The notes under the pieces are model-generated. The model was not told the origin of the DNA. It searched no databases and saw only the letters and a list, made by a program, of their open reading frames with translations. Made by a program: the position numbers and the translations under genes. From Zobellia laminariae (lineage in GTDB: Bacteria; Bacteroidota; Bacteroidia; Flavobacteriales; Flavobacteriaceae), in the NCBI RefSeq assembly GCF_009725995.1, contig NZ_RCNS01000002.1, positions 186,001 to 250,000 of the forward strand: 64,000 nt of DNA. The letters are read 5' to 3'. Below, piece after piece: positions 1-64,000 of the stretch; the first letter of the stretch is position 1; each line of letters opens with the position of its first letter.

Positions 1-450
1 ACCCGCAGCTCTACCTTGTAAGGCTTGATCTGCACTAGCCACAGGTAATGCCGATAATTCTTCGGCTCCTACTGTAGCTATAGCACCAGTTACTTCTGCA
101 CGTGATTGTGTACCGTAACCAACTACTACCACTTCATCTAAAGCTTCTGCATCTTCTTGTAGACTAACATTAATAGAAGTTTGACTTCCTACGGTGATAG
201 TCTGAGTGGTCATCCCTATATAAGAGAATACCAGTTTATCAGTAGAGTTTACATTAGAGAGGGCGTAATTACCATCAAAATCTGTAGTTGTACCATTAGT
301 TGTACCTGCTACTATTATTGTAGCACCTGGCAAGGGAGTGCCGCTATCATCAGAAACTACACCACTTATTGTGGAAGTCTGTGAATAGGCAAACTGCCCG
401 ATCATTACAAGACATGCAATGACCGCATGTTTAAGTTTAATCATAATCAT
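1..450 (-). CDS. SusC/RagA-family TonB-dependent outer-membrane receptor, N-terminal part only
   Basis: Outer-membrane component of a SusCD-type importer, which takes up oligosaccharides or peptides with TonB energy. Only the first 150 residues lie in the window. They show a signal peptide ending near FAYSQ, then a carboxypeptidase-like regulatory domain (motifs PLPGATIIV, TTTDFDGNY, FSYIGM), then the start of the plug with ALDEVVVVGYG and QALQGR, the usual SusC order. Start codons at 450 and 444 are both possible (MIMIKLKH or MIKLKH). The 5' untranslated region carries a short hairpin (480-494) and a TACATTTG box (504-511). The substrate cannot be told because the rest of the locus is outside the window. 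Confidence 0.93.
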   Translation of the reverse strand, partial: MIMIKLKHAVIACLVMIGQFAYSQTSTISGVVSDDSGTPLPGATIIVAGTTNGTTTDFDGNYALSNVNSTDKLVFSYIGMTTQTITVGSQTSINVSLQEDAEALDEVVVVGYGTQSRAEVTGAIATVGAEELSALPVASADQALQGRAAG

Positions 451-479
451 TGGTTTAGTTAGTTAATTATTAAGGTGTT

Positions 480-494
480 GGTCTTATAAAGACC
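480..494 (-). promoter_or_regulatory. Hairpin in the 5' leader of the truncated susC
   Basis: Perfect inverted repeat GGTCTT-ATA-AAGACC lying between the TACATTTG box and the susC start codon. It has no T-tract in the susC direction, so it is not a clear terminator. It could be a leader structure affecting translation or RNA stability; that role is inferred only from position. Confidence 0.4.
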
Positions 495-503
495 GCACTT
501 GAA

Positions 504-511
504 CAAATGTA
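504..511 (-). promoter_or_regulatory. Candidate -7 promoter box (TACATTTG) of the truncated susC
   Basis: Exact match to the Bacteroidota -7 consensus TAnnTTTG on the minus strand, about 54 bases upstream of the susC start. No good -33 TTG is found at the expected distance, so the assignment rests on one box and position. Confidence 0.45.
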
Positions 512-892
512 TGTGAAGGGTTGAATGAGCAGTAGAAGATATGATGCATATACTGAAAATAATGTTGCATGATTCATTATATCACAATGTTTTTGGGGTA
601 AAAAGGGGAATTCAGTAGTTTGAAGCTGTAAAATTTAGTAATATAATACATGCCTGAAATAGAAGAAATATGAAGTAAAAAACCATATGTTACTCAAATT
701 AATTGCTTTGAATAATACATATGTTGATTTCCATTGGGTTATTATAATACGATGGTGATGGTGTTTTGGGTATTGAGAGGCTAGTTATAATAAACGTAGA
801 GTGTCTAGTATTCCTAAATGAAGAAATGGAGTACGAGCAGGAGGAAAGTGATAGAGAATCCTTAAGAAAGATTATTAGTTTATTAGGGGTAT

Positions 893-922
893 AAAAAAAG
901 CCCGATATATATCGGGCTTTTT
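893..922 (-). terminator. Rho-independent terminator of the MFS permease gene
   Basis: Strong stem AAAGCCCGATA/TATCGGGCTTT flanked by A-runs on one side and T-runs on the other, starting about 25 bases past the stop codon of the minus-strand permease. The flanking runs make it look functional in both directions. Confidence 0.85.
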
Positions 923-946
923 AATATAAATATGTAATTCTTTAGT

Positions 947-2191
947 TTATGCAACTTCGGCTTCCGGGTTTTCTTTTCTATTTTTCATCCAGAAATAGAG
1001 TAAGGTGAAAAGTACGATTAGAATTCCGGGAAATATGGTCATGGTCAATAATGTTGCTTGCCCAGATACTAAATCTAATTCATCACCGGTAAAACCTTCT
1101 GCGGCAGCTTTTGCTTTATCGGCATCAATCCATCCACCAATTATCGGTTGGAATATAGAACTAGAGAACATACCTACAGCACCAACAATAGAAAGACCTA
1201 ATGCACCACTTTTAGGAATTTTATCGGCAACGAAACCAATCATGTTAGGCCAGAAATAAGCAACACCCAAGGCAAAGAAGATAGCGGCAACATAAGCCAT
1301 AGCTCCTGTTTGAGTACTGAATAAGTAGATACCTAATGTAGCAAGTACGGCAGAACCTAAAAGAACGCCGGTTTGGTTAAATCTCTTTACCATATCTCCC
1401 CCAAAGAATCTAGCCACCGCCATTAAACCTGCTGTTAATGCAAGGATAATCATAGGGTTGGCTCCACTTTTAGATAAAATAAGACCCACCCATTGGTTTG
1501 GACCAAATTCTGAAATTGCAGTCAGCGCCATACATACGAGCATGAATATAAAGAGCGGGGAAAACATAGCTTTGAAGTTTCCGCCTATTGTGGCAGCTTC
1601 TTCTACTTTAGCTTTAGGCCATGATTGTCCAAAGAACAAATAGGCATAGACAAGTGTTGGTATAAGAATTAACCAAATTTGACTCTCCCAACTAAATGAC
1701 AAATCGGTCATAAAACCTGAGACAAGACTACCAATGGCAATACCACCGGGAAACCACATATGAAAACGATTCAACATTGTACTCATCTTGTTTCCTTGAT
1801 ATGCATCTGCAATCATAGGGTTACAAGCTGCTTCAGTACAACCGTTACCTAGGCCAATTAAAAGTGTTGAGACTAGAAGGCCAATGTAACTACCTGAATA
1901 GATGGTTAAGATTATACCTACAGCGTGCGCAAAGAAAGCGAATTGCATAATGGCTTTACCACCTACCTTATGGTAGATTAATCCACCCACAACCATAGAC
2001 AATGGAAAACCTAAGAACCACATAGAATTAATAAAACCTAGTTGTTCACCACTTAAACTAAGTTCTTCTCCTAATTGTGGTAGAATACCTGCCCTAATAC
2101 TGAAAGAGAAGGCGGTAGTAATTAACGCAAAGCAACTTGCGTAAAAAAGTCTGTTGGCGTTTGAAGCCATTTCAGTTGTTTTTGTTTCCAT
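947..2191 (-). CDS. Major facilitator superfamily transporter, sugar-permease type
   Basis: Inner-membrane secondary transporter of 414 residues with about twelve hydrophobic segments, the normal size for the family. An MFS signature-like loop (GGLIYHKVGGK) follows the second segment, and GLGNGCTEAACNP in segment 4-5 resembles sugar/proton symporters. The C-terminus is short and charged (KNRKENPEAEVA). It is transcribed divergently from a Gfo/Idh/MocA oxidoreductase across 485 bases containing a palindromic operator candidate, so a carbohydrate or polyol as substrate is likely but not shown. The ATG at 2191 is the only reasonable start. A terminator follows at 893-922. Confidence 0.85.
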   Translation of the reverse strand: METKTTEMASNANRLFYASCFALITTAFSFSIRAGILPQLGEELSLSGEQLGFINSMWFLGFPLSMVVGGLIYHKVGGKAIMQFAFFAHAVGIILTIYSGSYIGLLVSTLLIGLGNGCTEAACNPMIADAYQGNKMSTMLNRFHMWFPGGIAIGSLVSGFMTDLSFSWESQIWLILIPTLVYAYLFFGQSWPKAKVEEAATIGGNFKAMFSPLFIFMLVCMALTAISEFGPNQWVGLILSKSGANPMIILALTAGLMAVARFFGGDMVKRFNQTGVLLGSAVLATLGIYLFSTQTGAMAYVAAIFFALGVAYFWPNMIGFVADKIPKSGALGLSIVGAVGMFSSSIFQPIIGGWIDADKAKAAAEGFTGDELDLVSGQATLLTMTIFPGILIVLFTLLYFWMKNRKENPEAEVA

Positions 2192-2676
2192 AAAATATTG
2201 GTTTGTTGTTTAAGCTGAAATTCGTAAAAGTATTTTTCAATACGTTTTTATTGCGAAAATCGAAACGAAAGATAAATCAAAAATATGTAATTGATAAAAA
2301 AAAACAGAATTTAACAACTAAGTATAACCTAGAATCTGGCCTTATAATTGGCATGTAAATATGGTTTTTTAACAACACATGTGTTAAATATACACTTGTT
2401 TAAAAGAAGTATGTTATCTTCAAGGTGCAAAAAGTCAGGTGATTAACTGCAAAAAGATAAAGAATTAGCCAGATTGCGTTAGTATTCAATAGGATTGAAC
2501 CTTTAGAAAACACCAACTTGTAAAACTAACAATATTATAATTTTTTGATAATAATGTCCTTGTGGAAGTGAGAAAAACGCAAGGTTTAGTGAAATAAATT
2601 GCCTTATTATTTTTATATTCACACCTGCTTTATCCATAGTATACGTACCAGAATTAATATCAGAAATATTGAGAAA
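2192..2676. other. Divergent intergenic region between MFS permease and Gfo/Idh oxidoreductase
   Basis: AT-rich divergent promoter region. The clearest structure is the nested palindrome at 2368-2388, followed by TACACTTG at 2391-2398, one base off the TAnnTTTG box and pointing toward the oxidoreductase. The frame of the oxidoreductase stays open back to 2599, but that extension encodes hydrophobic, non-conserved residues ahead of a good Tat signal, so it is treated as non-coding. Confidence 0.5.
2368..2388. promoter_or_regulatory. Candidate operator: nested inverted repeats
   Basis: Two overlapping symmetries are visible: a perfect 12-base palindrome AACACATGTGTT at 2374-2385, and the arms TTTAACA (2368-2374) and TGTTAAA (2382-2388) seven bases apart. 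Such sites upstream of sugar genes are typically bound by LacI- or GntR-type repressors. No regulator gene lies adjacent, so the binding protein is unknown. Confidence 0.45.
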
Positions 2677-4017
2677 ATGAAAGAAAACAAGACCAAAACC
2701 AGTATGATCAAAAAATCAAGAAGAGATTTTGTAAAAAACACAGCTTTGTTTACCGGCGGAGCTATGTTATTGCCAAACCTGCATATGAGCGGTATGGCAA
2801 ATGTATTAGGAAACAAGAAATTAAAGTTGGCACTGGTTGGCTGTGGTGGTCGTGGTACGGGTGCAGCGGTTCAAGCATTAACTGCAGATGATAATGTAGA
2901 GCTTGTTGCTATGGCAGATGCTTTTGAAGATCGCTTAAAAGGTAGTTTGGCGAATATCTCTAAAGCTATGGGCGAAACCAAAAAGATTAATGTAAAGGAA
3001 AAGAACCAGTTTGTTGGTTTTGATGCCGCTACAAAGGCAATGGATTTGGCAGATGTGGTTATTTTGGCAACACCTCCTGGTTTCCGTCCGCAACATTTTG
3101 AATACGCAGTAAATAATGGTAAACATGTGTTTATGGAGAAGCCGGTAGCAACAGATGTACCCGGTGTGCGTAAAGTATTGGCAGCTGCTAAAAAAGCAAA
3201 AGAAAATGAATTAAATGTAGTGGTTGGTCTTCAAAGACATTATCAAGACAGTTATTTGGCCGCTATTGACCAAATTAAAAAAGACTCCATTGGTAAAATT
3301 GTTTCTGGACAAGTATATTGGAACAGTGGTGGAGTTTGGGTTCGTGAGCGTCAGCAGCAACAGAGTGAACTTGAATATCAAATGCGTAACTGGTATTATT
3401 TTAACTGGCTATGTGGCGATCATATTTTGGAACAGCACATTCACAATATAGATGTAGCCAATTGGTTTGTTGGCGAATATCCTATCTCCGCTCAAGGTAT
3501 GGGTGGTAGACAAGTAAGAAAAGGGAAAGACCATGGTGAAATTTTTGATCATCATTTTGTAGAGTATACGTATCCAAGTGGAGCTGTAATAGCAAGTCAG
3601 TGTCGTCATCAACCAGAAACTATGAGTAAAGTTTCAGAGTTTTTCCAAGGCACAAAAGGGACGGTATATACTAAAGGAGATAATGCTACATTAACAGATT
3701 ATAATGGAAATTCCATATTTGAACACAGAGGCAAAGAAGATCCAAACCCTTATCAAGTAGAGCATATAAAACTTTTTGAGTCTATTAGAAACGGTGGCGT
3801 TATTGCCGATGCTGAAAATGGGGCTAAAAGTACAATGAGTGCTATAATAGGTAGAATGGCTACATATTCCGGAAAAGTAATTAAATGGGATGAGGCTATT
3901 CAGTCTAATATTGATTTGGCTCCCGATGAATTAACCTGGGATTCTCCAGCTCCGGTACAGCCAAATGCTGATGGTACTTACAACAAACCAAAACCCGGTG
4001 AAACAGTTGTGATTTAA
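2677..4017 (+). CDS. Gfo/Idh/MocA-family oxidoreductase with a Tat signal
   Basis: NAD(P)-dependent oxidoreductase of the glucose-fructose oxidoreductase / inositol dehydrogenase family, 446 residues from the chosen start. A twin-arginine motif SRRDFVK followed by a hydrophobic stretch predicts export to the periplasm in folded form with its cofactor. The Rossmann motif ALVGCGGRGTGA comes next, then MEKPVATD (the Lys of the EKP motif is the usual catalytic base), then GDHILEQHIHNID in the C-terminal domain. ATGs at 2677 (MKENKTK) and 2704 (MIKKSRR) both keep the Tat signal; 2677 is preferred and an open frame to 2599 is ignored. A terminator follows at 4042-4071. Substrate unknown; the divergent sugar-type permease suggests carbohydrate metabolism. 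Confidence 0.88.
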   Translation: MKENKTKTSMIKKSRRDFVKNTALFTGGAMLLPNLHMSGMANVLGNKKLKLALVGCGGRGTGAAVQALTADDNVELVAMADAFEDRLKGSLANISKAMGETKKINVKEKNQFVGFDAATKAMDLADVVILATPPGFRPQHFEYAVNNGKHVFMEKPVATDVPGVRKVLAAAKKAKENELNVVVGLQRHYQDSYLAAIDQIKKDSIGKIVSGQVYWNSGGVWVRERQQQQSELEYQMRNWYYFNWLCGDHILEQHIHNIDVANWFVGEYPISAQGMGGRQVRKGKDHGEIFDHHFVEYTYPSGAVIASQCRHQPETMSKVSEFFQGTKGTVYTKGDNATLTDYNGNSIFEHRGKEDPNPYQVEHIKLFESIRNGGVIADAENGAKSTMSAIIGRMATYSGKVIKWDEAIQSNIDLAPDELTWDSPAPVQPNADGTYNKPKPGETVVI

Positions 4018-4041
4018 TTTATGAACTTCAAAAAATAACAG

Positions 4042-4071
4042 TGTCCCCATGATTTTCGGGGACATTTTTTT
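4042..4071 (+). terminator. Rho-independent terminator of the Gfo/Idh gene
   Basis: Stem TGTCCCC/GGGGACA with a nine-base loop followed by seven Ts, 24 bases past the stop codon. Confidence 0.85.
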
Positions 4072-4110
4072 GTTTCTGTTTTAAAAGAAACAGACGGGTT
4101 CTAAATTTAA

Positions 4111-4139
4111 CGGTTAACCGAAAAATAGGGTTAACTTTG
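4111..4139 (+). promoter_or_regulatory. Promoter of the FGE-galK operon with overlapping palindrome
   Basis: TAACTTTG at 4132-4139 matches the TAnnTTTG -7 box exactly and lies 23 bases before the FGE start codon. Just upstream is the perfect 10-base palindrome CGGTTAACCG (4111-4120), and its core GGTTAAC recurs at 4129-4135 overlapping the -7 box. The layout suggests a repressor site covering the promoter; the regulator is unknown. Confidence 0.5.
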
Positions 4140-4162
4140 TTTTCCATTTTTCAAATATAATT

Positions 4163-5305
4163 ATGCACAATACGATTAAAATTTACGCTTCTGTAGCAGT
4201 TCTTTGTTTATCTATAGGGTGTAAGGAAGATAAATCTCAAAAGGCAGAAGTAGTTGACGCTGCTGAGAAAATAGAGGCTCCCAAAACCATTGAAGTAGAT
4301 ACTACGGTCATTAAAGAAATGCCCAAAGATGTAGCTACGCCTAAGGGAATGGTTTGGATTCCTGGCGCTGTGTTTTCTCAAGGAGCGGTTCCGCAAGATA
4401 AAGGGGCTATGGAGCATGAGAAGCCTGCACATAAAGTTGCGGTAGATGGTTTCTTTATGGATATCACCGAGGTTACAAATGACGATTTTAAAAAATTCGT
4501 AAAGGCAACGGGTTATGAAACCGTAGCGGAACGCCAAATAGATTGGGAAGAAATGAAAAAACAACTTCCTGAAGGCACTCCTAAGCCACATGATAGTATT
4601 ATGCAACCAGGTTCTTTGACCTTTAAACAAGCTAAAAGTGCTGTGCCAAATCTTTATGACTTTTCACAATGGTGGAGTTGGACCATAGGCGCGGACTGGC
4701 AACATCCAAATGGACCAAAAAGCTCTATTAAGGGTAAAGGAAATTATCCTGTAGTACACATTGCATACGAAGATGCTTTAGCATATTGTGAATGGGCAAA
4801 TAGACGTTTGCCAACTGAAGCGGAATGGGAACGTGCTGCTCGTGGTACGCATTTAACAACAACGTATTCTTGGGGAGACGAAGACACTAAATTATCGGAA
4901 AAGGCAAATACTTGGGAAGGTGAGTTTCCGGTAACCAATGCAGAGACTGACGGTTATGGACTTCGTGCACCTGTAAAATCCTATCCAGCAAATGACTTTG
5001 GGTTATATGATATGGCAGGAAACGTTTGGGAGTGGACTAACGATTGGTACAATACTAACTATTACAAAGAATTGAATACAACGTATCCGGTGGCTAAAAA
5101 TCCATTGGGAGCAGATCAGGCTTATAACGAAAGAGACCCTTATGCAAGAGAAAAAGTAATGAAAGGTGGTTCTTTTTTATGCAACGCCAGTTATTGCGCC
5201 AGTTATAGAGTTTCATCTCGTATGGCTACAAGTTTAGATTCATCATTAGAACATTTAGGTTTTAGAACCGTTGCAACGGCAGATATGGTTCGTAACTCAA
5301 AATAA
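4163..5305 (+). CDS. Formylglycine-generating enzyme (SUMF1/FGE family), lipoprotein
   Basis: FGE oxidises the active-site Cys of sulfatases to formylglycine, the residue needed for sulfate-ester hydrolysis. The 380-residue product begins with a lipoprotein-like signal ending at Cys20 (LSIGC), then a low-complexity linker to about 65, then the FGE-sulfatase domain (MVWIPGAVF, ITEVTNDDF, RLPTEAEWERAARG, GLYDMAGNVWEWTNDW). Near the end KGGSFLCNASYCASYR carries Cys340 and Cys345, spaced as in catalytically active FGE (human Cys336 and Cys341) and followed by HLGFR. Many Bacteroidota paralogues, such as GldK/GldJ-type lipoproteins, lack this pair, so this one is probably a true sulfatase-maturing enzyme acting in the periplasm. 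No sulfatase gene is in the window. It shares an operon with galK, 12 bases downstream. Confidence 0.9.
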   Translation: MHNTIKIYASVAVLCLSIGCKEDKSQKAEVVDAAEKIEAPKTIEVDTTVIKEMPKDVATPKGMVWIPGAVFSQGAVPQDKGAMEHEKPAHKVAVDGFFMDITEVTNDDFKKFVKATGYETVAERQIDWEEMKKQLPEGTPKPHDSIMQPGSLTFKQAKSAVPNLYDFSQWWSWTIGADWQHPNGPKSSIKGKGNYPVVHIAYEDALAYCEWANRRLPTEAEWERAARGTHLTTTYSWGDEDTKLSEKANTWEGEFPVTNAETDGYGLRAPVKSYPANDFGLYDMAGNVWEWTNDWYNTNYYKELNTTYPVAKNPLGADQAYNERDPYAREKVMKGGSFLCNASYCASYRVSSRMATSLDSSLEHLGFRTVATADMVRNSK

Positions 5306-5317
5306 ACAACCTCTCTT

Positions 5318-6445
5318 ATGCAGTTTTTAGAAAATTTTAAACCAGAATTAGTCATATCATCACCGGGTAGAATAAACCTTATAGGTGAACATACTGATTA
5401 TAATATGGGTTATGTGCTTCCAACAGCCATAGAAAAGAATATTACATTCAGTTTTAAAAAGAACGGTTCCGAAAACCAATGTCATGTGTACAGTAAAACA
5501 TATGACACAGGTTTTGAATTAAATCTAGATAAGATTGCGGTAAGTAAAGTAGAGTGGGAGAATTACATTCTAGGCGTGTTGAATGAAATCTCAAAAAGAA
5601 CTGATAAAGTTAGAGGTTTTGATTGTATCGTAGAAAGTAACTTGCCTACTGGTTCTGGTCTAAGCTCGTCTGCAGCTTTGGAATGTGGTTTGGCTTTTGG
5701 TCTTAATGAAATTTTTGATTTGGGTCTTTCTAAAATAGAAATGGTGCAACTTTCGCAGACTGCAGAGCATACGTACGTGGGAACACAATGTGGTATTATG
5801 GATCAATTTGCTTCGGTAATGAGCGAAGCGGGAAATGTTATTCTATTAGACTGCCGGTCTTTGGAATACAAGCATATTCCTATAGATTTACATCCGTATA
5901 AAATCATACTTCTTAATACAAAGGTTTCTCATAATCTAGCTTCTAGTGAATATAACACCCGGAAACAAGAATGTGAACAGGGTGTAGCCATTATTCAGAA
6001 GAAATACCCTAATGTAAAATCTTTAAGGGATGTTGATGAAACAATGCTTCTTGCATCCAAAGAAGATATGAGCCCTACGGTTTACAACAGATGTTCATTT
6101 ATCGTAAAAGAAAATGATAGGGTATTGGAAATGGTAGATGCATTAAAACAAAACAATCTTAAAGAGGTTGGTCAGATTCTTTATAAAGCCCATGATGGTA
6201 TTAGTAAGGAGTATGAAGTAAGTTGTCCTGAATCGGATTTCTTGGTAGACTTCTCTAAGGATAACGCTCAAGTATTAGGTGCTAGACAGACTGGTGGTGG
6301 TTTTGGCGGATGTACATTGAACATTGTGCACGAAAGCGCTATTGGAGATTTTGTAAGTGCTGCTACAAAAGCATATAAAGATAAGTTTGATATTACATTG
6401 GAAGCATTTGAAGTGCGGCCAAGTGGTGGTACATCTATCATATAA
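5318..6445 (+). CDS. galK: Galactokinase
   Basis: Phosphorylates alpha-D-galactose at O1 with ATP, the entry step of the Leloir pathway, in the cytoplasm. The 375-residue protein has the galactokinase signature GRINLIGEHTDYN (17-29), the GHMP ATP-binding motif LPTGSGLSSSAALE (109-122), the catalytic Asp162 in GIMDQFAS, and the third GHMP motif TGGGFGGC near the C-terminus. Length and motif spacing are those of standard GalK. It starts 12 bases after the FGE gene, so the two are almost certainly co-transcribed, and ends at a strong bidirectional terminator. No galT or galE is adjacent. Confidence 0.96.
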   Translation: MQFLENFKPELVISSPGRINLIGEHTDYNMGYVLPTAIEKNITFSFKKNGSENQCHVYSKTYDTGFELNLDKIAVSKVEWENYILGVLNEISKRTDKVRGFDCIVESNLPTGSGLSSSAALECGLAFGLNEIFDLGLSKIEMVQLSQTAEHTYVGTQCGIMDQFASVMSEAGNVILLDCRSLEYKHIPIDLHPYKIILLNTKVSHNLASSEYNTRKQECEQGVAIIQKKYPNVKSLRDVDETMLLASKEDMSPTVYNRCSFIVKENDRVLEMVDALKQNNLKEVGQILYKAHDGISKEYEVSCPESDFLVDFSKDNAQVLGARQTGGGFGGCTLNIVHESAIGDFVSAATKAYKDKFDITLEAFEVRPSGGTSII

Positions 6446-6475
6446 AAAAGGCCAATCTTAAGATTGGCCTTTTTT
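6445..6475. terminator. Bidirectional terminator between galK and a LytTR regulator
   Basis: Long near-perfect stem AAAAAAGGCCAATCTT/AAGATTGGCCTTTTTT with T-runs in both directions between two convergent genes (stops at 6445 and 6491). It should serve both. Confidence 0.9.
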
Positions 6476-6490
6476 ATATGAGAGTAGAAA

Positions 6491-7195
6491 CTATTGAGCC
6501 TCTGAGTTCATTAGCGCGTCTTCTAGTGCAAGTTTTTTATGTCTACTTAATGGAATTGAATGTCCGCAGACTTCAACTTGGGATCCGTTAAATTTATCAA
6601 CCCTGTCTAAGTTTATGATATAGGATTTGTGTACTCTCAGGAACCTATCTTCTGGTAGCTTTTCGGCAAAAGACTTCATAGTAGACAGAATCAAAACATT
6701 TTTCTCGTCTGTAACTACTTTTATATAGTCACCAAGACCTTCAATCCATTTTATTTGACCAAGAGGTAATTTAACCTTTTTGAGTTTGCTGTTCACGAAA
6801 ATATAATCATCTTCATTTTCTTCAATCTCAATATTGTTTTGTAATGCTTTTTTAATAGCCGTATTAAAACGGTTTTGACGTATAGGTTTAAGAAGATAAT
6901 CGGTTACATCATAGTCAAAAGCCTGCATGGCATATTCTTCTTTTGCAGAAATTAGAATAATCTGCGGTCGGCTTTTTAAAGAGTCTAGAAATTGAAAACC
7001 ATTGATCAAAGGCATTTCTATATCTAGAAAAACGAGGTCTACATCGCTTTCCTCCATATGTTTTTGCGCTTCAATTGCATTTTTATAATCAGCAACAAAA
7101 CGAAGATTAATATGGTTTTTGATAAGTTTGGCGACTGCAGTACGTTGCGTCTTAGAGTCGTCTATAACTACACACGTTAATTTTACAGAATTCAT
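6491..7195 (-). CDS. LytTR-family response regulator, receiver intact
   Basis: Two-component response regulator of 234 residues. The receiver domain (about 5-120) has the acidic pair D12-D13, the phospho-acceptor Asp58 in LVFLDIEMP, a Ser in IILISAKEE and Lys in YLLKPI. A LytTR DNA-binding domain follows from about 135 to 228 (KKVKLPLGQIKWIEGLGDYIKV, read in pieces; FLRVHKSYIINLDRV). A related gene lies 1.1 kb away at 8307-9005, on the other side of a universal stress protein, and differs at the phosphorylation site. No kinase gene is adjacent. It terminates at 6445-6475. Confidence 0.93.
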   Translation of the reverse strand: MNSVKLTCVVIDDSKTQRTAVAKLIKNHINLRFVADYKNAIEAQKHMEESDVDLVFLDIEMPLINGFQFLDSLKSRPQIILISAKEEYAMQAFDYDVTDYLLKPIRQNRFNTAIKKALQNNIEIEENEDDYIFVNSKLKKVKLPLGQIKWIEGLGDYIKVVTDEKNVLILSTMKSFAEKLPEDRFLRVHKSYIINLDRVDKFNGSQVEVCGHSIPLSRHKKLALEDALMNSEAQ

Positions 7196-7415
7196 AGTAA
7201 GAGGATTGTTTAAAAAGTATGTAACTTCTTAAAGAGGTTAAATAATTATTAACTAATCACCTTCTTTTTACAGTTGTGGGGCCAGATAAAAAATAGGTTA
7301 GCTAATGCAAATATATAATATAATATTTTACTGGCTTTTCAGCACTTTTAAAATTGAGTCTGACTCTTAAATTTCACTGATATGGACAGTAAAACTGATA
7401 GTTGTCATGTTTTTT

Positions 7416-7423
7416 TATTTTTG
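7416..7423 (+). promoter_or_regulatory. Candidate -7 box (TATTTTTG) of the universal stress protein gene
   Basis: Exact TAnnTTTG match 34 bases upstream of the start codon. No matching -33 TTG at 19-21 bases was seen. Confidence 0.45.
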
Positions 7424-7457
7424 AAAGCCATAGTTTTATAAAACTAAATCAAAAGTC

Positions 7458-8303
7458 ATGCTAAAAGTCCTTTTACCGACCGATTTTTCTGAAAATTCTA
7501 GAAATGCCATTGATTATGCCCTGCATTTTTATAAAGAAGTAGAGTGTACTTTCTATCTTTTGCATACCTACACCCCAACAGCAATGAGGATTGATTATAT
7601 TTTGGGTTCACCCGGACAGATAGGTCTAGGCGATAATTGGCTGACTGAAACAGAAACCGAAATAAATGAGTTTCGTGAGGAGTTAGAACTTACAAACCAT
7701 AATCCCAAACATCAGTTTATTACGCACATTGCATTAGAATCTTTAGTGGATGAGGTTTTACAAGTAATTATAAAAGAAAGTGTAGATATTATAGTTATGG
7801 GAACGCAAGGAGCTACTGGAGCTAAATCTGTGTTCTTGGGTACTAAAACAATGAATGTTTTGAGAATAGCAGCATGTCCCGTACTTGTAGTTCCAAAGGG
7901 ATGTTTTTATAAAGCGCCCAAAGAAGTGGCTTTAGTAACTAGTTACAAAAGAAATTTTTCTGCAGAGGTTTTGGCACCCTTAAAAAGTGTTCTTTCCCGT
8001 TTTGAATCATCTGTACATATAATGCACATAAATGAAGAAGAACGGTTAGATTTCACGCAAGAGTCTAACAGAAATACGTTAGACGCTTATTTAAATGAAT
8101 TTGTCCCCACATATCATTGGATGCCTAATTTTACAAATAAAACAAAGAGCATTCAAGTATTTTTAAAAGAATTGGATATTGATTTCTTGACTATGGTTAA
8201 ATATGACCATGATTTTATAGAAGGTATAATGAGGGAACCGGTAATTAAAAAAGTGAGTTTTAGTGTAGAAATACCATTTTTAGTGATTCCGGTGGAGAAC
8301 TAG
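7458..8303 (+). CDS. Universal stress protein, two tandem UspA domains
   Basis: Cytoplasmic UspA-family protein of 281 residues. The first domain (1-150) begins KVLLPTDFSENSRNAIDYA and ends with the ATP-binding signature, where GTQGATG and the later LGTKTMNVL form the G-2x-G-9x-G(S/T) pattern before CPVLVVPKG. The second domain (about 155-281) is degenerate and lacks this signature, so only the first half probably binds nucleotide. Double-domain UspA proteins are common in Bacteroidota. It sits between two LytTR regulators and is convergent with the second, with only three bases between the stop codons and no separate terminator. Confidence 0.9.
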   Translation: MLKVLLPTDFSENSRNAIDYALHFYKEVECTFYLLHTYTPTAMRIDYILGSPGQIGLGDNWLTETETEINEFREELELTNHNPKHQFITHIALESLVDEVLQVIIKESVDIIVMGTQGATGAKSVFLGTKTMNVLRIAACPVLVVPKGCFYKAPKEVALVTSYKRNFSAEVLAPLKSVLSRFESSVHIMHINEEERLDFTQESNRNTLDAYLNEFVPTYHWMPNFTNKTKSIQVFLKELDIDFLTMVKYDHDFIEGIMREPVIKKVSFSVEIPFLVIPVEN

Positions 8304-8306
8304 AAT

Positions 8307-9005
8307 TTAAGAAGTTCCTATGGCACTCATAAAGTTATCTCTTCGGCTTCGGCTTAGAGTAATTTTCTTGCCTTCAACTTCAACCATGGTATTATTAAAT
8401 TTCTCAATTCTTTTTAAGTTGATGATGTACGATTTGTGAATACGGATAAATTGGGAATCAGGTAATTTTTTTTCAAAGTCCTTCATGGAAGAGAGAACAA
8501 TGTGGTTAGACTTTTTGGTGACTAGTTTCATATAATCTCCTAAAGCTTCTATCCATTTAATATCCATATAATTTATTTTCACTTTTCTAGAATTACTTTT
8601 TACAAAAAAGTGTTCTTCACCTTTATGGTTCGTGGTGGGTTGTGCATTGTGAAGTGCTTTTTTTACCGCTTTGTGAAATCTTAGAGGTAACAGGGGTTTT
8701 AGTAAATAATCTGTAATAGTATAATCAAAAGCTCTAAAGGCATGAGTAGGGGTACTGCTTACCAATATAATTTGCGGACTTTCTTTAAAAGTTTCAATTA
8801 AGTCAAACCCGTTAATAAAGGGCAGTTCTACGGTAAGAAAGATTAGGTCTACATTTTTATTGGCTTTATTTTTCTTGGCCTCTATTCCATTTCTATAAGT
8901 GTTTTTAAGGTTTAGATTTGGGTGTTGAGTTATTAGTTTTTCCAGTTCTTTGCTGTGAAGAATAGAGTCTTCAATAATTACACACGTCAATTTTAAATCA
9001 TCCAT
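8307..9005 (-). CDS. LytTR-family regulator with a degenerate receiver domain (phospho-acceptor Asp replaced by Thr)
   Basis: Paralogue of the 6491-7195 regulator, 232 residues, alignable from end to end without large gaps. The receiver keeps E12-D13 and the YLLKPL lysine, but the acceptor position reads LIFLTVELP, putting Thr58 where the paralogue has Asp58. The codon is ACC on the coding strand, two base changes from an Asp codon, so a single sequencing error does not explain it. The LytTR domain is intact (KWIEALGDYMKL, FIRIHKSYIINLKRI). It should still bind DNA but cannot be phosphorylated in the normal way; it may work constitutively, through heterodimers, or in response to another signal. 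Confidence 0.9.
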   Translation of the reverse strand: MDDLKLTCVIIEDSILHSKELEKLITQHPNLNLKNTYRNGIEAKKNKANKNVDLIFLTVELPFINGFDLIETFKESPQIILVSSTPTHAFRAFDYTITDYLLKPLLPLRFHKAVKKALHNAQPTTNHKGEEHFFVKSNSRKVKINYMDIKWIEALGDYMKLVTKKSNHIVLSSMKDFEKKLPDSQFIRIHKSYIINLKRIEKFNNTMVEVEGKKITLSRSRRDNFMSAIGTS

Positions 9006-9221
9006 AATACTTTAATCTTTTTCAACAAGTATTTACGGGATGCGTTTACCAAAGGTTTGGTTTTTCAACAATTTTTTTCGGTAAAAGATGGATACATATC
9101 TTTCACTTCTCTGGAAACCGCCTATTTATAGCATGTTAGAAGGTTTGTAAGAATCACAAGGGAAAACGACCAATAGGAAAAACTTTTAATAACTTTTAGA
9201 AGAGGCTTTTTACAAAAAGTC

Positions 9222-9229
9222 TATTTTTG
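9222..9229 (+). promoter_or_regulatory. Candidate -7 box (TATTTTTG) of trxB
   Basis: Exact TAnnTTTG match 31 bases upstream of the trxB ATG at 9261. The -33 region is not recognisable. Confidence 0.45.
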
Positions 9230-9260
9230 TTCATTAACTATTTAAAATGAGTATTTGATT

Positions 9261-10226
9261 ATGTCTGAGAAAATAGAAAGGCTTAAAACGTTGATTATAG
9301 GATCGGGACCTGCAGGGTATACCGCAGCAATATATGCAGCTCGAGCAGATTTAAAACCGGTTGTGTATACAGGGATGGAGCCCGGAGGGCAATTGACCAC
9401 TACAACTGAGGTCGATAATTTCCCAGGCTACCCAGAAGGTATTGATGGTCCAACCATGATGGTGCAATTACAGCAGCAAGCAGAGCGTTTTGGAACTGAG
9501 GTACGTATTGGAATGGCAACAGCTGTTGAGTTGAGTGATACCGTTGGTGGTATTCACAAGGTAACCATAGATGATAACAAGACTATAGAAGCGGAAACTA
9601 TTATAATTTCCACTGGTGCTTCGGCAAAATATTTGAACATCCCTAGTGAACAGCGTTTACGTGGTGGTGGTGTATCTGCATGTGCTGTTTGTGACGGATT
9701 TTTCTATAGAGGTCAAGATGTAGCTATTGTTGGTGCAGGAGATACTGCAGCAGAAGAGGCTTCTTATTTGGCAAATATCTGTAACAAGGTAACCATGTTA
9801 GTTCGTAAAGATCACATGCGTGCTTCTAAAGCTATGCAACACCGTGTTGAAAGCTTAAAGAATGTAGAGATTAGATACAATACAGAAGTAGATGAGGTTC
9901 TAGGAGAACAAGTTGTTGAAGGTCTACGTATGGTCAATAATGAAACTGGAGTAAAAGAAGATATTGCTATTACAGGTCTTTTTATAGCTATTGGTCATAA
10001 GCCAAGTACAGATATCTTTAAAGGACAGTTAGATATGGACGAAACGGGATATATCATAACTAAAGGGAAATCTACAAAAACTAACAAGCCAGGTGTTTTT
10101 GCCAGTGGTGATGCTCAAGATAGAGAATATCGTCAAGCAGTTACCGCTGCCGGTACAGGTTGTATGGCTGCACTAGATGCTGAGCGTTATTTAGCGACTG
10201 TGGAAACTCCTCAGGAAACGGTTTAA
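9261..10226 (+). CDS. trxB: Thioredoxin reductase (NADPH)
   Basis: FAD-dependent disulfide reductase that uses NADPH to reduce thioredoxin in the cytoplasm. The 321-residue protein has the N-terminal FAD motif GSGPAGYTAAIYAAR, the redox pair CAVC at Cys141 and Cys144 (spacing and region as in bacterial TrxB), the NADPH motif GAGDTAAEEA, and the C-terminal FAD motif GVFASGDAQD. The ATG at 9261 (MSEKIERL) is preferred over an in-frame TTG two codons upstream. Monocistronic, with a terminator directly after it. Confidence 0.96.
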   Translation: MSEKIERLKTLIIGSGPAGYTAAIYAARADLKPVVYTGMEPGGQLTTTTEVDNFPGYPEGIDGPTMMVQLQQQAERFGTEVRIGMATAVELSDTVGGIHKVTIDDNKTIEAETIIISTGASAKYLNIPSEQRLRGGGVSACAVCDGFFYRGQDVAIVGAGDTAAEEASYLANICNKVTMLVRKDHMRASKAMQHRVESLKNVEIRYNTEVDEVLGEQVVEGLRMVNNETGVKEDIAITGLFIAIGHKPSTDIFKGQLDMDETGYIITKGKSTKTNKPGVFASGDAQDREYRQAVTAAGTGCMAALDAERYLATVETPQETV

Positions 10227-10245
10227 AAGAACCAATATATAGAAC

Positions 10246-10276
10246 AAAAAAAAAGCTGCATTATGCAGCTTTTTTT
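10246..10276. terminator. Bidirectional terminator after trxB
   Basis: Stem AAAAAGCTGCAT/ATGCAGCTTTTT flanked by A- and T-runs, lying between the convergent trxB and the minus-strand gene ending at 10293. Confidence 0.88.
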
Positions 10277-10292
10277 ATTTGTTAGAAAATTA

Positions 10293-10739
10293 TTAATCCA
10301 AGCGTTTATAGTTTTCGGAATTAATTCTATTTCCTTCCTCATCGGTAAAAATCTGACTGAAACTATTTTTATCCAATTCCAGTTCCATATCCCATTTCAT
10401 ATCTGAGTTGGTGATTTTACGCATAGAGGCAGACATGTATTCTAGTTTTTCGGTAAGTGTGCTGTCCGTAGTTTCATAAGAACCGTAGCCAAACCATTCA
10501 ACAGAATCGTTGGGTACATAACGGGTCCACATTACTTTACCGTTATAATACATTTTAATTTGGCGGTATCCATCTGCTGCCAGTAGTGTGTCGGTAGGAA
10601 CGCCATCAGCATAATTATAATGGCTCACTAATTCCCACGTGCCTTCAATAGTAGGGTGATACGGTGTTTCAGGAGCTTCATATTTGGTGGCGGAAATAAG
10701 TAAAAATGAAATACAGATTAAAGTGATTATTTTTTTCAT
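10293..10739 (-). CDS. Secreted protein of unknown function, tandem paralogue A
   Basis: 148-residue protein with an N-terminal signal peptide (MKKIITLICISFLLISAT). The mature part starts with a lipocalin-like GTWELVSHYNY strand, then IKMYYNGKVMWTRY, EWFGYGSY and LEYMSASMRKI, a pattern of alternating strands suggesting a small beta-barrel. I do not recognise a named family with certainty; some Bacteroides lipocalin-like DUF proteins share the GTW start. It is a clear duplicate of the gene at 10814-11260. The ATG at 10739 is chosen over an in-frame TTG at 10745. Function unknown. Confidence 0.75.
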   Translation of the reverse strand: MKKIITLICISFLLISATKYEAPETPYHPTIEGTWELVSHYNYADGVPTDTLLAADGYRQIKMYYNGKVMWTRYVPNDSVEWFGYGSYETTDSTLTEKLEYMSASMRKITNSDMKWDMELELDKNSFSQIFTDEEGNRINSENYKRLD

Positions 10740-10813
10740 GGCCAAGTGTTTTAAGGTTGACGTATATTAATATATAAGACCAGCCTGTATAAACAGGCCG
10801 TAAGGAGCCGTAA

Positions 10814-11260
10814 TTAATCTATGCGGTGGTAATTTTCCGAAGCAATCCGTCCACCATCTTCATCCAATGAAATTTGGGTGAACGTATTATTGTCTAATTG
10901 TAGTTCCATACTCCATTGCATATCTTCATTAGCGATTTTACGCATGGAAGCAGACATATATTCTAATTTTTCAACTAAAGTATTTTCTGTAGCGGCATAG
11001 GAGCCATAACCAAACCATTCTACTTCTTTATTAGGTGTATAGCGCGTCCACATAACCTTTCCGTTATAGAACATTTTAATCTGGCTATACCCCTTTACAG
11101 GCGTTAAAGTGTCCGTAACGTTTTCGCCATCATAATTATAACGGCTAGTCAGTTCCCATGTTCCTTCAATTGAAGGGTGTAGTTCGTTTTCAACAGATGT
11201 AGGTCCTGTTGCAGAGATGAGTAAAAGCATTAATAAAGCTAATCCTAGTAGTTTTTTCAT
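10814..11260 (-). CDS. Secreted protein of unknown function, tandem paralogue B
   Basis: 148 residues with signal peptide (MKKLLGLALLMLLLISAT) and the same core as its neighbour: GTWELTSRYNY, IKMFYNGKVMWTRY, EWFGYGSY, LEYMSASMRKI, and a C-terminus ENYHRID against ENYKRLD. By eye well over half of the positions match, so this is a recent tandem duplication. The genes are 74 bases apart; a short hairpin GCCTGT/ACAGGC at 10783-10798 lies between them without a T-tract. Function unknown; the mature protein is probably periplasmic. Confidence 0.75.
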   Translation of the reverse strand: MKKLLGLALLMLLLISATGPTSVENELHPSIEGTWELTSRYNYDGENVTDTLTPVKGYSQIKMFYNGKVMWTRYTPNKEVEWFGYGSYAATENTLVEKLEYMSASMRKIANEDMQWSMELQLDNNTFTQISLDEDGGRIASENYHRID

Positions 11261-11524
11261 AATAGTGTTGTTTAAGTGGATAAGCGGTTTTGTACCAATA
11301 AGTTACAACAAAATTTATGAATATCGTATTTTTTGTAACAAAATTGTATGATATTATCAGTGTAGGTAAAATCCTCAATATTGGGTATTTGAAATTCAAA
11401 TCGAATAAAATCGACATATTAATAATAAGGAGAATGTATTTTGCCGATGTGTGATTTCTGCACTCAAGACCAAGGTATTTAGTCAATTATTTGCTAATTT
11501 TAGTAATTAACTAACTCCAAACAC

Positions 11525-14500
11525 ATGAAGAATATTACACTCGTAATGTTTGCTCTTTTGTGCTCGTACACATCATTTGGGCAAACAATTTCAGGAAATG
11601 TAACCGACACAAAAAATGTTCCGCTTCCCGGCGTTTCTATTGTAGTCGCAAGAACAAACAAAGGTGCTACCACAGACTTTGATGGTAATTATACCATAAC
11701 AGCTGCTGAGGGTGATGCGCTCAATTTTTCATATATAGGTATGAAAAGTAAGACCGTCACAATTGGAGCGGATCAAACTATTAATGTTGTTTTAGAAGAA
11801 GATGCACAACAGTTAAACGAGGTTGTGGTAACTGCATTAGGTATAAAGAAAGAAAAGCGTTCCGTCGGGTATGCTATTCAAGAAATTGGTTCAGAAGAAC
11901 TTAACCGCGATAATAACGGAGACGTTTTAAGTGGGATACAAGGTAAAGTGGCCGGTGTGAATATTAATTCCAGTAGTGGTGCAGCCGGAGCAGGTTCTAG
12001 TATTATAATAAGAGGTATAACCTCTTTGAACCCATCGGCAAACAACCAACCGCTATTTGTTGTAGATGGTATACCTATTAGTAACGAGGCTTCAACAGGT
12101 AATCTTTTGCCTAGTACAGGTTCTAATGCTCCTTCTTCCTCAGAGCAATTTTCTTTTACTAATAGAGGAGCGGATTTAAACCCTAACGATATTGAAAGTG
12201 TATCAATTCTTAAAGGTCCTGCTGCTACCGCATTATATGGTGTAAGAGCTGCAAACGGTGTTGTAGTTATTACCACAAAGAAAGGAAAGAATGGAGAAAC
12301 AAAATTTAACCTTAGAACTAGCATTGGTTGGCAAGAAGTAAATAAAACTCCTGATGTTCAAACCAAATGGAGAGAAGGTAGAGGAGGTGAAATAATTTCA
12401 ACTTCTAATAATAATGCTCCAGACGGTTATGACTTTGCAGACGGGAATAGTTTTGGTTTCTGGACATTAGGCCCAGAATACGGTCCAAATGATAAGAACT
12501 ATGATAATTTCAAGAACTTTTTCAATAGAGCATTTACAACGAACAATTCTTTGAACGTAAGTGGTGGTGGAGAAAACTATACTTATTTTGGTTCTGTTTC
12601 TCGTTCCGATGATGAAGGTTTAGTGCCGAACACGTATTTTGATAGAACTTCTTTAAAGCTATCAGGTTCAATTAACATTACTGATAAATTTACAGTAGAA
12701 CCTTCTCTATCCTACATCGTTTCTGATGGTAGATTACCAAATGGTGGAGATAAGTCGGTTATGAGTTCGCTATCGTATTGGTCGCCAACTATAGATATAA
12801 ACGATTATGTTTTGCCAAATGGAGATGAAAAAAACTATACAGCGGGAGTAGTGGATAACCCACGTTATTTTGCCGAAGTAAGTTATTTAGATAGTAAAGT
12901 AAATAGAATTTTAGCAAACACTAAATTCAATTATAAGTTTAATGATTGGGCTCAGGTACAATACCAATTGGGTGTAGATAATTACCATGATTCAAGACTT
13001 AGATTTGTGCCGCCAGATATTGATCCTGGTTCCGCAACCAATGGTTTTATTGTAGATGAAGGTTTAAATTACAATGAATTAACATCTAATTTATTTGTAA
13101 CACTTTCAAAGGACTTTAGTGAAGATTTATCTGGTTCCTTACTAGTAGGTAATCAAGTATCTAACACTAAAAGCAGAAGATTGACCACGAGAGCTGAAGG
13201 TCTTGACCCAGATAATATGACAGCGTTTGGTCAAGCCAATAACTTTTTTGAAGATATAGGTGGAGCAGAACGTAAAGTTGTTGGTCTTTTTGGAGACTTT
13301 AGATTAGAGTATAAGAATACTTTGTTCTTGAACGTAACTGGTAGAAACGATTGGTCATCTACTTTACCAAAAGAAAATAGAAGTTTCTTCTACCCGTCTT
13401 TTAACTTAAGTTATGTTCTTTCACAGACACTTCAAGATGCCGGTAGCTTACCAGATTTCTTAACTTTTGCTAAGTTTAGAGCATCGTATGCTGAGGTTGG
13501 AAAGGATGCATCTGCCTATGTAGGTATTTATTACGACCAACCATCTAATTTTCCGTTCGGAACTGTAGACGGTCTTTCTAGAGATAGTTCTGGTGGATCA
13601 AGTACTTTAAAACCGGAAAGAACTGCTTCGGTAGAATTTGGTGGGGAATTCAAGTTTTTCAATAATCGTTTTGGAATTGATTTCACGTATTACAAGCAGA
13701 ATAGTAAAGATCAGATTCTACCTGTTCCGGTTGCACAATCTTCAGGGTATGATACGTTTGTTCTAAATGCTGGGGAAATAGAGAATAGAGGACTTGAGGC
13801 ATTGGTTAACATTGTACCTATTAAAACAGATAATTTTAAATGGGACGTTACATTAAACTGGTCTAAAGTAGACGCAGAAGTTATTTCGTTACCAAACGGT
13901 GTAGATGAGATTATTTTTGCAGATAGTGGTTTTCCTGGAGTTATCTCTAAACTAGAAGTAGGTGGTGCACCTGGTGACCTTTTTGGTTATGTATGGGAAA
14001 AGCACGAAAATGGCAGTAGACTAATTGGCGAAGACGGTTTCCCATCTATTGTTGCTAGTAATCCTTCGGACAGGGTAAAAGTAGGTAGTGCATTACCAGA
14101 TTGGTTAGGTAGCATAAGTAGTACGCTAAAATATAAAGGGTTAGCATTATCATTTTTAATAGAGAGAAAAGAAGGTGGTGAATTGTATGATTCTGGCCAA
14201 CGAAATGGTATTAGAAATGGTGTGTTACAAATTACTGAGTTCAGAGATGCTACAACTGTTTTAGACGGTGTTTTAGCAGATGGTACTCCAAATAATATTC
14301 CCGTCTTTATAGATGAAAACTATTACAGAAATTCTGCAGTTTACAATCGTGCTTCAGAAATCTTAGTTCAAGATGCATCTTGGTGGCGATTAAGAAACGT
14401 TACTTTGTCTTATGACCTTCCTACCCAACTCATAAAGAACACCCCATTTACGACTATGGGTTTCAGTTTTACAGGAACCAACCTATGGTTAGATACGCCA

Positions 14501-14620
14501 TTTAGAGGGTATGATCCAGAAGGTAGCCAGTTTAGTGCAGGTACAAACGCCTACGGTTTTACCGGTCTAAACATACCTAACACAAAGTCGTTCATATTTG
14601 GTCTAAACCTTAATTTCTAG
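11525..14620 (+). CDS. SusC/RagA-family TonB-dependent outer-membrane receptor
   Basis: Outer-membrane transporter of 1031 residues, full length for the family. Order of parts: signal peptide to about residue 20 (SYTSFGQ), carboxypeptidase-like domain (PLPGVSIVV, TTDFDGNYTI, FSYIGM), TonB-dependent plug (LNEVVVTALG, LSGIQGKVAGVN, SILKGPAATALYG), then a 22-strand-type barrel ending NTKSFIFGLNLNF. The susD partner begins four bases after the stop, a standard SusCD operon. No glycoside hydrolase, sulfatase, peptidase or regulator is in the operon, so the substrate is unknown; peptides are as possible as glycans. Confidence 0.96.
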   Translation: MKNITLVMFALLCSYTSFGQTISGNVTDTKNVPLPGVSIVVARTNKGATTDFDGNYTITAAEGDALNFSYIGMKSKTVTIGADQTINVVLEEDAQQLNEVVVTALGIKKEKRSVGYAIQEIGSEELNRDNNGDVLSGIQGKVAGVNINSSSGAAGAGSSIIIRGITSLNPSANNQPLFVVDGIPISNEASTGNLLPSTGSNAPSSSEQFSFTNRGADLNPNDIESVSILKGPAATALYGVRAANGVVVITTKKGKNGETKFNLRTSIGWQEVNKTPDVQTKWREGRGGEIISTSNNNAPDGYDFADGNSFGFWTLGPEYGPNDKNYDNFKNFFNRAFTTNNSLNVSGGGENYTYFGSVSRSDDEGLVPNTYFDRTSLKLSGSINITDKFTVEPSLSYIVSDGRLPNGGDKSVMSSLSYWSPTIDINDYVLPNGDEKNYTAGVVDNPRYFAEVSYLDSKVNRILANTKFNYKFNDWAQVQYQLGVDNYHDSRLRFVPPDIDPGSATNGFIVDEGLNYNELTSNLFVTLSKDFSEDLSGSLLVGNQVSNTKSRRLTTRAEGLDPDNMTAFGQANNFFEDIGGAERKVVGLFGDFRLEYKNTLFLNVTGRNDWSSTLPKENRSFFYPSFNLSYVLSQTLQDAGSLPDFLTFAKFRASYAEVGKDASAYVGIYYDQPSNFPFGTVDGLSRDSSGGSSTLKPERTASVEFGGEFKFFNNRFGIDFTYYKQNSKDQILPVPVAQSSGYDTFVLNAGEIENRGLEALVNIVPIKTDNFKWDVTLNWSKVDAEVISLPNGVDEIIFADSGFPGVISKLEVGGAPGDLFGYVWEKHENGSRLIGEDGFPSIVASNPSDRVKVGSALPDWLGSISSTLKYKGLALSFLIERKEGGELYDSGQRNGIRNGVLQITEFRDATTVLDGVLADGTPNNIPVFIDENYYRNSAVYNRASEILVQDASWWRLRNVTLSYDLPTQLIKNTPFTTMGFSFTGTNLWLDTPFRGYDPEGSQFSAGTNAYGFTGLNIPNTKSFIFGLNLNF

Positions 14621-14624
14621 AAAG

Positions 14625-16133
14625 ATGAAAGTTTTAAAATATATTTTTTCAATTACGGTAGCGACTAGCCTTTTGGTAAGTTGCGATGATTATTTGGGCG
14701 ATAATGTCGACCCTAATAAAGAGCTTCCTGAAAATGTAACAGAAGCAGATCTTTTGCCAACGGCAATTTATAATTCCTCTTCCGCACATTATAGTATTGC
14801 TTTAAGCATCTGTCAATACTCACAACAATTGGCTTCTTATTTTGAGCCTGGTGCAGATACTCAGGAAGAAGTTCAGATAACTGGGGGGTGGAGTAATATC
14901 TATTTACAAGCCTTAGCAGATTTAGATCAAGTAGTTACTATTGCAGAGAGTAATGAAGCCGGTCATTATATAGGAGTGGCAAAAATTTTACAAGCATTTA
15001 ATTTGGGACTTGCTACAGATCAATGGGGAGATGTTCCTTTTTCAACTGCCCTAGAAGGCGAAGCAAATTTTAGACCATCATATGACTCACAAGAGAGTGT
15101 TTATGGGCAAATAAATGCTTTATTGAATGAGGGGATTACCTTTTTGGAAGGCGCAGATAGTTCAGGATTCTCCATTGGTGAAGACGATTTAGTCTATGGA
15201 GGTGATACTACAAAATGGATTAAAGCAGCTTATTTTCTAAAAGCAAAGTATGCGTTACACCTTTCGGAGGTTGACCAAAACGTAGCTATTGAAGGTGTAT
15301 TGAGTAGTGTGTCCAATAGCTTTTCAAGTAATGAAGATGATTTTCAATTGGTGTACAACGAAAGAAATTTCAATCCATGGAATTCAGGAGTAGTACTTCC
15401 TAATAATACGGGTAACTTTTCTGTGTTATTATCTGATCAATTGGTAAGCCTTATGAATGGCACATCTATTCCGTTTGCTTCTATAGAATTGGATCCACGT
15501 TTAACTTTGATAACTACAATAGGTGAAGACGATACTGAATATCTTGGAGGTCTAAATGGTGGCGCCGGTAGTTATGAATTAGCAGCAACTGAAGATGATG
15601 ATGATATAAGCGCTAATACAGATTTAGGAGCTGATAATTTTTATTCTTCCCAGAGTGCTCCTATAATCATGGGCAGTTATTCTGAGTTAAAGTTTATGGA
15701 GGCCGAAGCATTATTTCTCCAAAATGGAGGAGATGCCACATCGGTTGGTACTTCAGCAGATGCTTACAATGCATATCTAGAAGGAATAGAAGCAAACATG
15801 GATAAGCTTGGTGTTGCTCCAGTAGATAAAGCGACTTACTTAAGTGATGCTTCAATTGCCGTGGGAGCAGATAATTTAACGATGGCCTTAATTATGAGAG
15901 AGAAGTTTATTGCCACTTTTCTAAACCCGGAATCGTTTGTAGATTTAAGAAGATATGATTTTGATCCCAATGTATTTGTAGGATTGGAACTACCTGTAGG
16001 TCATAATGAAGTTTTAAATGGACAATGGGTGAGGAGAGCTCAGTACCCAACTTCTGAACAAACCAGAAACGGAGAACAGGTAGAAGCGGTAACCAAAGGA
16101 ATTGGTGACCCAGTCTGGTGGGATAGAGACTAA
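14625..16133 (+). CDS. SusD/RagB-family outer-membrane lipoprotein
   Basis: Substrate-binding lid of the SusC channel on the cell surface. The 502-residue protein has a lipoprotein signal with Cys20 (SLLVSCDDYLG), a DPN motif soon after it, and features of the SusD-like-2 subgroup, including the terminal YPTSEQTRNGEQVEAV region where the family often has NP.E..N. TPR-like helices include GVAKILQAFNLGLATDQWGDVPFS. It starts four bases after susC and ends at a terminator that overlaps the opposing gene. Confidence 0.93.
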   Translation: MKVLKYIFSITVATSLLVSCDDYLGDNVDPNKELPENVTEADLLPTAIYNSSSAHYSIALSICQYSQQLASYFEPGADTQEEVQITGGWSNIYLQALADLDQVVTIAESNEAGHYIGVAKILQAFNLGLATDQWGDVPFSTALEGEANFRPSYDSQESVYGQINALLNEGITFLEGADSSGFSIGEDDLVYGGDTTKWIKAAYFLKAKYALHLSEVDQNVAIEGVLSSVSNSFSSNEDDFQLVYNERNFNPWNSGVVLPNNTGNFSVLLSDQLVSLMNGTSIPFASIELDPRLTLITTIGEDDTEYLGGLNGGAGSYELAATEDDDDISANTDLGADNFYSSQSAPIIMGSYSELKFMEAEALFLQNGGDATSVGTSADAYNAYLEGIEANMDKLGVAPVDKATYLSDASIAVGADNLTMALIMREKFIATFLNPESFVDLRRYDFDPNVFVGLELPVGHNEVLNGQWVRRAQYPTSEQTRNGEQVEAVTKGIGDPVWWDRD

Positions 16134-16151
16134 TCCTCTGGATGTTAAGTT

Positions 16152-17195
16152 CTAAGGAAGGATATTGATGCAATGTAAAACGTGCTCAATATCCTTTTTT
16201 TTATGCGCCGCACTCAGTACAATTCTACTCATAAGCGGAGAACTTTTATCAGGATAGGGAAAGCTGGTTACAATAATACGGTTTGCTTCAAGATACTCGG
16301 TTAACTGCTCATCAGAAAACGTATAGGCAGGATGGCCTTTCATAAAATGAAATGCTTTTCGTTTTTTAAGATTGCCAAAAAACAAATCCATATTACGCTG
16401 CAGTCGTTTTCTTTTAAGTTCATAAATGGCATCTGCTTCTACAAGCGTTGCCATGGCTGCTGGTATTGCTGGGCTAGAACCTCCAAAAAATGAAGTTTCA
16501 GTTAGAAAATGAATACGCTCTTTTGTACCAAAAACAGCACCCGCCTGAATACCGAAACCCTTGCCCAATGATCCACATACAATAAGTTCTTTTATTTTCA
16601 GCTTTGCTAAAATAGAATAAACGCCTCCACCATTTTCACCAACAATACCCAATCCGTGAGAATCATCTACAACCAAAATAATATCCTCTAGCGGGAGAAT
16701 TTTCAAAGTTTCAAAATCAGGATAATTGCAGCCGGAGAAATCTATACTATCTAAAAAAACAACAGGTGTAGATTTATTGGATTCTAAATGCTCGCGAACG
16801 GCAATGTTTAATGTAGCAAAAGTAGTATATGATTTTATTTTAGATTGATAGAGCGCAGAATGTGTATTGGGTGCATAAAAAAACTGATGTTCTTTGGTGT
16901 TGAGTACTTGTGCCAAAAACTGACCAGTCAAGTACCCAGATGATAAAGTGACACATGCCTCACTGCCCACGATTTTGGCTAAATACGTTTCAGCTTCATC
17001 AAAGACGGACAGGCGAATATTAGATTTTCTTGAAGCTCCATAATTGGTACCGTATTTCTTAATATTACTAATGAATAGTTTCTGAAAATCGCTATCGGTT
17101 TGGAGACCTAAATACGAAGTACCTCCAAAATAAAGATGAGAAACTCCGTTTAGAGTAATCTTTCTGCCTGGGAATGTATCAATATAATGGTTCAT
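16152..17195 (-). CDS. BioF-like PLP-dependent enzyme (alpha-oxoamine synthase / class I-II aminotransferase fold)
   Basis: 347-residue cytoplasmic PLP enzyme resembling 8-amino-7-oxononanoate synthase and relatives, somewhat shorter than the usual 380-400. Visible are YLGLQTD near the start (family YLGL), the cofactor motif DDSHGLGIVG (Asp177, His180), and GSLGKGFGIQAG with Lys212 as the probable Schiff-base residue. Its start overlaps the stop codon of the upstream dipeptide epimerase by one base (TAATG), so the two are translationally coupled and probably work in one pathway. No biotin genes are nearby, so naming it bioF would be wrong. Its last codons form one arm of the terminator of the opposing susD. 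Confidence 0.85.
   Translation of the reverse strand: MNHYIDTFPGRKITLNGVSHLYFGGTSYLGLQTDSDFQKLFISNIKKYGTNYGASRKSNIRLSVFDEAETYLAKIVGSEACVTLSSGYLTGQFLAQVLNTKEHQFFYAPNTHSALYQSKIKSYTTFATLNIAVREHLESNKSTPVVFLDSIDFSGCNYPDFETLKILPLEDIILVVDDSHGLGIVGENGGGVYSILAKLKIKELIVCGSLGKGFGIQAGAVFGTKERIHFLTETSFFGGSSPAIPAAMATLVEADAIYELKRKRLQRNMDLFFGNLKKRKAFHFMKGHPAYTFSDEQLTEYLEANRIIVTSFPYPDKSSPLMSRIVLSAAHKKKDIEHVLHCINILP
16158..16202 (+). terminator. Terminator of the SusCD operon, embedded in the opposing coding sequence
   Basis: AAGGATATTGA (16158-16168) pairs perfectly with TCAATATCCTT (16186-16196), followed by a run of Ts to 16202. It lies 24 bases after the susD stop and entirely inside the 3' end of the minus-strand BioF-like gene, where it encodes the final KDIEHVLHCINI segment. 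Confidence 0.8.
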
Positions 17196-18211
17196 TATCT
17201 TAAACTAACTCCTGTTCCATTCAGTTCTGAAAAAACGAGTTTTCCGTCTGGTAAAATTTTTACGCCATCGGCGATATCACCTTTAAGTAATAACGGGCCG
17301 TCCATATCAACATAGTCCAGTTGAGGAACTAATTGGGCTATGGCAGAAATACCTACGGTAGATTCTGTCATACAACCGATCATTACTTTAATTCCCATTT
17401 CTTTTGCCTCGGCTATCATGCGTATGGCAGGAGTAATACCTCCACATTTGGTCAATTTTATATTAATACCGCTGTAATGAAGCGCACATTTTTGAACATC
17501 ACTTTCTACAATGCAACTCTCATCTGCAATGACAGGTAGCACACTGTGGTGCATAACTTTTTCCATGCCTTCCCAATCATCGGCTCTTAAAGGTTGCTCA
17601 AGAAATTCTACTCCTAAGTCTTTTAATAATGGGGCGTTTGCAATGGTTTCACTTGCAGACCATGCGCAGTTGGCATCTATCCTAAAAATAGCATCGGTAT
17701 GTTCGCGTAAAGCTCTAACAATAGCAACATCATCATCCGTACCTAATTTTATTTTGTAAATAGGCCAAGGCATTTCTTTCATTTTCTCCACCATTTTTTC
17801 AACGGGGGCAATACCTATAGTGTAATTTGTTATTGGGTAGGAGGTGTTTCCTGTTCCCCAAATATCATAAAGTGGCTTTCCTTGCAGTTTACCAAAAAGG
17901 TCCCAAGCGGCAAGATCTAATGCACAGATAGCAAAGTTTGATAGTTTTTTACTAGTCAAAAAAGCATGAAAATTTTCAGGATGATCTATGTGAAAGGCTT
18001 CTATTTCTTTTCTGATGGTTTCAATTTCTGCCATCATACTTTCTACGGTAATATTGTAGTAAGGGTTAGATGTGGTTTCTCCATAACCAGTCTTTCCCTC
18101 TAAAGAAAGACTAACGATTAAAGTGTTTTGAAAATCGTGAGATTCACGGGAGATACTAAAGGTATGTTTTAAGGCTAAAACGTATTTTTTAAATCTAACT
18201 GCATGTTCCAA
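17195..18211 (-). CDS. Dipeptide epimerase (enolase superfamily, L-Ala-D/L-Glu epimerase type)
   Basis: Enolase-superfamily enzyme of 338 residues that epimerises dipeptides, classically L-Ala-D-Glu from murein turnover. The barrel motifs are in order: KIK (Lys153, Lys155), metal ligands Asp179 in RIDANCAW, Glu205 in FLEQPL and Asp230 in VIADES, and the second base Lys255 in IKLTKCGG. GCMTES and MDGPLLL match the dipeptide epimerase branch. It is the first gene of a two-gene operon with the BioF-like enzyme, coupled by TAATG. Exact dipeptide specificity cannot be read from sequence. A nearby peptide-uptake role for the SusCD pair is conceivable. Confidence 0.9.
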   Translation of the reverse strand: MEHAVRFKKYVLALKHTFSISRESHDFQNTLIVSLSLEGKTGYGETTSNPYYNITVESMMAEIETIRKEIEAFHIDHPENFHAFLTSKKLSNFAICALDLAAWDLFGKLQGKPLYDIWGTGNTSYPITNYTIGIAPVEKMVEKMKEMPWPIYKIKLGTDDDVAIVRALREHTDAIFRIDANCAWSASETIANAPLLKDLGVEFLEQPLRADDWEGMEKVMHHSVLPVIADESCIVESDVQKCALHYSGINIKLTKCGGITPAIRMIAEAKEMGIKVMIGCMTESTVGISAIAQLVPQLDYVDMDGPLLLKGDIADGVKILPDGKLVFSELNGTGVSLR

Positions 18212-18309
18212 TTGTTTCCACTAATATAAAAAGAGAAAAAGGGTTTGCACTCTTCTCTGAGCTTTTTTTCGGAAAGCAGAAAAGATTAACGTTTCTACCG
18301 ACTTAAACC

Positions 18310-18340
18310 AAAAACAAGCTGCCGAAAATTCGACAGCTTG
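18310..18340 (-). terminator. Terminator of the DUF2807 gene
   Basis: CAAGCTG/CAGCTTG outer stem with an inner CGA/TCG pair, followed on the minus strand by five Ts; 27 bases past the DUF2807 stop. Confidence 0.75.
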
Positions 18341-18366
18341 CATTTAGGATTGTTCGTTTTTTGATT

Positions 18367-19098
18367 TTAATATTTGTGTACGCCACCTGAAACAGATTTT
18401 TTAGTTTTTACACTAGCATTACCGGTATAGGCAACGTTACCACCACTACTGGCATCGGCAACAAGGGTTTCGGAAACTTGAATTTTCATATTTCCACCAC
18501 TACTGGCATCTGCAGTGCAGGTTTTGGTTAAAAGTGTTTTGGCATTGATATTACCACCGCTACTTACATCTACATCTGCACGATTGGCTTGGCCGGATAT
18601 ATTTAGATTTGCGCCGCTGCTGGCATCTATTTCTAGGACATCTGCAACTACTTCAACAGCTATTTGAGCACCGCTACTACCATCTATTTCAAGATCATCA
18701 CTTTCAATAGTATTTTCAACATGCAGTTGTGATCCGCTTGATGCACTTAAGTTGGAAACCACAGGAAGTGAAACGTAAACTTTCTTTGTGGCTCTACCAA
18801 TATTCTGTTTGGCGTGAATACGTAGTTTTCCGTTCTTAATATCTGTAGCAATGAGGTCAATTATGTTTTCATCTGCCTCTACTTTAATATTAAATTCACT
18901 GGCTTGAGTAACATACACTGTTAGACCTTCTGATGCAGATACTTTTGTAAACTCATCTGTTATTGTTCTATCGTCCGTTACTACGGTTCCGTTACCTTTT
19001 TCACCGGAGCCAAAGTCGCCAATGTTGACGTCAAAACCACAGGAAGATAAAAACAGTGCTACTAGAAATGCAATTGCAATACGAATTAAAGTTGTCAT
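18367..19098 (-). CDS. DUF2807 (GIN-domain) lipoprotein with SSG repeats
   Basis: 243-residue lipoprotein with signal LVALFLSSCG (lipidated Cys at 20). The remainder is the DUF2807 'head GIN' domain, an all-beta fold of stacked strands. Six units of about 20 residues carry the motif [DAG]xSSG[AGS] (SASSGSQL, DGSSGAQI, DASSGANL, DVSSGGNI, DASSGGNM, DASSGGNV), consistent with one solenoid turn each. The ATG at 19098 gives a proper signal peptide; an in-frame ATG at 19173 would not. It lies last in a PadR-PspC-DUF2807 cluster typical of Bacteroidota. Molecular function is not established. Confidence 0.88.
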   Translation of the reverse strand: MTTLIRIAIAFLVALFLSSCGFDVNIGDFGSGEKGNGTVVTDDRTITDEFTKVSASEGLTVYVTQASEFNIKVEADENIIDLIATDIKNGKLRIHAKQNIGRATKKVYVSLPVVSNLSASSGSQLHVENTIESDDLEIDGSSGAQIAVEVVADVLEIDASSGANLNISGQANRADVDVSSGGNINAKTLLTKTCTADASSGGNMKIQVSETLVADASSGGNVAYTGNASVKTKKSVSGGVHKY

Positions 19099-19216
19099 GA
19101 TAGTTGTTTTAAGATTGATGTAAAATTGAACTATTGGTTGCGTCTTTACCAGATTTTCAGACTCAAACGTCATATTTTGATACTGAATTGATTACACTGG
19201 CTAAACTTTAATAAAA

Positions 19217-21064
19217 TCAGGTTTTATAATTGGTGTCATTTGGTTCTGAACGGTTATCATCAATATCTATATCAATGCCATTTTCGTCTATATTTATCCT
19301 GTTCTGACCATCAGTATCTTCTTCATTAGAATTTATATGAACGCCGTCTTTACCTATTTTCATTTTTATTGATTCACCGTCTTCATGAATGTCAATATCA
19401 ATTCCGTTTTCATCTATTCTAATTTTATTCCTCCCGTTGTTATCGTCATCATTATCATCCTCTTCAATAATCTCAGGGCAATCTTGGCATTTTAATTCGC
19501 CATCAGCACCCATTTTCCATACTTCGTCTTTAACTTCGCAGCCATCTAGGTCTCTATCATTTTTGGCATGGAACCTCCAACAGTTAAAGCCACTATCTTT
19601 ACTATATTTTAAAACAGCACCTGCAGGAATAAATAGGTTAACTCTTACCTCTTGGTTCATGATTTTATTCTCACGAGAGGTGGTCAAGAAATCTTCCAGC
19701 AATAATGTGTTGCCTTCAATTGTGTACTCATAGTTAATTTTCTCGGCCAATTCTTCGGCTTTCTCAAAAGACGAACCATCAGATTCTTTAACGATCTCTA
19801 TTTTGGCAATCGAGTCTCGTGAGCGCTCAATATAAAAGCTAACATCGTCTAGAACCATTACCTCTTCACCAGCTTCATTACGGGTAATGGTAAGTCCGTC
19901 TAATTCAACTTTTCTTTTATTTCGGAACCTGGTATCATATGCAACTACTCTAATTTCTAGGGTGTCCTTTACATCTCTAAAATATAGGTCTTCAGTAACT
20001 TGAGCAGTGTCTGAATATGCACGCGCTGCAGCTTGTTTTATTCCAAAGACAATCAGCATAATAATTGATATCAACCAAAGACCCAATAACGAGAACTTGG
20101 CAATGTTACCAATAGACTTTAAGTTGTTCACCAGTATTTTTAATCCTAAATAGAGAAGGAAGAAAAATGGAATACCTATGGCAAAAAAACCTAGTATGGA
20201 TACCAACCAAATGGGCATGTTACTTGCATCTACTAGATTATACATATTAAGACCAGGTATCTGAACCATATCTGAAATACCTACGGTTATCATGCCTATA
20301 AAAAGGCCTATAATAGTAGAAGCACCAATAATGATTAAGAGTACGCCAATGAACTTTCCAAAGACTTTAAAGAAGAACATGATAATATCTCCTAGGGTAT
20401 CAAAAAAAGACTTACCTCCGCTTTTTACTTTATTACCTACATCTTCATAATCAACGCTTTTAATTTTTTGGGCAACATCATCAAAGCCTTCTTTGACCTT
20501 ACGTTCTATATTGCTGATGTTGATGTCCTCCCCCCGCATATCTAATTTTTGCGAAGTAGTAACAGCCTCGGGAATCAATAACCATAGTAGGCCATATATC
20601 AAAATAAAACCACCCGAAGAACCAATGGTTAAAAGCACCCATATTAAGCGTACCCAAAGTGGGTCTATATTAAAGTAATGCGCTAAACCGGAGGAAACAC
20701 CCGCTACATATTTCTGCTCCGTATCTCGGTACAGTTTCTTAGATTTTCTTGGTTCAGAATTTGTTCTACCTGTATTAGGCTCATCCTCAAAAATATCTTC
20801 ATCCACCATATAATCTTCTGGCTGCCCCATGATAGCTATAACTTCGTCTACCTGTTTTTGGGTAATAACCTGTCGCTCGTTATCAAGCTTTTCATGAAAC
20901 AGTTCTGCTATTCGTGCTTCAATATCCGCCAGTATTTCATCACTGCCCGGTGTGTTGGCAAAAGAGCGCTTCACGGACTCCAGATAGCGCTGCATTTTGT
21001 TATATGCATCTTCATCCATATGGAAGAGCATATTTGCTAGATTAATGTTTATAGTTTTGTTCAT
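19217..21064 (-). CDS. PspC-domain membrane protein with acidic C-terminal repeats
   Basis: Inner-membrane protein of 615 residues. The N-terminal 95 residues are charged and helical (a segment frequently paired with PspC in this phylum), then a PspC domain at about 111-168 (LYRDTEQKYVAGVSSGLAHY, LWVRLIWVLLT, LLWLLIPEA), further hydrophobic segments between about 230 and 350, and a large periplasmic region. The C-terminus is highly acidic with a repeated DENGIDIDI element (two good copies, one variant KDGVHIN), plausibly a beta-strand repeat or divalent cation binder. PspC senses envelope stress in proteobacteria; here the role is inferred. It starts 62 bases after PadR and is likely in one operon with PadR and DUF2807. 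Confidence 0.88.
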   Translation of the reverse strand: MNKTININLANMLFHMDEDAYNKMQRYLESVKRSFANTPGSDEILADIEARIAELFHEKLDNERQVITQKQVDEVIAIMGQPEDYMVDEDIFEDEPNTGRTNSEPRKSKKLYRDTEQKYVAGVSSGLAHYFNIDPLWVRLIWVLLTIGSSGGFILIYGLLWLLIPEAVTTSQKLDMRGEDINISNIERKVKEGFDDVAQKIKSVDYEDVGNKVKSGGKSFFDTLGDIIMFFFKVFGKFIGVLLIIIGASTIIGLFIGMITVGISDMVQIPGLNMYNLVDASNMPIWLVSILGFFAIGIPFFFLLYLGLKILVNNLKSIGNIAKFSLLGLWLISIIMLIVFGIKQAAARAYSDTAQVTEDLYFRDVKDTLEIRVVAYDTRFRNKRKVELDGLTITRNEAGEEVMVLDDVSFYIERSRDSIAKIEIVKESDGSSFEKAEELAEKINYEYTIEGNTLLLEDFLTTSRENKIMNQEVRVNLFIPAGAVLKYSKDSGFNCWRFHAKNDRDLDGCEVKDEVWKMGADGELKCQDCPEIIEEDDNDDDNNGRNKIRIDENGIDIDIHEDGESIKMKIGKDGVHINSNEEDTDGQNRINIDENGIDIDIDDNRSEPNDTNYKT

Positions 21065-21126
21065 TTTAGTCGTTTTTTCTCTGTAAACGCATAGTAGCTA
21101 TGAAGTTACAAAGTAGTTTTTTAGGT

Positions 21127-21456
21127 TTATTTGTTGTTGGTTACCAAATTAGTTGCTGTTCTTAGCTCATCCCAAGTACTGTCCAGTTCTTTTAGAAAAA
21201 GTTTACCGGTTTCCGTTAATGCGTAATATTTTCTTGGGGGACCAGAGGTTGATTCTTCCCAGCGGTAGCTGAGCAGGCCTGCATTCTTTAAGCGAGTTAA
21301 TAAAGGGTAAATTGTGCCCTCCACTACAAGCATTTTCGCATCTTTTAGCGTTGCGAGAATTTCAGAAGCGTATTTGTCTTTCCCATTTAAGATAGACAGA
21401 ATACAATACTCCAAAACGCCCTTGCGCATTTGTGCTTTTGTATTTTCTACATTCAT
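21127..21456 (-). CDS. PadR-family transcriptional regulator
   Basis: Winged-helix repressor of 109 residues from the chosen start (MNVENTKAQMRKG). Core motifs are EYCILSILNGKDKYASEIL, VVEGTIYPLLTRLKNAGLL and PPRKYYALTETGK, the canonical PadR order. An upstream in-frame ATG at 21528 would add 24 basic, non-conserved residues. It precedes the PspC and DUF2807 genes on the same strand and most likely autoregulates that operon. The upstream run AGAAAAAAG before 21456 may serve as a weak ribosome-binding region. Confidence 0.9.
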   Translation of the reverse strand: MNVENTKAQMRKGVLEYCILSILNGKDKYASEILATLKDAKMLVVEGTIYPLLTRLKNAGLLSYRWEESTSGPPRKYYALTETGKLFLKELDSTWDELRTATNLVTNNK

Positions 21457-21670
21457 AATTTCTTTTTTCTTTTTATGCAGTTCCTTTAAATTGGGGGAAC
21501 GTGTCTGTTCATAAATGGTACGCTGCATAGTGTGATTGTTCGTTTTTCTTTACTCCAAATCTGTTTAGGTTAACGCCCCGTGATTAGTGAGACCCTTATG
21601 CAAATTTTGAGTAAATTGATTGATGAATAAACTCCTTTTTGACTGGGGTGTGATGAGCACCCTTTTTATA

Positions 21671-22123
21671 TTAATGAAGGCTGATGACCCTCGTGATCTT
21701 CCAATTAGAATCTGTTTTTTTCCATATTATTATAAATTTTCCCGGTTCTGAAATGGCGTCTGGCTCTTGATTGTTATGAAATTTGTGCAATCCTATTTCT
21801 ACCGCGCCAAAACCGTTTATGGGATACACTTCAATACTACCTTCAACTAATTCTCTTGTAACTTTGCCACAAATGTTCTTTTTTAAGCTCTCAAGTAAAT
21901 CTAGTTTTGATGTCATTAAGCCTCCTTTGTCATGATAGAATTCTAAATCTTCAGAATACATTTCTGATTGCTTTTCCAAGTCACAAGTGTTGTAAGCCTC
22001 AAAGTAATCTGCATCTAACTTGGTAATCGTTTCCTTTAATTGTTCCTCGGTAGCAGATTGTGCTGCCATCTCACAAAAGTTGGAAATGAAAATAAGTGCG
22101 ATTATGACGGTAGTTAACTTCAT
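21671..22123 (-). CDS. Secreted NTF2-like (DUF4440/SnoaL-type) protein
   Basis: 150 residues with an N-terminal signal (IIALIFISNFCEMAAQS) and an NTF2-like domain: LDADYFEAYNTCDLEKQSEMYSEDLEFYHD is the typical cone-fold start, and KFIIIWKKTDSNWKITRVISLH the typical end. Such domains bind small molecules or catalyse isomerisations; no catalytic assignment is possible. Its start overlaps the DUF4870 stop as TAATG, so the two genes are translationally coupled. Confidence 0.82.
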   Translation of the reverse strand: MKLTTVIIALIFISNFCEMAAQSATEEQLKETITKLDADYFEAYNTCDLEKQSEMYSEDLEFYHDKGGLMTSKLDLLESLKKNICGKVTRELVEGSIEVYPINGFGAVEIGLHKFHNNQEPDAISEPGKFIIIWKKTDSNWKITRVISLH

Positions 22124-22602
22124 TATTTTAAAAACTTTATAGTGATGGGATAAGAAAACTCTTGTCCTTCGTTAGTTTTAATGACCGCTAGAATAGTATA
22201 AACTATGTTTACAACAAACAAAGCACCATGGGCCAGACCGGCAACACCCAACGGAAATAACCAAGAACTAAACTTAAAAGTTTCACTAAAGTCAATGTTT
22301 AGATTATTATAATCGTTCAGGTGGTTTAGACCAAATAAGCTGCTATCTAATAAATCAGGAAAGAAACCAACCAATAATGGTATACTAATGATTCCCAAAA
22401 CAATAGAGTAGAGTAGAAGGCTGATCTGAAAGTTTAAAACCTGTTTTCCAGAATAGTCTACAAGTGCAGAATCTTTTTTATTGGCAGTCCATAATACCAA
22501 CGGAATAATAAAATTTCCGAAAGGAATAAAGAATTTTGAAAAAGAAGAAGCATGCACCATTGCGGCTAAATTTCGTTCGTGTTTTGTTAGTGTACTTTCC
22601 AT
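22123..22602 (-). CDS. DUF4870 membrane protein
   Basis: 159-residue inner-membrane protein with about four hydrophobic segments. The start ERNLAAMVHASSFSKFFIPFGNFIIPLVLW and the motif ALVDYSGKQVLNFQIS are diagnostic of DUF4870 (Tic20-like fold). It is first in a coupled pair with the secreted NTF2-like protein. Function unknown. Confidence 0.88.
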   Translation of the reverse strand: MESTLTKHERNLAAMVHASSFSKFFIPFGNFIIPLVLWTANKKDSALVDYSGKQVLNFQISLLLYSIVLGIISIPLLVGFFPDLLDSSLFGLNHLNDYNNLNIDFSETFKFSSWLFPLGVAGLAHGALFVVNIVYTILAVIKTNEGQEFSYPITIKFLK

Positions 22603-22735
22603 GGCTTAGTAATTTCTTATGCAAATATATGGCTAAAAGAAGGTACTATGCAAAACAAAGTACTAAAAATTAACATGAAATTAACAATTGTAAAAAGGAA
22701 AAATTTCAATACATTTAGAGAAAATAAATAAGACG

Positions 22736-23191
22736 ATGGCAGTATCTACGGGCAAGTTCAACACATTTACCTTTTTTAAATTACCATCTGCATGGTGGTG
22801 TGGGGTAAGGTTGCGACATATGGATGAAAAGAAGGCAATTGTAACGGTTACTCATAAATGGTTTAATCAAAATCCGTTTAAAAGCATGTTTTGGGCCGTA
22901 CAAGGAATGGCTGCGGAGTTAAGTACTGGCGCTATGGTTATTGCACAAATTAAAGAAAGCGGAAAAAAAATATCTATGCTTGTAGCAAATAATAATGCCA
23001 ACTTTTCTAAAAAGGCTACAGGTAAAATCACATTTACTTGTGAAGATGGTCATATGATTAAGGAGGCTATAGATAAAACCGTTGCTACTGGTGAGGGACA
23101 GGCGTTTTGGATGAAGTCCGTTGGTGTAAATGAGGATGGAGTAGTGGTTTCTACTTTTAATTTTGAGTGGACTGTGCGAGTGAAGAAATAA
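22736..23191 (+). CDS. DUF4442 protein (hotdog-fold thioesterase-like)
   Basis: 151 residues of the DUF4442 family, which has a hotdog fold and is related to PaaI/YiiD-type acyl-CoA thioesterases. Visible parts are the N-terminal PSAWWCGVRLRHMDEKKAIV, the helix QNPFKSMFWAVQGMAAELSTGAM and the late strand NFEWTVRVKK. No clear catalytic Asp/Glu can be assigned. Cytoplasmic. TACATTTA at 22703-22710 is one base off the -7 consensus. Monocistronic by spacing. Confidence 0.8.
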   Translation: MAVSTGKFNTFTFFKLPSAWWCGVRLRHMDEKKAIVTVTHKWFNQNPFKSMFWAVQGMAAELSTGAMVIAQIKESGKKISMLVANNNANFSKKATGKITFTCEDGHMIKEAIDKTVATGEGQAFWMKSVGVNEDGVVVSTFNFEWTVRVKK

Positions 23192-23256
23192 AATTAGGGT
23201 TATGGTGCGGATTTCTAATTCGGTTTTACCTTTAAAATTCTTCTTATCTTCAAGTA

Positions 23257-24024
23257 ATGTATAAAAAACATCAGGACTTATTATTTTTTATAGGTTTATT
23301 ACTAGTCGTGAATATAATAGATGCCGGGTTATTCTTGATCTTGAATTATTTTGATCTTTTGACTTATTCGCAACTAGTTTCCATTTCAATTCTGACCTTT
23401 CCTGTAATTTTCGGCTCTGCAATTTTATATACATTAAAGCGGTTTAAAATTAAATTAGAATTTAAGGGTGTGTTCCTAAGTCCTGAAATTATAATTGTCT
23501 CATTTTTTTTATTTCTTATGATTTTTATAGTTCAGAATGCAATTGATAAATCTTTTATTGATGCTTTGGTAGATGGCGATTTAAAGTTCTTAGAAAGAAG
23601 TATGCGTGCTCCCGAGGGTTCGCACGGATACCTGGTAATTATGGTAAGCGTAGTTTTTGTACCTATAGTAGAGGAAATATTTTACAGAGGTATAATCTTT
23701 AAAAAAATGCTTGAAAGCTACAGTCTTACAATCAGTATTTTAATTACCTCTTTTTTGTTTGCCTTAATGCATTGGAACCTAGAAGGTCTGTTAGCTTATT
23801 TTCTTATAGGTCTGGCTTTTACGTATATATACTATTTGACCAAGGCGTTATGGCTAAATATTCTACTGCACGGTTTTTATAATTTACTGTCAAGTTGTTT
23901 TATTTTAACAACATATGAAATATCTGACCCGTGGTATCGTATAGGACTTTTCATTTATATTGTCTGTGCAATAGGAATCTATTTATCAGTAAAAAGGCTT
24001 CGATTTCTTGTTCCGAATATTTAA
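23257..24024 (+). CDS. CPBP-family intramembrane metalloprotease (Abi/CAAX-type)
   Basis: Multi-pass inner-membrane protein of 255 residues with about seven hydrophobic segments. The three family motifs are present: EExxxR as Glu139-Glu140...Arg144 in PIVEEIFYRG, FxxxH ending at His172 (FALMHWN), and HxxxN at His205...Asn209 (LLHGFYN). These are the predicted metal-binding and catalytic residues of Rce1-like proteases. Bacterial members process bacteriocin-related or signal peptides, but here there is no substrate gene nearby. Confidence 0.9.
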   Translation: MYKKHQDLLFFIGLLLVVNIIDAGLFLILNYFDLLTYSQLVSISILTFPVIFGSAILYTLKRFKIKLEFKGVFLSPEIIIVSFFLFLMIFIVQNAIDKSFIDALVDGDLKFLERSMRAPEGSHGYLVIMVSVVFVPIVEEIFYRGIIFKKMLESYSLTISILITSFLFALMHWNLEGLLAYFLIGLAFTYIYYLTKALWLNILLHGFYNLLSSCFILTTYEISDPWYRIGLFIYIVCAIGIYLSVKRLRFLVPNI

Positions 24025-24110
24025 ATTATCATTTTTAATTGTAACAATCTTTAGTATTTGCAAACTAACAATTGTGAGTAGAAACTAAATAGGGTCATGC
24101 TTTTACGGAA

Positions 24111-24929
24111 ATGACAACAAAATACTTAATTATGAATGCACACGAAATAGATTATCAGATTTACGGTGAAGAAATGCAATATGTAGAAATAGAACTAGAC
24201 CCGCAAGAAGCTGTAGTGGCGGAAGCAGGAAGTTTTATGATGATGGATTCTGATATTAAAATGGATACCATCTTTGGAGATGGTTCTAACCAGGATAACA
24301 GCGTATTGGGAAAGATTTTTTCTGCAGGAAAACGAATATTGACTGGTGAAAGTCTTTTTATGACCGCTTTTTTAAATGTAGGTCAGGGGAAAAAGCAAGT
24401 CAGTTTTGCTTCTCCGTATCCAGGAAAAATCCTTCCAATAGATTTATCTGAAAAGCAAGGAAAATTCATCTGTCAAAAAGATGCTTTTCTGTGTGCGGCA
24501 AAAGGAGTATCAGTTGGTATAGAGTTTTCCAAAAAGTTGGGTAGAGGTTTATTTGGTGGAGAAGGTTTCATCATGCAAAAGTTAGAAGGAGATGGTATGG
24601 CCTTTGTACATGCTGGTGGTACTTTGGCAAAAAAAGAACTCGCTGCCGGAGAGGTATTGAAAGTAGATACAGGCTGTATTGTTGGTTTTTCTCAAACCGT
24701 AGATTATGATATAGAATTTGTAGGTGGTATTAAAAACACGGTTTTTGGAGGGGAAGGACTTTTCTTTGCTACCTTAAGAGGGCCTGGAACGGTTTACGTT
24801 CAATCATTGCCATTTAGTAGACTTGCCGGTAGAGTTTTGGCTTCTATTCCAAGAGGAGGCAAGGATAAAGGCGAAGGAAGTATTTTAGGTTCTTTAGGAG
24901 ATATTGTTGGTGGTGATAATCGTTTTTAG
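24111..24929 (+). CDS. AIM24 / TIGR00266-family protein
   Basis: 272 residues of a conserved beta-rich family, often annotated as tryptophan RNA-binding-attenuator-like fold, with unknown biochemical role. Typical segments are VEIELDPQEAVVAEAGSFMMM, GKILPIDLSEKQGKFICQKDAFLC, and the glycine-rich GGIKNTVFGGEGLFFATLRGPG. The first ATG is at 24111; a second at 24132 (MNAHEIDYQI) fits the usual family start equally well. No signal peptide. Its neighbours do not suggest a pathway. Confidence 0.88.
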   Translation: MTTKYLIMNAHEIDYQIYGEEMQYVEIELDPQEAVVAEAGSFMMMDSDIKMDTIFGDGSNQDNSVLGKIFSAGKRILTGESLFMTAFLNVGQGKKQVSFASPYPGKILPIDLSEKQGKFICQKDAFLCAAKGVSVGIEFSKKLGRGLFGGEGFIMQKLEGDGMAFVHAGGTLAKKELAAGEVLKVDTGCIVGFSQTVDYDIEFVGGIKNTVFGGEGLFFATLRGPGTVYVQSLPFSRLAGRVLASIPRGGKDKGEGSILGSLGDIVGGDNRF

Positions 24930-24991
24930 GAAGAACCTCCAAAAAGAATCGTATAATTCATAATAAGATGCGCATCAGTCGTAATATTTAA

Positions 24992-25648
24992 ATGGATTTC
25001 AAAAACCTCATAGAGTTTTTAAAGGCACTCAATTCCAACAATTCCAAAGAGTGGATGGACGCCAATCGTAAATGGTATAAAGAAGTACGCACGGATTTCG
25101 TAAATTGGTTAGACCATATGAATGATGAAATGGCTGCTTTAGATGAAGAGTATTATGATACGCCGGGAAAGAAGGGAATTAACCGTATTAATAATAACCT
25201 AATGTTTCATCCTAACAAACCGGTTTACAAAGACCATTTTGGAGCGGGATTGGACAAAAGACCTTCAACGGGAGATTTTTATATTGAGATTGGAATTGAA
25301 AGATGTATCATGGCAGGTGGTTTTTGGAGGCCGGATTCTCCAACGCTAAAAAGTATACGTGATGCTATTGATTATGATGGAGATGTGTTTCAGAAAATAA
25401 TTGATAAAAAATCTTTCAAAAAAGTTTTTGGCAAACTTTATGAAGATGCCAAGTTAATAAAAGCGCCAAAAGGGTTCTCAAATTCTCATGAACATATAGA
25501 GCTTTTACGCAATAAAACATTTGCTGTGGCACACGAATTTCCTACAAATGAGGTGTTTAGCAATAATTTTGAAGAAAAAATTATCAATGTGTATAAAGAA
25601 ATGCTTCCATTTAGAAGATATCTCAATAAAGCGGTAACAGTAGCCTGA
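24992..25648 (+). CDS. DUF2461 (TIGR02453-family) protein
   Basis: 218-residue cytoplasmic protein with all the landmarks of the family: FLKALNSNNSKEWMDANRKWY at the N-terminus, INRINNNLMFHPNKPVYKDHF in the middle (family I.RD.RFs.dK.PYK), then FYIEIG and MAGGFWRPDS. Function is unknown. It starts 62 bases after AIM24 and may be co-transcribed with it. Confidence 0.88.
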   Translation: MDFKNLIEFLKALNSNNSKEWMDANRKWYKEVRTDFVNWLDHMNDEMAALDEEYYDTPGKKGINRINNNLMFHPNKPVYKDHFGAGLDKRPSTGDFYIEIGIERCIMAGGFWRPDSPTLKSIRDAIDYDGDVFQKIIDKKSFKKVFGKLYEDAKLIKAPKGFSNSHEHIELLRNKTFAVAHEFPTNEVFSNNFEEKIINVYKEMLPFRRYLNKAVTVA

Positions 25649-25734
25649 AAAGGGTATAGTAATAAATCTTTTGCATATATTTATTTTATTAAAATTTGAT
25701 TTGAAAGTTTTTTCTTACTATATTTTAGGGAATT

Positions 25735-26154
25735 ATGATATTTGAAACGGTTACCCCCTTAACAATTTGGATTATAGATGACGACCTTGTTTCGTTATTT
25801 GCAGCGCGCTATGGTATAGAGCAGTTAAAGAAACCTTACAATGTGGTTGATTTTGACAGCGCTGAAGTTGCTTTAAAAATATTATCGGATAGTCTTGAGG
25901 GTGACAAAGAATTACCGGACGTTATATTGCTTGATCTGGTCATGCCTAAAATGAATGGTTGGGAGTTTCTAGAAAAGTTGGAAGAAATGCCGGAGCATGT
26001 TAGAAGCTCTGATATCTATATTTTGTCTGCATTTTTGAGCACAAAAGAAAGACAACGTGCATCTACCCATCCTGTAGTAAAAGGTTATTTTGATAAACCT
26101 ATTTCAAAGCGCGCACTTAGCCGTATTTTTGGAGAAAAAGAAGAGGCTAAATAG
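25735..26154 (+). CDS. Stand-alone response-regulator receiver protein
   Basis: 139-residue CheY-like protein consisting only of a receiver domain. The acidic cluster DDD (15-17), phospho-acceptor Asp67 in VILLDLVMPKMNGWEF, a Ser in YILSAFLS and the KP pair in YFDKPIS are all present, so it should be phosphorylatable. Without an output domain it probably acts by protein-protein contacts or in a phosphorelay. No kinase is adjacent. Confidence 0.9.
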   Translation: MIFETVTPLTIWIIDDDLVSLFAARYGIEQLKKPYNVVDFDSAEVALKILSDSLEGDKELPDVILLDLVMPKMNGWEFLEKLEEMPEHVRSSDIYILSAFLSTKERQRASTHPVVKGYFDKPISKRALSRIFGEKEEAK

Positions 26155-26216
26155 TAGCATTTGCTTAAATGCTAGTAGCTTTGAATCAATAATAATCCAC
26201 GAACGACTATTCTACA

Positions 26217-26801
26217 GTGAAAAACGGCACAATAAAAAACATCAAAAAGGAAGTTTTATCAGATAATTGGTACACCTTAAACAAGTATGTTTACGAGTAT
26301 CAAAAGGAAGATGGTTCTTGGGAAACTCAACAACGTGAAGCCTATGATCGTGGCAATGGAGCAGCAATTCTATTGTACAATCAGAAAAAGGGAACGGTGG
26401 TGCTAACAAAACAATTCCGTATGCCTACCTATGTTAATGGTAATCATAGTGGAATGATGATAGAGGTCTGTGCTGGTCTTTTAGATGGCGATAATCCTGA
26501 AGATTGCATCAGAAAAGAAGTAGAAGAAGAAACAGGCTACAAGATAGAAAACGTCAAAAAAGTATTTGAATCTTATATGTCACCAGGTTCGGTAACAGAA
26601 ATACTCCATTTTTTTGTGGGTGCCTATGAGGAAAAAATGAAAATTGGCGACGGTGGTGGTGCAGAAGATGAAACCGAGAACATAGAGGTTCTTGAATATC
26701 CGTTTGATGTAGCTATGGCTATGATTTCTTCTGGAGAAATCAAAGACGCTAAAACCATTCTGTTATTACAATACGCGGCTGTTCATAAACTGCTGGCCTA
26801 G
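26217..26801 (+). CDS. nudK: NudK-like Nudix hydrolase (GDP-mannose pyrophosphatase family)
   Basis: 194-residue cytoplasmic Nudix hydrolase, predicted to cleave GDP-mannose or ADP-ribose-type nucleotide sugars to NMP and sugar phosphate. It resembles E. coli NudK throughout: [43 protein letters not shown], and the Nudix helix region [20 protein letters not shown] followed by [17 protein letters not shown] and [13 protein letters not shown] complete the match. The start is a GTG at 26217; the next residues [16 protein letters not shown] fit the NudK N-terminus, so the rare start is favoured. Confidence 0.88.
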
Positions 26802-26832
26802 TCAACTTTTAGTTAGGTCCTATATTTCTACC

Positions 26833-28101
26833 TTAATAGGTATCTGCTATTTGTCGTAAAATCTGTTGTATCTTCTTTTTTACCTCAGAGGTGGGTTGTT
26901 GGTAATGATTGTTCATAAAACTAAAAATCAACGTTTTTCCCGTTTTGGTAATAAGGTAGCCACTCAGACAATAATTATTACTCAGACTACCGGACTTGGC
27001 ATATATTTTTGGAAACCCACCGTCATAATCCCATGTTTTTAAAGTTCCAGAAACTGCGTTCTCTGGAAAAATAGAGAACAGTCTTTGGCGGGGAACCGTC
27101 TGGTACAATTTGTTTAAAACACTTACCATAGACTCTGGAGTGAACAAATTATAACGAGAAAGCCCGGAACCATCAACCCATCTAGGAGGTTGTTTTAAAT
27201 CTGCTAATTGGTTTTCAAGAATATATTCCCTTGTTCTTTTTCCACTAAGGGTGTCGGATAGGGTAGATGAAGACAAAACCAGTAATTGTTCTGCAATAAA
27301 ATTATCACTTTCGTGCATCATCCGTATATAAAGGGAATCTGATGGTTGTCCGTAAAGGATTTGTTTTTCGCCTGTAATAGGTTTGTTGGATAAGCTTATT
27401 TTTTTATTCAAAGCAGATTCCAATAATTGCTTGGTTAAAACAGAATCTGTACGAAAGGGAATTTCAATAGTGTCTTTACGTGAACGTGAGAAGTAAAACG
27501 TATTTTTTTCCAATTCCCTATTCTTTTTATACCCAGTGCGTACAACATCGTTCTTAAAAAAATCAGGTATTACGTTCAGTCCGTTTGTATTGGAAATATT
27601 GGTGACATTACCATAGAGTGGTAAAGAGGTTATTTCAGGTTGATAGTAATATTGATAATCGTCCCACGCCCATCCTTGACCCAACTTTTTGTCTTCAAAA
27701 TTATTCAGGTCAAGAACTATGGAATTATATTTTTGTAGAAAATGAAAAGCAGTACTATCCTTAAAATGCGGGTGTAGGAAAGAAGGATCTCCAGTACCCT
27801 CAACATATACCGTATTATTTTTAACAGCGTATTTCAAAGCAGGGACCTGTTGGGGTAATAATTGCAAAGAAGCAAATAGTGTAAAGATTTTGGTATTGCT
27901 AGCCGGTGTAAAGTATTTCTCACTTTTGTTAGAGTACAGAGTATCGTTCGTTTCTGGGTCTAAAACCAGCAAGCCCACAAACTGATTTTTATAAAAGTCA
28001 GATAAAATAATGGTGTCTGTAGATTTAGAAATAATCTTCTTATATGATTTACAGCTAGTTAAAGAAACAAAGGCAAGAAGTATAAATAGTATTTTTTTCA
28101 T
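26833..28101 (-). CDS. D-alanyl-D-alanine carboxypeptidase/endopeptidase, PBP4 (DacB) type, lipoprotein
   Basis: Serine peptidase of family S13 acting on peptidoglycan. From the ATG at 28101 it has 422 residues with lipoprotein signal VSLTSC (Cys17). The penicillin-binding motifs are SxxK as Ser68-Asn-Thr-Lys71, SxN as Ser265-Asp-Asn267 (HESDNFIAEQ), and KTG as Lys369-Ser-Gly371 (YAKSGSLSN). WVDGSGLSRYNLFTPESM and SGTLKTW are also typical. An in-frame ATG at 28143 would give a poorer signal. The KSG variant of the third motif is common in PBP4 relatives. Confidence 0.9.
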   Translation of the reverse strand: MKKILFILLAFVSLTSCKSYKKIISKSTDTIILSDFYKNQFVGLLVLDPETNDTLYSNKSEKYFTPASNTKIFTLFASLQLLPQQVPALKYAVKNNTVYVEGTGDPSFLHPHFKDSTAFHFLQKYNSIVLDLNNFEDKKLGQGWAWDDYQYYYQPEITSLPLYGNVTNISNTNGLNVIPDFFKNDVVRTGYKKNRELEKNTFYFSRSRKDTIEIPFRTDSVLTKQLLESALNKKISLSNKPITGEKQILYGQPSDSLYIRMMHESDNFIAEQLLVLSSSTLSDTLSGKRTREYILENQLADLKQPPRWVDGSGLSRYNLFTPESMVSVLNKLYQTVPRQRLFSIFPENAVSGTLKTWDYDGGFPKIYAKSGSLSNNYCLSGYLITKTGKTLIFSFMNNHYQQPTSEVKKKIQQILRQIADTY

Positions 28102-28256
28102 TTTTAAAATTGTGTTACCGCCTGTATCTAGGGCATTTAACAAGAAATTGGCTTACATTTAACAACCCCTAAGCAATATAGTAAATGCATTATTGTTTAA
28201 CTTTATAAGGAGAGAATTTCTCTTAACAACAACTAATAACTTAAACATTTTGACAT

Positions 28257-28454
28257 ATGGCTAGAGCTATGCTTGAATACTCTAAAACAGTATTGAAAAA
28301 AGTTAGTTTTGACGCGAAATTGTTCATTAAAGAACTTCAAAAAGCAGTATCAATGTTGCTTCCCGAAGAAATTGAAGAACTTGAACTCTGGTTACATCAA
28401 TTTATTACAGATAAGCCAGAACTAAAACAAACGCTTATTTATATAAAATCATAA
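28257..28454 (+). CDS. Small conserved-looking protein of unknown function
   Basis: 65-residue protein with helical character: MARAMLEYSKTVLKKVSFDA then LFIKELQKAVSMLLPEEIEELELWL. It is not hydrophobic enough to be membrane-spanning and has no signal peptide. Codon use looks like real coding sequence and it is followed directly by its own strong terminator, so I accept it as a gene. Upstream TAACTTTA at 28198-28205 resembles a -7 box, and AGAGAATTTCTCT at 28211-28223 is a 13-base palindrome in the leader. Function unknown; proteins of this type appear common in Flavobacteriia. Confidence 0.75.
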   Translation: MARAMLEYSKTVLKKVSFDAKLFIKELQKAVSMLLPEEIEELELWLHQFITDKPELKQTLIYIKS

Positions 28455-28458
28455 TTAA

Positions 28459-28484
28459 AAGCCCTCTAAACAGAGGGCTTTTTT
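28459..28484 (+). terminator. Terminator of the 65-residue protein gene
   Basis: Stem AAGCCCTCT/AGAGGGCTT, four-base loop, then a T-run, five bases after the stop codon. Confidence 0.88.
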
Positions 28485-28542
28485 AATATTACTACCCAAG
28501 CATAGTATAGCACGATTTAGCTATAAATAAACGGGTAACAAC

Positions 28543-29481
28543 TTATTTGTTTACAGGACTGATAATCTGTACATCTTGAAAAGCAATGGCTCCTCTAACA
28601 ATACTAGAGATGACATCTCTTAACGCATTTGTAATCTGAATTTTTAACTCACTTTTGTGGTAAATTAAGCTTACTTCACGAGCAGGTGAGGGCTTATCAA
28701 AATACTTCAACTTGCTTTTCTTTTTATCATCTAATACCAAGGTGTTTAAATAAGGCAATAGAGTCATTCCAAGGTCTTCATCGGCTAGATTGATCAATGT
28801 CTCAAAACTGCCGCTTTCCAAACGAAATTGCTTAGTGTCTAAATTCCGTGTTGCTTTACATAGGTTAATCACATTATCTCTAAAGCAATGCCCATCTTGT
28901 AGCAATAGAACATCATTAATGTCTAAATCCTCTGGCTTTAATGTTTTTGCTTTTCCAAGTCTATGCTCTTTTGGAACATAGCCTACAAATGGCTCGTAAT
29001 ACAAAGGCCGCTCTTTTATGAACTCAATACCCAATGGCGTTGCAGCAATTGCCGCATCTATATGACCATCTTGGATGTTACGAATTAGCGTTTCTGTGCT
29101 CTGCTCTTTTATAATCAAATTTACCTTGGGGTATTTGCTAATAAAAGTTTTGAGAAACATGGGCAATAGTGTGGGCATTATGGTTGGTATAATGCCTAAA
29201 GTAAAATCACCTCCTATAAATCCTTTTTCTTGATCTACTACATCTTTTATTCTACTGGCTTCATTTACGATGTTTTTTGCCTGCGCAACTATTTTTGCTC
29301 CTACTTCTGTAATAGAAATAGGTTTTTTGCTTCTATCAAAAATCAAAACATCTAGCTCGTCTTCTAACTTTTGTACTTGCATACTTAAGGTGGGTTGCGT
29401 AACGAAGCTTTTTTCTGCAGCTAAGGTGAAGTTTTTATGCTCGGCAACGGCCAGCACATATTGTAATTGAGTAATTGTCAT
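28543..29481 (-). CDS. oxyR: OxyR, peroxide-sensing LysR-family regulator
   Basis: 312-residue LysR-type activator. The winged helix-turn-helix is at the N-terminus (TLAAEKSFVTQPTLSMQVQ), then a substrate-binding-like domain. GHCFRDNVINLC places cysteines at positions 199 and 208, exactly the numbering and spacing of the redox pair in E. coli OxyR, so disulfide-based peroxide sensing is very likely. It is divergent from dps, the classic OxyR target, with a palindrome in the 107-base gap. It probably activates dps and may repress itself. Confidence 0.95.
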   Translation of the reverse strand: MTITQLQYVLAVAEHKNFTLAAEKSFVTQPTLSMQVQKLEDELDVLIFDRSKKPISITEVGAKIVAQAKNIVNEASRIKDVVDQEKGFIGGDFTLGIIPTIMPTLLPMFLKTFISKYPKVNLIIKEQSTETLIRNIQDGHIDAAIAATPLGIEFIKERPLYYEPFVGYVPKEHRLGKAKTLKPEDLDINDVLLLQDGHCFRDNVINLCKATRNLDTKQFRLESGSFETLINLADEDLGMTLLPYLNTLVLDDKKKSKLKYFDKPSPAREVSLIYHKSELKIQITNALRDVISSIVRGAIAFQDVQIISPVNK

Positions 29482-29519
29482 TTGCTATAAATTCTAGTGA
29501 TAAAAATATAAAAACTATC

Positions 29520-29535
29520 AATGATATCTATCATT
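29520..29535. promoter_or_regulatory. Candidate OxyR operator between oxyR and dps
   Basis: Perfect inverted repeat AATGATA-TC-TATCATT. It does not match the E. coli OxyR consensus of four ATAG/CTAT blocks well, but shows LysR-type dyad symmetry. TACCTTTA at 29556-29563, one base off the TAnnTTTG box, would put a dps start near 29570 and centre the dyad about 42 bases upstream, a usual position for activation. Confidence 0.5.
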
Positions 29536-29588
29536 AAGAAGGGTCTAATATTGGGTACCTTTATACTATAGTTAAAACAACAAGAACC

Positions 29589-30068
29589 ATGAAACTAAAT
29601 AGTATAGGATTAAGCGAAAAAGATTCAAAATCATTAAGCGAAGATTTAAACGAATTGCTAGCTAATTTTCAACGTTACTACCAAAATTTAAGAGGTATTC
29701 ATTGGAATATAAAAGGGAAACGCTTTTTTGAGCTCCACCCAAAATTTGAAGAACTATATACAGAAGCAAATCTTAATGTAGATGAGATTGCAGAGCGTAT
29801 ACTTACTTTAGGGGGAGTGCCATTGCATACGTTTGAGGATTATATAAAAAACTCAAAAGTACCAGTAGGTAAGAATATAAGTAAAGATGAAGATGCTATC
29901 CGTTTGGTAGTAGATTCATTAAAAGGTCTTTTGGTTATTGAGAGACGAATTTTAGATGCTTCAGGTGAATCTGGAGACGAAGGTACCAACTCTATGATGA
30001 GTGATTTCATTACAGGTCAGGAAAAAACAGTCTGGATGATGAAAGCTTGGTTGGCTGAAGAAATATAG
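29589..30068 (+). CDS. dps: Dps-family DNA-binding ferritin-like protein
   Basis: 159-residue ferroxidase that forms dodecamers, stores iron and consumes hydrogen peroxide, protecting DNA. The intersubunit ferroxidase residues are His38 (GIHWNIKG), His50, Asp65 and Glu69 (NVDEIAER), with the 12-15-4 spacing of known Dps proteins. The C-terminal MMKAWLAEEI is typical. The N-terminus lacks a long lysine-rich tail, so strong DNA binding is uncertain. Divergent from oxyR and probably controlled by it; ends at a strong terminator. Confidence 0.95.
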   Translation: MKLNSIGLSEKDSKSLSEDLNELLANFQRYYQNLRGIHWNIKGKRFFELHPKFEELYTEANLNVDEIAERILTLGGVPLHTFEDYIKNSKVPVGKNISKDEDAIRLVVDSLKGLLVIERRILDASGESGDEGTNSMMSDFITGQEKTVWMMKAWLAEEI

Positions 30069-30087
30069 TTTAGGCGATTATAGATGA

Positions 30088-30127
30088 AAAATCCCCGATG
30101 GACATTAATGTTCATCGGGGATTTTTT
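30088..30127. terminator. Bidirectional terminator between dps and the TfoX-domain gene
   Basis: Very long stem AATCCCCGATGGACAT/ATGTTCATCGGGGATT (one G-T wobble) with a two-base loop and T-runs on both sides, between convergent genes. Its right end touches the stop codon of the TfoX-domain gene. Confidence 0.9.
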
Positions 30128-30495
30128 TATTTCTTGTTTTTCTTCTTGCTCTTTGTGGCCAACGGATTAAAATCTAAACAAAGTTGAATCCAACTTTCTA
30201 AGTCTTCGTCCGTGTCCATTCCGTCTGCATCTACATAAATATAACTTTTCATCTTGCGGCCAGTTAAGTCCATAGGTCTGCAATGGGGTAATTGAAGTAT
30301 ATTGTCATAATTATCCCTTCCTATTCTTGCCATCATACGAGATGACTCACTGTCCTTATCAATAGTAATTGCAAAACACATTTTTTCATCTACCATAAAG
30401 CATAGGGTACCCATCATTTTCTTCTCTTCGGAATACACATGCTTTTGCTTTAATATTTGTCTACATCGGTCGGCAAGATATTCGTCGTAAGCCAT
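30127..30495 (-). CDS. TfoX/Sxy N-terminal domain protein
   Basis: 122 residues comprising the TfoX N-terminal domain only: KKMMGTLCFMVDEKMCFAI is the diagnostic segment, and RKMKSYIYVDADGMDTDEDL and WIQLCLDF complete the domain. The C-terminus is a lysine-rich tail. In gammaproteobacteria Sxy/TfoX controls competence; the single-domain Bacteroidota proteins have no known role. No competence genes are nearby. Confidence 0.88.
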   Translation of the reverse strand: MAYDEYLADRCRQILKQKHVYSEEKKMMGTLCFMVDEKMCFAITIDKDSESSRMMARIGRDNYDNILQLPHCRPMDLTGRKMKSYIYVDADGMDTDEDLESWIQLCLDFNPLATKSKKKNKK

Positions 30496-30680
30496 TTTTT
30501 GTCTTGTGGATTAAAGTTTGAATGGTGGCAGGTTGGTCATATTTCAAAAATACAGTTTTGTTTAGTACTGTTTAAAGTCTTTGGCTTTATAGATTGTAAA
30601 AAGCGTTTATTGGGCTGGTCACAATTGCTGGATTACCGTTGCTTATAGTTATATTCGAATAACGAAAAATATATAGTACA

Positions 30681-31664
30681 ATGAAGGTTTTATTTATAGG
30701 TGGAACAGGAAATATAAGTACAGCATCTAGTCACTTGGCATTAGAAAAGGGCATTGACCTCTATCACTTAAATAGAGGTACAAATAAGGCAGGCCTGCCA
30801 GGTGTGAATACTATTTTTGGTGATATAAATAAACCGGAAGAACTTTCTGAATTACAGAACCACACTTGGGATGTAGTAGTGAATTGGATTGCTTTTACAC
30901 CAGAAGATATAGAGCGTGATATTGCCTTGTTTCAAGGGAAGACAAAGCAGTATATTTTTATCAGTTCGGCATCTTGTTATCAGACTCCTTTGCAATATCC
31001 TATTATAACCGAATCTACTCCGCTTTGTAATAATTTATGGGATTATTCTCAAGAAAAAATTAGAAGTGAAGAGCGTTTAATGAAAGCGTATAGGGAAACA
31101 GGTTTTCCTATTACTATTGTTCGTCCATCCTTAACATACGACACAGTAATTCCTATTGCCATTGGCGGTTTCAGGGAATGGACAACGGCCAATCGTATTA
31201 TAAATGGCGAAGAAATTATTATTCATGGTGATGGAACTTCGTTGTGGACGGTTACCCATGCAGATGATTTTGCAAAAGGCTTTGTAGGTCTGTTAGGATT
31301 AACAACAGCTATTGGGCATGCTTTTCATATTACGTCTGACGAAATATTGAGTTGGAATATGATTTACAAAATTTTTGCCGATGCTCTTGGGTATGAAGCT
31401 AGGGTAGTGCATATTGCTTCAGATTTTATATGTAAAATTGAACCATCATTTACAGGTACTTTACTGGCCGATAAAGGAGAAAGTGTCATTTTTGATAATT
31501 CCAAGATCAAAACATTTGTACCTGACTTTAAAGCAACCATTCCTTTTTCAGAAGGAATTAGAAGAACCTTAAAATGGTTTAATGAAAATCCTGAACATAA
31601 AGTCGTAAATGAAGATAAAAACCAGAAAATAGAGCGTATTCTTAAGGCTTATAAATCGCTCTAA
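30681..31664 (+). CDS. NAD-dependent epimerase/dehydratase family protein (extended SDR)
   Basis: 327-residue extended short-chain dehydrogenase. The Rossmann motif is LFIGGTGNIS at residues 4-13, and the active site follows as FISSASCY with the Tyr/Lys pair YSQEK about 25 residues later. HGDGTSLWTVTHADDFAKGF is typical of the atypical epimerase branch found with RNA-binding-like chloroplast homologues. Substrate unknown, probably a nucleotide sugar or related compound. Convergent with PaiB with only five bases between them and no separate terminator. Confidence 0.85.
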   Translation: MKVLFIGGTGNISTASSHLALEKGIDLYHLNRGTNKAGLPGVNTIFGDINKPEELSELQNHTWDVVVNWIAFTPEDIERDIALFQGKTKQYIFISSASCYQTPLQYPIITESTPLCNNLWDYSQEKIRSEERLMKAYRETGFPITIVRPSLTYDTVIPIAIGGFREWTTANRIINGEEIIIHGDGTSLWTVTHADDFAKGFVGLLGLTTAIGHAFHITSDEILSWNMIYKIFADALGYEARVVHIASDFICKIEPSFTGTLLADKGESVIFDNSKIKTFVPDFKATIPFSEGIRRTLKWFNENPEHKVVNEDKNQKIERILKAYKSL

Positions 31665-31669
31665 GAATT

Positions 31670-32275
31670 CTATTTGTTTTTCATGGCTTTGGCAACTTCA
31701 ATACTCATGGGGTTCTTGGAGTCTTCTAGCTCTTCAATGATTTTCGGGTGGTCTTGTTCGCGGTTTTTAGATAATTTGTATTGCGCTTGAATATCTGTTA
31801 TCTCAATCTGAAAACCCACTACACCTTTTATCTGTTTCAATGTGCGGGGAGACATGTCTTTTAGAGAAATAGGTTTCTTTGAATTCGCTTCGTATTTATC
31901 TACTAGCCTGTGCATAGATGCCATAACTTCTTCTTCACTCAAAATTTTTAGTTTCCCATAAACGTGAACGGCAACATAATTCCATGTAGGTACTTCTTCA
32001 TCTTTGTACCAAGATGAGGATATATAGGAATGCGGACCGTTAAATATACAGAGTACTTCTTCATTCTGGTCAAACTCGCGCCATTGTGGGTTGGCCTTGG
32101 CAATATGGGCCGTGAGAACCTCTTTTCCGTCTTCTGTGGTTTCTAATTCTAAAGGAATATGTGTAGCCCAAGGTTTGTTTTGATATTGGCTTACGAGAAT
32201 TCCAAAACTGTTCGCTTTTAAGAACGCTCTAATTTCTGAAGCATTTTCGTTACGGTGATGATCAGGTATAAACAT
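31670..32275 (-). CDS. PaiB-family FMN-binding protein
   Basis: 201-residue split-barrel flavoprotein-like protein of the PaiB family (first described as a repressor of degradative enzymes and sporulation in Bacillus). Clear landmarks are the start MFIPDHHRNENASEIRAFL, ATHIPLELE, and the pair HSYISSSWY and VPTWNYVAVHVYG. The C-terminal half carries LKQIKGVVGFQIEI. Whether it regulates transcription here or acts as an FMN-dependent enzyme is not known. Confidence 0.92.
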   Translation of the reverse strand: MFIPDHHRNENASEIRAFLKANSFGILVSQYQNKPWATHIPLELETTEDGKEVLTAHIAKANPQWREFDQNEEVLCIFNGPHSYISSSWYKDEEVPTWNYVAVHVYGKLKILSEEEVMASMHRLVDKYEANSKKPISLKDMSPRTLKQIKGVVGFQIEITDIQAQYKLSKNREQDHPKIIEELEDSKNPMSIEVAKAMKNK

Positions 32276-32416
32276 AAGCTAAGTTAATTGTCAGTTCTAT
32301 AAGAGCTGTATTTTAAGAAAGTGTAAAAAGTGTCTTTTAGGGCGAATATTAATGCGTATGAGGCAAGCGCTATTGCAAACATTCCGTAAATTTAAATTCA
32401 CTTTAAAAATAAATAT

Positions 32417-33250
32417 ATGCCATTTATAAAGAACAAAAAAGGAAAAGAAGACGTAGAAATATTTTATGAGGATTATGGCTCCGGACAACCGGTTATACTT
32501 ATTCACGGGTGGCCCTTAAGTCACAAAGCGTGGGAGCAACAAGTTTGGAAAATTGTAGAGGAAGGCTATCGCTGTATCGCTTATGATAGAAGAGGCTTTG
32601 GAGCGTCTTCAGCGCCATGGGGAGAGTATGATTATTCCACACTTGCCAGCGATTTAAATGCCATTATTGAAGATTTAGATTTAGACAATGTGGTAATCGT
32701 TGGTTTCTCTATGGGTGGAGGAGAAGTGGTTCGTTATCTAACGGACTACGGAGCAGATAAAGTTGCAAAAGCAGCTCTAATAAGTTCTATAATTCCATTG
32801 GTAAAGAAGAAAGAAGATAATCCTGACGGAGTACCGGAAGAAACTTTAGATTGGATTAAGGAGGCCTTACAAAATGATAGGGTAGGATTCTTAAAAGAGA
32901 AGTTCCTGACGGGTTTCTATAATTATGAGGATAACAAGGACAAAGTTAGTGAAGCTCAACTGGACTATGATTTTAGTATTGCGTCACATGCTTCGCCAAG
33001 AGCTACAATTGAAGCTGCTTTAGCTTGGATGCATACGGACTTTAGACCGGAATTAAAAAATGTTACGGTACCAACGCTTATAGTTCATGGAGATGCGGAT
33101 GCAACGGTCCCACAGGCCACTTCCGCTGATCAGGCAGCAAAAGGAATTAAGGATAATCAATACGAAGTTATTAAAGGTGCGCCTCATGGTCTGAACCTAA
33201 CACATGCCGATGAATTAAATGAAATTCTTATTTCGTTCTTGAAAAAGTAA
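32417..33250 (+). CDS. Alpha/beta hydrolase, non-heme chloroperoxidase/arylesterase type
   Basis: 277-residue cytoplasmic hydrolase. It shows LIHGWPLSHKAWE (oxyanion loop), the nucleophile elbow VGFSMGGGEV with the catalytic Ser, Asp in LIVHGDADATVP, and His in GAPHGLNLTHADELN, together a complete Ser-Asp-His triad. The SMGGGE elbow is that of cofactor-free haloperoxidases and arylesterases. The true substrate is an ester or lactone of unknown identity. Single gene ending at a strong terminator. Confidence 0.9.
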   Translation: MPFIKNKKGKEDVEIFYEDYGSGQPVILIHGWPLSHKAWEQQVWKIVEEGYRCIAYDRRGFGASSAPWGEYDYSTLASDLNAIIEDLDLDNVVIVGFSMGGGEVVRYLTDYGADKVAKAALISSIIPLVKKKEDNPDGVPEETLDWIKEALQNDRVGFLKEKFLTGFYNYEDNKDKVSEAQLDYDFSIASHASPRATIEAALAWMHTDFRPELKNVTVPTLIVHGDADATVPQATSADQAAKGIKDNQYEVIKGAPHGLNLTHADELNEILISFLKK

Positions 33251-33273
33251 TGAAATAGGTAATATAAATTTAA

Positions 33274-33307
33274 AAAGCCCGAATCTATCTAGATTCGGGC
33301 TTTTTTT
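33274..33307. terminator. Bidirectional terminator between hydrolase and EEP genes
   Basis: Stem AAAAGCCCGAATCT/AGATTCGGGCTTTT with four-base loop and T-runs in both directions between convergent genes. Confidence 0.9.
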
Positions 33308-33325
33308 ATGTTTGTTGAAACTAAA

Positions 33326-34159
33326 CTATTTCTGTAGTGTAGCCATTATAGGAAGGTGGTCAGAAATATGTTGGTTATTTTCCATTCGATCATCTATGTG
33401 AATGTACTTTTCAACTTTAAAACCTCGTACAAAAATATAGTCAATGCGGTGGTCAAGCACTCGTGCATGGTCAAATCCACTAAAGGTCCCGGTAGGCCCA
33501 TAAAAAGGCTGCTCAGTTATTTCTTTTCCATCAGTCATTTCTTTTTTAAGAAACAGAATCGGTTTTGACTCAGGTTCCAAATTGAAATCACCCGTAAGGA
33601 CAACGGGAAGGTTATCTGTATTTATCTCATTAATTTTCTTTACGATAAGCGCAGCAGATTTTTCGCGTGCCTCAGTTCCTATGTGGTCAAAATGAGTATT
33701 GAACACCCAGAATTTTTGCTTGTTCGCTTTATTTTCAAATAGGCCATATGTACAAACCCGTTCCATAGCGGCATCCCAACCCACGCTAACTTTATCTGGT
33801 GTAGGGGATAACCAAAAGGTATTGGATTGTAGTAAGTTGAATTTTTCACTGTTGAAAAGAATAGGGGAGAACTCACCTTTTTTCTTCCCATCATCTCTTC
33901 CTACTCCAATATACTTGTAATCTTCCAGCGCTTCGTCTAAATAGGTCAATTGATGATACACCACCTCCTGCATGCCAATAAACTCTGGAGCATAATGCTT
34001 AATTAAACCAACCATAGGAGCTTTCCTGTCGTTCCAATTGTTTATGGTGTCATTTACATTATCATATTTAATATTGTAACTCATTACCTTGAGGTCTTGA
34101 GCTTGCGCAATATGCATGGTGAGAAAAATGAACGAAGCGAGAATAGTTCTTAAAGTCAT
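33326..34159 (-). CDS. Secreted endonuclease/exonuclease/phosphatase (EEP) family hydrolase
   Basis: 277 residues with a signal peptide (FIFLTMHIAQAQ). The mature protein is a compact EEP domain: MSYNIKYDN (Asn metal ligand), GMQEV (Glu), FNTHFDHIG (His), LTGDFNLEP (Asp and Asn), LDHRIDYIFV and ISDHLPI (Asp-His). These match Mg-dependent phosphodiesterases, including phospholipase-like and nuclease members. Its lack of added domains and periplasmic location suggest phosphate scavenging or sugar-phosphate hydrolysis; substrate uncertain. Confidence 0.9.
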   Translation of the reverse strand: MTLRTILASFIFLTMHIAQAQDLKVMSYNIKYDNVNDTINNWNDRKAPMVGLIKHYAPEFIGMQEVVYHQLTYLDEALEDYKYIGVGRDDGKKKGEFSPILFNSEKFNLLQSNTFWLSPTPDKVSVGWDAAMERVCTYGLFENKANKQKFWVFNTHFDHIGTEAREKSAALIVKKINEINTDNLPVVLTGDFNLEPESKPILFLKKEMTDGKEITEQPFYGPTGTFSGFDHARVLDHRIDYIFVRGFKVEKYIHIDDRMENNQHISDHLPIMATLQK

Positions 34160-34400
34160 TTGATGTTATGAGTTAGTATGGAATAGCAATTTAAGAATTA
34201 TCAGTTCTACTATCTTAAAAAGAAATTATGAAACTGTTATTTTTTTACTCTATAATCGCGATTAAATGCTCCAAGGCTTGTCTCGTGATACTTTAGGAAG
34301 AAAAAAGCAAAGAAAAACCGCAAGAAGAAAAGATACCTAATGGAATCAAAATCTTCTTACGGTTGTTCTAATTGTTCAATTAAATTATGAACGGACTTAT

Positions 34401-35696
34401 TTAATCGTCTCTACGTGGTCTATTTGAATTACTTCGGTTGCGATTGTTTGCACTTCTGTTATTCGAATTTCCTGAGCGACTTTTATTTCGGTTACCTCCC
34501 TGGTTGTTTCTTGAATTAGATCTCTGTTGAGGTCTTTTTTTTTCAACTTCCTCTTCGTCCCCACCTATAAACTGATGCTCCGGCATACGTGGCACCTGTT
34601 GTTTGATAAGTTTTTCAATATCCCTCAAATATGCGCGTTCTTCCTTATCGCAAAAAGAAAGAGCAATACCACTTGCGCTGGCCCGACCTGTTCTACCAAT
34701 TCGATGAACATAAGTTTCGGGAACATTTGGCAAATCATAATTGATAACCAAAGAAAGGTCTTCTACGTCAATTCCTCTTGCGGCAATATCAGTTGCAATT
34801 AAGACGCGTAATTTTCCATCTTTAAAATCACCTAAAGCTTTTTGTCTGGCAGTTTGTGATTTGTTACCATGTATTGCGGCCGATTTAATATCAGCTTGTG
34901 CTAATTTCTTAACTATTTTGTTGGCGCCGTGCTTCGTTCTTGAAAAGACCAAAACAGAATCTGTAGGTCTTTCATTAATTAAATGCACTAACAATTTTGG
35001 CTTGTTGGGCTTACTTACAAAATAAACACCTTGGTCTACTTTTTCTGCTGTAGCCTGTTGTGGCTTTATGGTTACCCTTTCAAACTGTCCCAAAAGGGTT
35101 TTTGAAAGTTCCACGATACTAGAAGGCATAGTAGCCGAAAAGAAAAGAGATTGTCTTTGCTTTGGAAGTTTCGCTATGATTTTTTTAATATCATGAATGA
35201 AACCCATATCCAGCATTTGATCGGCTTCATCTAGAACCACAAATTCAATATCCCGTAAAGAGATAATGTTTTGGTTCATCAAATCTAATAACCTTCCTGG
35301 GGTAGCAATAAGTGCATCAACACCATTACGTAAGGCATTCACCTGTCTAGATTGTTTAACACCACCAAAAATCACTGTGTTTTTAATGTGTGTATGCTTG
35401 CTGTAAGCAGTAAAGTTATCGGCTATCTGAATAGCAAGTTCTCTAGTTGGCGTTACAATAAGTGTGCGTATGCGTCGCTTACCTCTAGTTTGATCTTGGC
35501 TGTTGTGTAAATGATGTATTATGGGGATACTGAACGCGGCTGTTTTTCCGGTTCCTGTTTGTGCAACTCCTAAAAGGTCTTTCTTGTTAAGTAAAATAGG
35601 AATGGCTTGTTCCTGTATGGGTGTAGGATTCGTATATCCTTGTTCCTCAATAGCTTTGAGTATAGGCAAAGCAATACCTAAATCTTTAAATGTCAT
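34401..35696 (-). CDS. DEAD-box RNA helicase, RhlE-like
   Basis: 431-residue ATP-dependent RNA helicase. Motifs in order: Q-motif TNPTPIQEQAIP, Walker A AQTGTGKT, PTRELA, GG, TPGRLLD, DEAD in VLDEADQMLDMGF, SATMP, then the C-terminal domain with VFSRTKHGA, ARGIDV and HRIGRTGRA. The last 55 residues are an Arg/Asn/Ser-rich tail, a non-specific RNA-binding extension usual for this group and for cold-induced helicases. Likely role in ribosome assembly or RNA turnover. Confidence 0.95.
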   Translation of the reverse strand: MTFKDLGIALPILKAIEEQGYTNPTPIQEQAIPILLNKKDLLGVAQTGTGKTAAFSIPIIHHLHNSQDQTRGKRRIRTLIVTPTRELAIQIADNFTAYSKHTHIKNTVIFGGVKQSRQVNALRNGVDALIATPGRLLDLMNQNIISLRDIEFVVLDEADQMLDMGFIHDIKKIIAKLPKQRQSLFFSATMPSSIVELSKTLLGQFERVTIKPQQATAEKVDQGVYFVSKPNKPKLLVHLINERPTDSVLVFSRTKHGANKIVKKLAQADIKSAAIHGNKSQTARQKALGDFKDGKLRVLIATDIAARGIDVEDLSLVINYDLPNVPETYVHRIGRTGRASASGIALSFCDKEERAYLRDIEKLIKQQVPRMPEHQFIGGDEEEVEKKRPQQRSNSRNNQGGNRNKSRSGNSNNRSANNRNRSNSNRPRRDD

Positions 35697-36149
35697 GTAT
35701 GTTTAATAAGCCGCAAAGATACGGCGAATGTTTGGATAAGCGTTAAATGTGGTTTATACTGCCATAGACTTCAGTTGTACGTTTAATGGAGCAATTCATA
35801 CAAAGTACCTTTTTTCAAGAGCATTACATTATTACATTTACTTAAAGAAAATGTAGAGTTAAAACAGCCTATAGTTCTTATTTCCCTTTGTCCTAAGGTT
35901 TTGACCATTTTTGAATAATGGATTCTCTTTAGTGAATTGGTTTTAAACTTTTGCGTTTCCCTCCCCTGTAAAATTAGTACGTGTTGTTTAGTATCGGATA
36001 AAGTATTAGCCCCTTAAATAACCATCATATTTCCCCCACTGTAAGGCCTCATGTCACAATATCTAATTGATTGTTGTTCTTGATGTTTAGCAATTTACTG
36101 TTCCCTCAATTATTGTTCATCTATATATTCATGTTTTAAAAAACAAGTT
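35697..36149. other. Intergenic region upstream of the M64 peptidase gene
   Basis: About 450 bases, AT-rich at both ends, with no credible coding frame, no strong hairpin and no exact TAnnTTTG box. It must hold the promoters of the divergently oriented helicase and peptidase genes, but I cannot place them. Confidence 0.4.
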
Positions 36150-38201
36150 ATGGTAACACAAATTCTTAAATCAGGTCCAACAGGGCTAAAGAAAAACATT
36201 GCCGTAATCGGGGACGGTTTTGCGTCTGCCGACCAAACGGCATACAACCAAAAGGTTAAAGAGCTTTTAATCGATGGCGTGTTCGGCCACGATTATTTTT
36301 ACGAAGATATGCAGGCCTTCAATATTTTCAGGGTCAATTTGATTTCGACCGAATCGGGGGTCAGTCAGCGAAGGTATGATGAAAAGGGTACACCTGCCGA
36401 CAAAAGCGATGATACTATCATCAGTACCAATATTAAAGATACGGCATTGGGTTACATCTATAGTGGTTCTTGGGCGCATTGCTGGTTGGAAGGAGGCGCA
36501 AACACCAATACCTTTGTGCAGAACGCCTTAAATACATGGGTTCCAGACTATGACCTCGTTCTCATAATCTTGAACGAACCAGGCTTCGGGGGATGCGGCG
36601 GTGGCGGGTTTCAAATTGTAACTTTAGGATCTAGCTGGGCCGTTATGGCTCATGAGTTCGGGCATGGTGCCGGCGGTCTTGCCGATGAGTATTGTAAAAA
36701 TAAAAAATATACTGGTGGAGAACCTGGGCGAGTTAATATTACGGCCAATACAAACCGGGCAACCTTAAAATGGAAGAAGTTCGTTAAGCCCAGTACGCCC
36801 ATTCCCACTGGTTCTGGAAAATGTGCAACTCATAATCAAGGCACCAAACCTGCCGGTTGGAGTAGCAACCAAGATGTAGGTCTTTTTGAAGGAGGAAGCA
36901 CCTTTAACGAAGATATTTACAGACCTACCGAAAACTGTAGAATGAAAGGCAATACGCCTCCATTTTGTCCAGTATGTTATACGGAGTTCAAGACTAAAAT
37001 GCATCCGTTTACAGGGCGTAATTTCAAAAACTGTTATACGGGTGACTTTAATGGTGATGGCAAGGATGATCTACTTGTACACAATGATAATTCGATTATG
37101 ATCTACCGCTCCAATGGATCCCAATTAGATGTGGTTTTTAGTACAGTTGAAAGAGTGCCTGGCTCATGGCAATTTAAAAAGGGAGACCAGTTTTTCATCG
37201 GTGATTTCAATGGTGATGGTAAAGATGAGGTAGTTGTATACAATAGTACAAATTGGAACAAGGAATATTTTGGCTATCTAGTTGATGATGGAAACAATGG
37301 TTTGAAGTTAAGAGCCAGATACAATGATAAAATGCCGGGATGGCAGTTTCAGAAAAATGACAAATTTTATGTAGCAGATTTCAATGGCGATGGTAAAAAA
37401 GACCTTTACGTTTTTAACGGGACGGATTGGAGTGTTCCTTATTTTGCGATGTTACGCTCAACAGGTAACGGATTTCAGGTAGTAAGACGTTATGAGAAAA
37501 ACCTACCAGGTTGGAATATGGCCAAGAACGACCAATTCTTTATCGGTGACTTTTCTGGTGATGGCAAGGATGATCTCTGGGTGTTCAATGGTCATAATTG
37601 GTCTATTCCTTATTTTGGAATGCTTAGCGCAAACAGCACTTCTTTGACCTTCAAAAAGAGATACGATAAAGTATTGGCAGGTTGGCAAATGACCAAAAAT
37701 GATAAATACTATGTGGCCGATTTTAACGGAGATGGTAAAAAAGACCTATATGTTTTCAACGGCCATAATTGGAATGTAGCCTATCTGGCGATGCTAAAAT
37801 CTACAGGCGCGGCCTTAAGCATGGTAAAACGATACGATGGTAATGCTCCGGGTTGGCAAATGCGCAAGAATGACCTTCATTATATAGGTGATGTGAACGG
37901 AGATGGTAAAGAAGACCTGTTTGTATATAACCATGCAGATTGGGGCCGAGAGTACTTGGGCACGATGCGGTCTAATGGAAGTGCATTGGCCTGCAATTGG
38001 AAGCATGATTGGGTCGGTGAGTGGAATCTAGGAAGTGCAGATAGGTTCATACCCTGTAATTTTGAAGGTGCCGCCGGAAAACGTAACTTAATAGTGCACA
38101 ATACAAATTGGTTGGGAATGATTAGGGCAACGCCGAATTTAAGTCTTCGAAAACTTTACTATAAGTGGATACATAACTATAAGCACGGTAGAAACTGGTA
38201 A
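36150..38201 (+). CDS. M64-family metallopeptidase with C-terminal FG-GAP/VCBS-like repeats, no signal peptide
   Basis: 683-residue two-part protein. Residues 1-290 match the IgA-peptidase M64 family: NIAVIGDGFASADQTAYNQK, NIFRVNLISTESGV, and the zinc motif AHEFGHGAGGLADEY with His168, Glu169, His172 and Asp179, followed by a Cys cluster (Cys263, Cys273, Cys276). From 295 to 660 there are seven repeats of about 57 residues, six of them with the Ca-binding pattern D-x-[NS]-G-D-G-K (Asp299, 352, 410, 467, 524, 581); the last is degenerate. FG-GAP repeats usually form a propeller for protein or glycan binding. Unlike typical M64 proteins it begins directly with MVTQILKSG, with no Sec signal, lipobox or type IX C-terminal domain, and no upstream in-frame start was evident. 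Base composition looks GC-richer than flanking genes (32 of 60 bases G/C at 36181-36240). Confidence 0.85.
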   Translation: MVTQILKSGPTGLKKNIAVIGDGFASADQTAYNQKVKELLIDGVFGHDYFYEDMQAFNIFRVNLISTESGVSQRRYDEKGTPADKSDDTIISTNIKDTALGYIYSGSWAHCWLEGGANTNTFVQNALNTWVPDYDLVLIILNEPGFGGCGGGGFQIVTLGSSWAVMAHEFGHGAGGLADEYCKNKKYTGGEPGRVNITANTNRATLKWKKFVKPSTPIPTGSGKCATHNQGTKPAGWSSNQDVGLFEGGSTFNEDIYRPTENCRMKGNTPPFCPVCYTEFKTKMHPFTGRNFKNCYTGDFNGDGKDDLLVHNDNSIMIYRSNGSQLDVVFSTVERVPGSWQFKKGDQFFIGDFNGDGKDEVVVYNSTNWNKEYFGYLVDDGNNGLKLRARYNDKMPGWQFQKNDKFYVADFNGDGKKDLYVFNGTDWSVPYFAMLRSTGNGFQVVRRYEKNLPGWNMAKNDQFFIGDFSGDGKDDLWVFNGHNWSIPYFGMLSANSTSLTFKKRYDKVLAGWQMTKNDKYYVADFNGDGKKDLYVFNGHNWNVAYLAMLKSTGAALSMVKRYDGNAPGWQMRKNDLHYIGDVNGDGKEDLFVYNHADWGREYLGTMRSNGSALACNWKHDWVGEWNLGSADRFIPCNFEGAAGKRNLIVHNTNWLGMIRATPNLSLRKLYYKWIHNYKHGRNW

Positions 38202-38223
38202 TTAAATTTTTAAACCAAAAAAG

Positions 38224-39015
38224 ATGAAAAACAATATATTCAATAAGCCATTAATGGCAGAGAATCCCGAAAGTGTATTTGTCGAAAACGAAAAGCTGAA
38301 AACTATGGAAAATGCCCCACGGGCAAGAAGAATCAATAGGCAGATTTTGAAAATGGACGATGAAAAAGACACGCAGAAAGAATCGGCTTTTAAGATAAGT
38401 CCTCCAAAAGGGAAAGCAAATAATTTTATGGCTGCTTTCGAACCGGAAATATCTTTTAAAGACAAAAAGCAAACTGATTTACCAGATCAAGAAGAGCTGA
38501 AAACAGTCCAAAAAGCCACAGCTTCAGATTATCATATTCGAATGAGATTCAAAGTGAAAGATGGTGAGATTTCGGTTGCCGATATCATTAAAGTAAAGGG
38601 CGATTTTGTCAACGAGAACCAATTAAATGCCCATGGCGGATTCGTATATGAGGTTTCAAAACGAAACAAACAATTACAGACCGGGGTGATTCCTGATGCT
38701 GGAGTACGGAGAGGATTCCCGCACCCCAACCCTAAAAACACTGAAGAACAGGGTCATTCCGTAGCCGTTGCAGATGAGTTCGATTTTAATATAAAATTAC
38801 CCGTAAAGCAGGTCACCGCTGCTTCGCTAAAGTCTTTTAAGGTTGATTTGTACCGGGCAAAAGCAGGAATTGATAATGAATTTGTGGCATCTAACATATC
38901 ACTTAAAGAACAATTTGGCGAGAAGTTGCGCAAAGTGGCATCTTTTAAGACAATAAAACTATCAGAAATGCCAAGTGCCACGCGAAAACGCTTTGAAAGT
39001 GCTTTGAAAAGGTAA
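38224..39015 (+). CDS. Unrecognised soluble protein, companion 1 of the M64 peptidase
   Basis: 263-residue protein starting 22 bases after the peptidase, so almost certainly co-transcribed. I do not recognise a family. The first 100 residues are polar, low complexity and probably disordered; residues 103-263 form a domain rich in alternating strands (YHIRMRFKV, GGFVYEVSKRNK, TGVIPDAG, FDFNIKLPV, FKVDLYRA, LRKVASFKTIKL). The same domain recurs in the next gene. No signal peptide, no membrane segment. Its placement suggests an inhibitor, chaperone or partner of the peptidase, which is inference only. It is followed by a terminator at 39031-39058. Confidence 0.7.
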   Translation: MKNNIFNKPLMAENPESVFVENEKLKTMENAPRARRINRQILKMDDEKDTQKESAFKISPPKGKANNFMAAFEPEISFKDKKQTDLPDQEELKTVQKATASDYHIRMRFKVKDGEISVADIIKVKGDFVNENQLNAHGGFVYEVSKRNKQLQTGVIPDAGVRRGFPHPNPKNTEEQGHSVAVADEFDFNIKLPVKQVTAASLKSFKVDLYRAKAGIDNEFVASNISLKEQFGEKLRKVASFKTIKLSEMPSATRKRFESALKR

Positions 39016-39030
39016 AATAAACTCTAAATT

Positions 39031-39058
39031 AGAGCAATTATCGGTTGCTCTTTTTTTT
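39031..39058 (+). terminator. Terminator between the two companion genes
   Basis: AGAGCAA/TTGCTCT stem with a seven-base loop and a run of eight Ts, 16 bases after the first companion gene. Either it ends the peptidase operon or acts as a partial terminator before the second companion. Confidence 0.75.
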
Positions 39059-39080
39059 GAGTATTTTTCAAAATAATACA

Positions 39081-39758
39081 ATGAGAGACTGGTTTTTTAT
39101 TGGCTTGTGGCTTTTTTGTTCCATCTATATGGTACTTTTAATAACATACTACCAAGTAGAAAACTGGTCTTTGATTGGAGAAATTGAAAATTTGATTGAA
39201 CGAAGGAATGTGAAATATTCACTTTGCCCAAGTTTGAGGGAAAGAAGCCAAATGAAAAAAAACAAAGCTATGCAAGGCCAGTACTATCTAAGATTGGACT
39301 TAAATATAGAAAACGAAATCATTACTATTGCACATGCAAAAAAAGTAGTCGGGCCAGTGCTACAATTAGCTGAAATACATTTAGCAGCTGGAATTTTGTA
39401 TGAAGTTCGAAAGAATGGAGGAAGACTAGATCTTGGGGCGATTCCGTATGATGCTTTATTAACTAACTTTGATAACATAATCAAAGATGGGGCTCAAGCT
39501 TCATGCTTGGCTGAAATCGGGCCATACAATATTCATGTAAGAATACCTTTAGAACGTTTTGACCTAAATGATTTTGAGAAAATAGAAATAACCATCTATG
39601 ATTTGAAGAAGGTTTTTGCAAATATTTCGGTTTCTGAAGATTCTTTAGCTTTGCAGTTTACAGGAAAAATCGAAAAAGTCGCTGTTCTCAAATGTATTGA
39701 TGTAGCAAGTTTGTCTATAGCTTTAAAACGAGAACTACATGAGATTTTTCAAGAGTAA
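39081..39758 (+). CDS. Unrecognised membrane-anchored protein, companion 2, sharing a domain with companion 1
   Basis: 225 residues from the ATG at 39081 (MRDWFFIGLW); an upstream in-frame TTG at 39045 falls within the terminator and is rejected. Residues 4-24 form one membrane segment. Residues 68-225 align by eye with the C-terminal domain of the preceding gene: YYLRLDLNI with YHIRMRFKV, GILYEVRKNG with GGFVYEVSKR, LGAIPYDA with TGVIPDAG, YNIHVRIPL with FDFNIKLPV, and IEKVAVLKCI with LRKVASFKTI. Family and function unknown. The DNA is AT-richer than the two genes before it. It may anchor the system to the membrane; that is inference. Confidence 0.7.
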   Translation: MRDWFFIGLWLFCSIYMVLLITYYQVENWSLIGEIENLIERRNVKYSLCPSLRERSQMKKNKAMQGQYYLRLDLNIENEIITIAHAKKVVGPVLQLAEIHLAAGILYEVRKNGGRLDLGAIPYDALLTNFDNIIKDGAQASCLAEIGPYNIHVRIPLERFDLNDFEKIEITIYDLKKVFANISVSEDSLALQFTGKIEKVAVLKCIDVASLSIALKRELHEIFQE

Positions 39759-39799
39759 AAGTATAAACTTTACTTCGTGCATATTAAATAAAATTTTTA

Positions 39800-41353
39800 T
39801 TATAGACCTGCTATAGCCGCCTCTGCGCACCGTTCACCATCCATTGCAGCAGAAACTATTCCACCAGCATAACCACCACCTTCTCCACAAGGGAATAGGC
39901 CTTCTATTTCCGGATGTTCTAATTTTTCAGTTCTAGGGATGTTGACCGGAGATGAGGTACGGGATTCTACACCTACAATATTAGCTTCGGCAGTGTAATA
40001 TCCTTTCATTTTATCACCAAAGGCTTTAAAACCCTGACGCAGTTTTCCGCCAATAAGTTTGGGAAGCAAAGAGTGTAAGGGGGCAGAATTTAATCCGGGT
40101 TGATAGGAAGTAGGGTTGAGGTCCGCAGATAGTTTACCATCAACAAAATCGGTTAACCGTTGGGCAGGTGCCGTTTGCGTTCTTCCGCCTGCGGTAAAAG
40201 CCAATCGTTCTAAATCCTTTTGGTATTCCAATCCTTTTAAAACCCCAAAACGTTCATATTTGTATAAATCTTCATCGGCATTAATTTCAACTACGATGCC
40301 CGAGTTAGCGAACTTGTTATTTCGTTTAGAGGGAGACATACCATTTACGACCACTTCTCCTGGAGCAGTTGCAGCTGGAACTATAAATCCGCCGGGACAC
40401 ATACAAAAAGAGTATACGCCACGGTTCTTTACTTGCTCTACCAAACTATAAGCAGCAGCAGGAAGCAATTCGTTACGTTCGCCCGAGCAGTGGTATTGAA
40501 TAGAATCTATAATATGTTGAGGATGTTCTACGCGAACGCCCATGGCAAAAGATTTAGCCTTTAGGCTGATTTTCTTATCGTTCAATAAATAATAGATATC
40601 ACGAGCCGAATGCCCTGTAGCCAGAATAACCCGATTAACCTTCATCTCATTGCCGTTTTGCAATTGAAGGCTTTCTATTTTATTATTTTTTACCGTGAAA
40701 TTGGTGAGACGTGTATTGAAATGTACCTCGCCACCATGACTGATTATAGCTTCTCTTATGTTCTGTACAATTTTAGGAAGCTTGTTCGTGCCAATATGTG
40801 GGTGGGCATCTACCAAAATTTCTTCCGTAGCGCCATGATGGACCAAACTTTCAAAAATACGGCGTACGTCTCCTCTTTTTAGGCTTCGGGTGTATAGTTT
40901 GCCGTCAGAATAGGTTCCGGCACCACCTTCGCCAAAACAGTAGTTAGAATCTTCGTTTACCGTATGGTCTTGGTTAATAGCCTTTAAATCTCGTCTTCTG
41001 TCTTTAACATTATTGCCACGTTCTAGAACAATAGGCTTGTACCCTAATTCCAAACAACGTAATGCGGCCCACATGCCTGCAGGTCCAAAACCTACAATAT
41101 GAACCTCTTTTGCTTTAGAAACATCTAGGTATTTAAATTCGTAGTCAGCAGCAGGAGAAGGCTTTTCGTTAATGTAAACCTCCATCTTGTAGTTGAAGTA
41201 AATCTTAGGTTTACGGGCGTCAATAGATTTGCGCAACACTTTAATAGTGATATTCTTTTCGTCCTCGCTTAAATATTTAGCGGTTTTCTTTAAGAGGATG
41301 TTTGGTTTACTTTCCTCTTTTAACGATACGCGCAACTGAATTCTTCTGACCAT
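39800..41353 (-). CDS. FAD-dependent dehydrogenase, COG2509 family
   Basis: 517-residue flavoprotein. An N-terminal extension of about 85 residues (QLRVSLKEES, ITIKVLRKSIDARKPKIYFNY) precedes the FAD-binding motif VHIVGFGPAGMWAALRCLELG and VLERG. Further landmarks are GEGGAGTYSDGKLYTR, VILATGHSARD, SFCMCPGGFIVPA and the C-terminal FAD contact FPCGEGGGYAGGIVSAAMDG. The family is widespread and uncharacterised; the substrate is unknown. It is downstream of metE but separated from it by a terminator. Confidence 0.92.
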   Translation of the reverse strand: MVRRIQLRVSLKEESKPNILLKKTAKYLSEDEKNITIKVLRKSIDARKPKIYFNYKMEVYINEKPSPAADYEFKYLDVSKAKEVHIVGFGPAGMWAALRCLELGYKPIVLERGNNVKDRRRDLKAINQDHTVNEDSNYCFGEGGAGTYSDGKLYTRSLKRGDVRRIFESLVHHGATEEILVDAHPHIGTNKLPKIVQNIREAIISHGGEVHFNTRLTNFTVKNNKIESLQLQNGNEMKVNRVILATGHSARDIYYLLNDKKISLKAKSFAMGVRVEHPQHIIDSIQYHCSGERNELLPAAAYSLVEQVKNRGVYSFCMCPGGFIVPAATAPGEVVVNGMSPSKRNNKFANSGIVVEINADEDLYKYERFGVLKGLEYQKDLERLAFTAGGRTQTAPAQRLTDFVDGKLSADLNPTSYQPGLNSAPLHSLLPKLIGGKLRQGFKAFGDKMKGYYTAEANIVGVESRTSSPVNIPRTEKLEHPEIEGLFPCGEGGGYAGGIVSAAMDGERCAEAAIAGL

Positions 41354-41383
41354 GGAGCAAAGCTACTACGCTTTATGGTATAA

Positions 41384-41418
41384 AAAAATGCATCTTACGA
41401 TTTGTAAGATGCATTTTT
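41384..41418 (-). terminator. Terminator of metE
   Basis: Stem AAAAATGCATCTTAC/GTAAGATGCATTTTT with a five-base loop; T-run on the minus strand, 18 bases past the metE stop. Confidence 0.88.
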
Positions 41419-41435
41419 AAATAATTTGAGACGTA

Positions 41436-43760
41436 TTATGCCAATACAGCACTGTTTTGTCTACATTCTCTAGCAGCGGCTACCATTTCTATGAGTGCTT
41501 CTCTAGTTTCTGGCCAGTGTCTTGTTTTTAATCCACAGTCAGGATTGATCCAAAGTTGCTCTGTTGGAATCTGTTTTGCGGCTTTTTCCATTAAAGCGAC
41601 CATCTCAGCTCTTTCTGGAACTCTTGGCGAGTGAATATCGTAAACACCAGGTCCAATCTCGTTTGGATATTTAAACGTTGCGAAAACGTCTAAAAGTTCC
41701 ATTTGCGATCTAGAACATTCAATGGTGATGACATCGGCATCCATATCGGCTATATTCGAAATAATATCATTGAACTCAGAATAACACATGTGTGTGTGGA
41801 TTTGCGTTTCATCCTTAACACCGCTCGCGGAGATTCTAAAAGCTTTAATAGCCCAATTTAAATACGCATTCCAATCTTCTTTACGTAACGGAAGACCCTC
41901 ACGAATAGCAGGCTCATCTATCTGTATAACTTTTAAACCGGCTTTTTCTAAGTCTACTACTTCATCTCGTATAGCCAATGCAATCTGGGTACACGTTTCA
42001 GAACGCGGTTGGTCATTACGTACAAAAGACCATTGTAGAATAGTAACCGGACCGGTTAACATCCCTTTTACGGGTTTTTTAGTTAATGATTGTGCAAAAG
42101 CGGACCATTTAACTGTCATAGGAGATTCTCTAGATACATCGCCAAAAATGATCGGTGGCTTAACACATCTGCTACCATAACTCTGCACCCATCCAAAACT
42201 GGTAAAAGCAAATCCGCTTAATTGTTCCCCAAAGTATTCTACCATGTCGTTTCTTTCAAATTCCCCATGAACAAGGACATCAAGACCTGTGCGCTCTTGG
42301 AATTCTATGGTCTCTTTAGTTTCTTTTTCTAAAAGAATATTGTATTCGTCTGCAGATAAGTTTCCTTTTTTGAAATTGGCTCTCCAGCTACGTACTTCTT
42401 TTGTTTGAGGAAACGAACCAATAGTGGTGGTTGGGAATAAAGGAAGGTCTAATGCTTCTTTCTGAAGTTTCTGCCGGGTTGGGAATGCGCTTGCTCTTTG
42501 GTCGTCTTTGGCCGTAAGGGCACTTACACGTTGTTTTACTTTCTCATTGTGTATAAGCGTTGCTGTCTTTTTGTAGGCTTGAGCTTCACTATTCTCTTTT
42601 AGTTTTTCTAAACTATCGGAAAGGTTCTCTTTATTGGCTAATTGCTTAAGCGTAGTTACTTCGTCTAATTTTTGTTTAGCAAAAGCGAGCCACTGTTTGA
42701 TTTCTCCGTTTAGGTTTTCTTCGTTAGATTCTATATCTAGGTCGCAAGGAGAGTGTAATAATGAGCATGAAGGAGCAATAAGAATACGCTCTGTACCTAC
42801 ATGGTCAATTGCTTTTTGAATCAGTTTCAAAGATTTTTCAAAGTCGTTTTTCCATATATTACGACCATCAACTACTCCTAGAGATAAATGAGTATAACTA
42901 TTTAGTTTATTTGATTCTAAGATATCATCTAGTTGTAAAGGACAACGCACTAAATCTAGATGTAAAGTGTGTACAGGTAAGGATAGTGCGGTATCAATAT
43001 TTTCACCAAAACAATCAAAATAATTGGCAACGGTTATTTTTATATTCGGGAATTTGGTAGCGAAATATGCATAGGTTTGTTGGATGGCACGCTGCTCTTT
43101 TTCGGAAAGGTTAAGGGCTAAATAAGGCTCGTCAAATTGAACATGTTCCGCATCAACATTTACTAATTGCTGTAGAATTTCTTCATATGCAGGGAGTAAC
43201 CGCTCCAATAGATCTATTCTGTGGAAACCATCTTCTTTCTCTTTTCCTAATAGAAGAAAAGAAACAGGACCAATCAGTACCGATTTTGTTTTAATTCCTA
43301 ATTCTAGAGCTTCTTTATGCTCATTTATAATTTTATCCGAAGAGACATTAAATATTTGATTTTTAGTAAATTCTGGGACAATGTAGTGGTAATTGGTGTC
43401 AAACCACTTGGTCATTTCCATAGCGGTAATGTCTGCTCCGTCTTGTTGAATACCTCTTGCCATGGCAAAATAAAGGTCGTGGCTAGAGAAAGACGGGTTA
43501 TTGGCTAGGGCAGTATAGCGCTCAGGAATACACCCCAAAGTTGTAGAAAGGTCCAATACTTGATCGTAAAGGGAGAAGTCGTTACTGGGAATCAAGTCTA
43601 TGTCTTGTTCTTGTTGTAACAACCAGTTTTCTTTCCGAATCGTTTTTGCCGTAGCCAGTAGTGATTCAAGGTCTGTTTTGCCGGACCAATACTGTTCTAG
43701 GGCTCTTTTTAATTCTCTTTTACTTCCAATTCTGGGATAGCCTAGGTTAGTAGTTTTCAT
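41436..43760 (-). CDS. metE: Cobalamin-independent methionine synthase
   Basis: Transfers the methyl group of 5-methyltetrahydropteroyl-triglutamate to homocysteine, giving methionine, without B12. The 774-residue protein has the duplicated-barrel architecture of MetE. Zinc and substrate residues are visible in [10 protein letters not shown] (His and Cys) and in NPDCGLKTR (Cys); the [19 protein letters not shown] segment is also diagnostic. The N-terminus [16 protein letters not shown] is canonical, and the ATG at 43760 is preferred over an in-frame TTG at 43775. Divergent from an Lrp/AsnC regulator that is a natural candidate to control it. Confidence 0.97.
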
Positions 43761-43787
43761 GCTATTGTTTTTCAATTAATATCTAGG

Positions 43788-43795
43788 CAAAGCTA
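43788..43795 (-). promoter_or_regulatory. Candidate -7 box (TAGCTTTG) of metE
   Basis: Exact TAnnTTTG match on the minus strand, 28 bases before the metE start codon. At the expected -33 distance the sequence reads TGG rather than TTG, so only the -7 element is convincing. Confidence 0.5.
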
Positions 43796-43919
43796 TTACA
43801 AAGGTTATTTTATCCATAATATTAAACTTAATTAAGATTATTTAACTGTAAATGGGTATTTTTAAAGTGTAAACGAAAAGTGAATGTCTTGTGATGGGCA
43901 TTTTAAAGACGATTTATCT

Positions 43920-44381
43920 ATGGAAAATTTAGATTTAACCGATTTGGAGTTACTAAAGCAGCTTCAATTAAACTCGAATATTACTACAAAAGAACTAGCG
44001 GCTACCGTAAATCTATCCCCAACACCAGTTTATGAGCGGGTTCGAAAATTGGAGAAAGAGGGTTATATTACAGGCTATTCGGCTTTGTTGGATGCTGAAA
44101 AAATGGGTCTTGAGTTGATAGTTTTTTGCGACATTACCTTAAAGCAACACACAAAAGTTATTGGTAATCAATTTGTTAAGGATATTCGAGCTGTAAAAGA
44201 GGTGACGGAGTGTTATAATATTTCCGGGGATTATGATTTTAGATTAAAAGTTCTTGTGCGAGATATGAAGCATTATCAGGACTTTGTAATCAACACCTTG
44301 GGAGCAGTGAATAATATAGGTAGTGCGCACAGCACTTTTGTAATTGGGACTATAAAGCAAGGGTGTGGTATTCCGTTTTAG
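43920..44381 (+). CDS. Lrp/AsnC-family transcriptional regulator
   Basis: 153 residues from the ATG at 43920 (MENLDLTDLELLKQL), the usual Lrp length; the in-frame GTG/ATG further upstream adds a non-conserved MSCDGHFKDD stretch. The helix-turn-helix is ITTKELAATVNLSPTPVYERVRKLE in two overlapping parts, then the RAM ligand-binding domain with TECYNISGDYDFRLKV and GSAHSTFVIGTIKQG. Such proteins sense amino acids. Divergent from metE, so methionine or leucine response is a reasonable but untested guess. Confidence 0.93.
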   Translation: MENLDLTDLELLKQLQLNSNITTKELAATVNLSPTPVYERVRKLEKEGYITGYSALLDAEKMGLELIVFCDITLKQHTKVIGNQFVKDIRAVKEVTECYNISGDYDFRLKVLVRDMKHYQDFVINTLGAVNNIGSAHSTFVIGTIKQGCGIPF

Positions 44382-44510
44382 TGGAGGAAGATTGCAGTTT
44401 GGAGTGGTTTATCTACAGTTGGGTAGTATTCATTTTAAAAGGGTGGCCCAATAAGACATCTTTGTACTCATAAGAAATAGGAGTTAGCACTTTTTAGAAA
44501 ACAGTAAAAA

Positions 44511-45854
44511 ATGGGAGGCAACAGAATTTTAAAAGAACTCTTTCGGGGTTTTATTATTGGTAATATAGTCTTCTTTGGGTTTAATGCGTATTGGTATTTT
44601 ACCAATGAGCAAAGATTTGATTTGATTTTTGAAGATGTATGGAGGGAATATTTCACCAACCTGGTATTTTCAATAGTGTTGTACGTTGTAAATATGTATT
44701 GGTTTTATTCACTCTTGAAAAAATTTGAAAGAAACATCTATACTCTTAAGCGAATGACTGTTGCCGTGTTGGGTAATGTGGTCATTTCATGTTTTGGTGT
44801 CTTTGTAGCTACTTCTGTTATTATGGTGACGCTTTATGATAAGTCTATTCAGGAGGCTCTAGCGTATCATTCAGCAGAAAATTATTTACGTTCTACAGTA
44901 ATTTCTTTAGGTTTTGCTTTGATCTTTTATGCTATCTATTATTATAGGTTTAGGCAAGAAAATAGGGTCAAAGAACAGAAAATAATAGCCAATACGGCAT
45001 CGGCAAAATTTGATGCTTTAAAGAATCAGCTAGACCCGCATTTTTTATTCAACAGCTTAAATGTATTGTCTAGTCTTATTGAGGAAGACCCATATCAGGC
45101 ACAAAAGTTTACATCTTCCTTATCAAAGGTTTATAGGTACGTACTTGAACAAAAGAGTAAAGACTTGGTTCTTGTAAATGAGGAGCTACAATTCGCTAGA
45201 ACATATGTTCGGCTTTTGAAAATGCGGTTTGAAGATAGTATTGTTTTTGACATCCTGGAAGAGAGTGAGGACCCGGATTCAAAGATTGTTCCCCTGTCGC
45301 TTCAGTTGCTTATTGAGAACGCTGTTAAGCATAATGTGGTTACTTCTGGTAAGCCTTTGCATTTAAAGGTTTTTGAGCAAAATGGCGAGCTCGTTGTGGT
45401 GAATAACCTTCAGGAGAAACAAGTGGTTAAAAAAAGTAGTGGTGTTGGGTTGTATAACATACGAGAGCGCTATGCGCTATTAACGGATAGAAAAGTTCAG
45501 ATTGATAAAACGGCGACCGAGTTCAGTGTTAGGTTGCCTATCCTTTTAAAACAAATTTCGACTATGGAAATTCAACAAGAGTATATTCAGGACAAACGCT
45601 ATGAGAAAGCAAAAGAACGTGTAGAAGCTATTAAAGGGTTTTATGGAAACCTGCTGGCTTACTGCATTGTAATACCATGTTTGGCATATTTAAATTATAG
45701 AACTACTAGTTTTCCATGGGTAATTTTTCCTATTATCGGCTGGGGTTTCGGGATAGCTATGCATGCCATGGAGGCTTTTGGAACGAATCCGCTTTGGGGT
45801 AAGCGATGGGAAGAGAAAAAGATGCGGGAATATATGGATGATGATAATTTCTAA
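44511..45854 (+). CDS. LytS-type sensor histidine kinase with C-terminal 2TM domain
   Basis: 447-residue inner-membrane kinase. Four hydrophobic segments occupy 12-145, then a His-kinase domain of the LytS/YehU type with phospho-acceptor His177 in QLDPHFLFNSLN, N-box LLIENAVKHN (269 region) and G-box SSGVGLYNIRERY. Fused at 360-447 is a complete 2TM domain: KRYEKAKERVEAIKGFYGN, two hydrophobic helices, then GTNPLWGKRWEEKKMREYM. Two free 2TM-domain proteins follow, then a LytTR regulator, all on the same strand, so the four genes probably form one signalling operon. The fusion of an output-independent membrane domain after the catalytic core is unusual. Confidence 0.93.
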   Translation: MGGNRILKELFRGFIIGNIVFFGFNAYWYFTNEQRFDLIFEDVWREYFTNLVFSIVLYVVNMYWFYSLLKKFERNIYTLKRMTVAVLGNVVISCFGVFVATSVIMVTLYDKSIQEALAYHSAENYLRSTVISLGFALIFYAIYYYRFRQENRVKEQKIIANTASAKFDALKNQLDPHFLFNSLNVLSSLIEEDPYQAQKFTSSLSKVYRYVLEQKSKDLVLVNEELQFARTYVRLLKMRFEDSIVFDILEESEDPDSKIVPLSLQLLIENAVKHNVVTSGKPLHLKVFEQNGELVVVNNLQEKQVVKKSSGVGLYNIRERYALLTDRKVQIDKTATEFSVRLPILLKQISTMEIQQEYIQDKRYEKAKERVEAIKGFYGNLLAYCIVIPCLAYLNYRTTSFPWVIFPIIGWGFGIAMHAMEAFGTNPLWGKRWEEKKMREYMDDDNF

Positions 45855-46001
45855 ACTGGCATTTAATATCTTTTAAAGAGTTAAACTTAAAGTTTACGGT
45901 TCAGTCGTAAAAAATTACAGTTCAGAAAGTAACATTTTAAAAACAAGACCCTTTTGACGAAATTTGAACTTGTAATAAATAACTAGAAAAACATTTAAAT
46001 C

Positions 46002-46295
46002 ATGGAAAGAGAAAGTAAATATATTAGGGCGAAAGAACGAGTTGAGGCAGAGAAAAAATTCTATAATGGCTTGATTTCATATGTAGTGGTCATAAGTTTC
46101 TTGGCTGCTATAAATTACTACACTAACGGTTTTGCGTATGCTTGGTTTTTGTGGGCCGCTTTTGGTTGGGGTATAGGTGTTGTTATTGGAGCTATAAAAA
46201 CATTTGGTGGAAATCCTTTTTTTGGACGTGATTGGGAAGAGCGAAAAATAAAGGAATTTATGCAAGAAGATGAGCAAAGGACAAAGTGGCAGTAG
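46002..46295 (+). CDS. 2TM-domain protein
   Basis: 97-residue inner-membrane protein made of a single 2TM domain: the amphipathic start YIRAKERVEAEKKFYNGL, two hydrophobic helices, and GGNPFFGRDWEERKIKEFM. It is strongly similar to the C-terminus of the preceding kinase (KAKERVEAIKGFYGN; GTNPLWGKRWEEKKMREYM). It sits 147 bases after the kinase. Probably a partner or competitor of the kinase 2TM domain. Confidence 0.88.
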   Translation: MERESKYIRAKERVEAEKKFYNGLISYVVVISFLAAINYYTNGFAYAWFLWAAFGWGIGVVIGAIKTFGGNPFFGRDWEERKIKEFMQEDEQRTKWQ

Positions 46296-46336
46296 TCTTT
46301 GTTTTAGTTGGGTTTTAATATATAAAAAATATAAAA

Positions 46337-46675
46337 ATGGAAGTAGCATCGTCAAATAGAAGAAGTAAGCAGGTTAGAGCTAAAAAAAGAATAGAACAGT
46401 TAAAAGGTTTTTATATTCACTTGGCAGTTTTTGTGATAGTGAACATTATGGTAATAACAGGAGCTGTTGTTGGTAATATGGGTAACGGTGAAAGTTTTGT
46501 GGAGGCATTCTTTAATTTTGGAACCTTTTCTACTTTTATCTTTTGGGGAATAGGAGTATTTTTTCATGGGGCTAAGGTGTTTTCTTATAATCCTTTTTTT
46601 AGTAAGGCTTGGGAGGAACGTCAAATTCAAAAGTATATGGAAGCCGATAAAAACGAAATGAAAAAATACTCGTAA
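46337..46675 (+). CDS. 2TM-domain protein
   Basis: 112-residue second free 2TM protein, 41 bases after the first. Start QVRAKKRIEQLKGFYIHLAVF, two hydrophobic helices with a longer loop (GNMGNGESFVEAFFNFG) than the neighbour, and SYNPFFSKAWEERQIQKYM. With the kinase domain it makes three 2TM copies in 1.1 kb. Codes for a small inner-membrane protein; role unknown. Confidence 0.88.
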   Translation: MEVASSNRRSKQVRAKKRIEQLKGFYIHLAVFVIVNIMVITGAVVGNMGNGESFVEAFFNFGTFSTFIFWGIGVFFHGAKVFSYNPFFSKAWEERQIQKYMEADKNEMKKYS

Positions 46676-46707
46676 CACCTGTTTTTATAAATCAACCAAA
46701 ACCAAGT

Positions 46708-47463
46708 ATGAAGACTATAGTTATAGAAGATGAGAAGCCGTCAGCAAGGCGATTGTCGCGTTTATTATTAGATTTAGATGTAGAAGTGTCGCAGATGTTG
46801 CATTCGGTTGAGGAATCTATTAATTGGTTTCAAAATAACCCACATCCTGATTTGATTTTTTTGGATATTCAGCTTTCAGATGGACTTTCGTTTGAGATTT
46901 TTGACGCTGTAGAGGTGAAAAGCGCTATTATTTTCACCACTGCCTATGATGAATATGCTTTGCAGGCGTTTAAGCTGAATAGTATTGATTACTTGTTAAA
47001 ACCCATTGATGATGAGGAATTGGAGGTGGCTGTTAAAAAATATAAGTCGTTCAAGCCTGAGGTAAAGAATATGACACTCAATTTTGATGACATCAAAAAC
47101 CTCTTGGTAAACCCATTAGAACGCGAATACAAAAAGAGATTTACGGCAAGGGTAGGGCAACATCTTAAAATTATAAATGCAGACGAAGTAGAGTCTTTTT
47201 ATAGTGAAAACAAAGGGACTTATGCGGCTACTTCAGATGGTAGAAATTACCTTTTGGATACCACTCTTGAGAACCTTGAAACTGAATTGGAACCCAAAAC
47301 TTTCTTTCGGGTGAGTCGAAAATTTTATATCAATATTAATCATATAAAAGACATCGTTTCATATACGAATTCCAGGCTACAAATTAAGTTAAATCACTTT
47401 CAGGAACAGGAAATCATCGTTAGTAGAGATCGTGTTAAGGATTTCAAGTTATGGTTGGAGTAA
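46708..47463 (+). CDS. LytTR-family response regulator, likely partner of the 44511-45854 kinase
   Basis: 251-residue regulator. The receiver has EDE (7-9), phospho-acceptor Asp53 in LIFLDIQLSDG, Thr in IIFTTAYDEYA and the KP pair in YLLKPIDDEE. The LytTR DNA-binding domain spans about 145-250 (RFTARVGQHLKIINADEV, FFRVSRKFYININHIK, IIVSRDRVKDFKLWL). It lies at the end of the kinase-2TM-2TM cluster, 32 bases after the last 2TM gene, which makes it the obvious partner. Targets unknown; Ala/Arg to repeated 2TM genes suggests envelope control. Confidence 0.92.
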   Translation: MKTIVIEDEKPSARRLSRLLLDLDVEVSQMLHSVEESINWFQNNPHPDLIFLDIQLSDGLSFEIFDAVEVKSAIIFTTAYDEYALQAFKLNSIDYLLKPIDDEELEVAVKKYKSFKPEVKNMTLNFDDIKNLLVNPLEREYKKRFTARVGQHLKIINADEVESFYSENKGTYAATSDGRNYLLDTTLENLETELEPKTFFRVSRKFYININHIKDIVSYTNSRLQIKLNHFQEQEIIVSRDRVKDFKLWLE

Positions 47464-47541
47464 AATAGTTTAATAAGCTGATTTAAAATTTATTAATATT
47501 ACCTATAGATTTTTCTTATAGTGGCCTTTTTAACAGAAAAA

Positions 47542-48729
47542 CTACTTTTCTATACGATTTTCATCAAAAGAAGAAGGTAATAGTTTTGGAATTAATTTTA
47601 TAAAAATAGGAAGAAGTACTGCACCTCCTGGAAGTAAAAATATGGCCAAAGATGGTATGCTTTTGAAGATATCTATAAGCTGCTTTTGAACCTTTTTCTT
47701 CTCTTCTGGAGTAAGGTCTTTTATGGTAGATTTTGAAATAAGAAAAACCAACTCTTTACTTTCCGCTAGTTCTTTTTGTAGTCGTTTGCTATTTCTTAAA
47801 ATTAGCTTATTTACCATTTTAGACATGTTGTCATAAAATTGAATAGCTAGATTGGTATCCTTCAAAAAAGGTACCGTTTTTGAATTTTTTAGAAAGAACA
47901 GTTTTATCTTATCCAGAGAACTGGTAATGATGTCTTCTTTTAATCCCAAGTCTTTTCCGAGCCCAAAAATGAATTCAGATTCTTGGTACTCCAAAGATTT
48001 ATCTTCCCATACCGCCAGGCAGGCAATATCTAAAAAATATCGGTTTTCTATTTCGGAACGTTTTTCTAGTAACTGTTGACGATAAGAGCCATCAAAATCC
48101 TGTGCATCACTTTCTATAAACGTTAGAGAGGATGCAAACAATAGCGCTAGACGCTCATCGCTTTTGTTTGTCTCTTTTGAACTTAAGGCATGGTAGGTGA
48201 TATTTATGGTCAAGTACTCCATGAGCTTAGCCTGTTCCCGGATATCTCTAGGATCGCCCAAATAGCATTTGAATAGCAGTACATCAATAAACAGCAGAGA
48301 GTTGGTAATTACGCTGCTAAAAGTCTTATTAATGAGGCTATCACCTAACGACACCCTAGCTTCTATGAGTTTTTCTAATCGTGCGGGTGTGGTTGAACCA
48401 GTAAGCATTTTGCTTAGAAATGAAAAATGACCAACCTTCAGTACTTTATAAAATTCAAATGTCTTTTCTAAAAAAGGCTCAAACTCACTTTCATTGGTTT
48501 CTAACCTGTAGATACCATATAGTGCATGAAGTAGATTGATTTTAGCCTTCTCGTCTTCAGAGAGTTTGTACTCCGGAACTAAAAACTCCGGAATTTCCAT
48601 GTTAATGCCATAGACGAACCCCGTATTTCTTAAATCGCAGTAGTGCGAATCGAAATCCGTATAAAGGTCCTGCTCTTTTTCTGCAAGCGAACCGAATTTA
48701 TTGATCCAACCTGCGGCTGAAGGGTTCAT
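47542..48729 (-). CDS. LETM1-related (biofilm-associated-type) protein
   Basis: 395 residues from the ATG at 48729 (MNPSAAGWINKFGSL); a longer frame to 48786 adds an unlikely leader. The body is helical without signal peptide. Near the C-terminus LTPEEKKKVQKQLIDIFKSI followed by the hydrophobic, proline-rich PSLAIFLLPGGAVLLPIFIK and LIPKLLPSSF is the LETM1-like segment seen in mitochondrial LETM1 and in Flavobacteriia proteins named LETM1-related biofilm-associated protein. The name derives from homology; the function in bacteria is not established. Convergent with the LytTR gene, no evident terminator between. Confidence 0.8.
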   Translation of the reverse strand: MNPSAAGWINKFGSLAEKEQDLYTDFDSHYCDLRNTGFVYGINMEIPEFLVPEYKLSEDEKAKINLLHALYGIYRLETNESEFEPFLEKTFEFYKVLKVGHFSFLSKMLTGSTTPARLEKLIEARVSLGDSLINKTFSSVITNSLLFIDVLLFKCYLGDPRDIREQAKLMEYLTINITYHALSSKETNKSDERLALLFASSLTFIESDAQDFDGSYRQQLLEKRSEIENRYFLDIACLAVWEDKSLEYQESEFIFGLGKDLGLKEDIITSSLDKIKLFFLKNSKTVPFLKDTNLAIQFYDNMSKMVNKLILRNSKRLQKELAESKELVFLISKSTIKDLTPEEKKKVQKQLIDIFKSIPSLAIFLLPGGAVLLPIFIKLIPKLLPSSFDENRIEK

Positions 48730-48928
48730 AGGGTAATGGTTATTGAAGCGCCAAATTACGCTAAAATGAGCAAACGAAAACCGCATTTAAAGTAGAATCC
48801 TATTTAACAGCTCATTTTTAAAAAAGTTAGAATTTACAGCGTTAATTATTGTCACTTGTTTAATAATGAGTGCTTTAATTATTGTTTAGGGCTATAGAAT
48901 TAAATAGATGAAGCTAAAAAAGCCTCTC

Positions 48929-48964
48929 TTTGGTTTTAACATTGTTTTAACATTTAAAACCAAA
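48929..48964. promoter_or_regulatory. Tandem direct repeat inside a perfect inverted repeat, upstream of the DUF4331 genes
   Basis: TTTGGTTTTA (48929-48938) and TAAAACCAAA (48955-48964) are perfect 10-base inverted arms. Between and overlapping them, the 11-mer GTTTTAACATT occurs twice in immediate tandem (48933-48943, 48944-48954). It sits about 60-90 bases before the DUF4331 start, where an activator would bind. The regulator is unknown. A small CCCC/GGGG hairpin (48979-48993) lies downstream in the leader. Confidence 0.5.
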
Positions 48965-49021
48965 CCTCCTAACTAAAGCCCCGTAAGTAGGGGTGAATTA
49001 ATAATCATTAAAAACTTTAAA

Positions 49022-49702
49022 ATGAAAAAGACAAAACTTTTATTCGGCATGGGAATCTTGGCCGTAGTTGGTGCGGTTTTAGTAGCAGCGGATCATATTG
49101 ATGCGCCAGGCACTACAGGAAATACAGCTGACATTGCTGATTTCTACGGATTTGAATCGCCATCCAATCCAGATAACACCGTGTTTATAGTAGACCTACA
49201 AACAAATGTACTTGAGGATTTAGCTTACGGGACGTTTGATGAGAATGTATTAACAGAGATAAATATTGACACCAATAACGATTTAATCGAAGATTTGGTT
49301 ATTCAGGCTATTCCTAGAAAAGACACCATGTATTTCTTTGGCCCGGCTATTCCTAACACACCAGGTAAGAGTAGTGAGGTAATGATCGGTTCGCCACTAG
49401 GGCAAGTAGCAATATCTACAGAAAGTGCATTAACTACAACAACGGAATCCGGTATTTCTCTTTTTGCCGGACCAAGACAAGATGCTTTCTTTTTTGACTT
49501 TGGACAGTTCAATAAGGTTATTGGAGGTACTGCTCCAGAAGGATTCTTACCTGTAGGTGAAGCTGTAGATACTTTTGACGGAGCCAATACTATGGCTTTG
49601 GTATTAGAAATTCCAAATAGCATTTTGGGAGAAACTACCGGTACGAACGTTCTAGGCTTAAAAGTGTACAAGACTTGGGTAACTACCAATAGAAAACAAT
49701 AA
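49022..49702 (+). CDS. DUF4331-family exported protein (N-terminal-type segment)
   Basis: 226 residues with a signal peptide ending near VLVAA. The mature start DHIDAPGTTGNTADIADFYGF is the DUF4331 hallmark (family SSHREAP...DITD.YAF), and FDFGQFNKVIGG and ALVLEIPNSIL are later landmarks. It is only about half the length of full DUF4331 proteins; the neighbouring lipoprotein appears to carry the remaining features. Probably periplasmic or surface-exposed. Function unknown. Confidence 0.85.
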   Translation: MKKTKLLFGMGILAVVGAVLVAADHIDAPGTTGNTADIADFYGFESPSNPDNTVFIVDLQTNVLEDLAYGTFDENVLTEINIDTNNDLIEDLVIQAIPRKDTMYFFGPAIPNTPGKSSEVMIGSPLGQVAISTESALTTTTESGISLFAGPRQDAFFFDFGQFNKVIGGTAPEGFLPVGEAVDTFDGANTMALVLEIPNSILGETTGTNVLGLKVYKTWVTTNRKQ

Positions 49703-49727
49703 TAACTAATCTTAAAATTAAAAAACA

Positions 49728-50519
49728 ATGAAATTACATACTATAAAATACATGTTCTTATCACTTTGCGCAGCTACTATGTTCGTTGCTTGTGATGATG
49801 ATGACGCTTTAGAAACGGTAGAAACCAGTTGTACGGATGGTATTATGAACGGTACAGAAACGGGAGTTGATTGCGGTGGTACTTCTTGCGCGCCATGCGA
49901 AGAAGGTGGTGGAGAAATGATGGTTACACCTCCGGATTTCTCAGGTACATACGCTCAGGTAGACTTTATGGGAAGACCGGGTATAAATACAGTATTGAGT
50001 ATTCCTGATTTTAAAGACGCATACAACCAAGCAGTGCCGTCTACTATCGCTGAATTTTATCAAAAAGATTTTGAAAATAGATTGGAAGGTTTGCATGATG
50101 TGTATGCAGAATTGTTAGGCCTTGACCCAGAAGATGTTAATTATCAGCCTAATATTTTAGGAGATATTCTTAACGGTCCCGATAAGGATGGTTTTACGGA
50201 TAACATTGTTAGTGCAGAGGTTTTAACTACTGTTTTAGCGAACGATGTTTTAGAAGTAGCTCCGGATTTACCAACTACTTATTTTAACGGAGGTAGCGGT
50301 GCACCTAATTTTGAAGGCGCTATTGGTTTTACGGGTAGAACACCACAGGATGATGTTATTGATGTTTCTTTAATCCTTCTTTTTGGAGGAGGAGATGGAG
50401 CACGTTTCAATGGTCAAGAAGTAGAAGGTGTGGGGACTTTTCCAAGATTGGTTTCGGATGGTGTTGCCATTACTGCAAATCCAACAGATACATTCCCGTA
50501 TTTGGGGTCTCCTGAATAA
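49728..50519 (+). CDS. Lipoprotein with Cys-rich DGxxNGxETGVDCGG element and DUF4331 C-terminal-like region
   Basis: 263 residues. Lipoprotein signal with Cys22 (TMFVACDDDD), then a short module with Cys35, Cys49, Cys54 and Cys57 (DGIMNGTETGVDCGG, CAPC) known from many Bacteroidota surface proteins. From residue 70 on, VNYQPNILGDILNGPDKDGFTDN, NDVLEVAPDLPTTYFNG and RTPQDDVIDVSLIL resemble the C-terminal part of DUF4331 proteins. It starts 25 bases after the first DUF4331 gene, so the two probably form a split DUF4331 unit. Localisation: outer membrane, lipid anchored. Function unknown. Confidence 0.75.
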   Translation: MKLHTIKYMFLSLCAATMFVACDDDDALETVETSCTDGIMNGTETGVDCGGTSCAPCEEGGGEMMVTPPDFSGTYAQVDFMGRPGINTVLSIPDFKDAYNQAVPSTIAEFYQKDFENRLEGLHDVYAELLGLDPEDVNYQPNILGDILNGPDKDGFTDNIVSAEVLTTVLANDVLEVAPDLPTTYFNGGSGAPNFEGAIGFTGRTPQDDVIDVSLILLFGGGDGARFNGQEVEGVGTFPRLVSDGVAITANPTDTFPYLGSPE

Positions 50520-50546
50520 GACGTACGTCTATGAAAAAGAAGGGGT

Positions 50547-50578
50547 GGGGAGGATGGTATTCACATCCTCCCCTTTTT
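50547..50578 (+). terminator. Terminator between the DUF4331 pair and the TPR lipoprotein
   Basis: GGGGAGGATG/CATCCTCCCC with a seven-base loop and five Ts, 27 bases after the stop. The next gene begins 41 bases later on the same strand, so it may be a partial (attenuating) terminator. Confidence 0.75.
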
Positions 50579-50618
50579 ATCAAATCAAATTCAATATCCA
50601 AACCATAAAAATCTAAGT

Positions 50619-51896
50619 ATGAAATATCTTTCCATGTGCATTGTGTTGCTTTTTCTTTCCTCATGCAAAACAGAGACTGAAAATCTCTTGACCAATAAGG
50701 ATGATTATAATAAGTACTTGGCATCAAGTCCTTCAAAGACCACTTCAAAATATTTTGAACTTTGGAATAACAAGATATTACCGGATAGTTCTCAGTTAAT
50801 GAGTTTTGGTATCGTAGGAGGGGAGTATAACCGCTATTTTCAGAATACTGGTGATATTCAATATTTAAAAAAGGCAGAGCAAGTTTTGGAAAAGGCAGTA
50901 ACTATAGCGGCTATAGGGAAGGCGGGTTATTATAGGGCTTTGGCAAGAAATTATATTTCACAACACCGTTTTAGGGAGGCTGCGCAACTAGCGGATTCTG
51001 CACGAACAATAAAGAGTGGCGTTGATGAAACTCTTGGGCTTATGTTTGATGTGAATATGGAATTGGGCAATTATGATGTAGCGCAAAAATATTTGGATAG
51101 TTTAAAGAACATGAATGATTTTGGGTATTTAATACGATTATCTAAATGGAATGACCACAAAGGCGATTTAGCTACTACCATCAGGTTTATGGAAAAGGCA
51201 AAGGAGAAAGCTGAAGATTCAAAAAATAAAGGGTTAAGGTTATGGGCTTATACGAATCTTGCTGACTATTACGGACATGCGGGAAGAATTGAAGATTCTT
51301 ATCGGCATTATTTAAAAGCATTGGCGTTGGACCCTGGCAATGCGTATGCAAAGAAAGGAATTGCTTGGATAGTTTTTTCTCATGAAAAGAAAGCAGATGA
51401 AGCAATGCGTATTTTGGATTCTGTTACCAAGAACTATAAGGCGCCAGACTATTATTTGCTTAAGGCTGAAATTGCAGATTTCATGGGTGATGATTTAAAA
51501 AGTCTTTCCAATTTTGAAACCTATTTTAAATTGGTTAGAAACCCTGATTATGGAGATATGTATAACGCTTATAATATTTCGCTGTATTTAGATAGAACGG
51601 ACCAGTTTTATAAGGCATTAAAATTATCTAGAAAAGAAGTGGGAAATAGGCCTACACCAGAATCATATAGCTTATTAGCATATAGTCACTTCAAAAAAGG
51701 CGACAAAGAGAAGGCGCTAGAAATTGTTCAAGAGCATATTGAAGGAAAAACTTTTGAGCCCGCTGTGCTAGTCTATGCTGCTGAAATTTATAAGGCAACA
51801 GGACATATTGAGAAGGCTCAAGCCATTAAAACAGAGTTGTTTGAGGCTATTTACGAGTTAGGACCATCTTCTGAGAAGAGTATATCTAAGTTATAG
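50619..51896 (+). CDS. Tetratricopeptide-repeat lipoprotein
   Basis: 425 residues with lipoprotein signal LLFLSSCK (Cys16). The remainder is a chain of helix-turn-helix TPR units, for example YLKKAEQVLEKAVTIAAI, YRALARNYISQHRFREAAQL, LGNYDVAQKYLDSL, YTNLADYYGHAGRIEDSYRH with YLKALALDPGNAYAKKG, and YSLLAYSHFKKGDKEKALEI. Such proteins act as scaffolds in the periplasm or on the outer membrane. Its position after two DUF4331-related genes is a combination I recall as recurrent in Bacteroidota, so they probably act together. Confidence 0.88.
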   Translation: MKYLSMCIVLLFLSSCKTETENLLTNKDDYNKYLASSPSKTTSKYFELWNNKILPDSSQLMSFGIVGGEYNRYFQNTGDIQYLKKAEQVLEKAVTIAAIGKAGYYRALARNYISQHRFREAAQLADSARTIKSGVDETLGLMFDVNMELGNYDVAQKYLDSLKNMNDFGYLIRLSKWNDHKGDLATTIRFMEKAKEKAEDSKNKGLRLWAYTNLADYYGHAGRIEDSYRHYLKALALDPGNAYAKKGIAWIVFSHEKKADEAMRILDSVTKNYKAPDYYLLKAEIADFMGDDLKSLSNFETYFKLVRNPDYGDMYNAYNISLYLDRTDQFYKALKLSRKEVGNRPTPESYSLLAYSHFKKGDKEKALEIVQEHIEGKTFEPAVLVYAAEIYKATGHIEKAQAIKTELFEAIYELGPSSEKSISKL

Positions 51897-52413
51897 ATAT
51901 AAAGATGAGGTTTAAGTTTCTGTACGTAACACTCTGATAATGATTTAGGTCTTGTGCTAGAGTGGTTTTTAAAAAGATTTCAACCGAAAGTTAGATTCCC
52001 TCTTGACGAAAAAAGCAAATTATTTGTGTTTTTTTTAACTTTAGTGTAGGAAATTACAAAAGTAATTACTATGTTTATCTTCCAAATTAAGTATGTGCTA
52101 TTCTATGGTATTTTAATAATATCTTGAATAAAAGTAATTTAACCTAAATAGTCCCCAAAACTAGTATCATTATGGAGTACTTCCTTTTCTTCGCTTGGCT
52201 TTCATTTATGTCTATTGTATTGTATAGAATTATAGTAGCCCGTAAAGCACTAAGAAAATCCCTCAAGACCGAAAAACAGTAAATCTCAATTTTCACCTAA
52301 GAATAATAACAGTGAGCTAATAAGCCTACTGCTATTCAGGTTGTTTTGTTTTGAAAGTTTTTATCTACGCGTAAAATTCTTGTAGATATAAGTTTATGAT
52401 CAACTTGACACTT
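51897..52413. other. Intergenic region containing a possible small ORF
   Basis: More than 500 bases between the TPR gene and the RND transporter. Apart from the 36-codon frame at 52172-52282 I see no gene; no terminator of good quality follows the TPR gene. Confidence 0.4.
52172..52282 (+). CDS. Candidate 36-residue membrane peptide
   Basis: ATG to TAA frame encoding MEYFLFFAWLSFMSIVLYRI, then IVARKALRKSLKTEKQ: a hydrophobic helix of about 20 residues followed by a basic tail, the layout of small inner-membrane proteins with the tail in the cytoplasm. It lies in an otherwise empty region. There is no strong ribosome-binding site, but these are weak generally in this phylum. It may still be a chance frame. 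Confidence 0.4.
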   Translation: MEYFLFFAWLSFMSIVLYRIIVARKALRKSLKTEKQ

Positions 52414-54657
52414 CTATTTTAACCACGAGCGGATTAGGACCGGCAATAAGAGCAAGTCTAATACCAAAGCTGTTAAAAGGGTTACACTTACCAATAAACC
52501 AATGGTTACGCTAGGTGCGTGATCAGAGAACAGCAATATTAAAAAGCCAAAGAACAGCGTCATGGTTGTTATAATCAACGCTCTACCTGTCTCCGCAAAA
52601 GTAATATCAAGCGCAGCTTCCTTATCCAATCCTTTATCCCTACACAATTTATACCTTCCTAAAAAGTGAATAGTATCATCTACCGCAATACCAAATACAA
52701 TGGCAAAAACAACAGAAATAGTAGATTCTAGCGGGATATTCAAATAGCCCAACAAAGCTCCGGCAAATAGAAGCGGAACCAAATTTGGAAGTAAAGAAAT
52801 CAACAGTAGTTTAAAGTTCTTAAAAAGTAGTGCCATAATAAGCGCAACCATTAATAATCCCGCTAAAAGGCCGGTTATTAAGCTTTCCTGTATGTAATAT
52901 GAGTTTTTGTCTAAAAGTACACCGCTTCCCGTTAATTTGAATTTTACCTGAGAGGAATCTGTTCGTGTTGCGGTAAAATTATCAAACCTTTTGTAAAGTT
53001 GGTTCAAGGTATCTGTACCAACATCCAATACCCTAGCTCTTATGCGTGATTTTGTCTCGTTTTTATTTACGAATTTCCCATACTGTTTACGAGCCATTTT
53101 TTTTATGTCTCCTTGGTAAATCTCAAAAGTTTTTTTTGTCTTTTGGCAGGGTGAAATAATCGGTTTGTTTAAGTTGTGAGCTTTGTTCAGAGCTTTGTAC
53201 AGGGTAGAAACGGATTGAATATTTCTTATGGGCGACTCGGATTTTAATTGATTTTCAGCAAGTTCTATTTGTTTAATCACTTCAAAATCAGATATTTTAC
53301 TGGTGCCTTGGGTCATTACAGCAACTTCCAACGGTCTAAAACCTGAGTAGCTATCTTGAAAGAATTTAAAATCGGTTGCAATTGGGCTGTTGGTTGGTAA
53401 GCTCTCCTTTATTTGATAGTTGGTGTCAATTAATGTAGTTCCATAGGCACAGATAAATGTGAATATCAAACTAATGTATAGAATGGGTTTGTGTCTTTTC
53501 TTTGTGAAATTATTTATACCGGACAGCAGCTTGGGCCATTTTGTTGATACTTCTTTCTTTGGTAATAATTGCTCTTTCTTTGGAAGCAATATGAGCGCAC
53601 TGGTTAAGAAAATGACCGTAATAAATGCTGTTAAGACTCCTAAAGCGGCATTCATACCAAAATCACTTATACTACTGGATTTTGAGGTTAAAAGAGAAGC
53701 AAATCCTATTGCGGTAGTTACCGAGGTCAATAACGTTGAGGTTCCAACCTCTTTTAATGTGGATAAAAGGGCGTTCTCTTTGGTTAGCCCAGTTTTAAGT
53801 TTACTCAAATAATCATCTACGATATGGATTACGTCAGAAGTACCCACAATGAGCATTAAAATAGGGTAGAAGGCGGCCATAGCGTTCAGTTCCTTTCCTA
53901 ATACGGACAGTAGTCCTAAAAAGAGAAAAAGTGCTATCGTTATAGAAAAAAGTGAAATAAGAACAATTAGTATTCTGCGGTAAATTAATAACAGCACAAT
54001 AAATATGAGCAGAATAGAAGCAATGCTACTTACAATAACTTCGTGCTTCTGCATAGCTACAATAGCCTCATAGAAATAGGAGCGTCCTAATAAATGGTGG
54101 TTTTTTAAATTGTGTTTATCCAGTAATGCCCTAACCTTGGTCAATAGAATAATACTTTGCGCGTAATCTAATTTGTTCTCTGTTTCTAATGCGAGTACTA
54201 AAGACGTGGCTTTTTCATCTATTAGTGCATTTACGTATAGATTGTCTTCTCTTATTTTATTAAGGTCAGACGTGTACTTAGTGGAATCGTTAAGGTGTAT
54301 GATAGGAAGTTTTGTGTAACCAAACGAGGTCTTTAATGGATAGAAAAGTGTTGTAAGCGATTGTGATTCGGTTACGAACGGAAGCTCCCGTGCTTCTTTG
54401 GAAAGGGCATCAAACCGTTGCAAAAAATCTTGATTAAAAACAGTGGAATCATTCTCTACGGCAATGAGTAGAAAATTATCATCTGTACCAAATTCTTCTA
54501 TAAACTGGTTGTAAAATACAAGGTCAGGGTCTCCTTCTGGAAAAAATTGACTAAAGTCAAAAGAGAATTTCAAATTGCCCAAGGACAATACCGCCAATAC
54601 ACTTAGTACACCAAAAATAATAAGTACGGTTTTCTTTAAAGCAAGTAATTTATGCAT
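52414..54657 (-). CDS. RND-superfamily transporter (MMPL/HpnN-like)
   Basis: 747-residue inner-membrane exporter with the duplicated RND layout: one N-terminal helix, a large periplasmic loop, five helices (about 200-360), a second helix, a second periplasmic loop (about 420-600) and five terminal helices. The start KFSFDFSQFFPEGDPDLVFYNQF and the conserved GTSDVIHIVDDYL and FGIAVDDTIHFLGRY, where Asp residues fall in the transport helices, are typical of the MMPL/SSD-type branch that moves lipids or hopanoids. Substrate unknown. Divergent from a BamA-like barrel protein. Confidence 0.9.
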   Translation of the reverse strand: MHKLLALKKTVLIIFGVLSVLAVLSLGNLKFSFDFSQFFPEGDPDLVFYNQFIEEFGTDDNFLLIAVENDSTVFNQDFLQRFDALSKEARELPFVTESQSLTTLFYPLKTSFGYTKLPIIHLNDSTKYTSDLNKIREDNLYVNALIDEKATSLVLALETENKLDYAQSIILLTKVRALLDKHNLKNHHLLGRSYFYEAIVAMQKHEVIVSSIASILLIFIVLLLIYRRILIVLISLFSITIALFLFLGLLSVLGKELNAMAAFYPILMLIVGTSDVIHIVDDYLSKLKTGLTKENALLSTLKEVGTSTLLTSVTTAIGFASLLTSKSSSISDFGMNAALGVLTAFITVIFLTSALILLPKKEQLLPKKEVSTKWPKLLSGINNFTKKRHKPILYISLIFTFICAYGTTLIDTNYQIKESLPTNSPIATDFKFFQDSYSGFRPLEVAVMTQGTSKISDFEVIKQIELAENQLKSESPIRNIQSVSTLYKALNKAHNLNKPIISPCQKTKKTFEIYQGDIKKMARKQYGKFVNKNETKSRIRARVLDVGTDTLNQLYKRFDNFTATRTDSSQVKFKLTGSGVLLDKNSYYIQESLITGLLAGLLMVALIMALLFKNFKLLLISLLPNLVPLLFAGALLGYLNIPLESTISVVFAIVFGIAVDDTIHFLGRYKLCRDKGLDKEAALDITFAETGRALIITTMTLFFGFLILLFSDHAPSVTIGLLVSVTLLTALVLDLLLLPVLIRSWLK

Positions 54658-54752
54658 ATGGAATATAGGTTCTTCAAATACGGTGCTAAATTACCCCATC
54701 ATAAACGATTATCAATTACTTTTTAAAAACTTAAGGTATCCTTAAAAAAAGA

Positions 54753-55853
54753 ATGACCAACTCAAAGAAAATAATACCGTTATTACTACTTTGTTTTTGC
54801 ATGAGCTCCATTATGGCTCAAGAGAAGAAGCAAACTAGTCAGGACTCCATTGTAAAACATTTAAAAATTTCTGCTTTTCCTGTAGCTTTTTATACACCCG
54901 AAACGGCTTTTGGCTTCGGAGGTATTGGTATTGCCAACTTTTGGCTAAAAAATGAAAAAAGGGAGACCAGACCTTCTTCATTACAATTGGGAGTCAGTTA
55001 TACCACAAAAAGTCAAATTTTAGTTTACATGCCTTTTGAATTTTATAAGGATGATGAAAAATGGCGCTTATTGGGAGAGCTTGGTTTTTATAAGTATTTC
55101 TACAACTTTTTTGGAGTAGGAATAGATAGCAAAGAGGAAGATGAAGAAGTTTATGAAGTAACTTTTCCTAGAGCGCGATTGGCTTTAATGCGCGAAGTGT
55201 GGCCCAACCTTTACTTAGGTCTGGGATATGAGTTTGACAACTTCAGTAGTTTAAAAATTGAAGAAGGTGGAATTCTAGAAGCTTCAGATGTGCGAGGAAA
55301 GCAGGACGGAACAGTTTCTAATATTGGGTTACAAGCTTTTTATGATACTAGAGATAATATCTTTTTCCCAACTAAAGGATTTTATATACAAGCAAACGTA
55401 TTTACCTCTAGCAAAATCCTGGGTTCTAGTTTTGAATATTCAAAATTCGAATTGGATAATCGCTATTATCAAAAAGTAGGAAAAAAGCAGGTAATTGCTG
55501 CCAATTTGTTTTTAGGTAGTAGTAGTAAGAGTACGCCGTTTTATGATTTGTTTTACTTGGGTTCTGATAGAACTAGAGGTATTAATAATAGAAGATTTCA
55601 AGATAATTCTGAGTTAAGTATGGCGCTAGAATATAGATTTCCTATTGCAGGTAGATTTGGAGGAGCTGTTTTTGGTTCTTCAGGTACGGTTGCTCCGGCT
55701 TTTAAAAGCCTTTCTTCTTCCGCTTATAAAAACTCAGCAGGTTTAGGACTAAGATATATCATCAATAAAAGAGATGGCGTTCGTATACGTGCAGATTATG
55801 GCATGTCTAGCGAAGGTGGTAACTTTTATTTTACCATAAAAGAGGCATTTTAA
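54753..55853 (+). CDS. BamA/TamA-family (surface antigen D15-type) outer-membrane protein without POTRA domains
   Basis: 366 residues with signal peptide (LLLLCFCMSSIMAQ). The mature protein is a barrel: GLGYEFDNFS, AFYDTRDNIFFPTKGFYIQ (a D15 hallmark), the RTRGINNRRF turn, EYRFPIAG, and GLGLRYIINKRDGVRIRADYG (the late D15 signature, read in two halves). There is no room for POTRA domains, so it is a reduced member rather than BamA itself. Possible transport or secretion pore; may cooperate with the divergent RND transporter. Convergent with DUF547. Confidence 0.88.
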   Translation: MTNSKKIIPLLLLCFCMSSIMAQEKKQTSQDSIVKHLKISAFPVAFYTPETAFGFGGIGIANFWLKNEKRETRPSSLQLGVSYTTKSQILVYMPFEFYKDDEKWRLLGELGFYKYFYNFFGVGIDSKEEDEEVYEVTFPRARLALMREVWPNLYLGLGYEFDNFSSLKIEEGGILEASDVRGKQDGTVSNIGLQAFYDTRDNIFFPTKGFYIQANVFTSSKILGSSFEYSKFELDNRYYQKVGKKQVIAANLFLGSSSKSTPFYDLFYLGSDRTRGINNRRFQDNSELSMALEYRFPIAGRFGGAVFGSSGTVAPAFKSLSSSAYKNSAGLGLRYIINKRDGVRIRADYGMSSEGGNFYFTIKEAF

Positions 55854-55862
55854 GTAAAGAGT

Positions 55863-56651
55863 CTAAAGATCTATCCAGTTATCTAAGTCCAAAGTCCAAT
55901 CGTAACTTTTATAGTTCAGGTCAATGTTCTTAGTAGTTGGTATGATATCAAATTCCTTTAAAATATCTTTCACTCCGCTTTTACATCCAAAATCACCTCT
56001 AAACCAGCTAAATAAAGATGTTACATATACTTCTCCGGTTTCCTTGTTATAAGTAGATGTCTTACTCAAATAAGCGGCTGTACCTTTATTCAGTTGCTCA
56101 TTTAAAGTGTCTGCGTTATATATAGCAACAGGAGGGCAATCCTTTGCTCCACAGTTTAAGGCAAAATGTACACGATATTCTCTATTATCTACTCTTAGTT
56201 TTCTTTCAAATTTATTCGGGAACCATTTTCTAATCATACCAAGACCAAGTTTCCATTGCGACTTTCTAATAATACCGTGTTCAATTTTTTCAAAAGAAAT
56301 AAGTCTGCCGGCAATAGGTAGCTGTTCAGAGCTGAAAAATGTGCCTCGGTCATCATATTTTTCTGGGTTTTCAGATAAAACCACTTGAATGTATGCGTTG
56401 TAAACATTAATCCAAAAGGCAAGTTTCTTTTCATTTGTATCTAGACCCACTTCTAGTTCTTCTAGTGTTGTACTGTATAACTGCGCCCTTAGTTCATTGG
56501 TGTCTTGATTGTTGCGTACCCGTGTTAAAAAATTCTCCGAAAGGGAATTAAGGTCCAAAACTTCACTAGTAGCCATTTGCCCATATGAAGGAAAAATCGA
56601 TAATACTAGTAGGAATAAAATAACAGGATATTTATATTTGATTGCGCTCAT
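55863..56651 (-). CDS. DUF547-family exported protein
   Basis: 262 residues with signal peptide (LFLLVLSIFPSYGQM). The domain has the expected landmarks: KLAFWINVYNAYIQ, RLISFEKIEHGIIR, VHFALNCGAKDCPPV and a C-terminal FSWFRGDFG. Gene is divergent from a glycosyltransferase (165 bases) and convergent with the BamA-like gene. Its biochemical function is unknown. In other bacteria DUF547 genes are frequently next to TIGR04283 glycosyltransferases (recalled, not checked). Confidence 0.9.
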   Translation of the reverse strand: MSAIKYKYPVILFLLVLSIFPSYGQMATSEVLDLNSLSENFLTRVRNNQDTNELRAQLYSTTLEELEVGLDTNEKKLAFWINVYNAYIQVVLSENPEKYDDRGTFFSSEQLPIAGRLISFEKIEHGIIRKSQWKLGLGMIRKWFPNKFERKLRVDNREYRVHFALNCGAKDCPPVAIYNADTLNEQLNKGTAAYLSKTSTYNKETGEVYVTSLFSWFRGDFGCKSGVKDILKEFDIIPTTKNIDLNYKSYDWTLDLDNWIDL

Positions 56652-56816
56652 GGATTATGCTTTAGAGTTGTAATATTGCTATATACGTAATAGTACATGC
56701 CGAGGTTTTGTCGATTTTTTTTTGAAACCTTTCTTTTAAAGTTACGTAGATGTGTTTGACAAGGGTAACTTTATTAAAGTTTTAATTTATCCCTTGAAGA
56801 ATTTCTAAAAGACACT

Positions 56817-57527
56817 ATGATATCTATTATTATTCCTGCGCATAATGAAAGACAAAATCTTTCTCAACTACTGCCAATGCTTAATTCTGAAGCTAGTAGC
56901 GTAGTTTTTGAAGTACTTGTTATGTTGTCTTGTGATAGTGCAGATGGCTCTGGAAATTTGGAGGTGGCGTCTAATGTAAAATTCGTTAATTGCCAAGGAA
57001 AAGGAAGGTCTGTACAAATGAATACGGGGGCATCTATGGCTTTGGGTAACGTGTTGGTTTTTTTGCATGCAGATGTGAGGCCACCTGTTTCTTTTCTAAA
57101 TGATATAGAAAAGACTTTAAATGAGGATTACGAGGCTGGTTTTTTCTCGTATCGATTTGATAAGGAAAGTTTTTGGTTGGATATAAATGCTTCCTTTACA
57201 GCTAAGGATGGTATTTTCACAGGAGGAGGAGACCAGTGTCTTTTTATTAAAAAGCAAACTTTTGAGAATCTTGGCAAATTTGATGAAAATCAAACGCTAA
57301 TGGAAGATTTTGAGTTTTTCAAGCGAATGAAAAGAAACAAAATACCTTATAAGATTATAAATAACGATTTGATTGTTTCTGCAAGAAAGTATGAAAGTAA
57401 CTCATACCTGCGCGTAAACCTTTCTAATTTTTTACTTGTAGTCTTATTTAAATTGGGGATTTCTTCGGAAACACTGAAATCCATACATAACAAACTTCTC
57501 AAATTACCTTATCAGCATAACACCTAA
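56817..57527 (+). CDS. Family-2 glycosyltransferase of the TIGR04283 (rSAM/selenodomain-associated) type
   Basis: 236 residues, GT-A fold. MISIIIPAHNERQNLSQLL is the nucleotide-binding start; GKGRSVQMNTGASMALGNVLVF and FLHADVRPP correspond to the GRA.QMN.GA and LHAD motifs of TIGR04283, and GGGDQCLFIKK with LMEDFEFF to its GDQ and EDV motifs. The closest described relatives join sugars in arsenosugar-type or unusual lipid biosynthesis. AACTTTATTAAAGTT, a 15-base palindrome at 56767-56781, lies in the promoter region. It starts an operon with the VOC gene nine bases downstream. Confidence 0.85.
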   Translation: MISIIIPAHNERQNLSQLLPMLNSEASSVVFEVLVMLSCDSADGSGNLEVASNVKFVNCQGKGRSVQMNTGASMALGNVLVFLHADVRPPVSFLNDIEKTLNEDYEAGFFSYRFDKESFWLDINASFTAKDGIFTGGGDQCLFIKKQTFENLGKFDENQTLMEDFEFFKRMKRNKIPYKIINNDLIVSARKYESNSYLRVNLSNFLLVVLFKLGISSETLKSIHNKLLKLPYQHNT

Positions 57528-57536
57528 TTTTTTAGC

Positions 57537-58625
57537 ATGCAGAAAATCATAAACGGAATTCAACAGATAGGTATTGGCGTTACAGATGTAAAAGCTGTTT
57601 TCAACTGGTACCGTGCCCATTTGGGTTTTGATATAATGGTTTTTAATGATTTGGCTACCGCCAATCTAATGACGCAATATACTGCGGGTAACGCAGAACA
57701 ACGGCAGGCAATTTTAGCATTGAATATGACCGGTGGCGGGGGACTAGAAATCTGGCAGTTTAAAAATAGAGAACCACAGCCACCAATACATCCCGTTCAA
57801 TTTGGTGATTTAGGAATTAACGCAATTAAAATTCGTTCGGGTAGAATAAAGGAAATACATAAAACGCTTACTGATGCAGAGGCTACAGAGTTGTCTGAGA
57901 TACTACTCGATAATCATTTTTACTTTAAAGACCCTTGGGGAAACCAAGTACAAGTAGTTGATGAACAGTACAAGTTTGTTAAAAATGAAGGAGACTCCGG
58001 AGGAATATTAGGTGTTATAATTGGTGTTTCTGATATGGATGCTTCACTTTATTTTTATAATAAATTATTGGGGTATGATACGGTTGTAAGTGATTCATCT
58101 GGTGTTTTTAAGGAGTTATCAAATGGGCATAGTAATAATTTCAGGAGAGTTTTGCTAACACGAAGTAACAGACATTCAGGTGGTTTTGGACAACTTTATG
58201 GTCCATCTCAAATAGAATTGATACAGGCACTAGACAGAGTTCCGAACGCTATATTTAAAGATAGACTTTGGGGAGATTTGGGTTTTATACACCTTTGTTT
58301 TGATGTCTCTGGTTTAAATTTTCTCAGAGATGAGGCAAAAGAAGCAGGTCATTCTTTTACAGTAGATAGCGCCAATAGTTTTGATATGGGTGACGCTGCA
58401 GGAAGGTTTGCTTATATGGAAGATCCAGACGGAACATTGGTTGAACTAGTGGAAACCCACCGCGTTCCTGTTTTTAAGAAGTTGGGTGTATTCATAAATT
58501 TAAAAACACGGAATCCTCAAAAACCCTTGCCAAAGTGGATGGTTAAATTAATGGCGGTTCACAAGGTGAAAAAAAGATTTATAAGTCGTTTTTGGTCTTT
58601 TAGACTAACCAAGGGACACAAATAA
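57537..58625 (+). CDS. Two-domain VOC (glyoxalase/dioxygenase superfamily) protein
   Basis: 362 residues holding two vicinal-oxygen-chelate domains, about 1-140 (IQQIGIGVTDVKAVFNWYRAHLGFD, DPWGNQVQVVDEQY) and about 155-310 (GVIIGVSDMDASLYFYNKLLGYD, FIHLCFDVSGL, YMEDPDGTLVELVETHRVP), followed by a basic C-terminal tail. Possible metal ligands are His/Glu in the second domain, while the first lacks the initial His. The enzyme class is not evident; lyase or dioxygenase are both possible. Co-transcribed with the glycosyltransferase; a strong terminator follows. Confidence 0.85.
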   Translation: MQKIINGIQQIGIGVTDVKAVFNWYRAHLGFDIMVFNDLATANLMTQYTAGNAEQRQAILALNMTGGGGLEIWQFKNREPQPPIHPVQFGDLGINAIKIRSGRIKEIHKTLTDAEATELSEILLDNHFYFKDPWGNQVQVVDEQYKFVKNEGDSGGILGVIIGVSDMDASLYFYNKLLGYDTVVSDSSGVFKELSNGHSNNFRRVLLTRSNRHSGGFGQLYGPSQIELIQALDRVPNAIFKDRLWGDLGFIHLCFDVSGLNFLRDEAKEAGHSFTVDSANSFDMGDAAGRFAYMEDPDGTLVELVETHRVPVFKKLGVFINLKTRNPQKPLPKWMVKLMAVHKVKKRFISRFWSFRLTKGHK

Positions 58626-58658
58626 AAAGAGCTTTACATTTTAATGTAAAGCTCTTTT
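58625..58658. terminator. Bidirectional terminator between VOC and anti-sigma genes
   Basis: Perfect 16-bp stem AAAAGAGCTTTACATT/AATGTAAAGCTCTTTT with a two-base loop, between convergent stops at 58625 and 58679. It works symmetrically. Confidence 0.9.
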
Positions 58659-58678
58659 AAGTTTAAGTGATAATTCTG

Positions 58679-59482
58679 TTAGGAAGAAGCAACTGCTCCT
58701 AAGGTGTACAGTTGTTCTAGATTTGGTGATTCACTACCACCCGCAGGCTCAAGTGTAATACCAAAAGCTTCCGTTTCATTTGGATTATCCAGTGTAAAAA
58801 TTTTGTTTTCATCTTCAATGAAATCTTTCAAAAGCCCCATACTTGTTGGTGTTAAAGGGTCTAACTTAAGAGACCATACTTGGTATACCATACCATCTGG
58901 TGGTTCCGGTAATCCTTGGGCATCTATATATACCTTGTCTTCTTTTTTGTTCCAATATACTTTTGCATATGAAGTAGGGGATACCTCTTGGCCGCCTAAC
59001 GGAGTTAAGGTTATGTCTTTATCCCTCAATTTGTTTAATAATTCGTTGCTGCTTGCCAATGACCCGCGTGCCTCAAAGATCTGTTGTTCCAAAATTTGCT
59101 TCTGTTGTTCAACAACATTAATGTCTGACTTAAGTTGTGTATTTTCATTATAGAACCACGCAACACCAACACTCAATAAAATGGCTGCGGCCCAACCTGT
59201 ATAGGTACTCCAATTAGATTTCTCTTTAGGAAACTGAACAACCTTAGTATCTTTTCTTTCTCCAATACGAACTTTAACGTCGTCAAATCCTTTTCTTTTG
59301 GCCATTTTGGGAGCAACCGATTTGGTCAACTCTAAGATAGATGCTTCTATAGCCAAAATCTCTTCTCGTATTTCAGGGTACTCGCGAGCATACTGAAATA
59401 CTTCCACATTTTGTTCTTCCGTGAGCGTTCCCGCTACGTAGAGTTCCAAAATTCCCGATGCTATGTATTTATCTACTTCCAT
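58679..59482 (-). CDS. Anti-sigma factor, RskA-like
   Basis: 267-residue membrane anti-sigma factor. A cytoplasmic N-terminal helix bundle (ILELYVAGTLTEEQNVEVFQYAREYPEIR, in two halves) binds the sigma factor; one transmembrane helix lies at about 95-112 (YTGWAAAILLSVGVAWFY); the periplasmic part begins with a coiled coil (QLKSDINVVEQQKQILEQQI) and ends in the RskA C-terminal domain (MVYQVWSLKLDPLTPTSMG, ITLEPAGGSESP). Its coding region overlaps the sigma factor by ten bases, so production is coupled. Likely releases the sigma factor on envelope or redox stress. Confidence 0.92.
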   Translation of the reverse strand: MEVDKYIASGILELYVAGTLTEEQNVEVFQYAREYPEIREEILAIEASILELTKSVAPKMAKRKGFDDVKVRIGERKDTKVVQFPKEKSNWSTYTGWAAAILLSVGVAWFYNENTQLKSDINVVEQQKQILEQQIFEARGSLASSNELLNKLRDKDITLTPLGGQEVSPTSYAKVYWNKKEDKVYIDAQGLPEPPDGMVYQVWSLKLDPLTPTSMGLLKDFIEDENKIFTLDNPNETEAFGITLEPAGGSESPNLEQLYTLGAVASS

Positions 59483-60021
59483 TCTAACGTAACATTTTTC
59501 CGTAGTTGAGAAATACAGCTTCTATTTCTTGTTTTTACGGTACCTAGTGGAATATCTAGCTCTTGAGATGCTTCTGTTTGGGTATATCCCTTAAAGTAAA
59601 GCATTTCAATAATTTCAAGACATTTTTCCTTTAGGTTGAGTACTAATTTTTTCAGTGCGGAAGTATCTATTTCTTCTTTGCTTTCTTCGGTACTATCCGG
59701 CCTGTTTAGAATACCTACGAAGTAATCTGCAGACAGGTTCTTTTTTTGGTCTTTAAAGGATTTTGATCGCACTTTATCGATTGCCGCATTACGGGCAATG
59801 TTTAGAATCCACGTAAAAAATCGCCCTTTAGAAGGGTTGTAGCTGTCTGAATTATTCCAGATTTTAGCAAAGACATCTTGAGAAATTTCTTCGGCCAAGC
59901 CTTTGTCCTTCACGATAGTATGAACAACGCCGCAGATATTTTCCCAATACATGTCGTAGAGCTTCTCAAAAGCTAGGATGTCCTTTTTTTGGAAGCGAAC
60001 AACCAATGTATCTAAATCCAT
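59473..60021 (-). CDS. ECF-type RNA polymerase sigma factor
   Basis: 182-residue extracytoplasmic-function sigma factor. Region 2 is FEKLYDMYWENICGVVHTIVKD, EEISQDVFAKIWNN and FTWILNIARNAAIDKVRS; region 4 is LEIIEMLYFKGYTQTEASQEL and IPLGTVKTRNRSCISQLRK. It belongs near the SigK group that pairs with RskA anti-sigma factors. Co-transcribed with the anti-sigma gene (ten-base overlap). The neighbouring sodC and yceI-like genes on the same strand may be targets, but they have separate terminators. Confidence 0.95.
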   Translation of the reverse strand: MDLDTLVVRFQKKDILAFEKLYDMYWENICGVVHTIVKDKGLAEEISQDVFAKIWNNSDSYNPSKGRFFTWILNIARNAAIDKVRSKSFKDQKKNLSADYFVGILNRPDSTEESKEEIDTSALKKLVLNLKEKCLEIIEMLYFKGYTQTEASQELDIPLGTVKTRNRSCISQLRKNVTLEWK

Positions 60022-60051
60022 ATTTTCTTTAGTGATTCTGTTAAAGATAGA

Positions 60052-60076
60052 AAAAACCGCTCCAGAAAGCGGTTTT
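60052..60076 (-). terminator. Terminator of sodC
   Basis: AAAAACCGCT/AGCGGTTTTT stem with a five-base loop, T-run on the minus strand, 25 bases past the sodC stop and just upstream of the sigma-factor start. Confidence 0.85.
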
Positions 60077-60100
60077 TAAAGTTAAAGTGTAAATGTTATA

Positions 60101-60709
60101 TTATTTGGTAATACCGGCACAGCCTATTCTTGAACCAGCGTCTCCACTTGGTTGAGAAGTAAAATCATCTTGACCTTTATGTACGATTACTGATCTACCT
60201 ATAATGTTCTTATTTTCATCATCACAATCCATACACCATTCGTCCGTAGAAAATTCTACCGTAGCATTACCATCTGCATCAGCTGTGAAGTTTCCTATGT
60301 CACCTTTATGGTATCCTTCTTCTGCTCCCCATTTTCCATGAGGCTCGTCCGTTGGGTTCCAATGTCCACCTGCAGATTTACCGTCGTCAGATGAGCAATC
60401 GGCATTTTCGTGTAAGTGAATAGCATGTGAACCTTCTTCCAGACCAGTAAAAACTGCTTTCATATCAACTTCACCATCTGTTTGGGTAAAAGTAATCTCG
60501 CCGTTCATGTCACTATCGCTTTTGGAAGTCATCATTACGGTAAGGGTCTCGCCCATAACATCATCTTTCATTTCATTAACGTTTGATTCCATTTGGTCCA
60601 CGCTGTTGTTAAGGCCATCTGTTGTTTCGGCCGCGTTCTTTTTGGTTTCTTTACAGTTTACCATCGTCAATGCGAGTATCGCAATAACTCCTATTTTTAT
60701 ATTTTTCAT
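60101..60709 (-). CDS. sodC: Cu-Zn superoxide dismutase, lipoprotein
   Basis: Periplasmic or outer-membrane-bound dismutase of 202 residues with a lipoprotein-like signal (ALTMVNCK, Cys19) and a Gln/Asn/Glu-rich linker. Metal ligands are complete: His98 and His100 (HLHENADC), bridging His116 (GGHWNP), His124, His134 and Asp137 (HKGDIGN), His177 (SVIVHKG). The disulfide pair is Cys105 and Cys197 and the active-site Arg194 is in AGSRIGC. An extra CMDC (159-162) is not usual in the family and may bind metal or form a second disulfide. Confidence 0.95.
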   Translation of the reverse strand: MKNIKIGVIAILALTMVNCKETKKNAAETTDGLNNSVDQMESNVNEMKDDVMGETLTVMMTSKSDSDMNGEITFTQTDGEVDMKAVFTGLEEGSHAIHLHENADCSSDDGKSAGGHWNPTDEPHGKWGAEEGYHKGDIGNFTADADGNATVEFSTDEWCMDCDDENKNIIGRSVIVHKGQDDFTSQPSGDAGSRIGCAGITK

Positions 60710-60823
60710 AATATTGATGTTTTAAGATTTAGGTGAAATGTAATAAGAAATTTAGGGTCTTTCAACCAACATAAGCGTATGCGGCATGATTCTTTTTTAT
60801 TGCGTCAAAAAAATTGCGGGCAC

Positions 60824-60867
60824 AAAAAAAATCCACCTATCAAATTAGATTGATAAGTGGATTTTTT
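60824..60867 (-). terminator. Terminator of the YceI-family gene
   Basis: Stem AAATCCACCTATCAA/TTGATAAGTGGATTT (one mismatch) with a six-base loop and T-run on the minus strand, 45 bases past the stop. Confidence 0.82.
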
Positions 60868-60911
60868 AATTGGAATTTATTGATGAGACTTAACGTCTTC
60901 TCTCTAAAATC

Positions 60912-61550
60912 CTAGTTTTTTTGAAGTAATACTTCTGCATGAACAGCAACTTCGCTCCATGTTTTACTTACACCATCTTTACCAGTGTGTAACGCTTCAC
61001 AAGCTTTGTTTATTGAAGCAACAGCATCAAGAGCATCCCAGTTTTCAAGTTCCATAACACCATCAAAAGTAAGTGCGTTATCAGAAACAGCTTTGTGAGA
61101 AAGTGCTATGTTTTCAGTTTTACCGTTCAAGGTTACGTCAATAGAACATGTATTATCTGCTGCAACCTTAAATACTCCTGAAATAAGTTCTGTGTTGTCC
61201 ATTACACCAAAGAAGAATTCCAAAATTTTTGGGTCTCTTGTTCCAGTAGCATCGTTTGTAAATAAACTGCTTACCGGAATACTGAATTCAGTTCCGTTTA
61301 AAGCTTCAAGAGCAGTATCGCCTTCACCAGCTTTAGTTATGTTTATTTTTTTGAACTGACCACCTACAGGTAACTTATCAGTTGTTTTATAGGCAGTGAA
61401 GCTAACTTTTGTAGAGTCTTGTACCAAGCTATACGTTTCCGTTGCAGCTTGTGCTTCTGTACTCTGTTCTGTGTTTTCTTTTTTGGCATCTTTACAACTA
61501 AAAGCACCAACTAACAGTAGCCCAAGGGCTATAAGTTTAATTTTTTTCAT
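60912..61550 (-). CDS. YceI-family lipoprotein
   Basis: 212 residues with lipoprotein signal (LLLVGAFSC, Cys19) and a Glu/Thr/Ala-rich linker to about 38. The rest is a YceI-like lipocalin fold: KVSFTAYKTTDKLPVGGQFKKI, DPKILEFFFGVMDNTELISG and a C-terminal HAEVLLQKN. YceI proteins bind isoprenoid quinones or amphiphilic lipids. A well-formed promoter lies at 61579-61608; a terminator follows. Role in stress or electron carrier trafficking is inferred. Confidence 0.88.
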   Translation of the reverse strand: MKKIKLIALGLLLVGAFSCKDAKKENTEQSTEAQAATETYSLVQDSTKVSFTAYKTTDKLPVGGQFKKINITKAGEGDTALEALNGTEFSIPVSSLFTNDATGTRDPKILEFFFGVMDNTELISGVFKVAADNTCSIDVTLNGKTENIALSHKAVSDNALTFDGVMELENWDALDAVASINKACEALHTGKDGVSKTWSEVAVHAEVLLQKN

Positions 61551-61578
61551 GTTCCCTGTGAATTTTTAGGTTTCGCCT

Positions 61579-61608
61579 CAAAGTTAAACATTCTTATAAC
61601 CATATCAA
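61579..61608 (-). promoter_or_regulatory. Promoter of the YceI-family gene
   Basis: Minus-strand TTG (61606-61608), 19 bases, then TAACTTTG (61579-61586): both the -33 and the -7 elements of the Bacteroidota vegetative promoter at proper spacing, 28 bases before the start codon. The best-formed promoter of the window. Confidence 0.6.
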
Positions 61609-61681
61609 CTTGACTATAAGATGATTTTAACACATAAAAACCTCCACGATTGTAGTTCTTTAAAGTAAAATTGGGAATCGC

Positions 61682-62902
61682 TTATGCTATCAAGGTGGTT
61701 ATGACCTGCGTTTCATTATGTAAGGTCTTGTGAACCGGACATTTATCAGCAATTTGAAGAATGCGGTTTTTCTGTTTCTCGTCTAAATCCGCAGTTAGTT
61801 TTATCTCTCTTTTAAAAGTGTCAATTTTGGCAGAATCCAGGTCACATTCTTTACAATCTATTGCATGACTTCTGCTATAGCTAGTGTGCACTTCTATATT
61901 ATCTATTTTCCATCCTTTACGTTTTGCGTACATCTGTACGGTCATAGCAGTACAGGCAGATAAGCCGGCAGATACCAATTCGTATGGTGATGGCCCAAAA
62001 TCATTACCGCCCACATCAATAGGTTCGTCTGCGGTCATAAAATGGTTACCAACTTTCATTTGGGTAGAAAAACCATCATCGTGGTCTAAACTAGCTACTA
62101 CTTGGTGTTTTGTTTTAGGCTCTTCTTGTTTTTCGGTATCCAGCGTTAAATAACGTTTGGCCCATCTGGAGATAAGCTCTCCGGCATAAAAAGAGTCTCT
62201 TTTATTAGATAGCAGGTGATCCGCGCCATCTAAAGAAACAAAACTTTTAGGGTGATGTGCTGCACGGTAAATTTCTTCTGCATTCTTAACTTCAACGGTT
62301 GCGTCTTGTGGAGAATGTAGTATTAGTATAGGCTTGCGAAGTTTTCCTAGTACTTGGGCAAGAGGTTGATGTTGTAAATCGTCTAAAAATTGTTTTTTGA
62401 TGGTAAAATCTCTTCCACTAAGATTCACGACTGCTTTTCCGGTTTCTTCAATTTCTGGAATACCACTCTTTAAAAGACGTTTTATATGAACCGGATTTGA
62501 TGGAGCACCTATAGTTGCCAGAGCTTTTATAGAATTGATTCTTCCCGCAGCAAAAATAACGGCTGTACCACCAAGCGAATGCCCAACCAACAGGCTAGGA
62601 GCTTTATAGTTCTTCTCTAAATAATCTGCAGCGGCAACAAGGTCATCAACATTACCTGAAAAATTAGTATCGGCAAAGTCACCTTCACTTTCGCCTAAAC
62701 CTGTAAAATCAAAACGTAAAACTCCAAAACCATTTGCAGTTAGAGCTTTACTGATATTACGCACTGCAGTCAGGTTTTTGGTACAGGTAAAGCAATGGGC
62801 AAAAATAGCAAAGTTATGCGGGTGTCTATTGGCGGGCAGTTCTAATCTACCTACTAAATCTTGTCCATCCTTATTTTTAAAGCTTACTTTTTGAAGGTTC
62901 AT
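61682..62902 (-). CDS. Alpha/beta hydrolase-OsmC fusion protein
   Basis: 406-residue two-domain protein. Residues 1-250 are an alpha/beta hydrolase (FAIFAHCFTCTKNL, FTGLGESEGDF, nucleophile VGHSLGGTAV, Asp in LHSPQDATVEV, His in GADHLLSNK). Residues 270-406 are an OsmC domain, with redox Cys in SAGLSACTAMTVQMYAKRKGW (two parts) and in ADKCPVHKTLHNE, as in organic hydroperoxide reductases. An added CKECDL segment lies between. Known fusions of this layout occur in several phyla. Likely detoxifies organic hydroperoxides; the hydrolase half may release acyl groups. Confidence 0.92.
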   Translation of the reverse strand: MNLQKVSFKNKDGQDLVGRLELPANRHPHNFAIFAHCFTCTKNLTAVRNISKALTANGFGVLRFDFTGLGESEGDFADTNFSGNVDDLVAAADYLEKNYKAPSLLVGHSLGGTAVIFAAGRINSIKALATIGAPSNPVHIKRLLKSGIPEIEETGKAVVNLSGRDFTIKKQFLDDLQHQPLAQVLGKLRKPILILHSPQDATVEVKNAEEIYRAAHHPKSFVSLDGADHLLSNKRDSFYAGELISRWAKRYLTLDTEKQEEPKTKHQVVASLDHDDGFSTQMKVGNHFMTADEPIDVGGNDFGPSPYELVSAGLSACTAMTVQMYAKRKGWKIDNIEVHTSYSRSHAIDCKECDLDSAKIDTFKREIKLTADLDEKQKNRILQIADKCPVHKTLHNETQVITTLIA

Positions 62903-62940
62903 GGGTACCGGTTTTAATTAGATAGTTATGAGAGTTACTA

Positions 62941-63636
62941 TTAACTGCCGCTATCATTCTTTTTGAATATACCTCTTAGGTCGGGATTATAGGTGACACC
63001 TATCTGCAAACGATCAAAATTTGCTGAAGGAAAATGATTTTTTAGATAACCGGCCTGTACACTCAGGTTGTTGGTTACGTTAACACCAAGGGCGGCATAT
63101 AAACGGTTCTGTCCAAAAACATCGTCTTGTAAGTTTAAGAAAATCTCATCATAGAAATTCAAGAAAAAGATATCCGTTAACGGCAGCGTTACTTGCAGCC
63201 TGTATCTGGCACGATGTTGTGTATCCGTGGTCTCCCCAAAATCTAGAAAACGTTGCTCTAATCTGTAACGGTGTTCAAAAAGAAACTCACCTACTTTATT
63301 TTTTAGAATAAGCTGTTCAAAAATACGGTGCTCTTTTGAATTGGTCTCATCGGGAAATTCCTCAAAAGTACCATCTGTAGTAATATAACCGTAACCCATG
63401 GTTGCAATGGCATCTGAGCTGATATGGTAATTGAGGCCGGTACGTAATAAAAGCTGATTAAAATTATCTGCTTGTTCATAATAACGTAGCTGACCTTCTG
63501 TATGGATACTGAATTTATCTGAAACTTTATTGGTCCCAAAATACATGTGCCATGTACCCAAACTATTTTCGCCAGTTTCTTGGGCATTGGTTAAAATTGA
63601 GCATAGAAAAATTAAACCTAGTAGAACTTTCTTCAT
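62941..63636 (-). CDS. DUF2490-family outer-membrane-type protein
   Basis: 231 residues with signal peptide (LLGLIFLCSILTNAQ). DUF2490 landmarks are LGTWHMYFGTNKVSDKFSIH, GLNYHISSDAIATMGYGYI, EHRYRLEQRFL, YRLQVTLPL and LYAALGVNVTNNLSVQAGYL. The alternating aromatic strands predict a small outer-membrane barrel. Function unknown. No clear terminator follows directly. Confidence 0.88.
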   Translation of the reverse strand: MKKVLLGLIFLCSILTNAQETGENSLGTWHMYFGTNKVSDKFSIHTEGQLRYYEQADNFNQLLLRTGLNYHISSDAIATMGYGYITTDGTFEEFPDETNSKEHRIFEQLILKNKVGEFLFEHRYRLEQRFLDFGETTDTQHRARYRLQVTLPLTDIFFLNFYDEIFLNLQDDVFGQNRLYAALGVNVTNNLSVQAGYLKNHFPSANFDRLQIGVTYNPDLRGIFKKNDSGS

Positions 63637-63822
63637 TAAAATTTAGGGATTTCGTTTTCTAAGAAAACAAGTTGAATTAACATTGGTAAAGCTCTAAATA
63701 TACCAAAAACTTTAAATTATACTTCTTAAAAGGCTGTTAAGAGCAAAGAAGTATAATGCCGCTTATAGTCAGTTTTTACTAATAAGTTGCAATTGTCTAT
63801 GTTGATATTAAAGAGTAGAAAT

Positions 63823-63869
63823 AAAAAGGCCCTGCTCCCAATGACTATCAAACATTGAAAACAGGACCT
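63823..63869 (-). terminator. Terminator of the truncated right-edge gene
   Basis: On the minus strand AGGTCCTG pairs with CAGGGCCT (one G-T wobble), with a second inner stem CAATG/CATTG, then five Ts. It is 17 bases past the stop codon of the partial gene. Confidence 0.7.
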
Positions 63870-63885
63870 GAAGTGAAAAAGTAAG

Positions 63886-64000
63886 CTATAAATTGATGTT
63901 CAAATAGACCGAAAGCCTATTACGAAGTTCTACTTTATCACTATTTAAATTTTGACTAATGGGTAGCATACCGGTTAGGCCCAACGCGTATCTATTGTAG
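63886..64000 (-). CDS. C-terminal fragment of a probable outer-membrane barrel protein (cut by window edge)
   Basis: The last 37 codons of a minus-strand gene: YNRYALGLTGMLPISQN then LNSDKVELRNRLSVYLNINL and stop. The end consists of alternating hydrophobic and polar residues with a terminal strand RLSVYLNINL, as in outer-membrane barrels, and it is followed by a terminator. Identity of the family cannot be told. The rest lies beyond position 64000. Confidence 0.55.
   Translation of the reverse strand, partial: YNRYALGLTGMLPISQNLNSDKVELRNRLSVYLNINL

What the first reader, a model, noticed from the sequence alone, without database searches (positions are those of the whole stretch)
36150..39758. 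M64 metallopeptidase with FG-GAP-like propeller, lacking export signal, plus two unknown partners: candidate undescribed system
The peptidase has a full zinc motif (AHEFGHG...ADEY) joined to seven 57-residue repeats, six with Ca-binding DxNGDG loops. M64 proteins and FG-GAP proteins are normally secreted, yet no Sec, lipoprotein or type IX signal is present. It is followed at 22 bases by a protein with a disordered N-terminus and a novel-looking beta-rich domain, and then by a membrane-anchored protein with the same domain. The first gene is GC-richer than its surroundings. This looks like a self-contained cassette, perhaps a toxin or effector with accessory/immunity or a specially exported peptidase; that function is inference.
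Basis: partly seen in the sequence, partly recalled or inferred. Interest (0 to 1): 0.78.

Follow-up and report, generated by a model that had tools for sequence, protein, structure and literature searches.

The report
Leaderless protease-lectin cassette shared with archaea
At a chromosomal spot where none of nine examined relatives has it, this bacterium carries a small gene cassette for an enzyme of a protein-cutting family joined to a predicted sugar-binding propeller, without an export signal and followed by a partner gene that also follows the same enzyme in two archaeal genomes; it is likely a defence or attack protein stored inside the cell, much as some mushrooms store toxic protease-lectins.

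Summary
Window 36150-38201 encodes an M64 (igalysin) zinc peptidase starting directly at its catalytic domain, fused to a seven-repeat Ca-loop propeller. No upstream start exists, and 0 of 120 listed family members has a hydrophobic N-terminus (21 of 21 ordinary M64 comparators do); all 120 end IHNY..GRNW. Gene 2 is a conserved partner: two archaeal loci carry the same pair 6 bases apart (enzyme 70% and 54% identical, partner 28%). A terminator-like hairpin follows genes 1+2; gene 3 (partner domain on a membrane anchor) lies beyond. The 4.06 kb cassette is missing from 9 of 9 same-genus genomes (flanks contiguous in 8), and the enzyme groups with an Anaerolineae protein rather than other named Bacteroidota: likely horizontal acquisition. 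The propeller's nearest solved relatives are glycan lectins (UmbA4, PVL). The partner's predicted beta-domain most resembles the N-terminal domain of M64 peptidases; profile tests do not confirm this. Best reading: a prokaryotic protease-chimerolectin kept in the cytoplasm, acting on others after release. Rival: contractile-particle cargo; one archaeal host has an eCIS, but 0 of 9 relatives of the window matched an archaeal sheath. Not found in print.

The parts
35743..39799 (.). 4.06 kb insert between a DEAD-box helicase gene and an FAD-dependent dehydrogenase-like gene (names by eye); replaces about 14 bp found in the nearest relatives
   Evidence: blastn of flanks against 9 same-genus genomes: 9-16 bp between the flanks in 8 of 9; in G002 988 bp with an unrelated 253-aa ORF
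36150..38201 (+). gene 1: leaderless M64 (igalysin) metallopeptidase fused to a propeller, 683 aa
   Evidence: Pfam, PDB sequence matches 4df9/3p1v and 9oee, 119 other full-length members listed
36651..36686 (+). zinc motif HEFGHGAGGLAD (residues 168-179), fits HExxHxxxGxxD of igalysins
   Evidence: motif definition from passages of PMC12237041; HEFGH in 120 of 120 listed members
37029..38162 (+). predicted seven-blade beta-propeller (residues 294-671), pLDDT mostly 74-96 per block of ten
   Evidence: AlphaFold model; Foldseek best matches UmbA4 and fungal lectins; repeats
38163..38198 (+). C-terminal tail ending IHNYKHGRNW, pattern invariant in the listed family, not folded in the model
   Evidence: 120 of 120 listed members end IHNY..GRNW; pLDDT under 50
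38224..39015 (+). gene 2: partner, 263 aa; about 100 low-confidence residues with spaced conserved motifs, then beta-domain 101-263
   Evidence: model; homologues in archaea; same order in L001 and L070
39031..39051 (+). intrinsic-terminator-like hairpin followed by a T run, after genes 1+2
   Evidence: 4 such sites found in the region, 3.9 expected by chance; this one starts 16 bases after the stop codon
39081..39758 (+). gene 3: partner domain behind one hydrophobic segment (residues 4-22), 225 aa
   Evidence: BLASTP to gene 2 and to the archaeal partners; hydropathy KD19 2.14

Best explanation
The cassette encodes a leaderless M64-family metallopeptidase joined to a predicted lectin-like beta-propeller plus a conserved partner protein, and it is likely a prokaryotic 'chimerolectin' that is stored in the cytoplasm and, once released by lysis or ingestion, would bind glycans on another organism and cut its surface proteins. 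Shown: domain order, zinc motif, absence of a hydrophobic N-terminus through the listed family, invariant C-terminal tail, the partner gene directly downstream in a flavobacterium and two archaea, and absence of the cassette from nine relatives. Predicted: propeller fold and partner fold. Inferred: sugar binding (from the nearest lectins), calcium-dependent folding outside the cell, activity on surface proteins. The partner would dock on the peptidase through its beta-domain, which resembles the N-terminal beta-sandwich fused in cis to some M64 peptidases, and hold it inactive or stable in the producer; its disordered N-terminus with spaced motifs would reach the cleft. Gene 3, the same domain on a membrane anchor, would protect or retain in this host.
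Confidence: 0.42

Rival explanations
1. The enzyme is cargo of a contractile injection particle (eCIS), with the partner's disordered N-terminus as loading tag or adaptor.
For: Archaeal genome G1312 holds the cassette and, on another contig, an eCIS-type cluster (sheath, gp19 tube, CIS_tube just under its cut-off, Pvc16_N, AAA). In G1299 an M64 gene without propeller lies on the same strand about 1.2 kb from a tail-sheath gene. Leaderless proteins suit such a route.
Against: No eCIS gene among the 66 ORFs of 100 aa or more in the window (judged by eye) nor seen on the 20 kb contig of the G1312 cassette (ORF lists by eye, Pfam for part); a partial archaeal sheath as query found nothing in 9 of 9 same-genus genomes nor in G150. 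About 780 bases without an ORF of 60 aa separate sheath and small gene in G1299.
Confidence: 0.2
2. A cytoplasmic maintenance or stress protease whose propeller recruits intracellular substrates.
For: No hydrophobic N-terminus in 120 of 120 listed members; invariant cysteines in 27 of 27 aligned, and in the IgAse structures cysteines hold zinc and no disulfides were seen (passages).
Against: Patchy distribution: 0 of 149 relatives full length, 0 of 395 in each of two overlapping draws from the phylum and class, likely transfer; propeller nearest to surface-glycan lectins; Ca loops.
Confidence: 0.2
3. The partner is a specific inhibitor (antitoxin-like) and the peptidase harms the producer or its kin when unpaired; gene 3 is a membrane copy of the inhibitor.
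For: Tight adjacency and faster divergence of the partner (28% against 70% identity for the enzyme); a second copy of the partner domain only.
Against: No known defence model hits (PADLOC none for genes 1-3); the beta-domain resembles an M64 N-terminal domain, for which no inhibitor role was seen here.
Confidence: 0.13

Closest known systems
M64 / igalysin metallopeptidases (IgAse of Thomasclavelia ramosa; BF3526, PDB 4df9/9qdi; BACOVA_00663, 3p1v)
   Same: Catalytic domain, HExxHxxxGxxD zinc motif, conserved cysteines.
   Different: IgAse has a signal peptide, as the 21 comparators here seem to; 4df9/3p1v have an N-terminal beta-sandwich in cis. Here neither, but a C-terminal propeller and a separate partner gene.
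UmbA4 lectin of Streptomyces umbrella particles (PDB 9oee)
   Same: Closest solved propeller by sequence and by fold; a protease-like domain in front of a propeller lectin.
   Different: UmbA4 is secreted, its front domain is trypsin-like followed by a bulb lectin, and it works in a particle with UmbB and UmbC; none of these is here.
PVL / PAL / AAL2 fungal seven-blade lectins
   Same: Seven blades of about 56 residues and a conserved Trp in the inter-blade segment.
   Different: Lectins without a peptidase; the pocket His is not matched here.
Marasmius oreades agglutinin (MOA), protease chimerolectin
   Same: Lectin plus protease in one protein, cytoplasmic, counted as a defence protein.
   Different: Unrelated protease fold (papain-like), fungal, no partner mentioned in the passages seen. 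An analogy, not kinship.
eCIS-associated toxins (PMC8213781)
   Same: One includes a VCBS part (passages); an eCIS-type cluster is present in one archaeal host.
   Different: Not encoded in an eCIS locus.

Membership tests
Peptidase M64 (igalysin) | Pfam PF09471 above cut-off | tested here: met
   100.1 bits, cut-off 26
Peptidase M64 (igalysin) | HExxHxxxGxxD zinc motif and Met-turn | tested here: met
   residues 168-179 and CRM at 263-265 (the Met-turn by sequence only)
Peptidase M64 (igalysin) | proteolytic activity | not testable with these tools
   no assay
PVL/UmbA4-type propeller lectin | about seven blades of 56-57 residues with Ca loops | tested here: met
   (predicted fold)
PVL/UmbA4-type propeller lectin | glycan pocket residues (AAL2 Asn104, Trp112, His117) | tested here: inconclusive
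   Trp340/398/455/512/569/625 invariant in 27 of 27, Asp/Asn near, His not matched; by sequence only
M64_N domain (PF16217), for the partner | Pfam match | tested here: not met
   0 of 34 partner members at E 1
M64_N domain (PF16217), for the partner | same beta-sandwich fold | tested here: inconclusive
Umbrella toxin UmbA | N-terminal trypsin-like domain | tested here: not met
   front domain is M64; definition
eCIS cargo | encoded in or beside an eCIS locus | tested here: not met
   none in the window by eye; own genome not held
Type IX secretion substrate | Sec signal peptide (definition recalled) | tested here: not met
Protease chimerolectin (MOA-like in working) | cytoplasmic synthesis, lectin and protease activity, harm to feeders | not tested
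   only the architecture and lack of a signal are shown

The most novel reading that the evidence does not exclude
A widespread prokaryotic 'poison-pill' system: a leaderless metalloprotease-lectin with an invariant C-terminal tail and a detached N-terminal domain that works as a separate chaperone-inhibitor, traded between Bacteroidota, Chloroflexota, Cyanobacteria and Nitrososphaeria, which arms cells against grazers or competitors when they burst or through contractile particles.
Probability: 0.3. Interest if true: 0.82.

Novelty: new variant of a known kind. Interest (0 to 1): 0.6.

Why it matters
If right, bacteria and archaea share a protein weapon built like mushroom protease-lectins, made without a secretion signal, and the M64 family gains a branch in which the N-terminal domain has become a separate protein. 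It gives a defined question: what do these leaderless lectins bind, and how do they leave the cell.

Tried and rejected
Upstream signal peptide: none. Plasmid or viral home: gene 1 not in 72,556 plasmid records at E 1e-30, L001's partner not at E 1e-3; viral contigs no relative; phages only two distant M64 matches. Defence system: PADLOC none for genes 1-3. PHROGs: gene 1's repeats match one phage family of unknown function, phrog_10385, E 1.2e-12. Gene 3 in 149 relatives: 32 genomes with weak matches, best E 0.003, none convincing. Partner as M64_N by sequence: profile-profile negative. Small genes just upstream of archaeal M64 genes (L070, L075, L076) are related to each other (35-62%) but not clearly to the partner (hhalign E 0.013, probability 3%). 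The two archaeal M64 genes without propeller (L075, L076) come without the partner: one search found one match in G1312, at the propeller gene, and none in G1299. Full-length relatives in Bacteroidota genomes: 0 of 149, 0 of 395, 0 of 395 (draws overlap; named Bacteroidota members do exist, so the draws miss some). Phylum of L001: 1 of 300, itself. Insertion mechanism: no exact terminal inverted repeat over 9 bases within 300 bases of the ends, no mobile gene seen in the insert. Tree label count gave one change for each group, because it ignores unlabelled rows, so it tests nothing; the branch that groups the window with Anaerolineae, Microcoleus, Longimicrobiales and Casimicrobiaceae apart from Spirosoma, Paraflavitalea and Hymenobacter has 98/97 support.

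Samples: A2 holds 27 sequences (window, L001, 25 of the other 119 listed members); the tree 48 of 122; A4 34 and A6 32 rows; one search used 38 of 42 partner sequences, and one of its six M64_N rows (L016) was cut to 21 residues by my pattern. One search scored only the 7,997 candidates sharing most words and listed 120 of 2,801 hits.

Papers: PMC13274773 section 12 and passages; PMC12237041, PMC8213781, PMC4483166, PMC13324453, PMC6238071 passages; the others in search listings only. Print searches for such a fusion: (open-licence library only); 'peptidase M64' with 'FG-GAP' gave 0 papers.

Full report
Observation. Gene 1 has Peptidase_M64 and FG-GAP domains, the zinc motif HEFGHGAGGLAD at residues 168-179 and seven repeats, six with calcium-type loops. 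It begins at the catalytic domain: the frame upstream closes after 22 codons with no usual start. The gene is 42.2% GC against 36.4% for the rest of the window.

The missing signal belongs to the family. A database search gave 2,801 hits, of which the best 120 were listed, the window's own protein among them; all 120 cover 96-100% of the query at 68% identity or more. In 0 of these 120 does a 12-residue window near the start (first 39 residues) exceed a hydropathy of 1.48; the 21 ordinary M64 proteins taken from other genomes all reach 1.83-3.02. This is hydropathy, not SignalP. A subgroup (26 of 120) has about 90 extra N-terminal residues, without a hydrophobic run. All 120 keep HEFGH and all 120 end IHNY..GRNW. 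The tail is outside the propeller in the model (pLDDT under 50), and in four of 112 members measured 54-95 residues separate it from the propeller's WFGMIR strand, against 11-14 in the other 108: I read it as an independent short motif, function unknown.

The partner is real. Gene 2 alone finds only itself among 5.8 billion proteins, but the archaeal contig L001, found with gene 1, carries a 70% identical enzyme followed 6 bases later by a 258-aa protein that is 28% identical to gene 2 over its full length. A profile of three then found 40 proteins, gene 3 of the window among them; the three that bear a taxon name are Thaumarchaeota or Nitrososphaeraceae. A second archaeal locus, L070, has a 632-aa enzyme with six repeats by eye (54% identical) and a 246-aa partner, again 6 bases apart. 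In a draw of 201 genomes from that archaeal order the partner is in 2 and the full-length enzyme in 2, the same ones; one of the two was the starting genome, and a third genome (G1299) has only the peptidase part. Four partner hits share the exact longest-contig length with an enzyme hit besides the window's own; jittered lengths give 0.26 on average and 4 or more in 2 of 20,000 runs. Gene 3 shares the domain but sits behind a terminator-like hairpin and was not found in the two archaeal genomes.

Acquisition. Nine same-genus genomes were compared. In 8 of 9 the flanking genes lie 9-16 bp apart and the 4.06 kb is absent; in the ninth (G002) 988 bp with an unrelated 253-aa ORF lie there. No full-length relative occurs in 149 relatives, these nine included. 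The window enzyme groups with P0003 (unnamed) and an Anaerolineae protein (five rows, 100/95), apart from Spirosoma, Paraflavitalea and Hymenobacter (98/97; 48 of 122 sequences). Horizontal gain is the simplest reading; repeated loss would be the alternative.

Mechanism. The ordinary M64 proteins seen here look exported, and some carry that N-terminal domain in cis. Here export signal and domain are both absent, a lectin-like propeller is added, and a separate protein with a similar predicted fold is encoded next door. I commit to a cytoplasm-stored protease-lectin that acts on others after release, by analogy with mushroom defence lectins, which are cytoplasmic, and with MOA, which joins lectin and protease. 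Steps not shown: sugar binding, proteolysis, complex formation, release.

Contractile particles. Two archaeal genomes with M64 genes also hold tail-sheath genes; in G1312 the sheath stands in an eCIS-type cluster, and in G1299 an M64 gene with a PLAT-like tail (and an in-frame stop) lies about 1.2 kb from a sheath gene. With that partial sheath as query nothing was found in nine relatives of the window or in G150. The route is possible in archaea and unsupported for the window.

Print. 'Peptidase M64' with 'FG-GAP' gave 0 papers and 'IgA peptidase M64' one on oomycetes; the 'chimerolectin' papers listed (10 of 26) are on fungi, plants, reviews or papain-like enzymes. Subscription papers and preprints were not searched.

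Noticed in passing
L076 (G1299:C173) 242-3837: An archaeal M64 gene without propeller (with an in-frame stop and a PLAT-like tail) lies on the same strand as a contractile-tail sheath gene, with a small gene between them.
   Followed up: partly
L086 (G1312:C93) 1537-19999: eCIS-type cluster (sheath, gp19, T4_baseplate, CIS_tube just under its cut-off, Pvc16_N, AAA with winged helix, baseplate OB) in an archaeal genome that also holds the cassette.
   Followed up: partly
L070 7525-7809, L075 662-1096, L076 1543-1914: Small genes of 94-144 aa directly upstream of archaeal M64 genes are related to each other (35-62%) and match no Pfam family: a second possible M64 companion.
   Followed up: partly
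L001 5839-6318 and L075 M64 residues 292-396: The PLAT-like domain (Pfam hit just under its cut-off) near the L001 cassette is 36% identical to the C-terminal part of another archaeal M64: a binding module that may swap with the propeller.
   Followed up: partly
L070 8322-11917 and 402-1862: A kinase-LanC protein, an unassigned 396-aa protein beside it and a patatin-like phospholipase (hits to PADLOC phospholipase effectors over its first 60 residues) surround the archaeal cassette.
   Followed up: no
L065 (G002), 988 bp between the flanking genes: The relative G002 has an unrelated 253-aa ORF at the same chromosomal spot, so the spot may be a favoured insertion site.
   Followed up: no
window 10293-10745 and 10814-11260: Two adjacent, clearly similar small secreted-looking proteins on the minus strand: a tandem duplication (by eye).
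   Followed up: no
window 6491-7195 and 8307-9005: Two similar LytTR-type response regulators flank a universal-stress-protein-like gene (names by eye).
   Followed up: no
P0069, P0094 and 24 more of the 120 listed members: Subgroup with an extra N-terminal segment of about 90 residues in front of the M64 domain.
   Followed up: no
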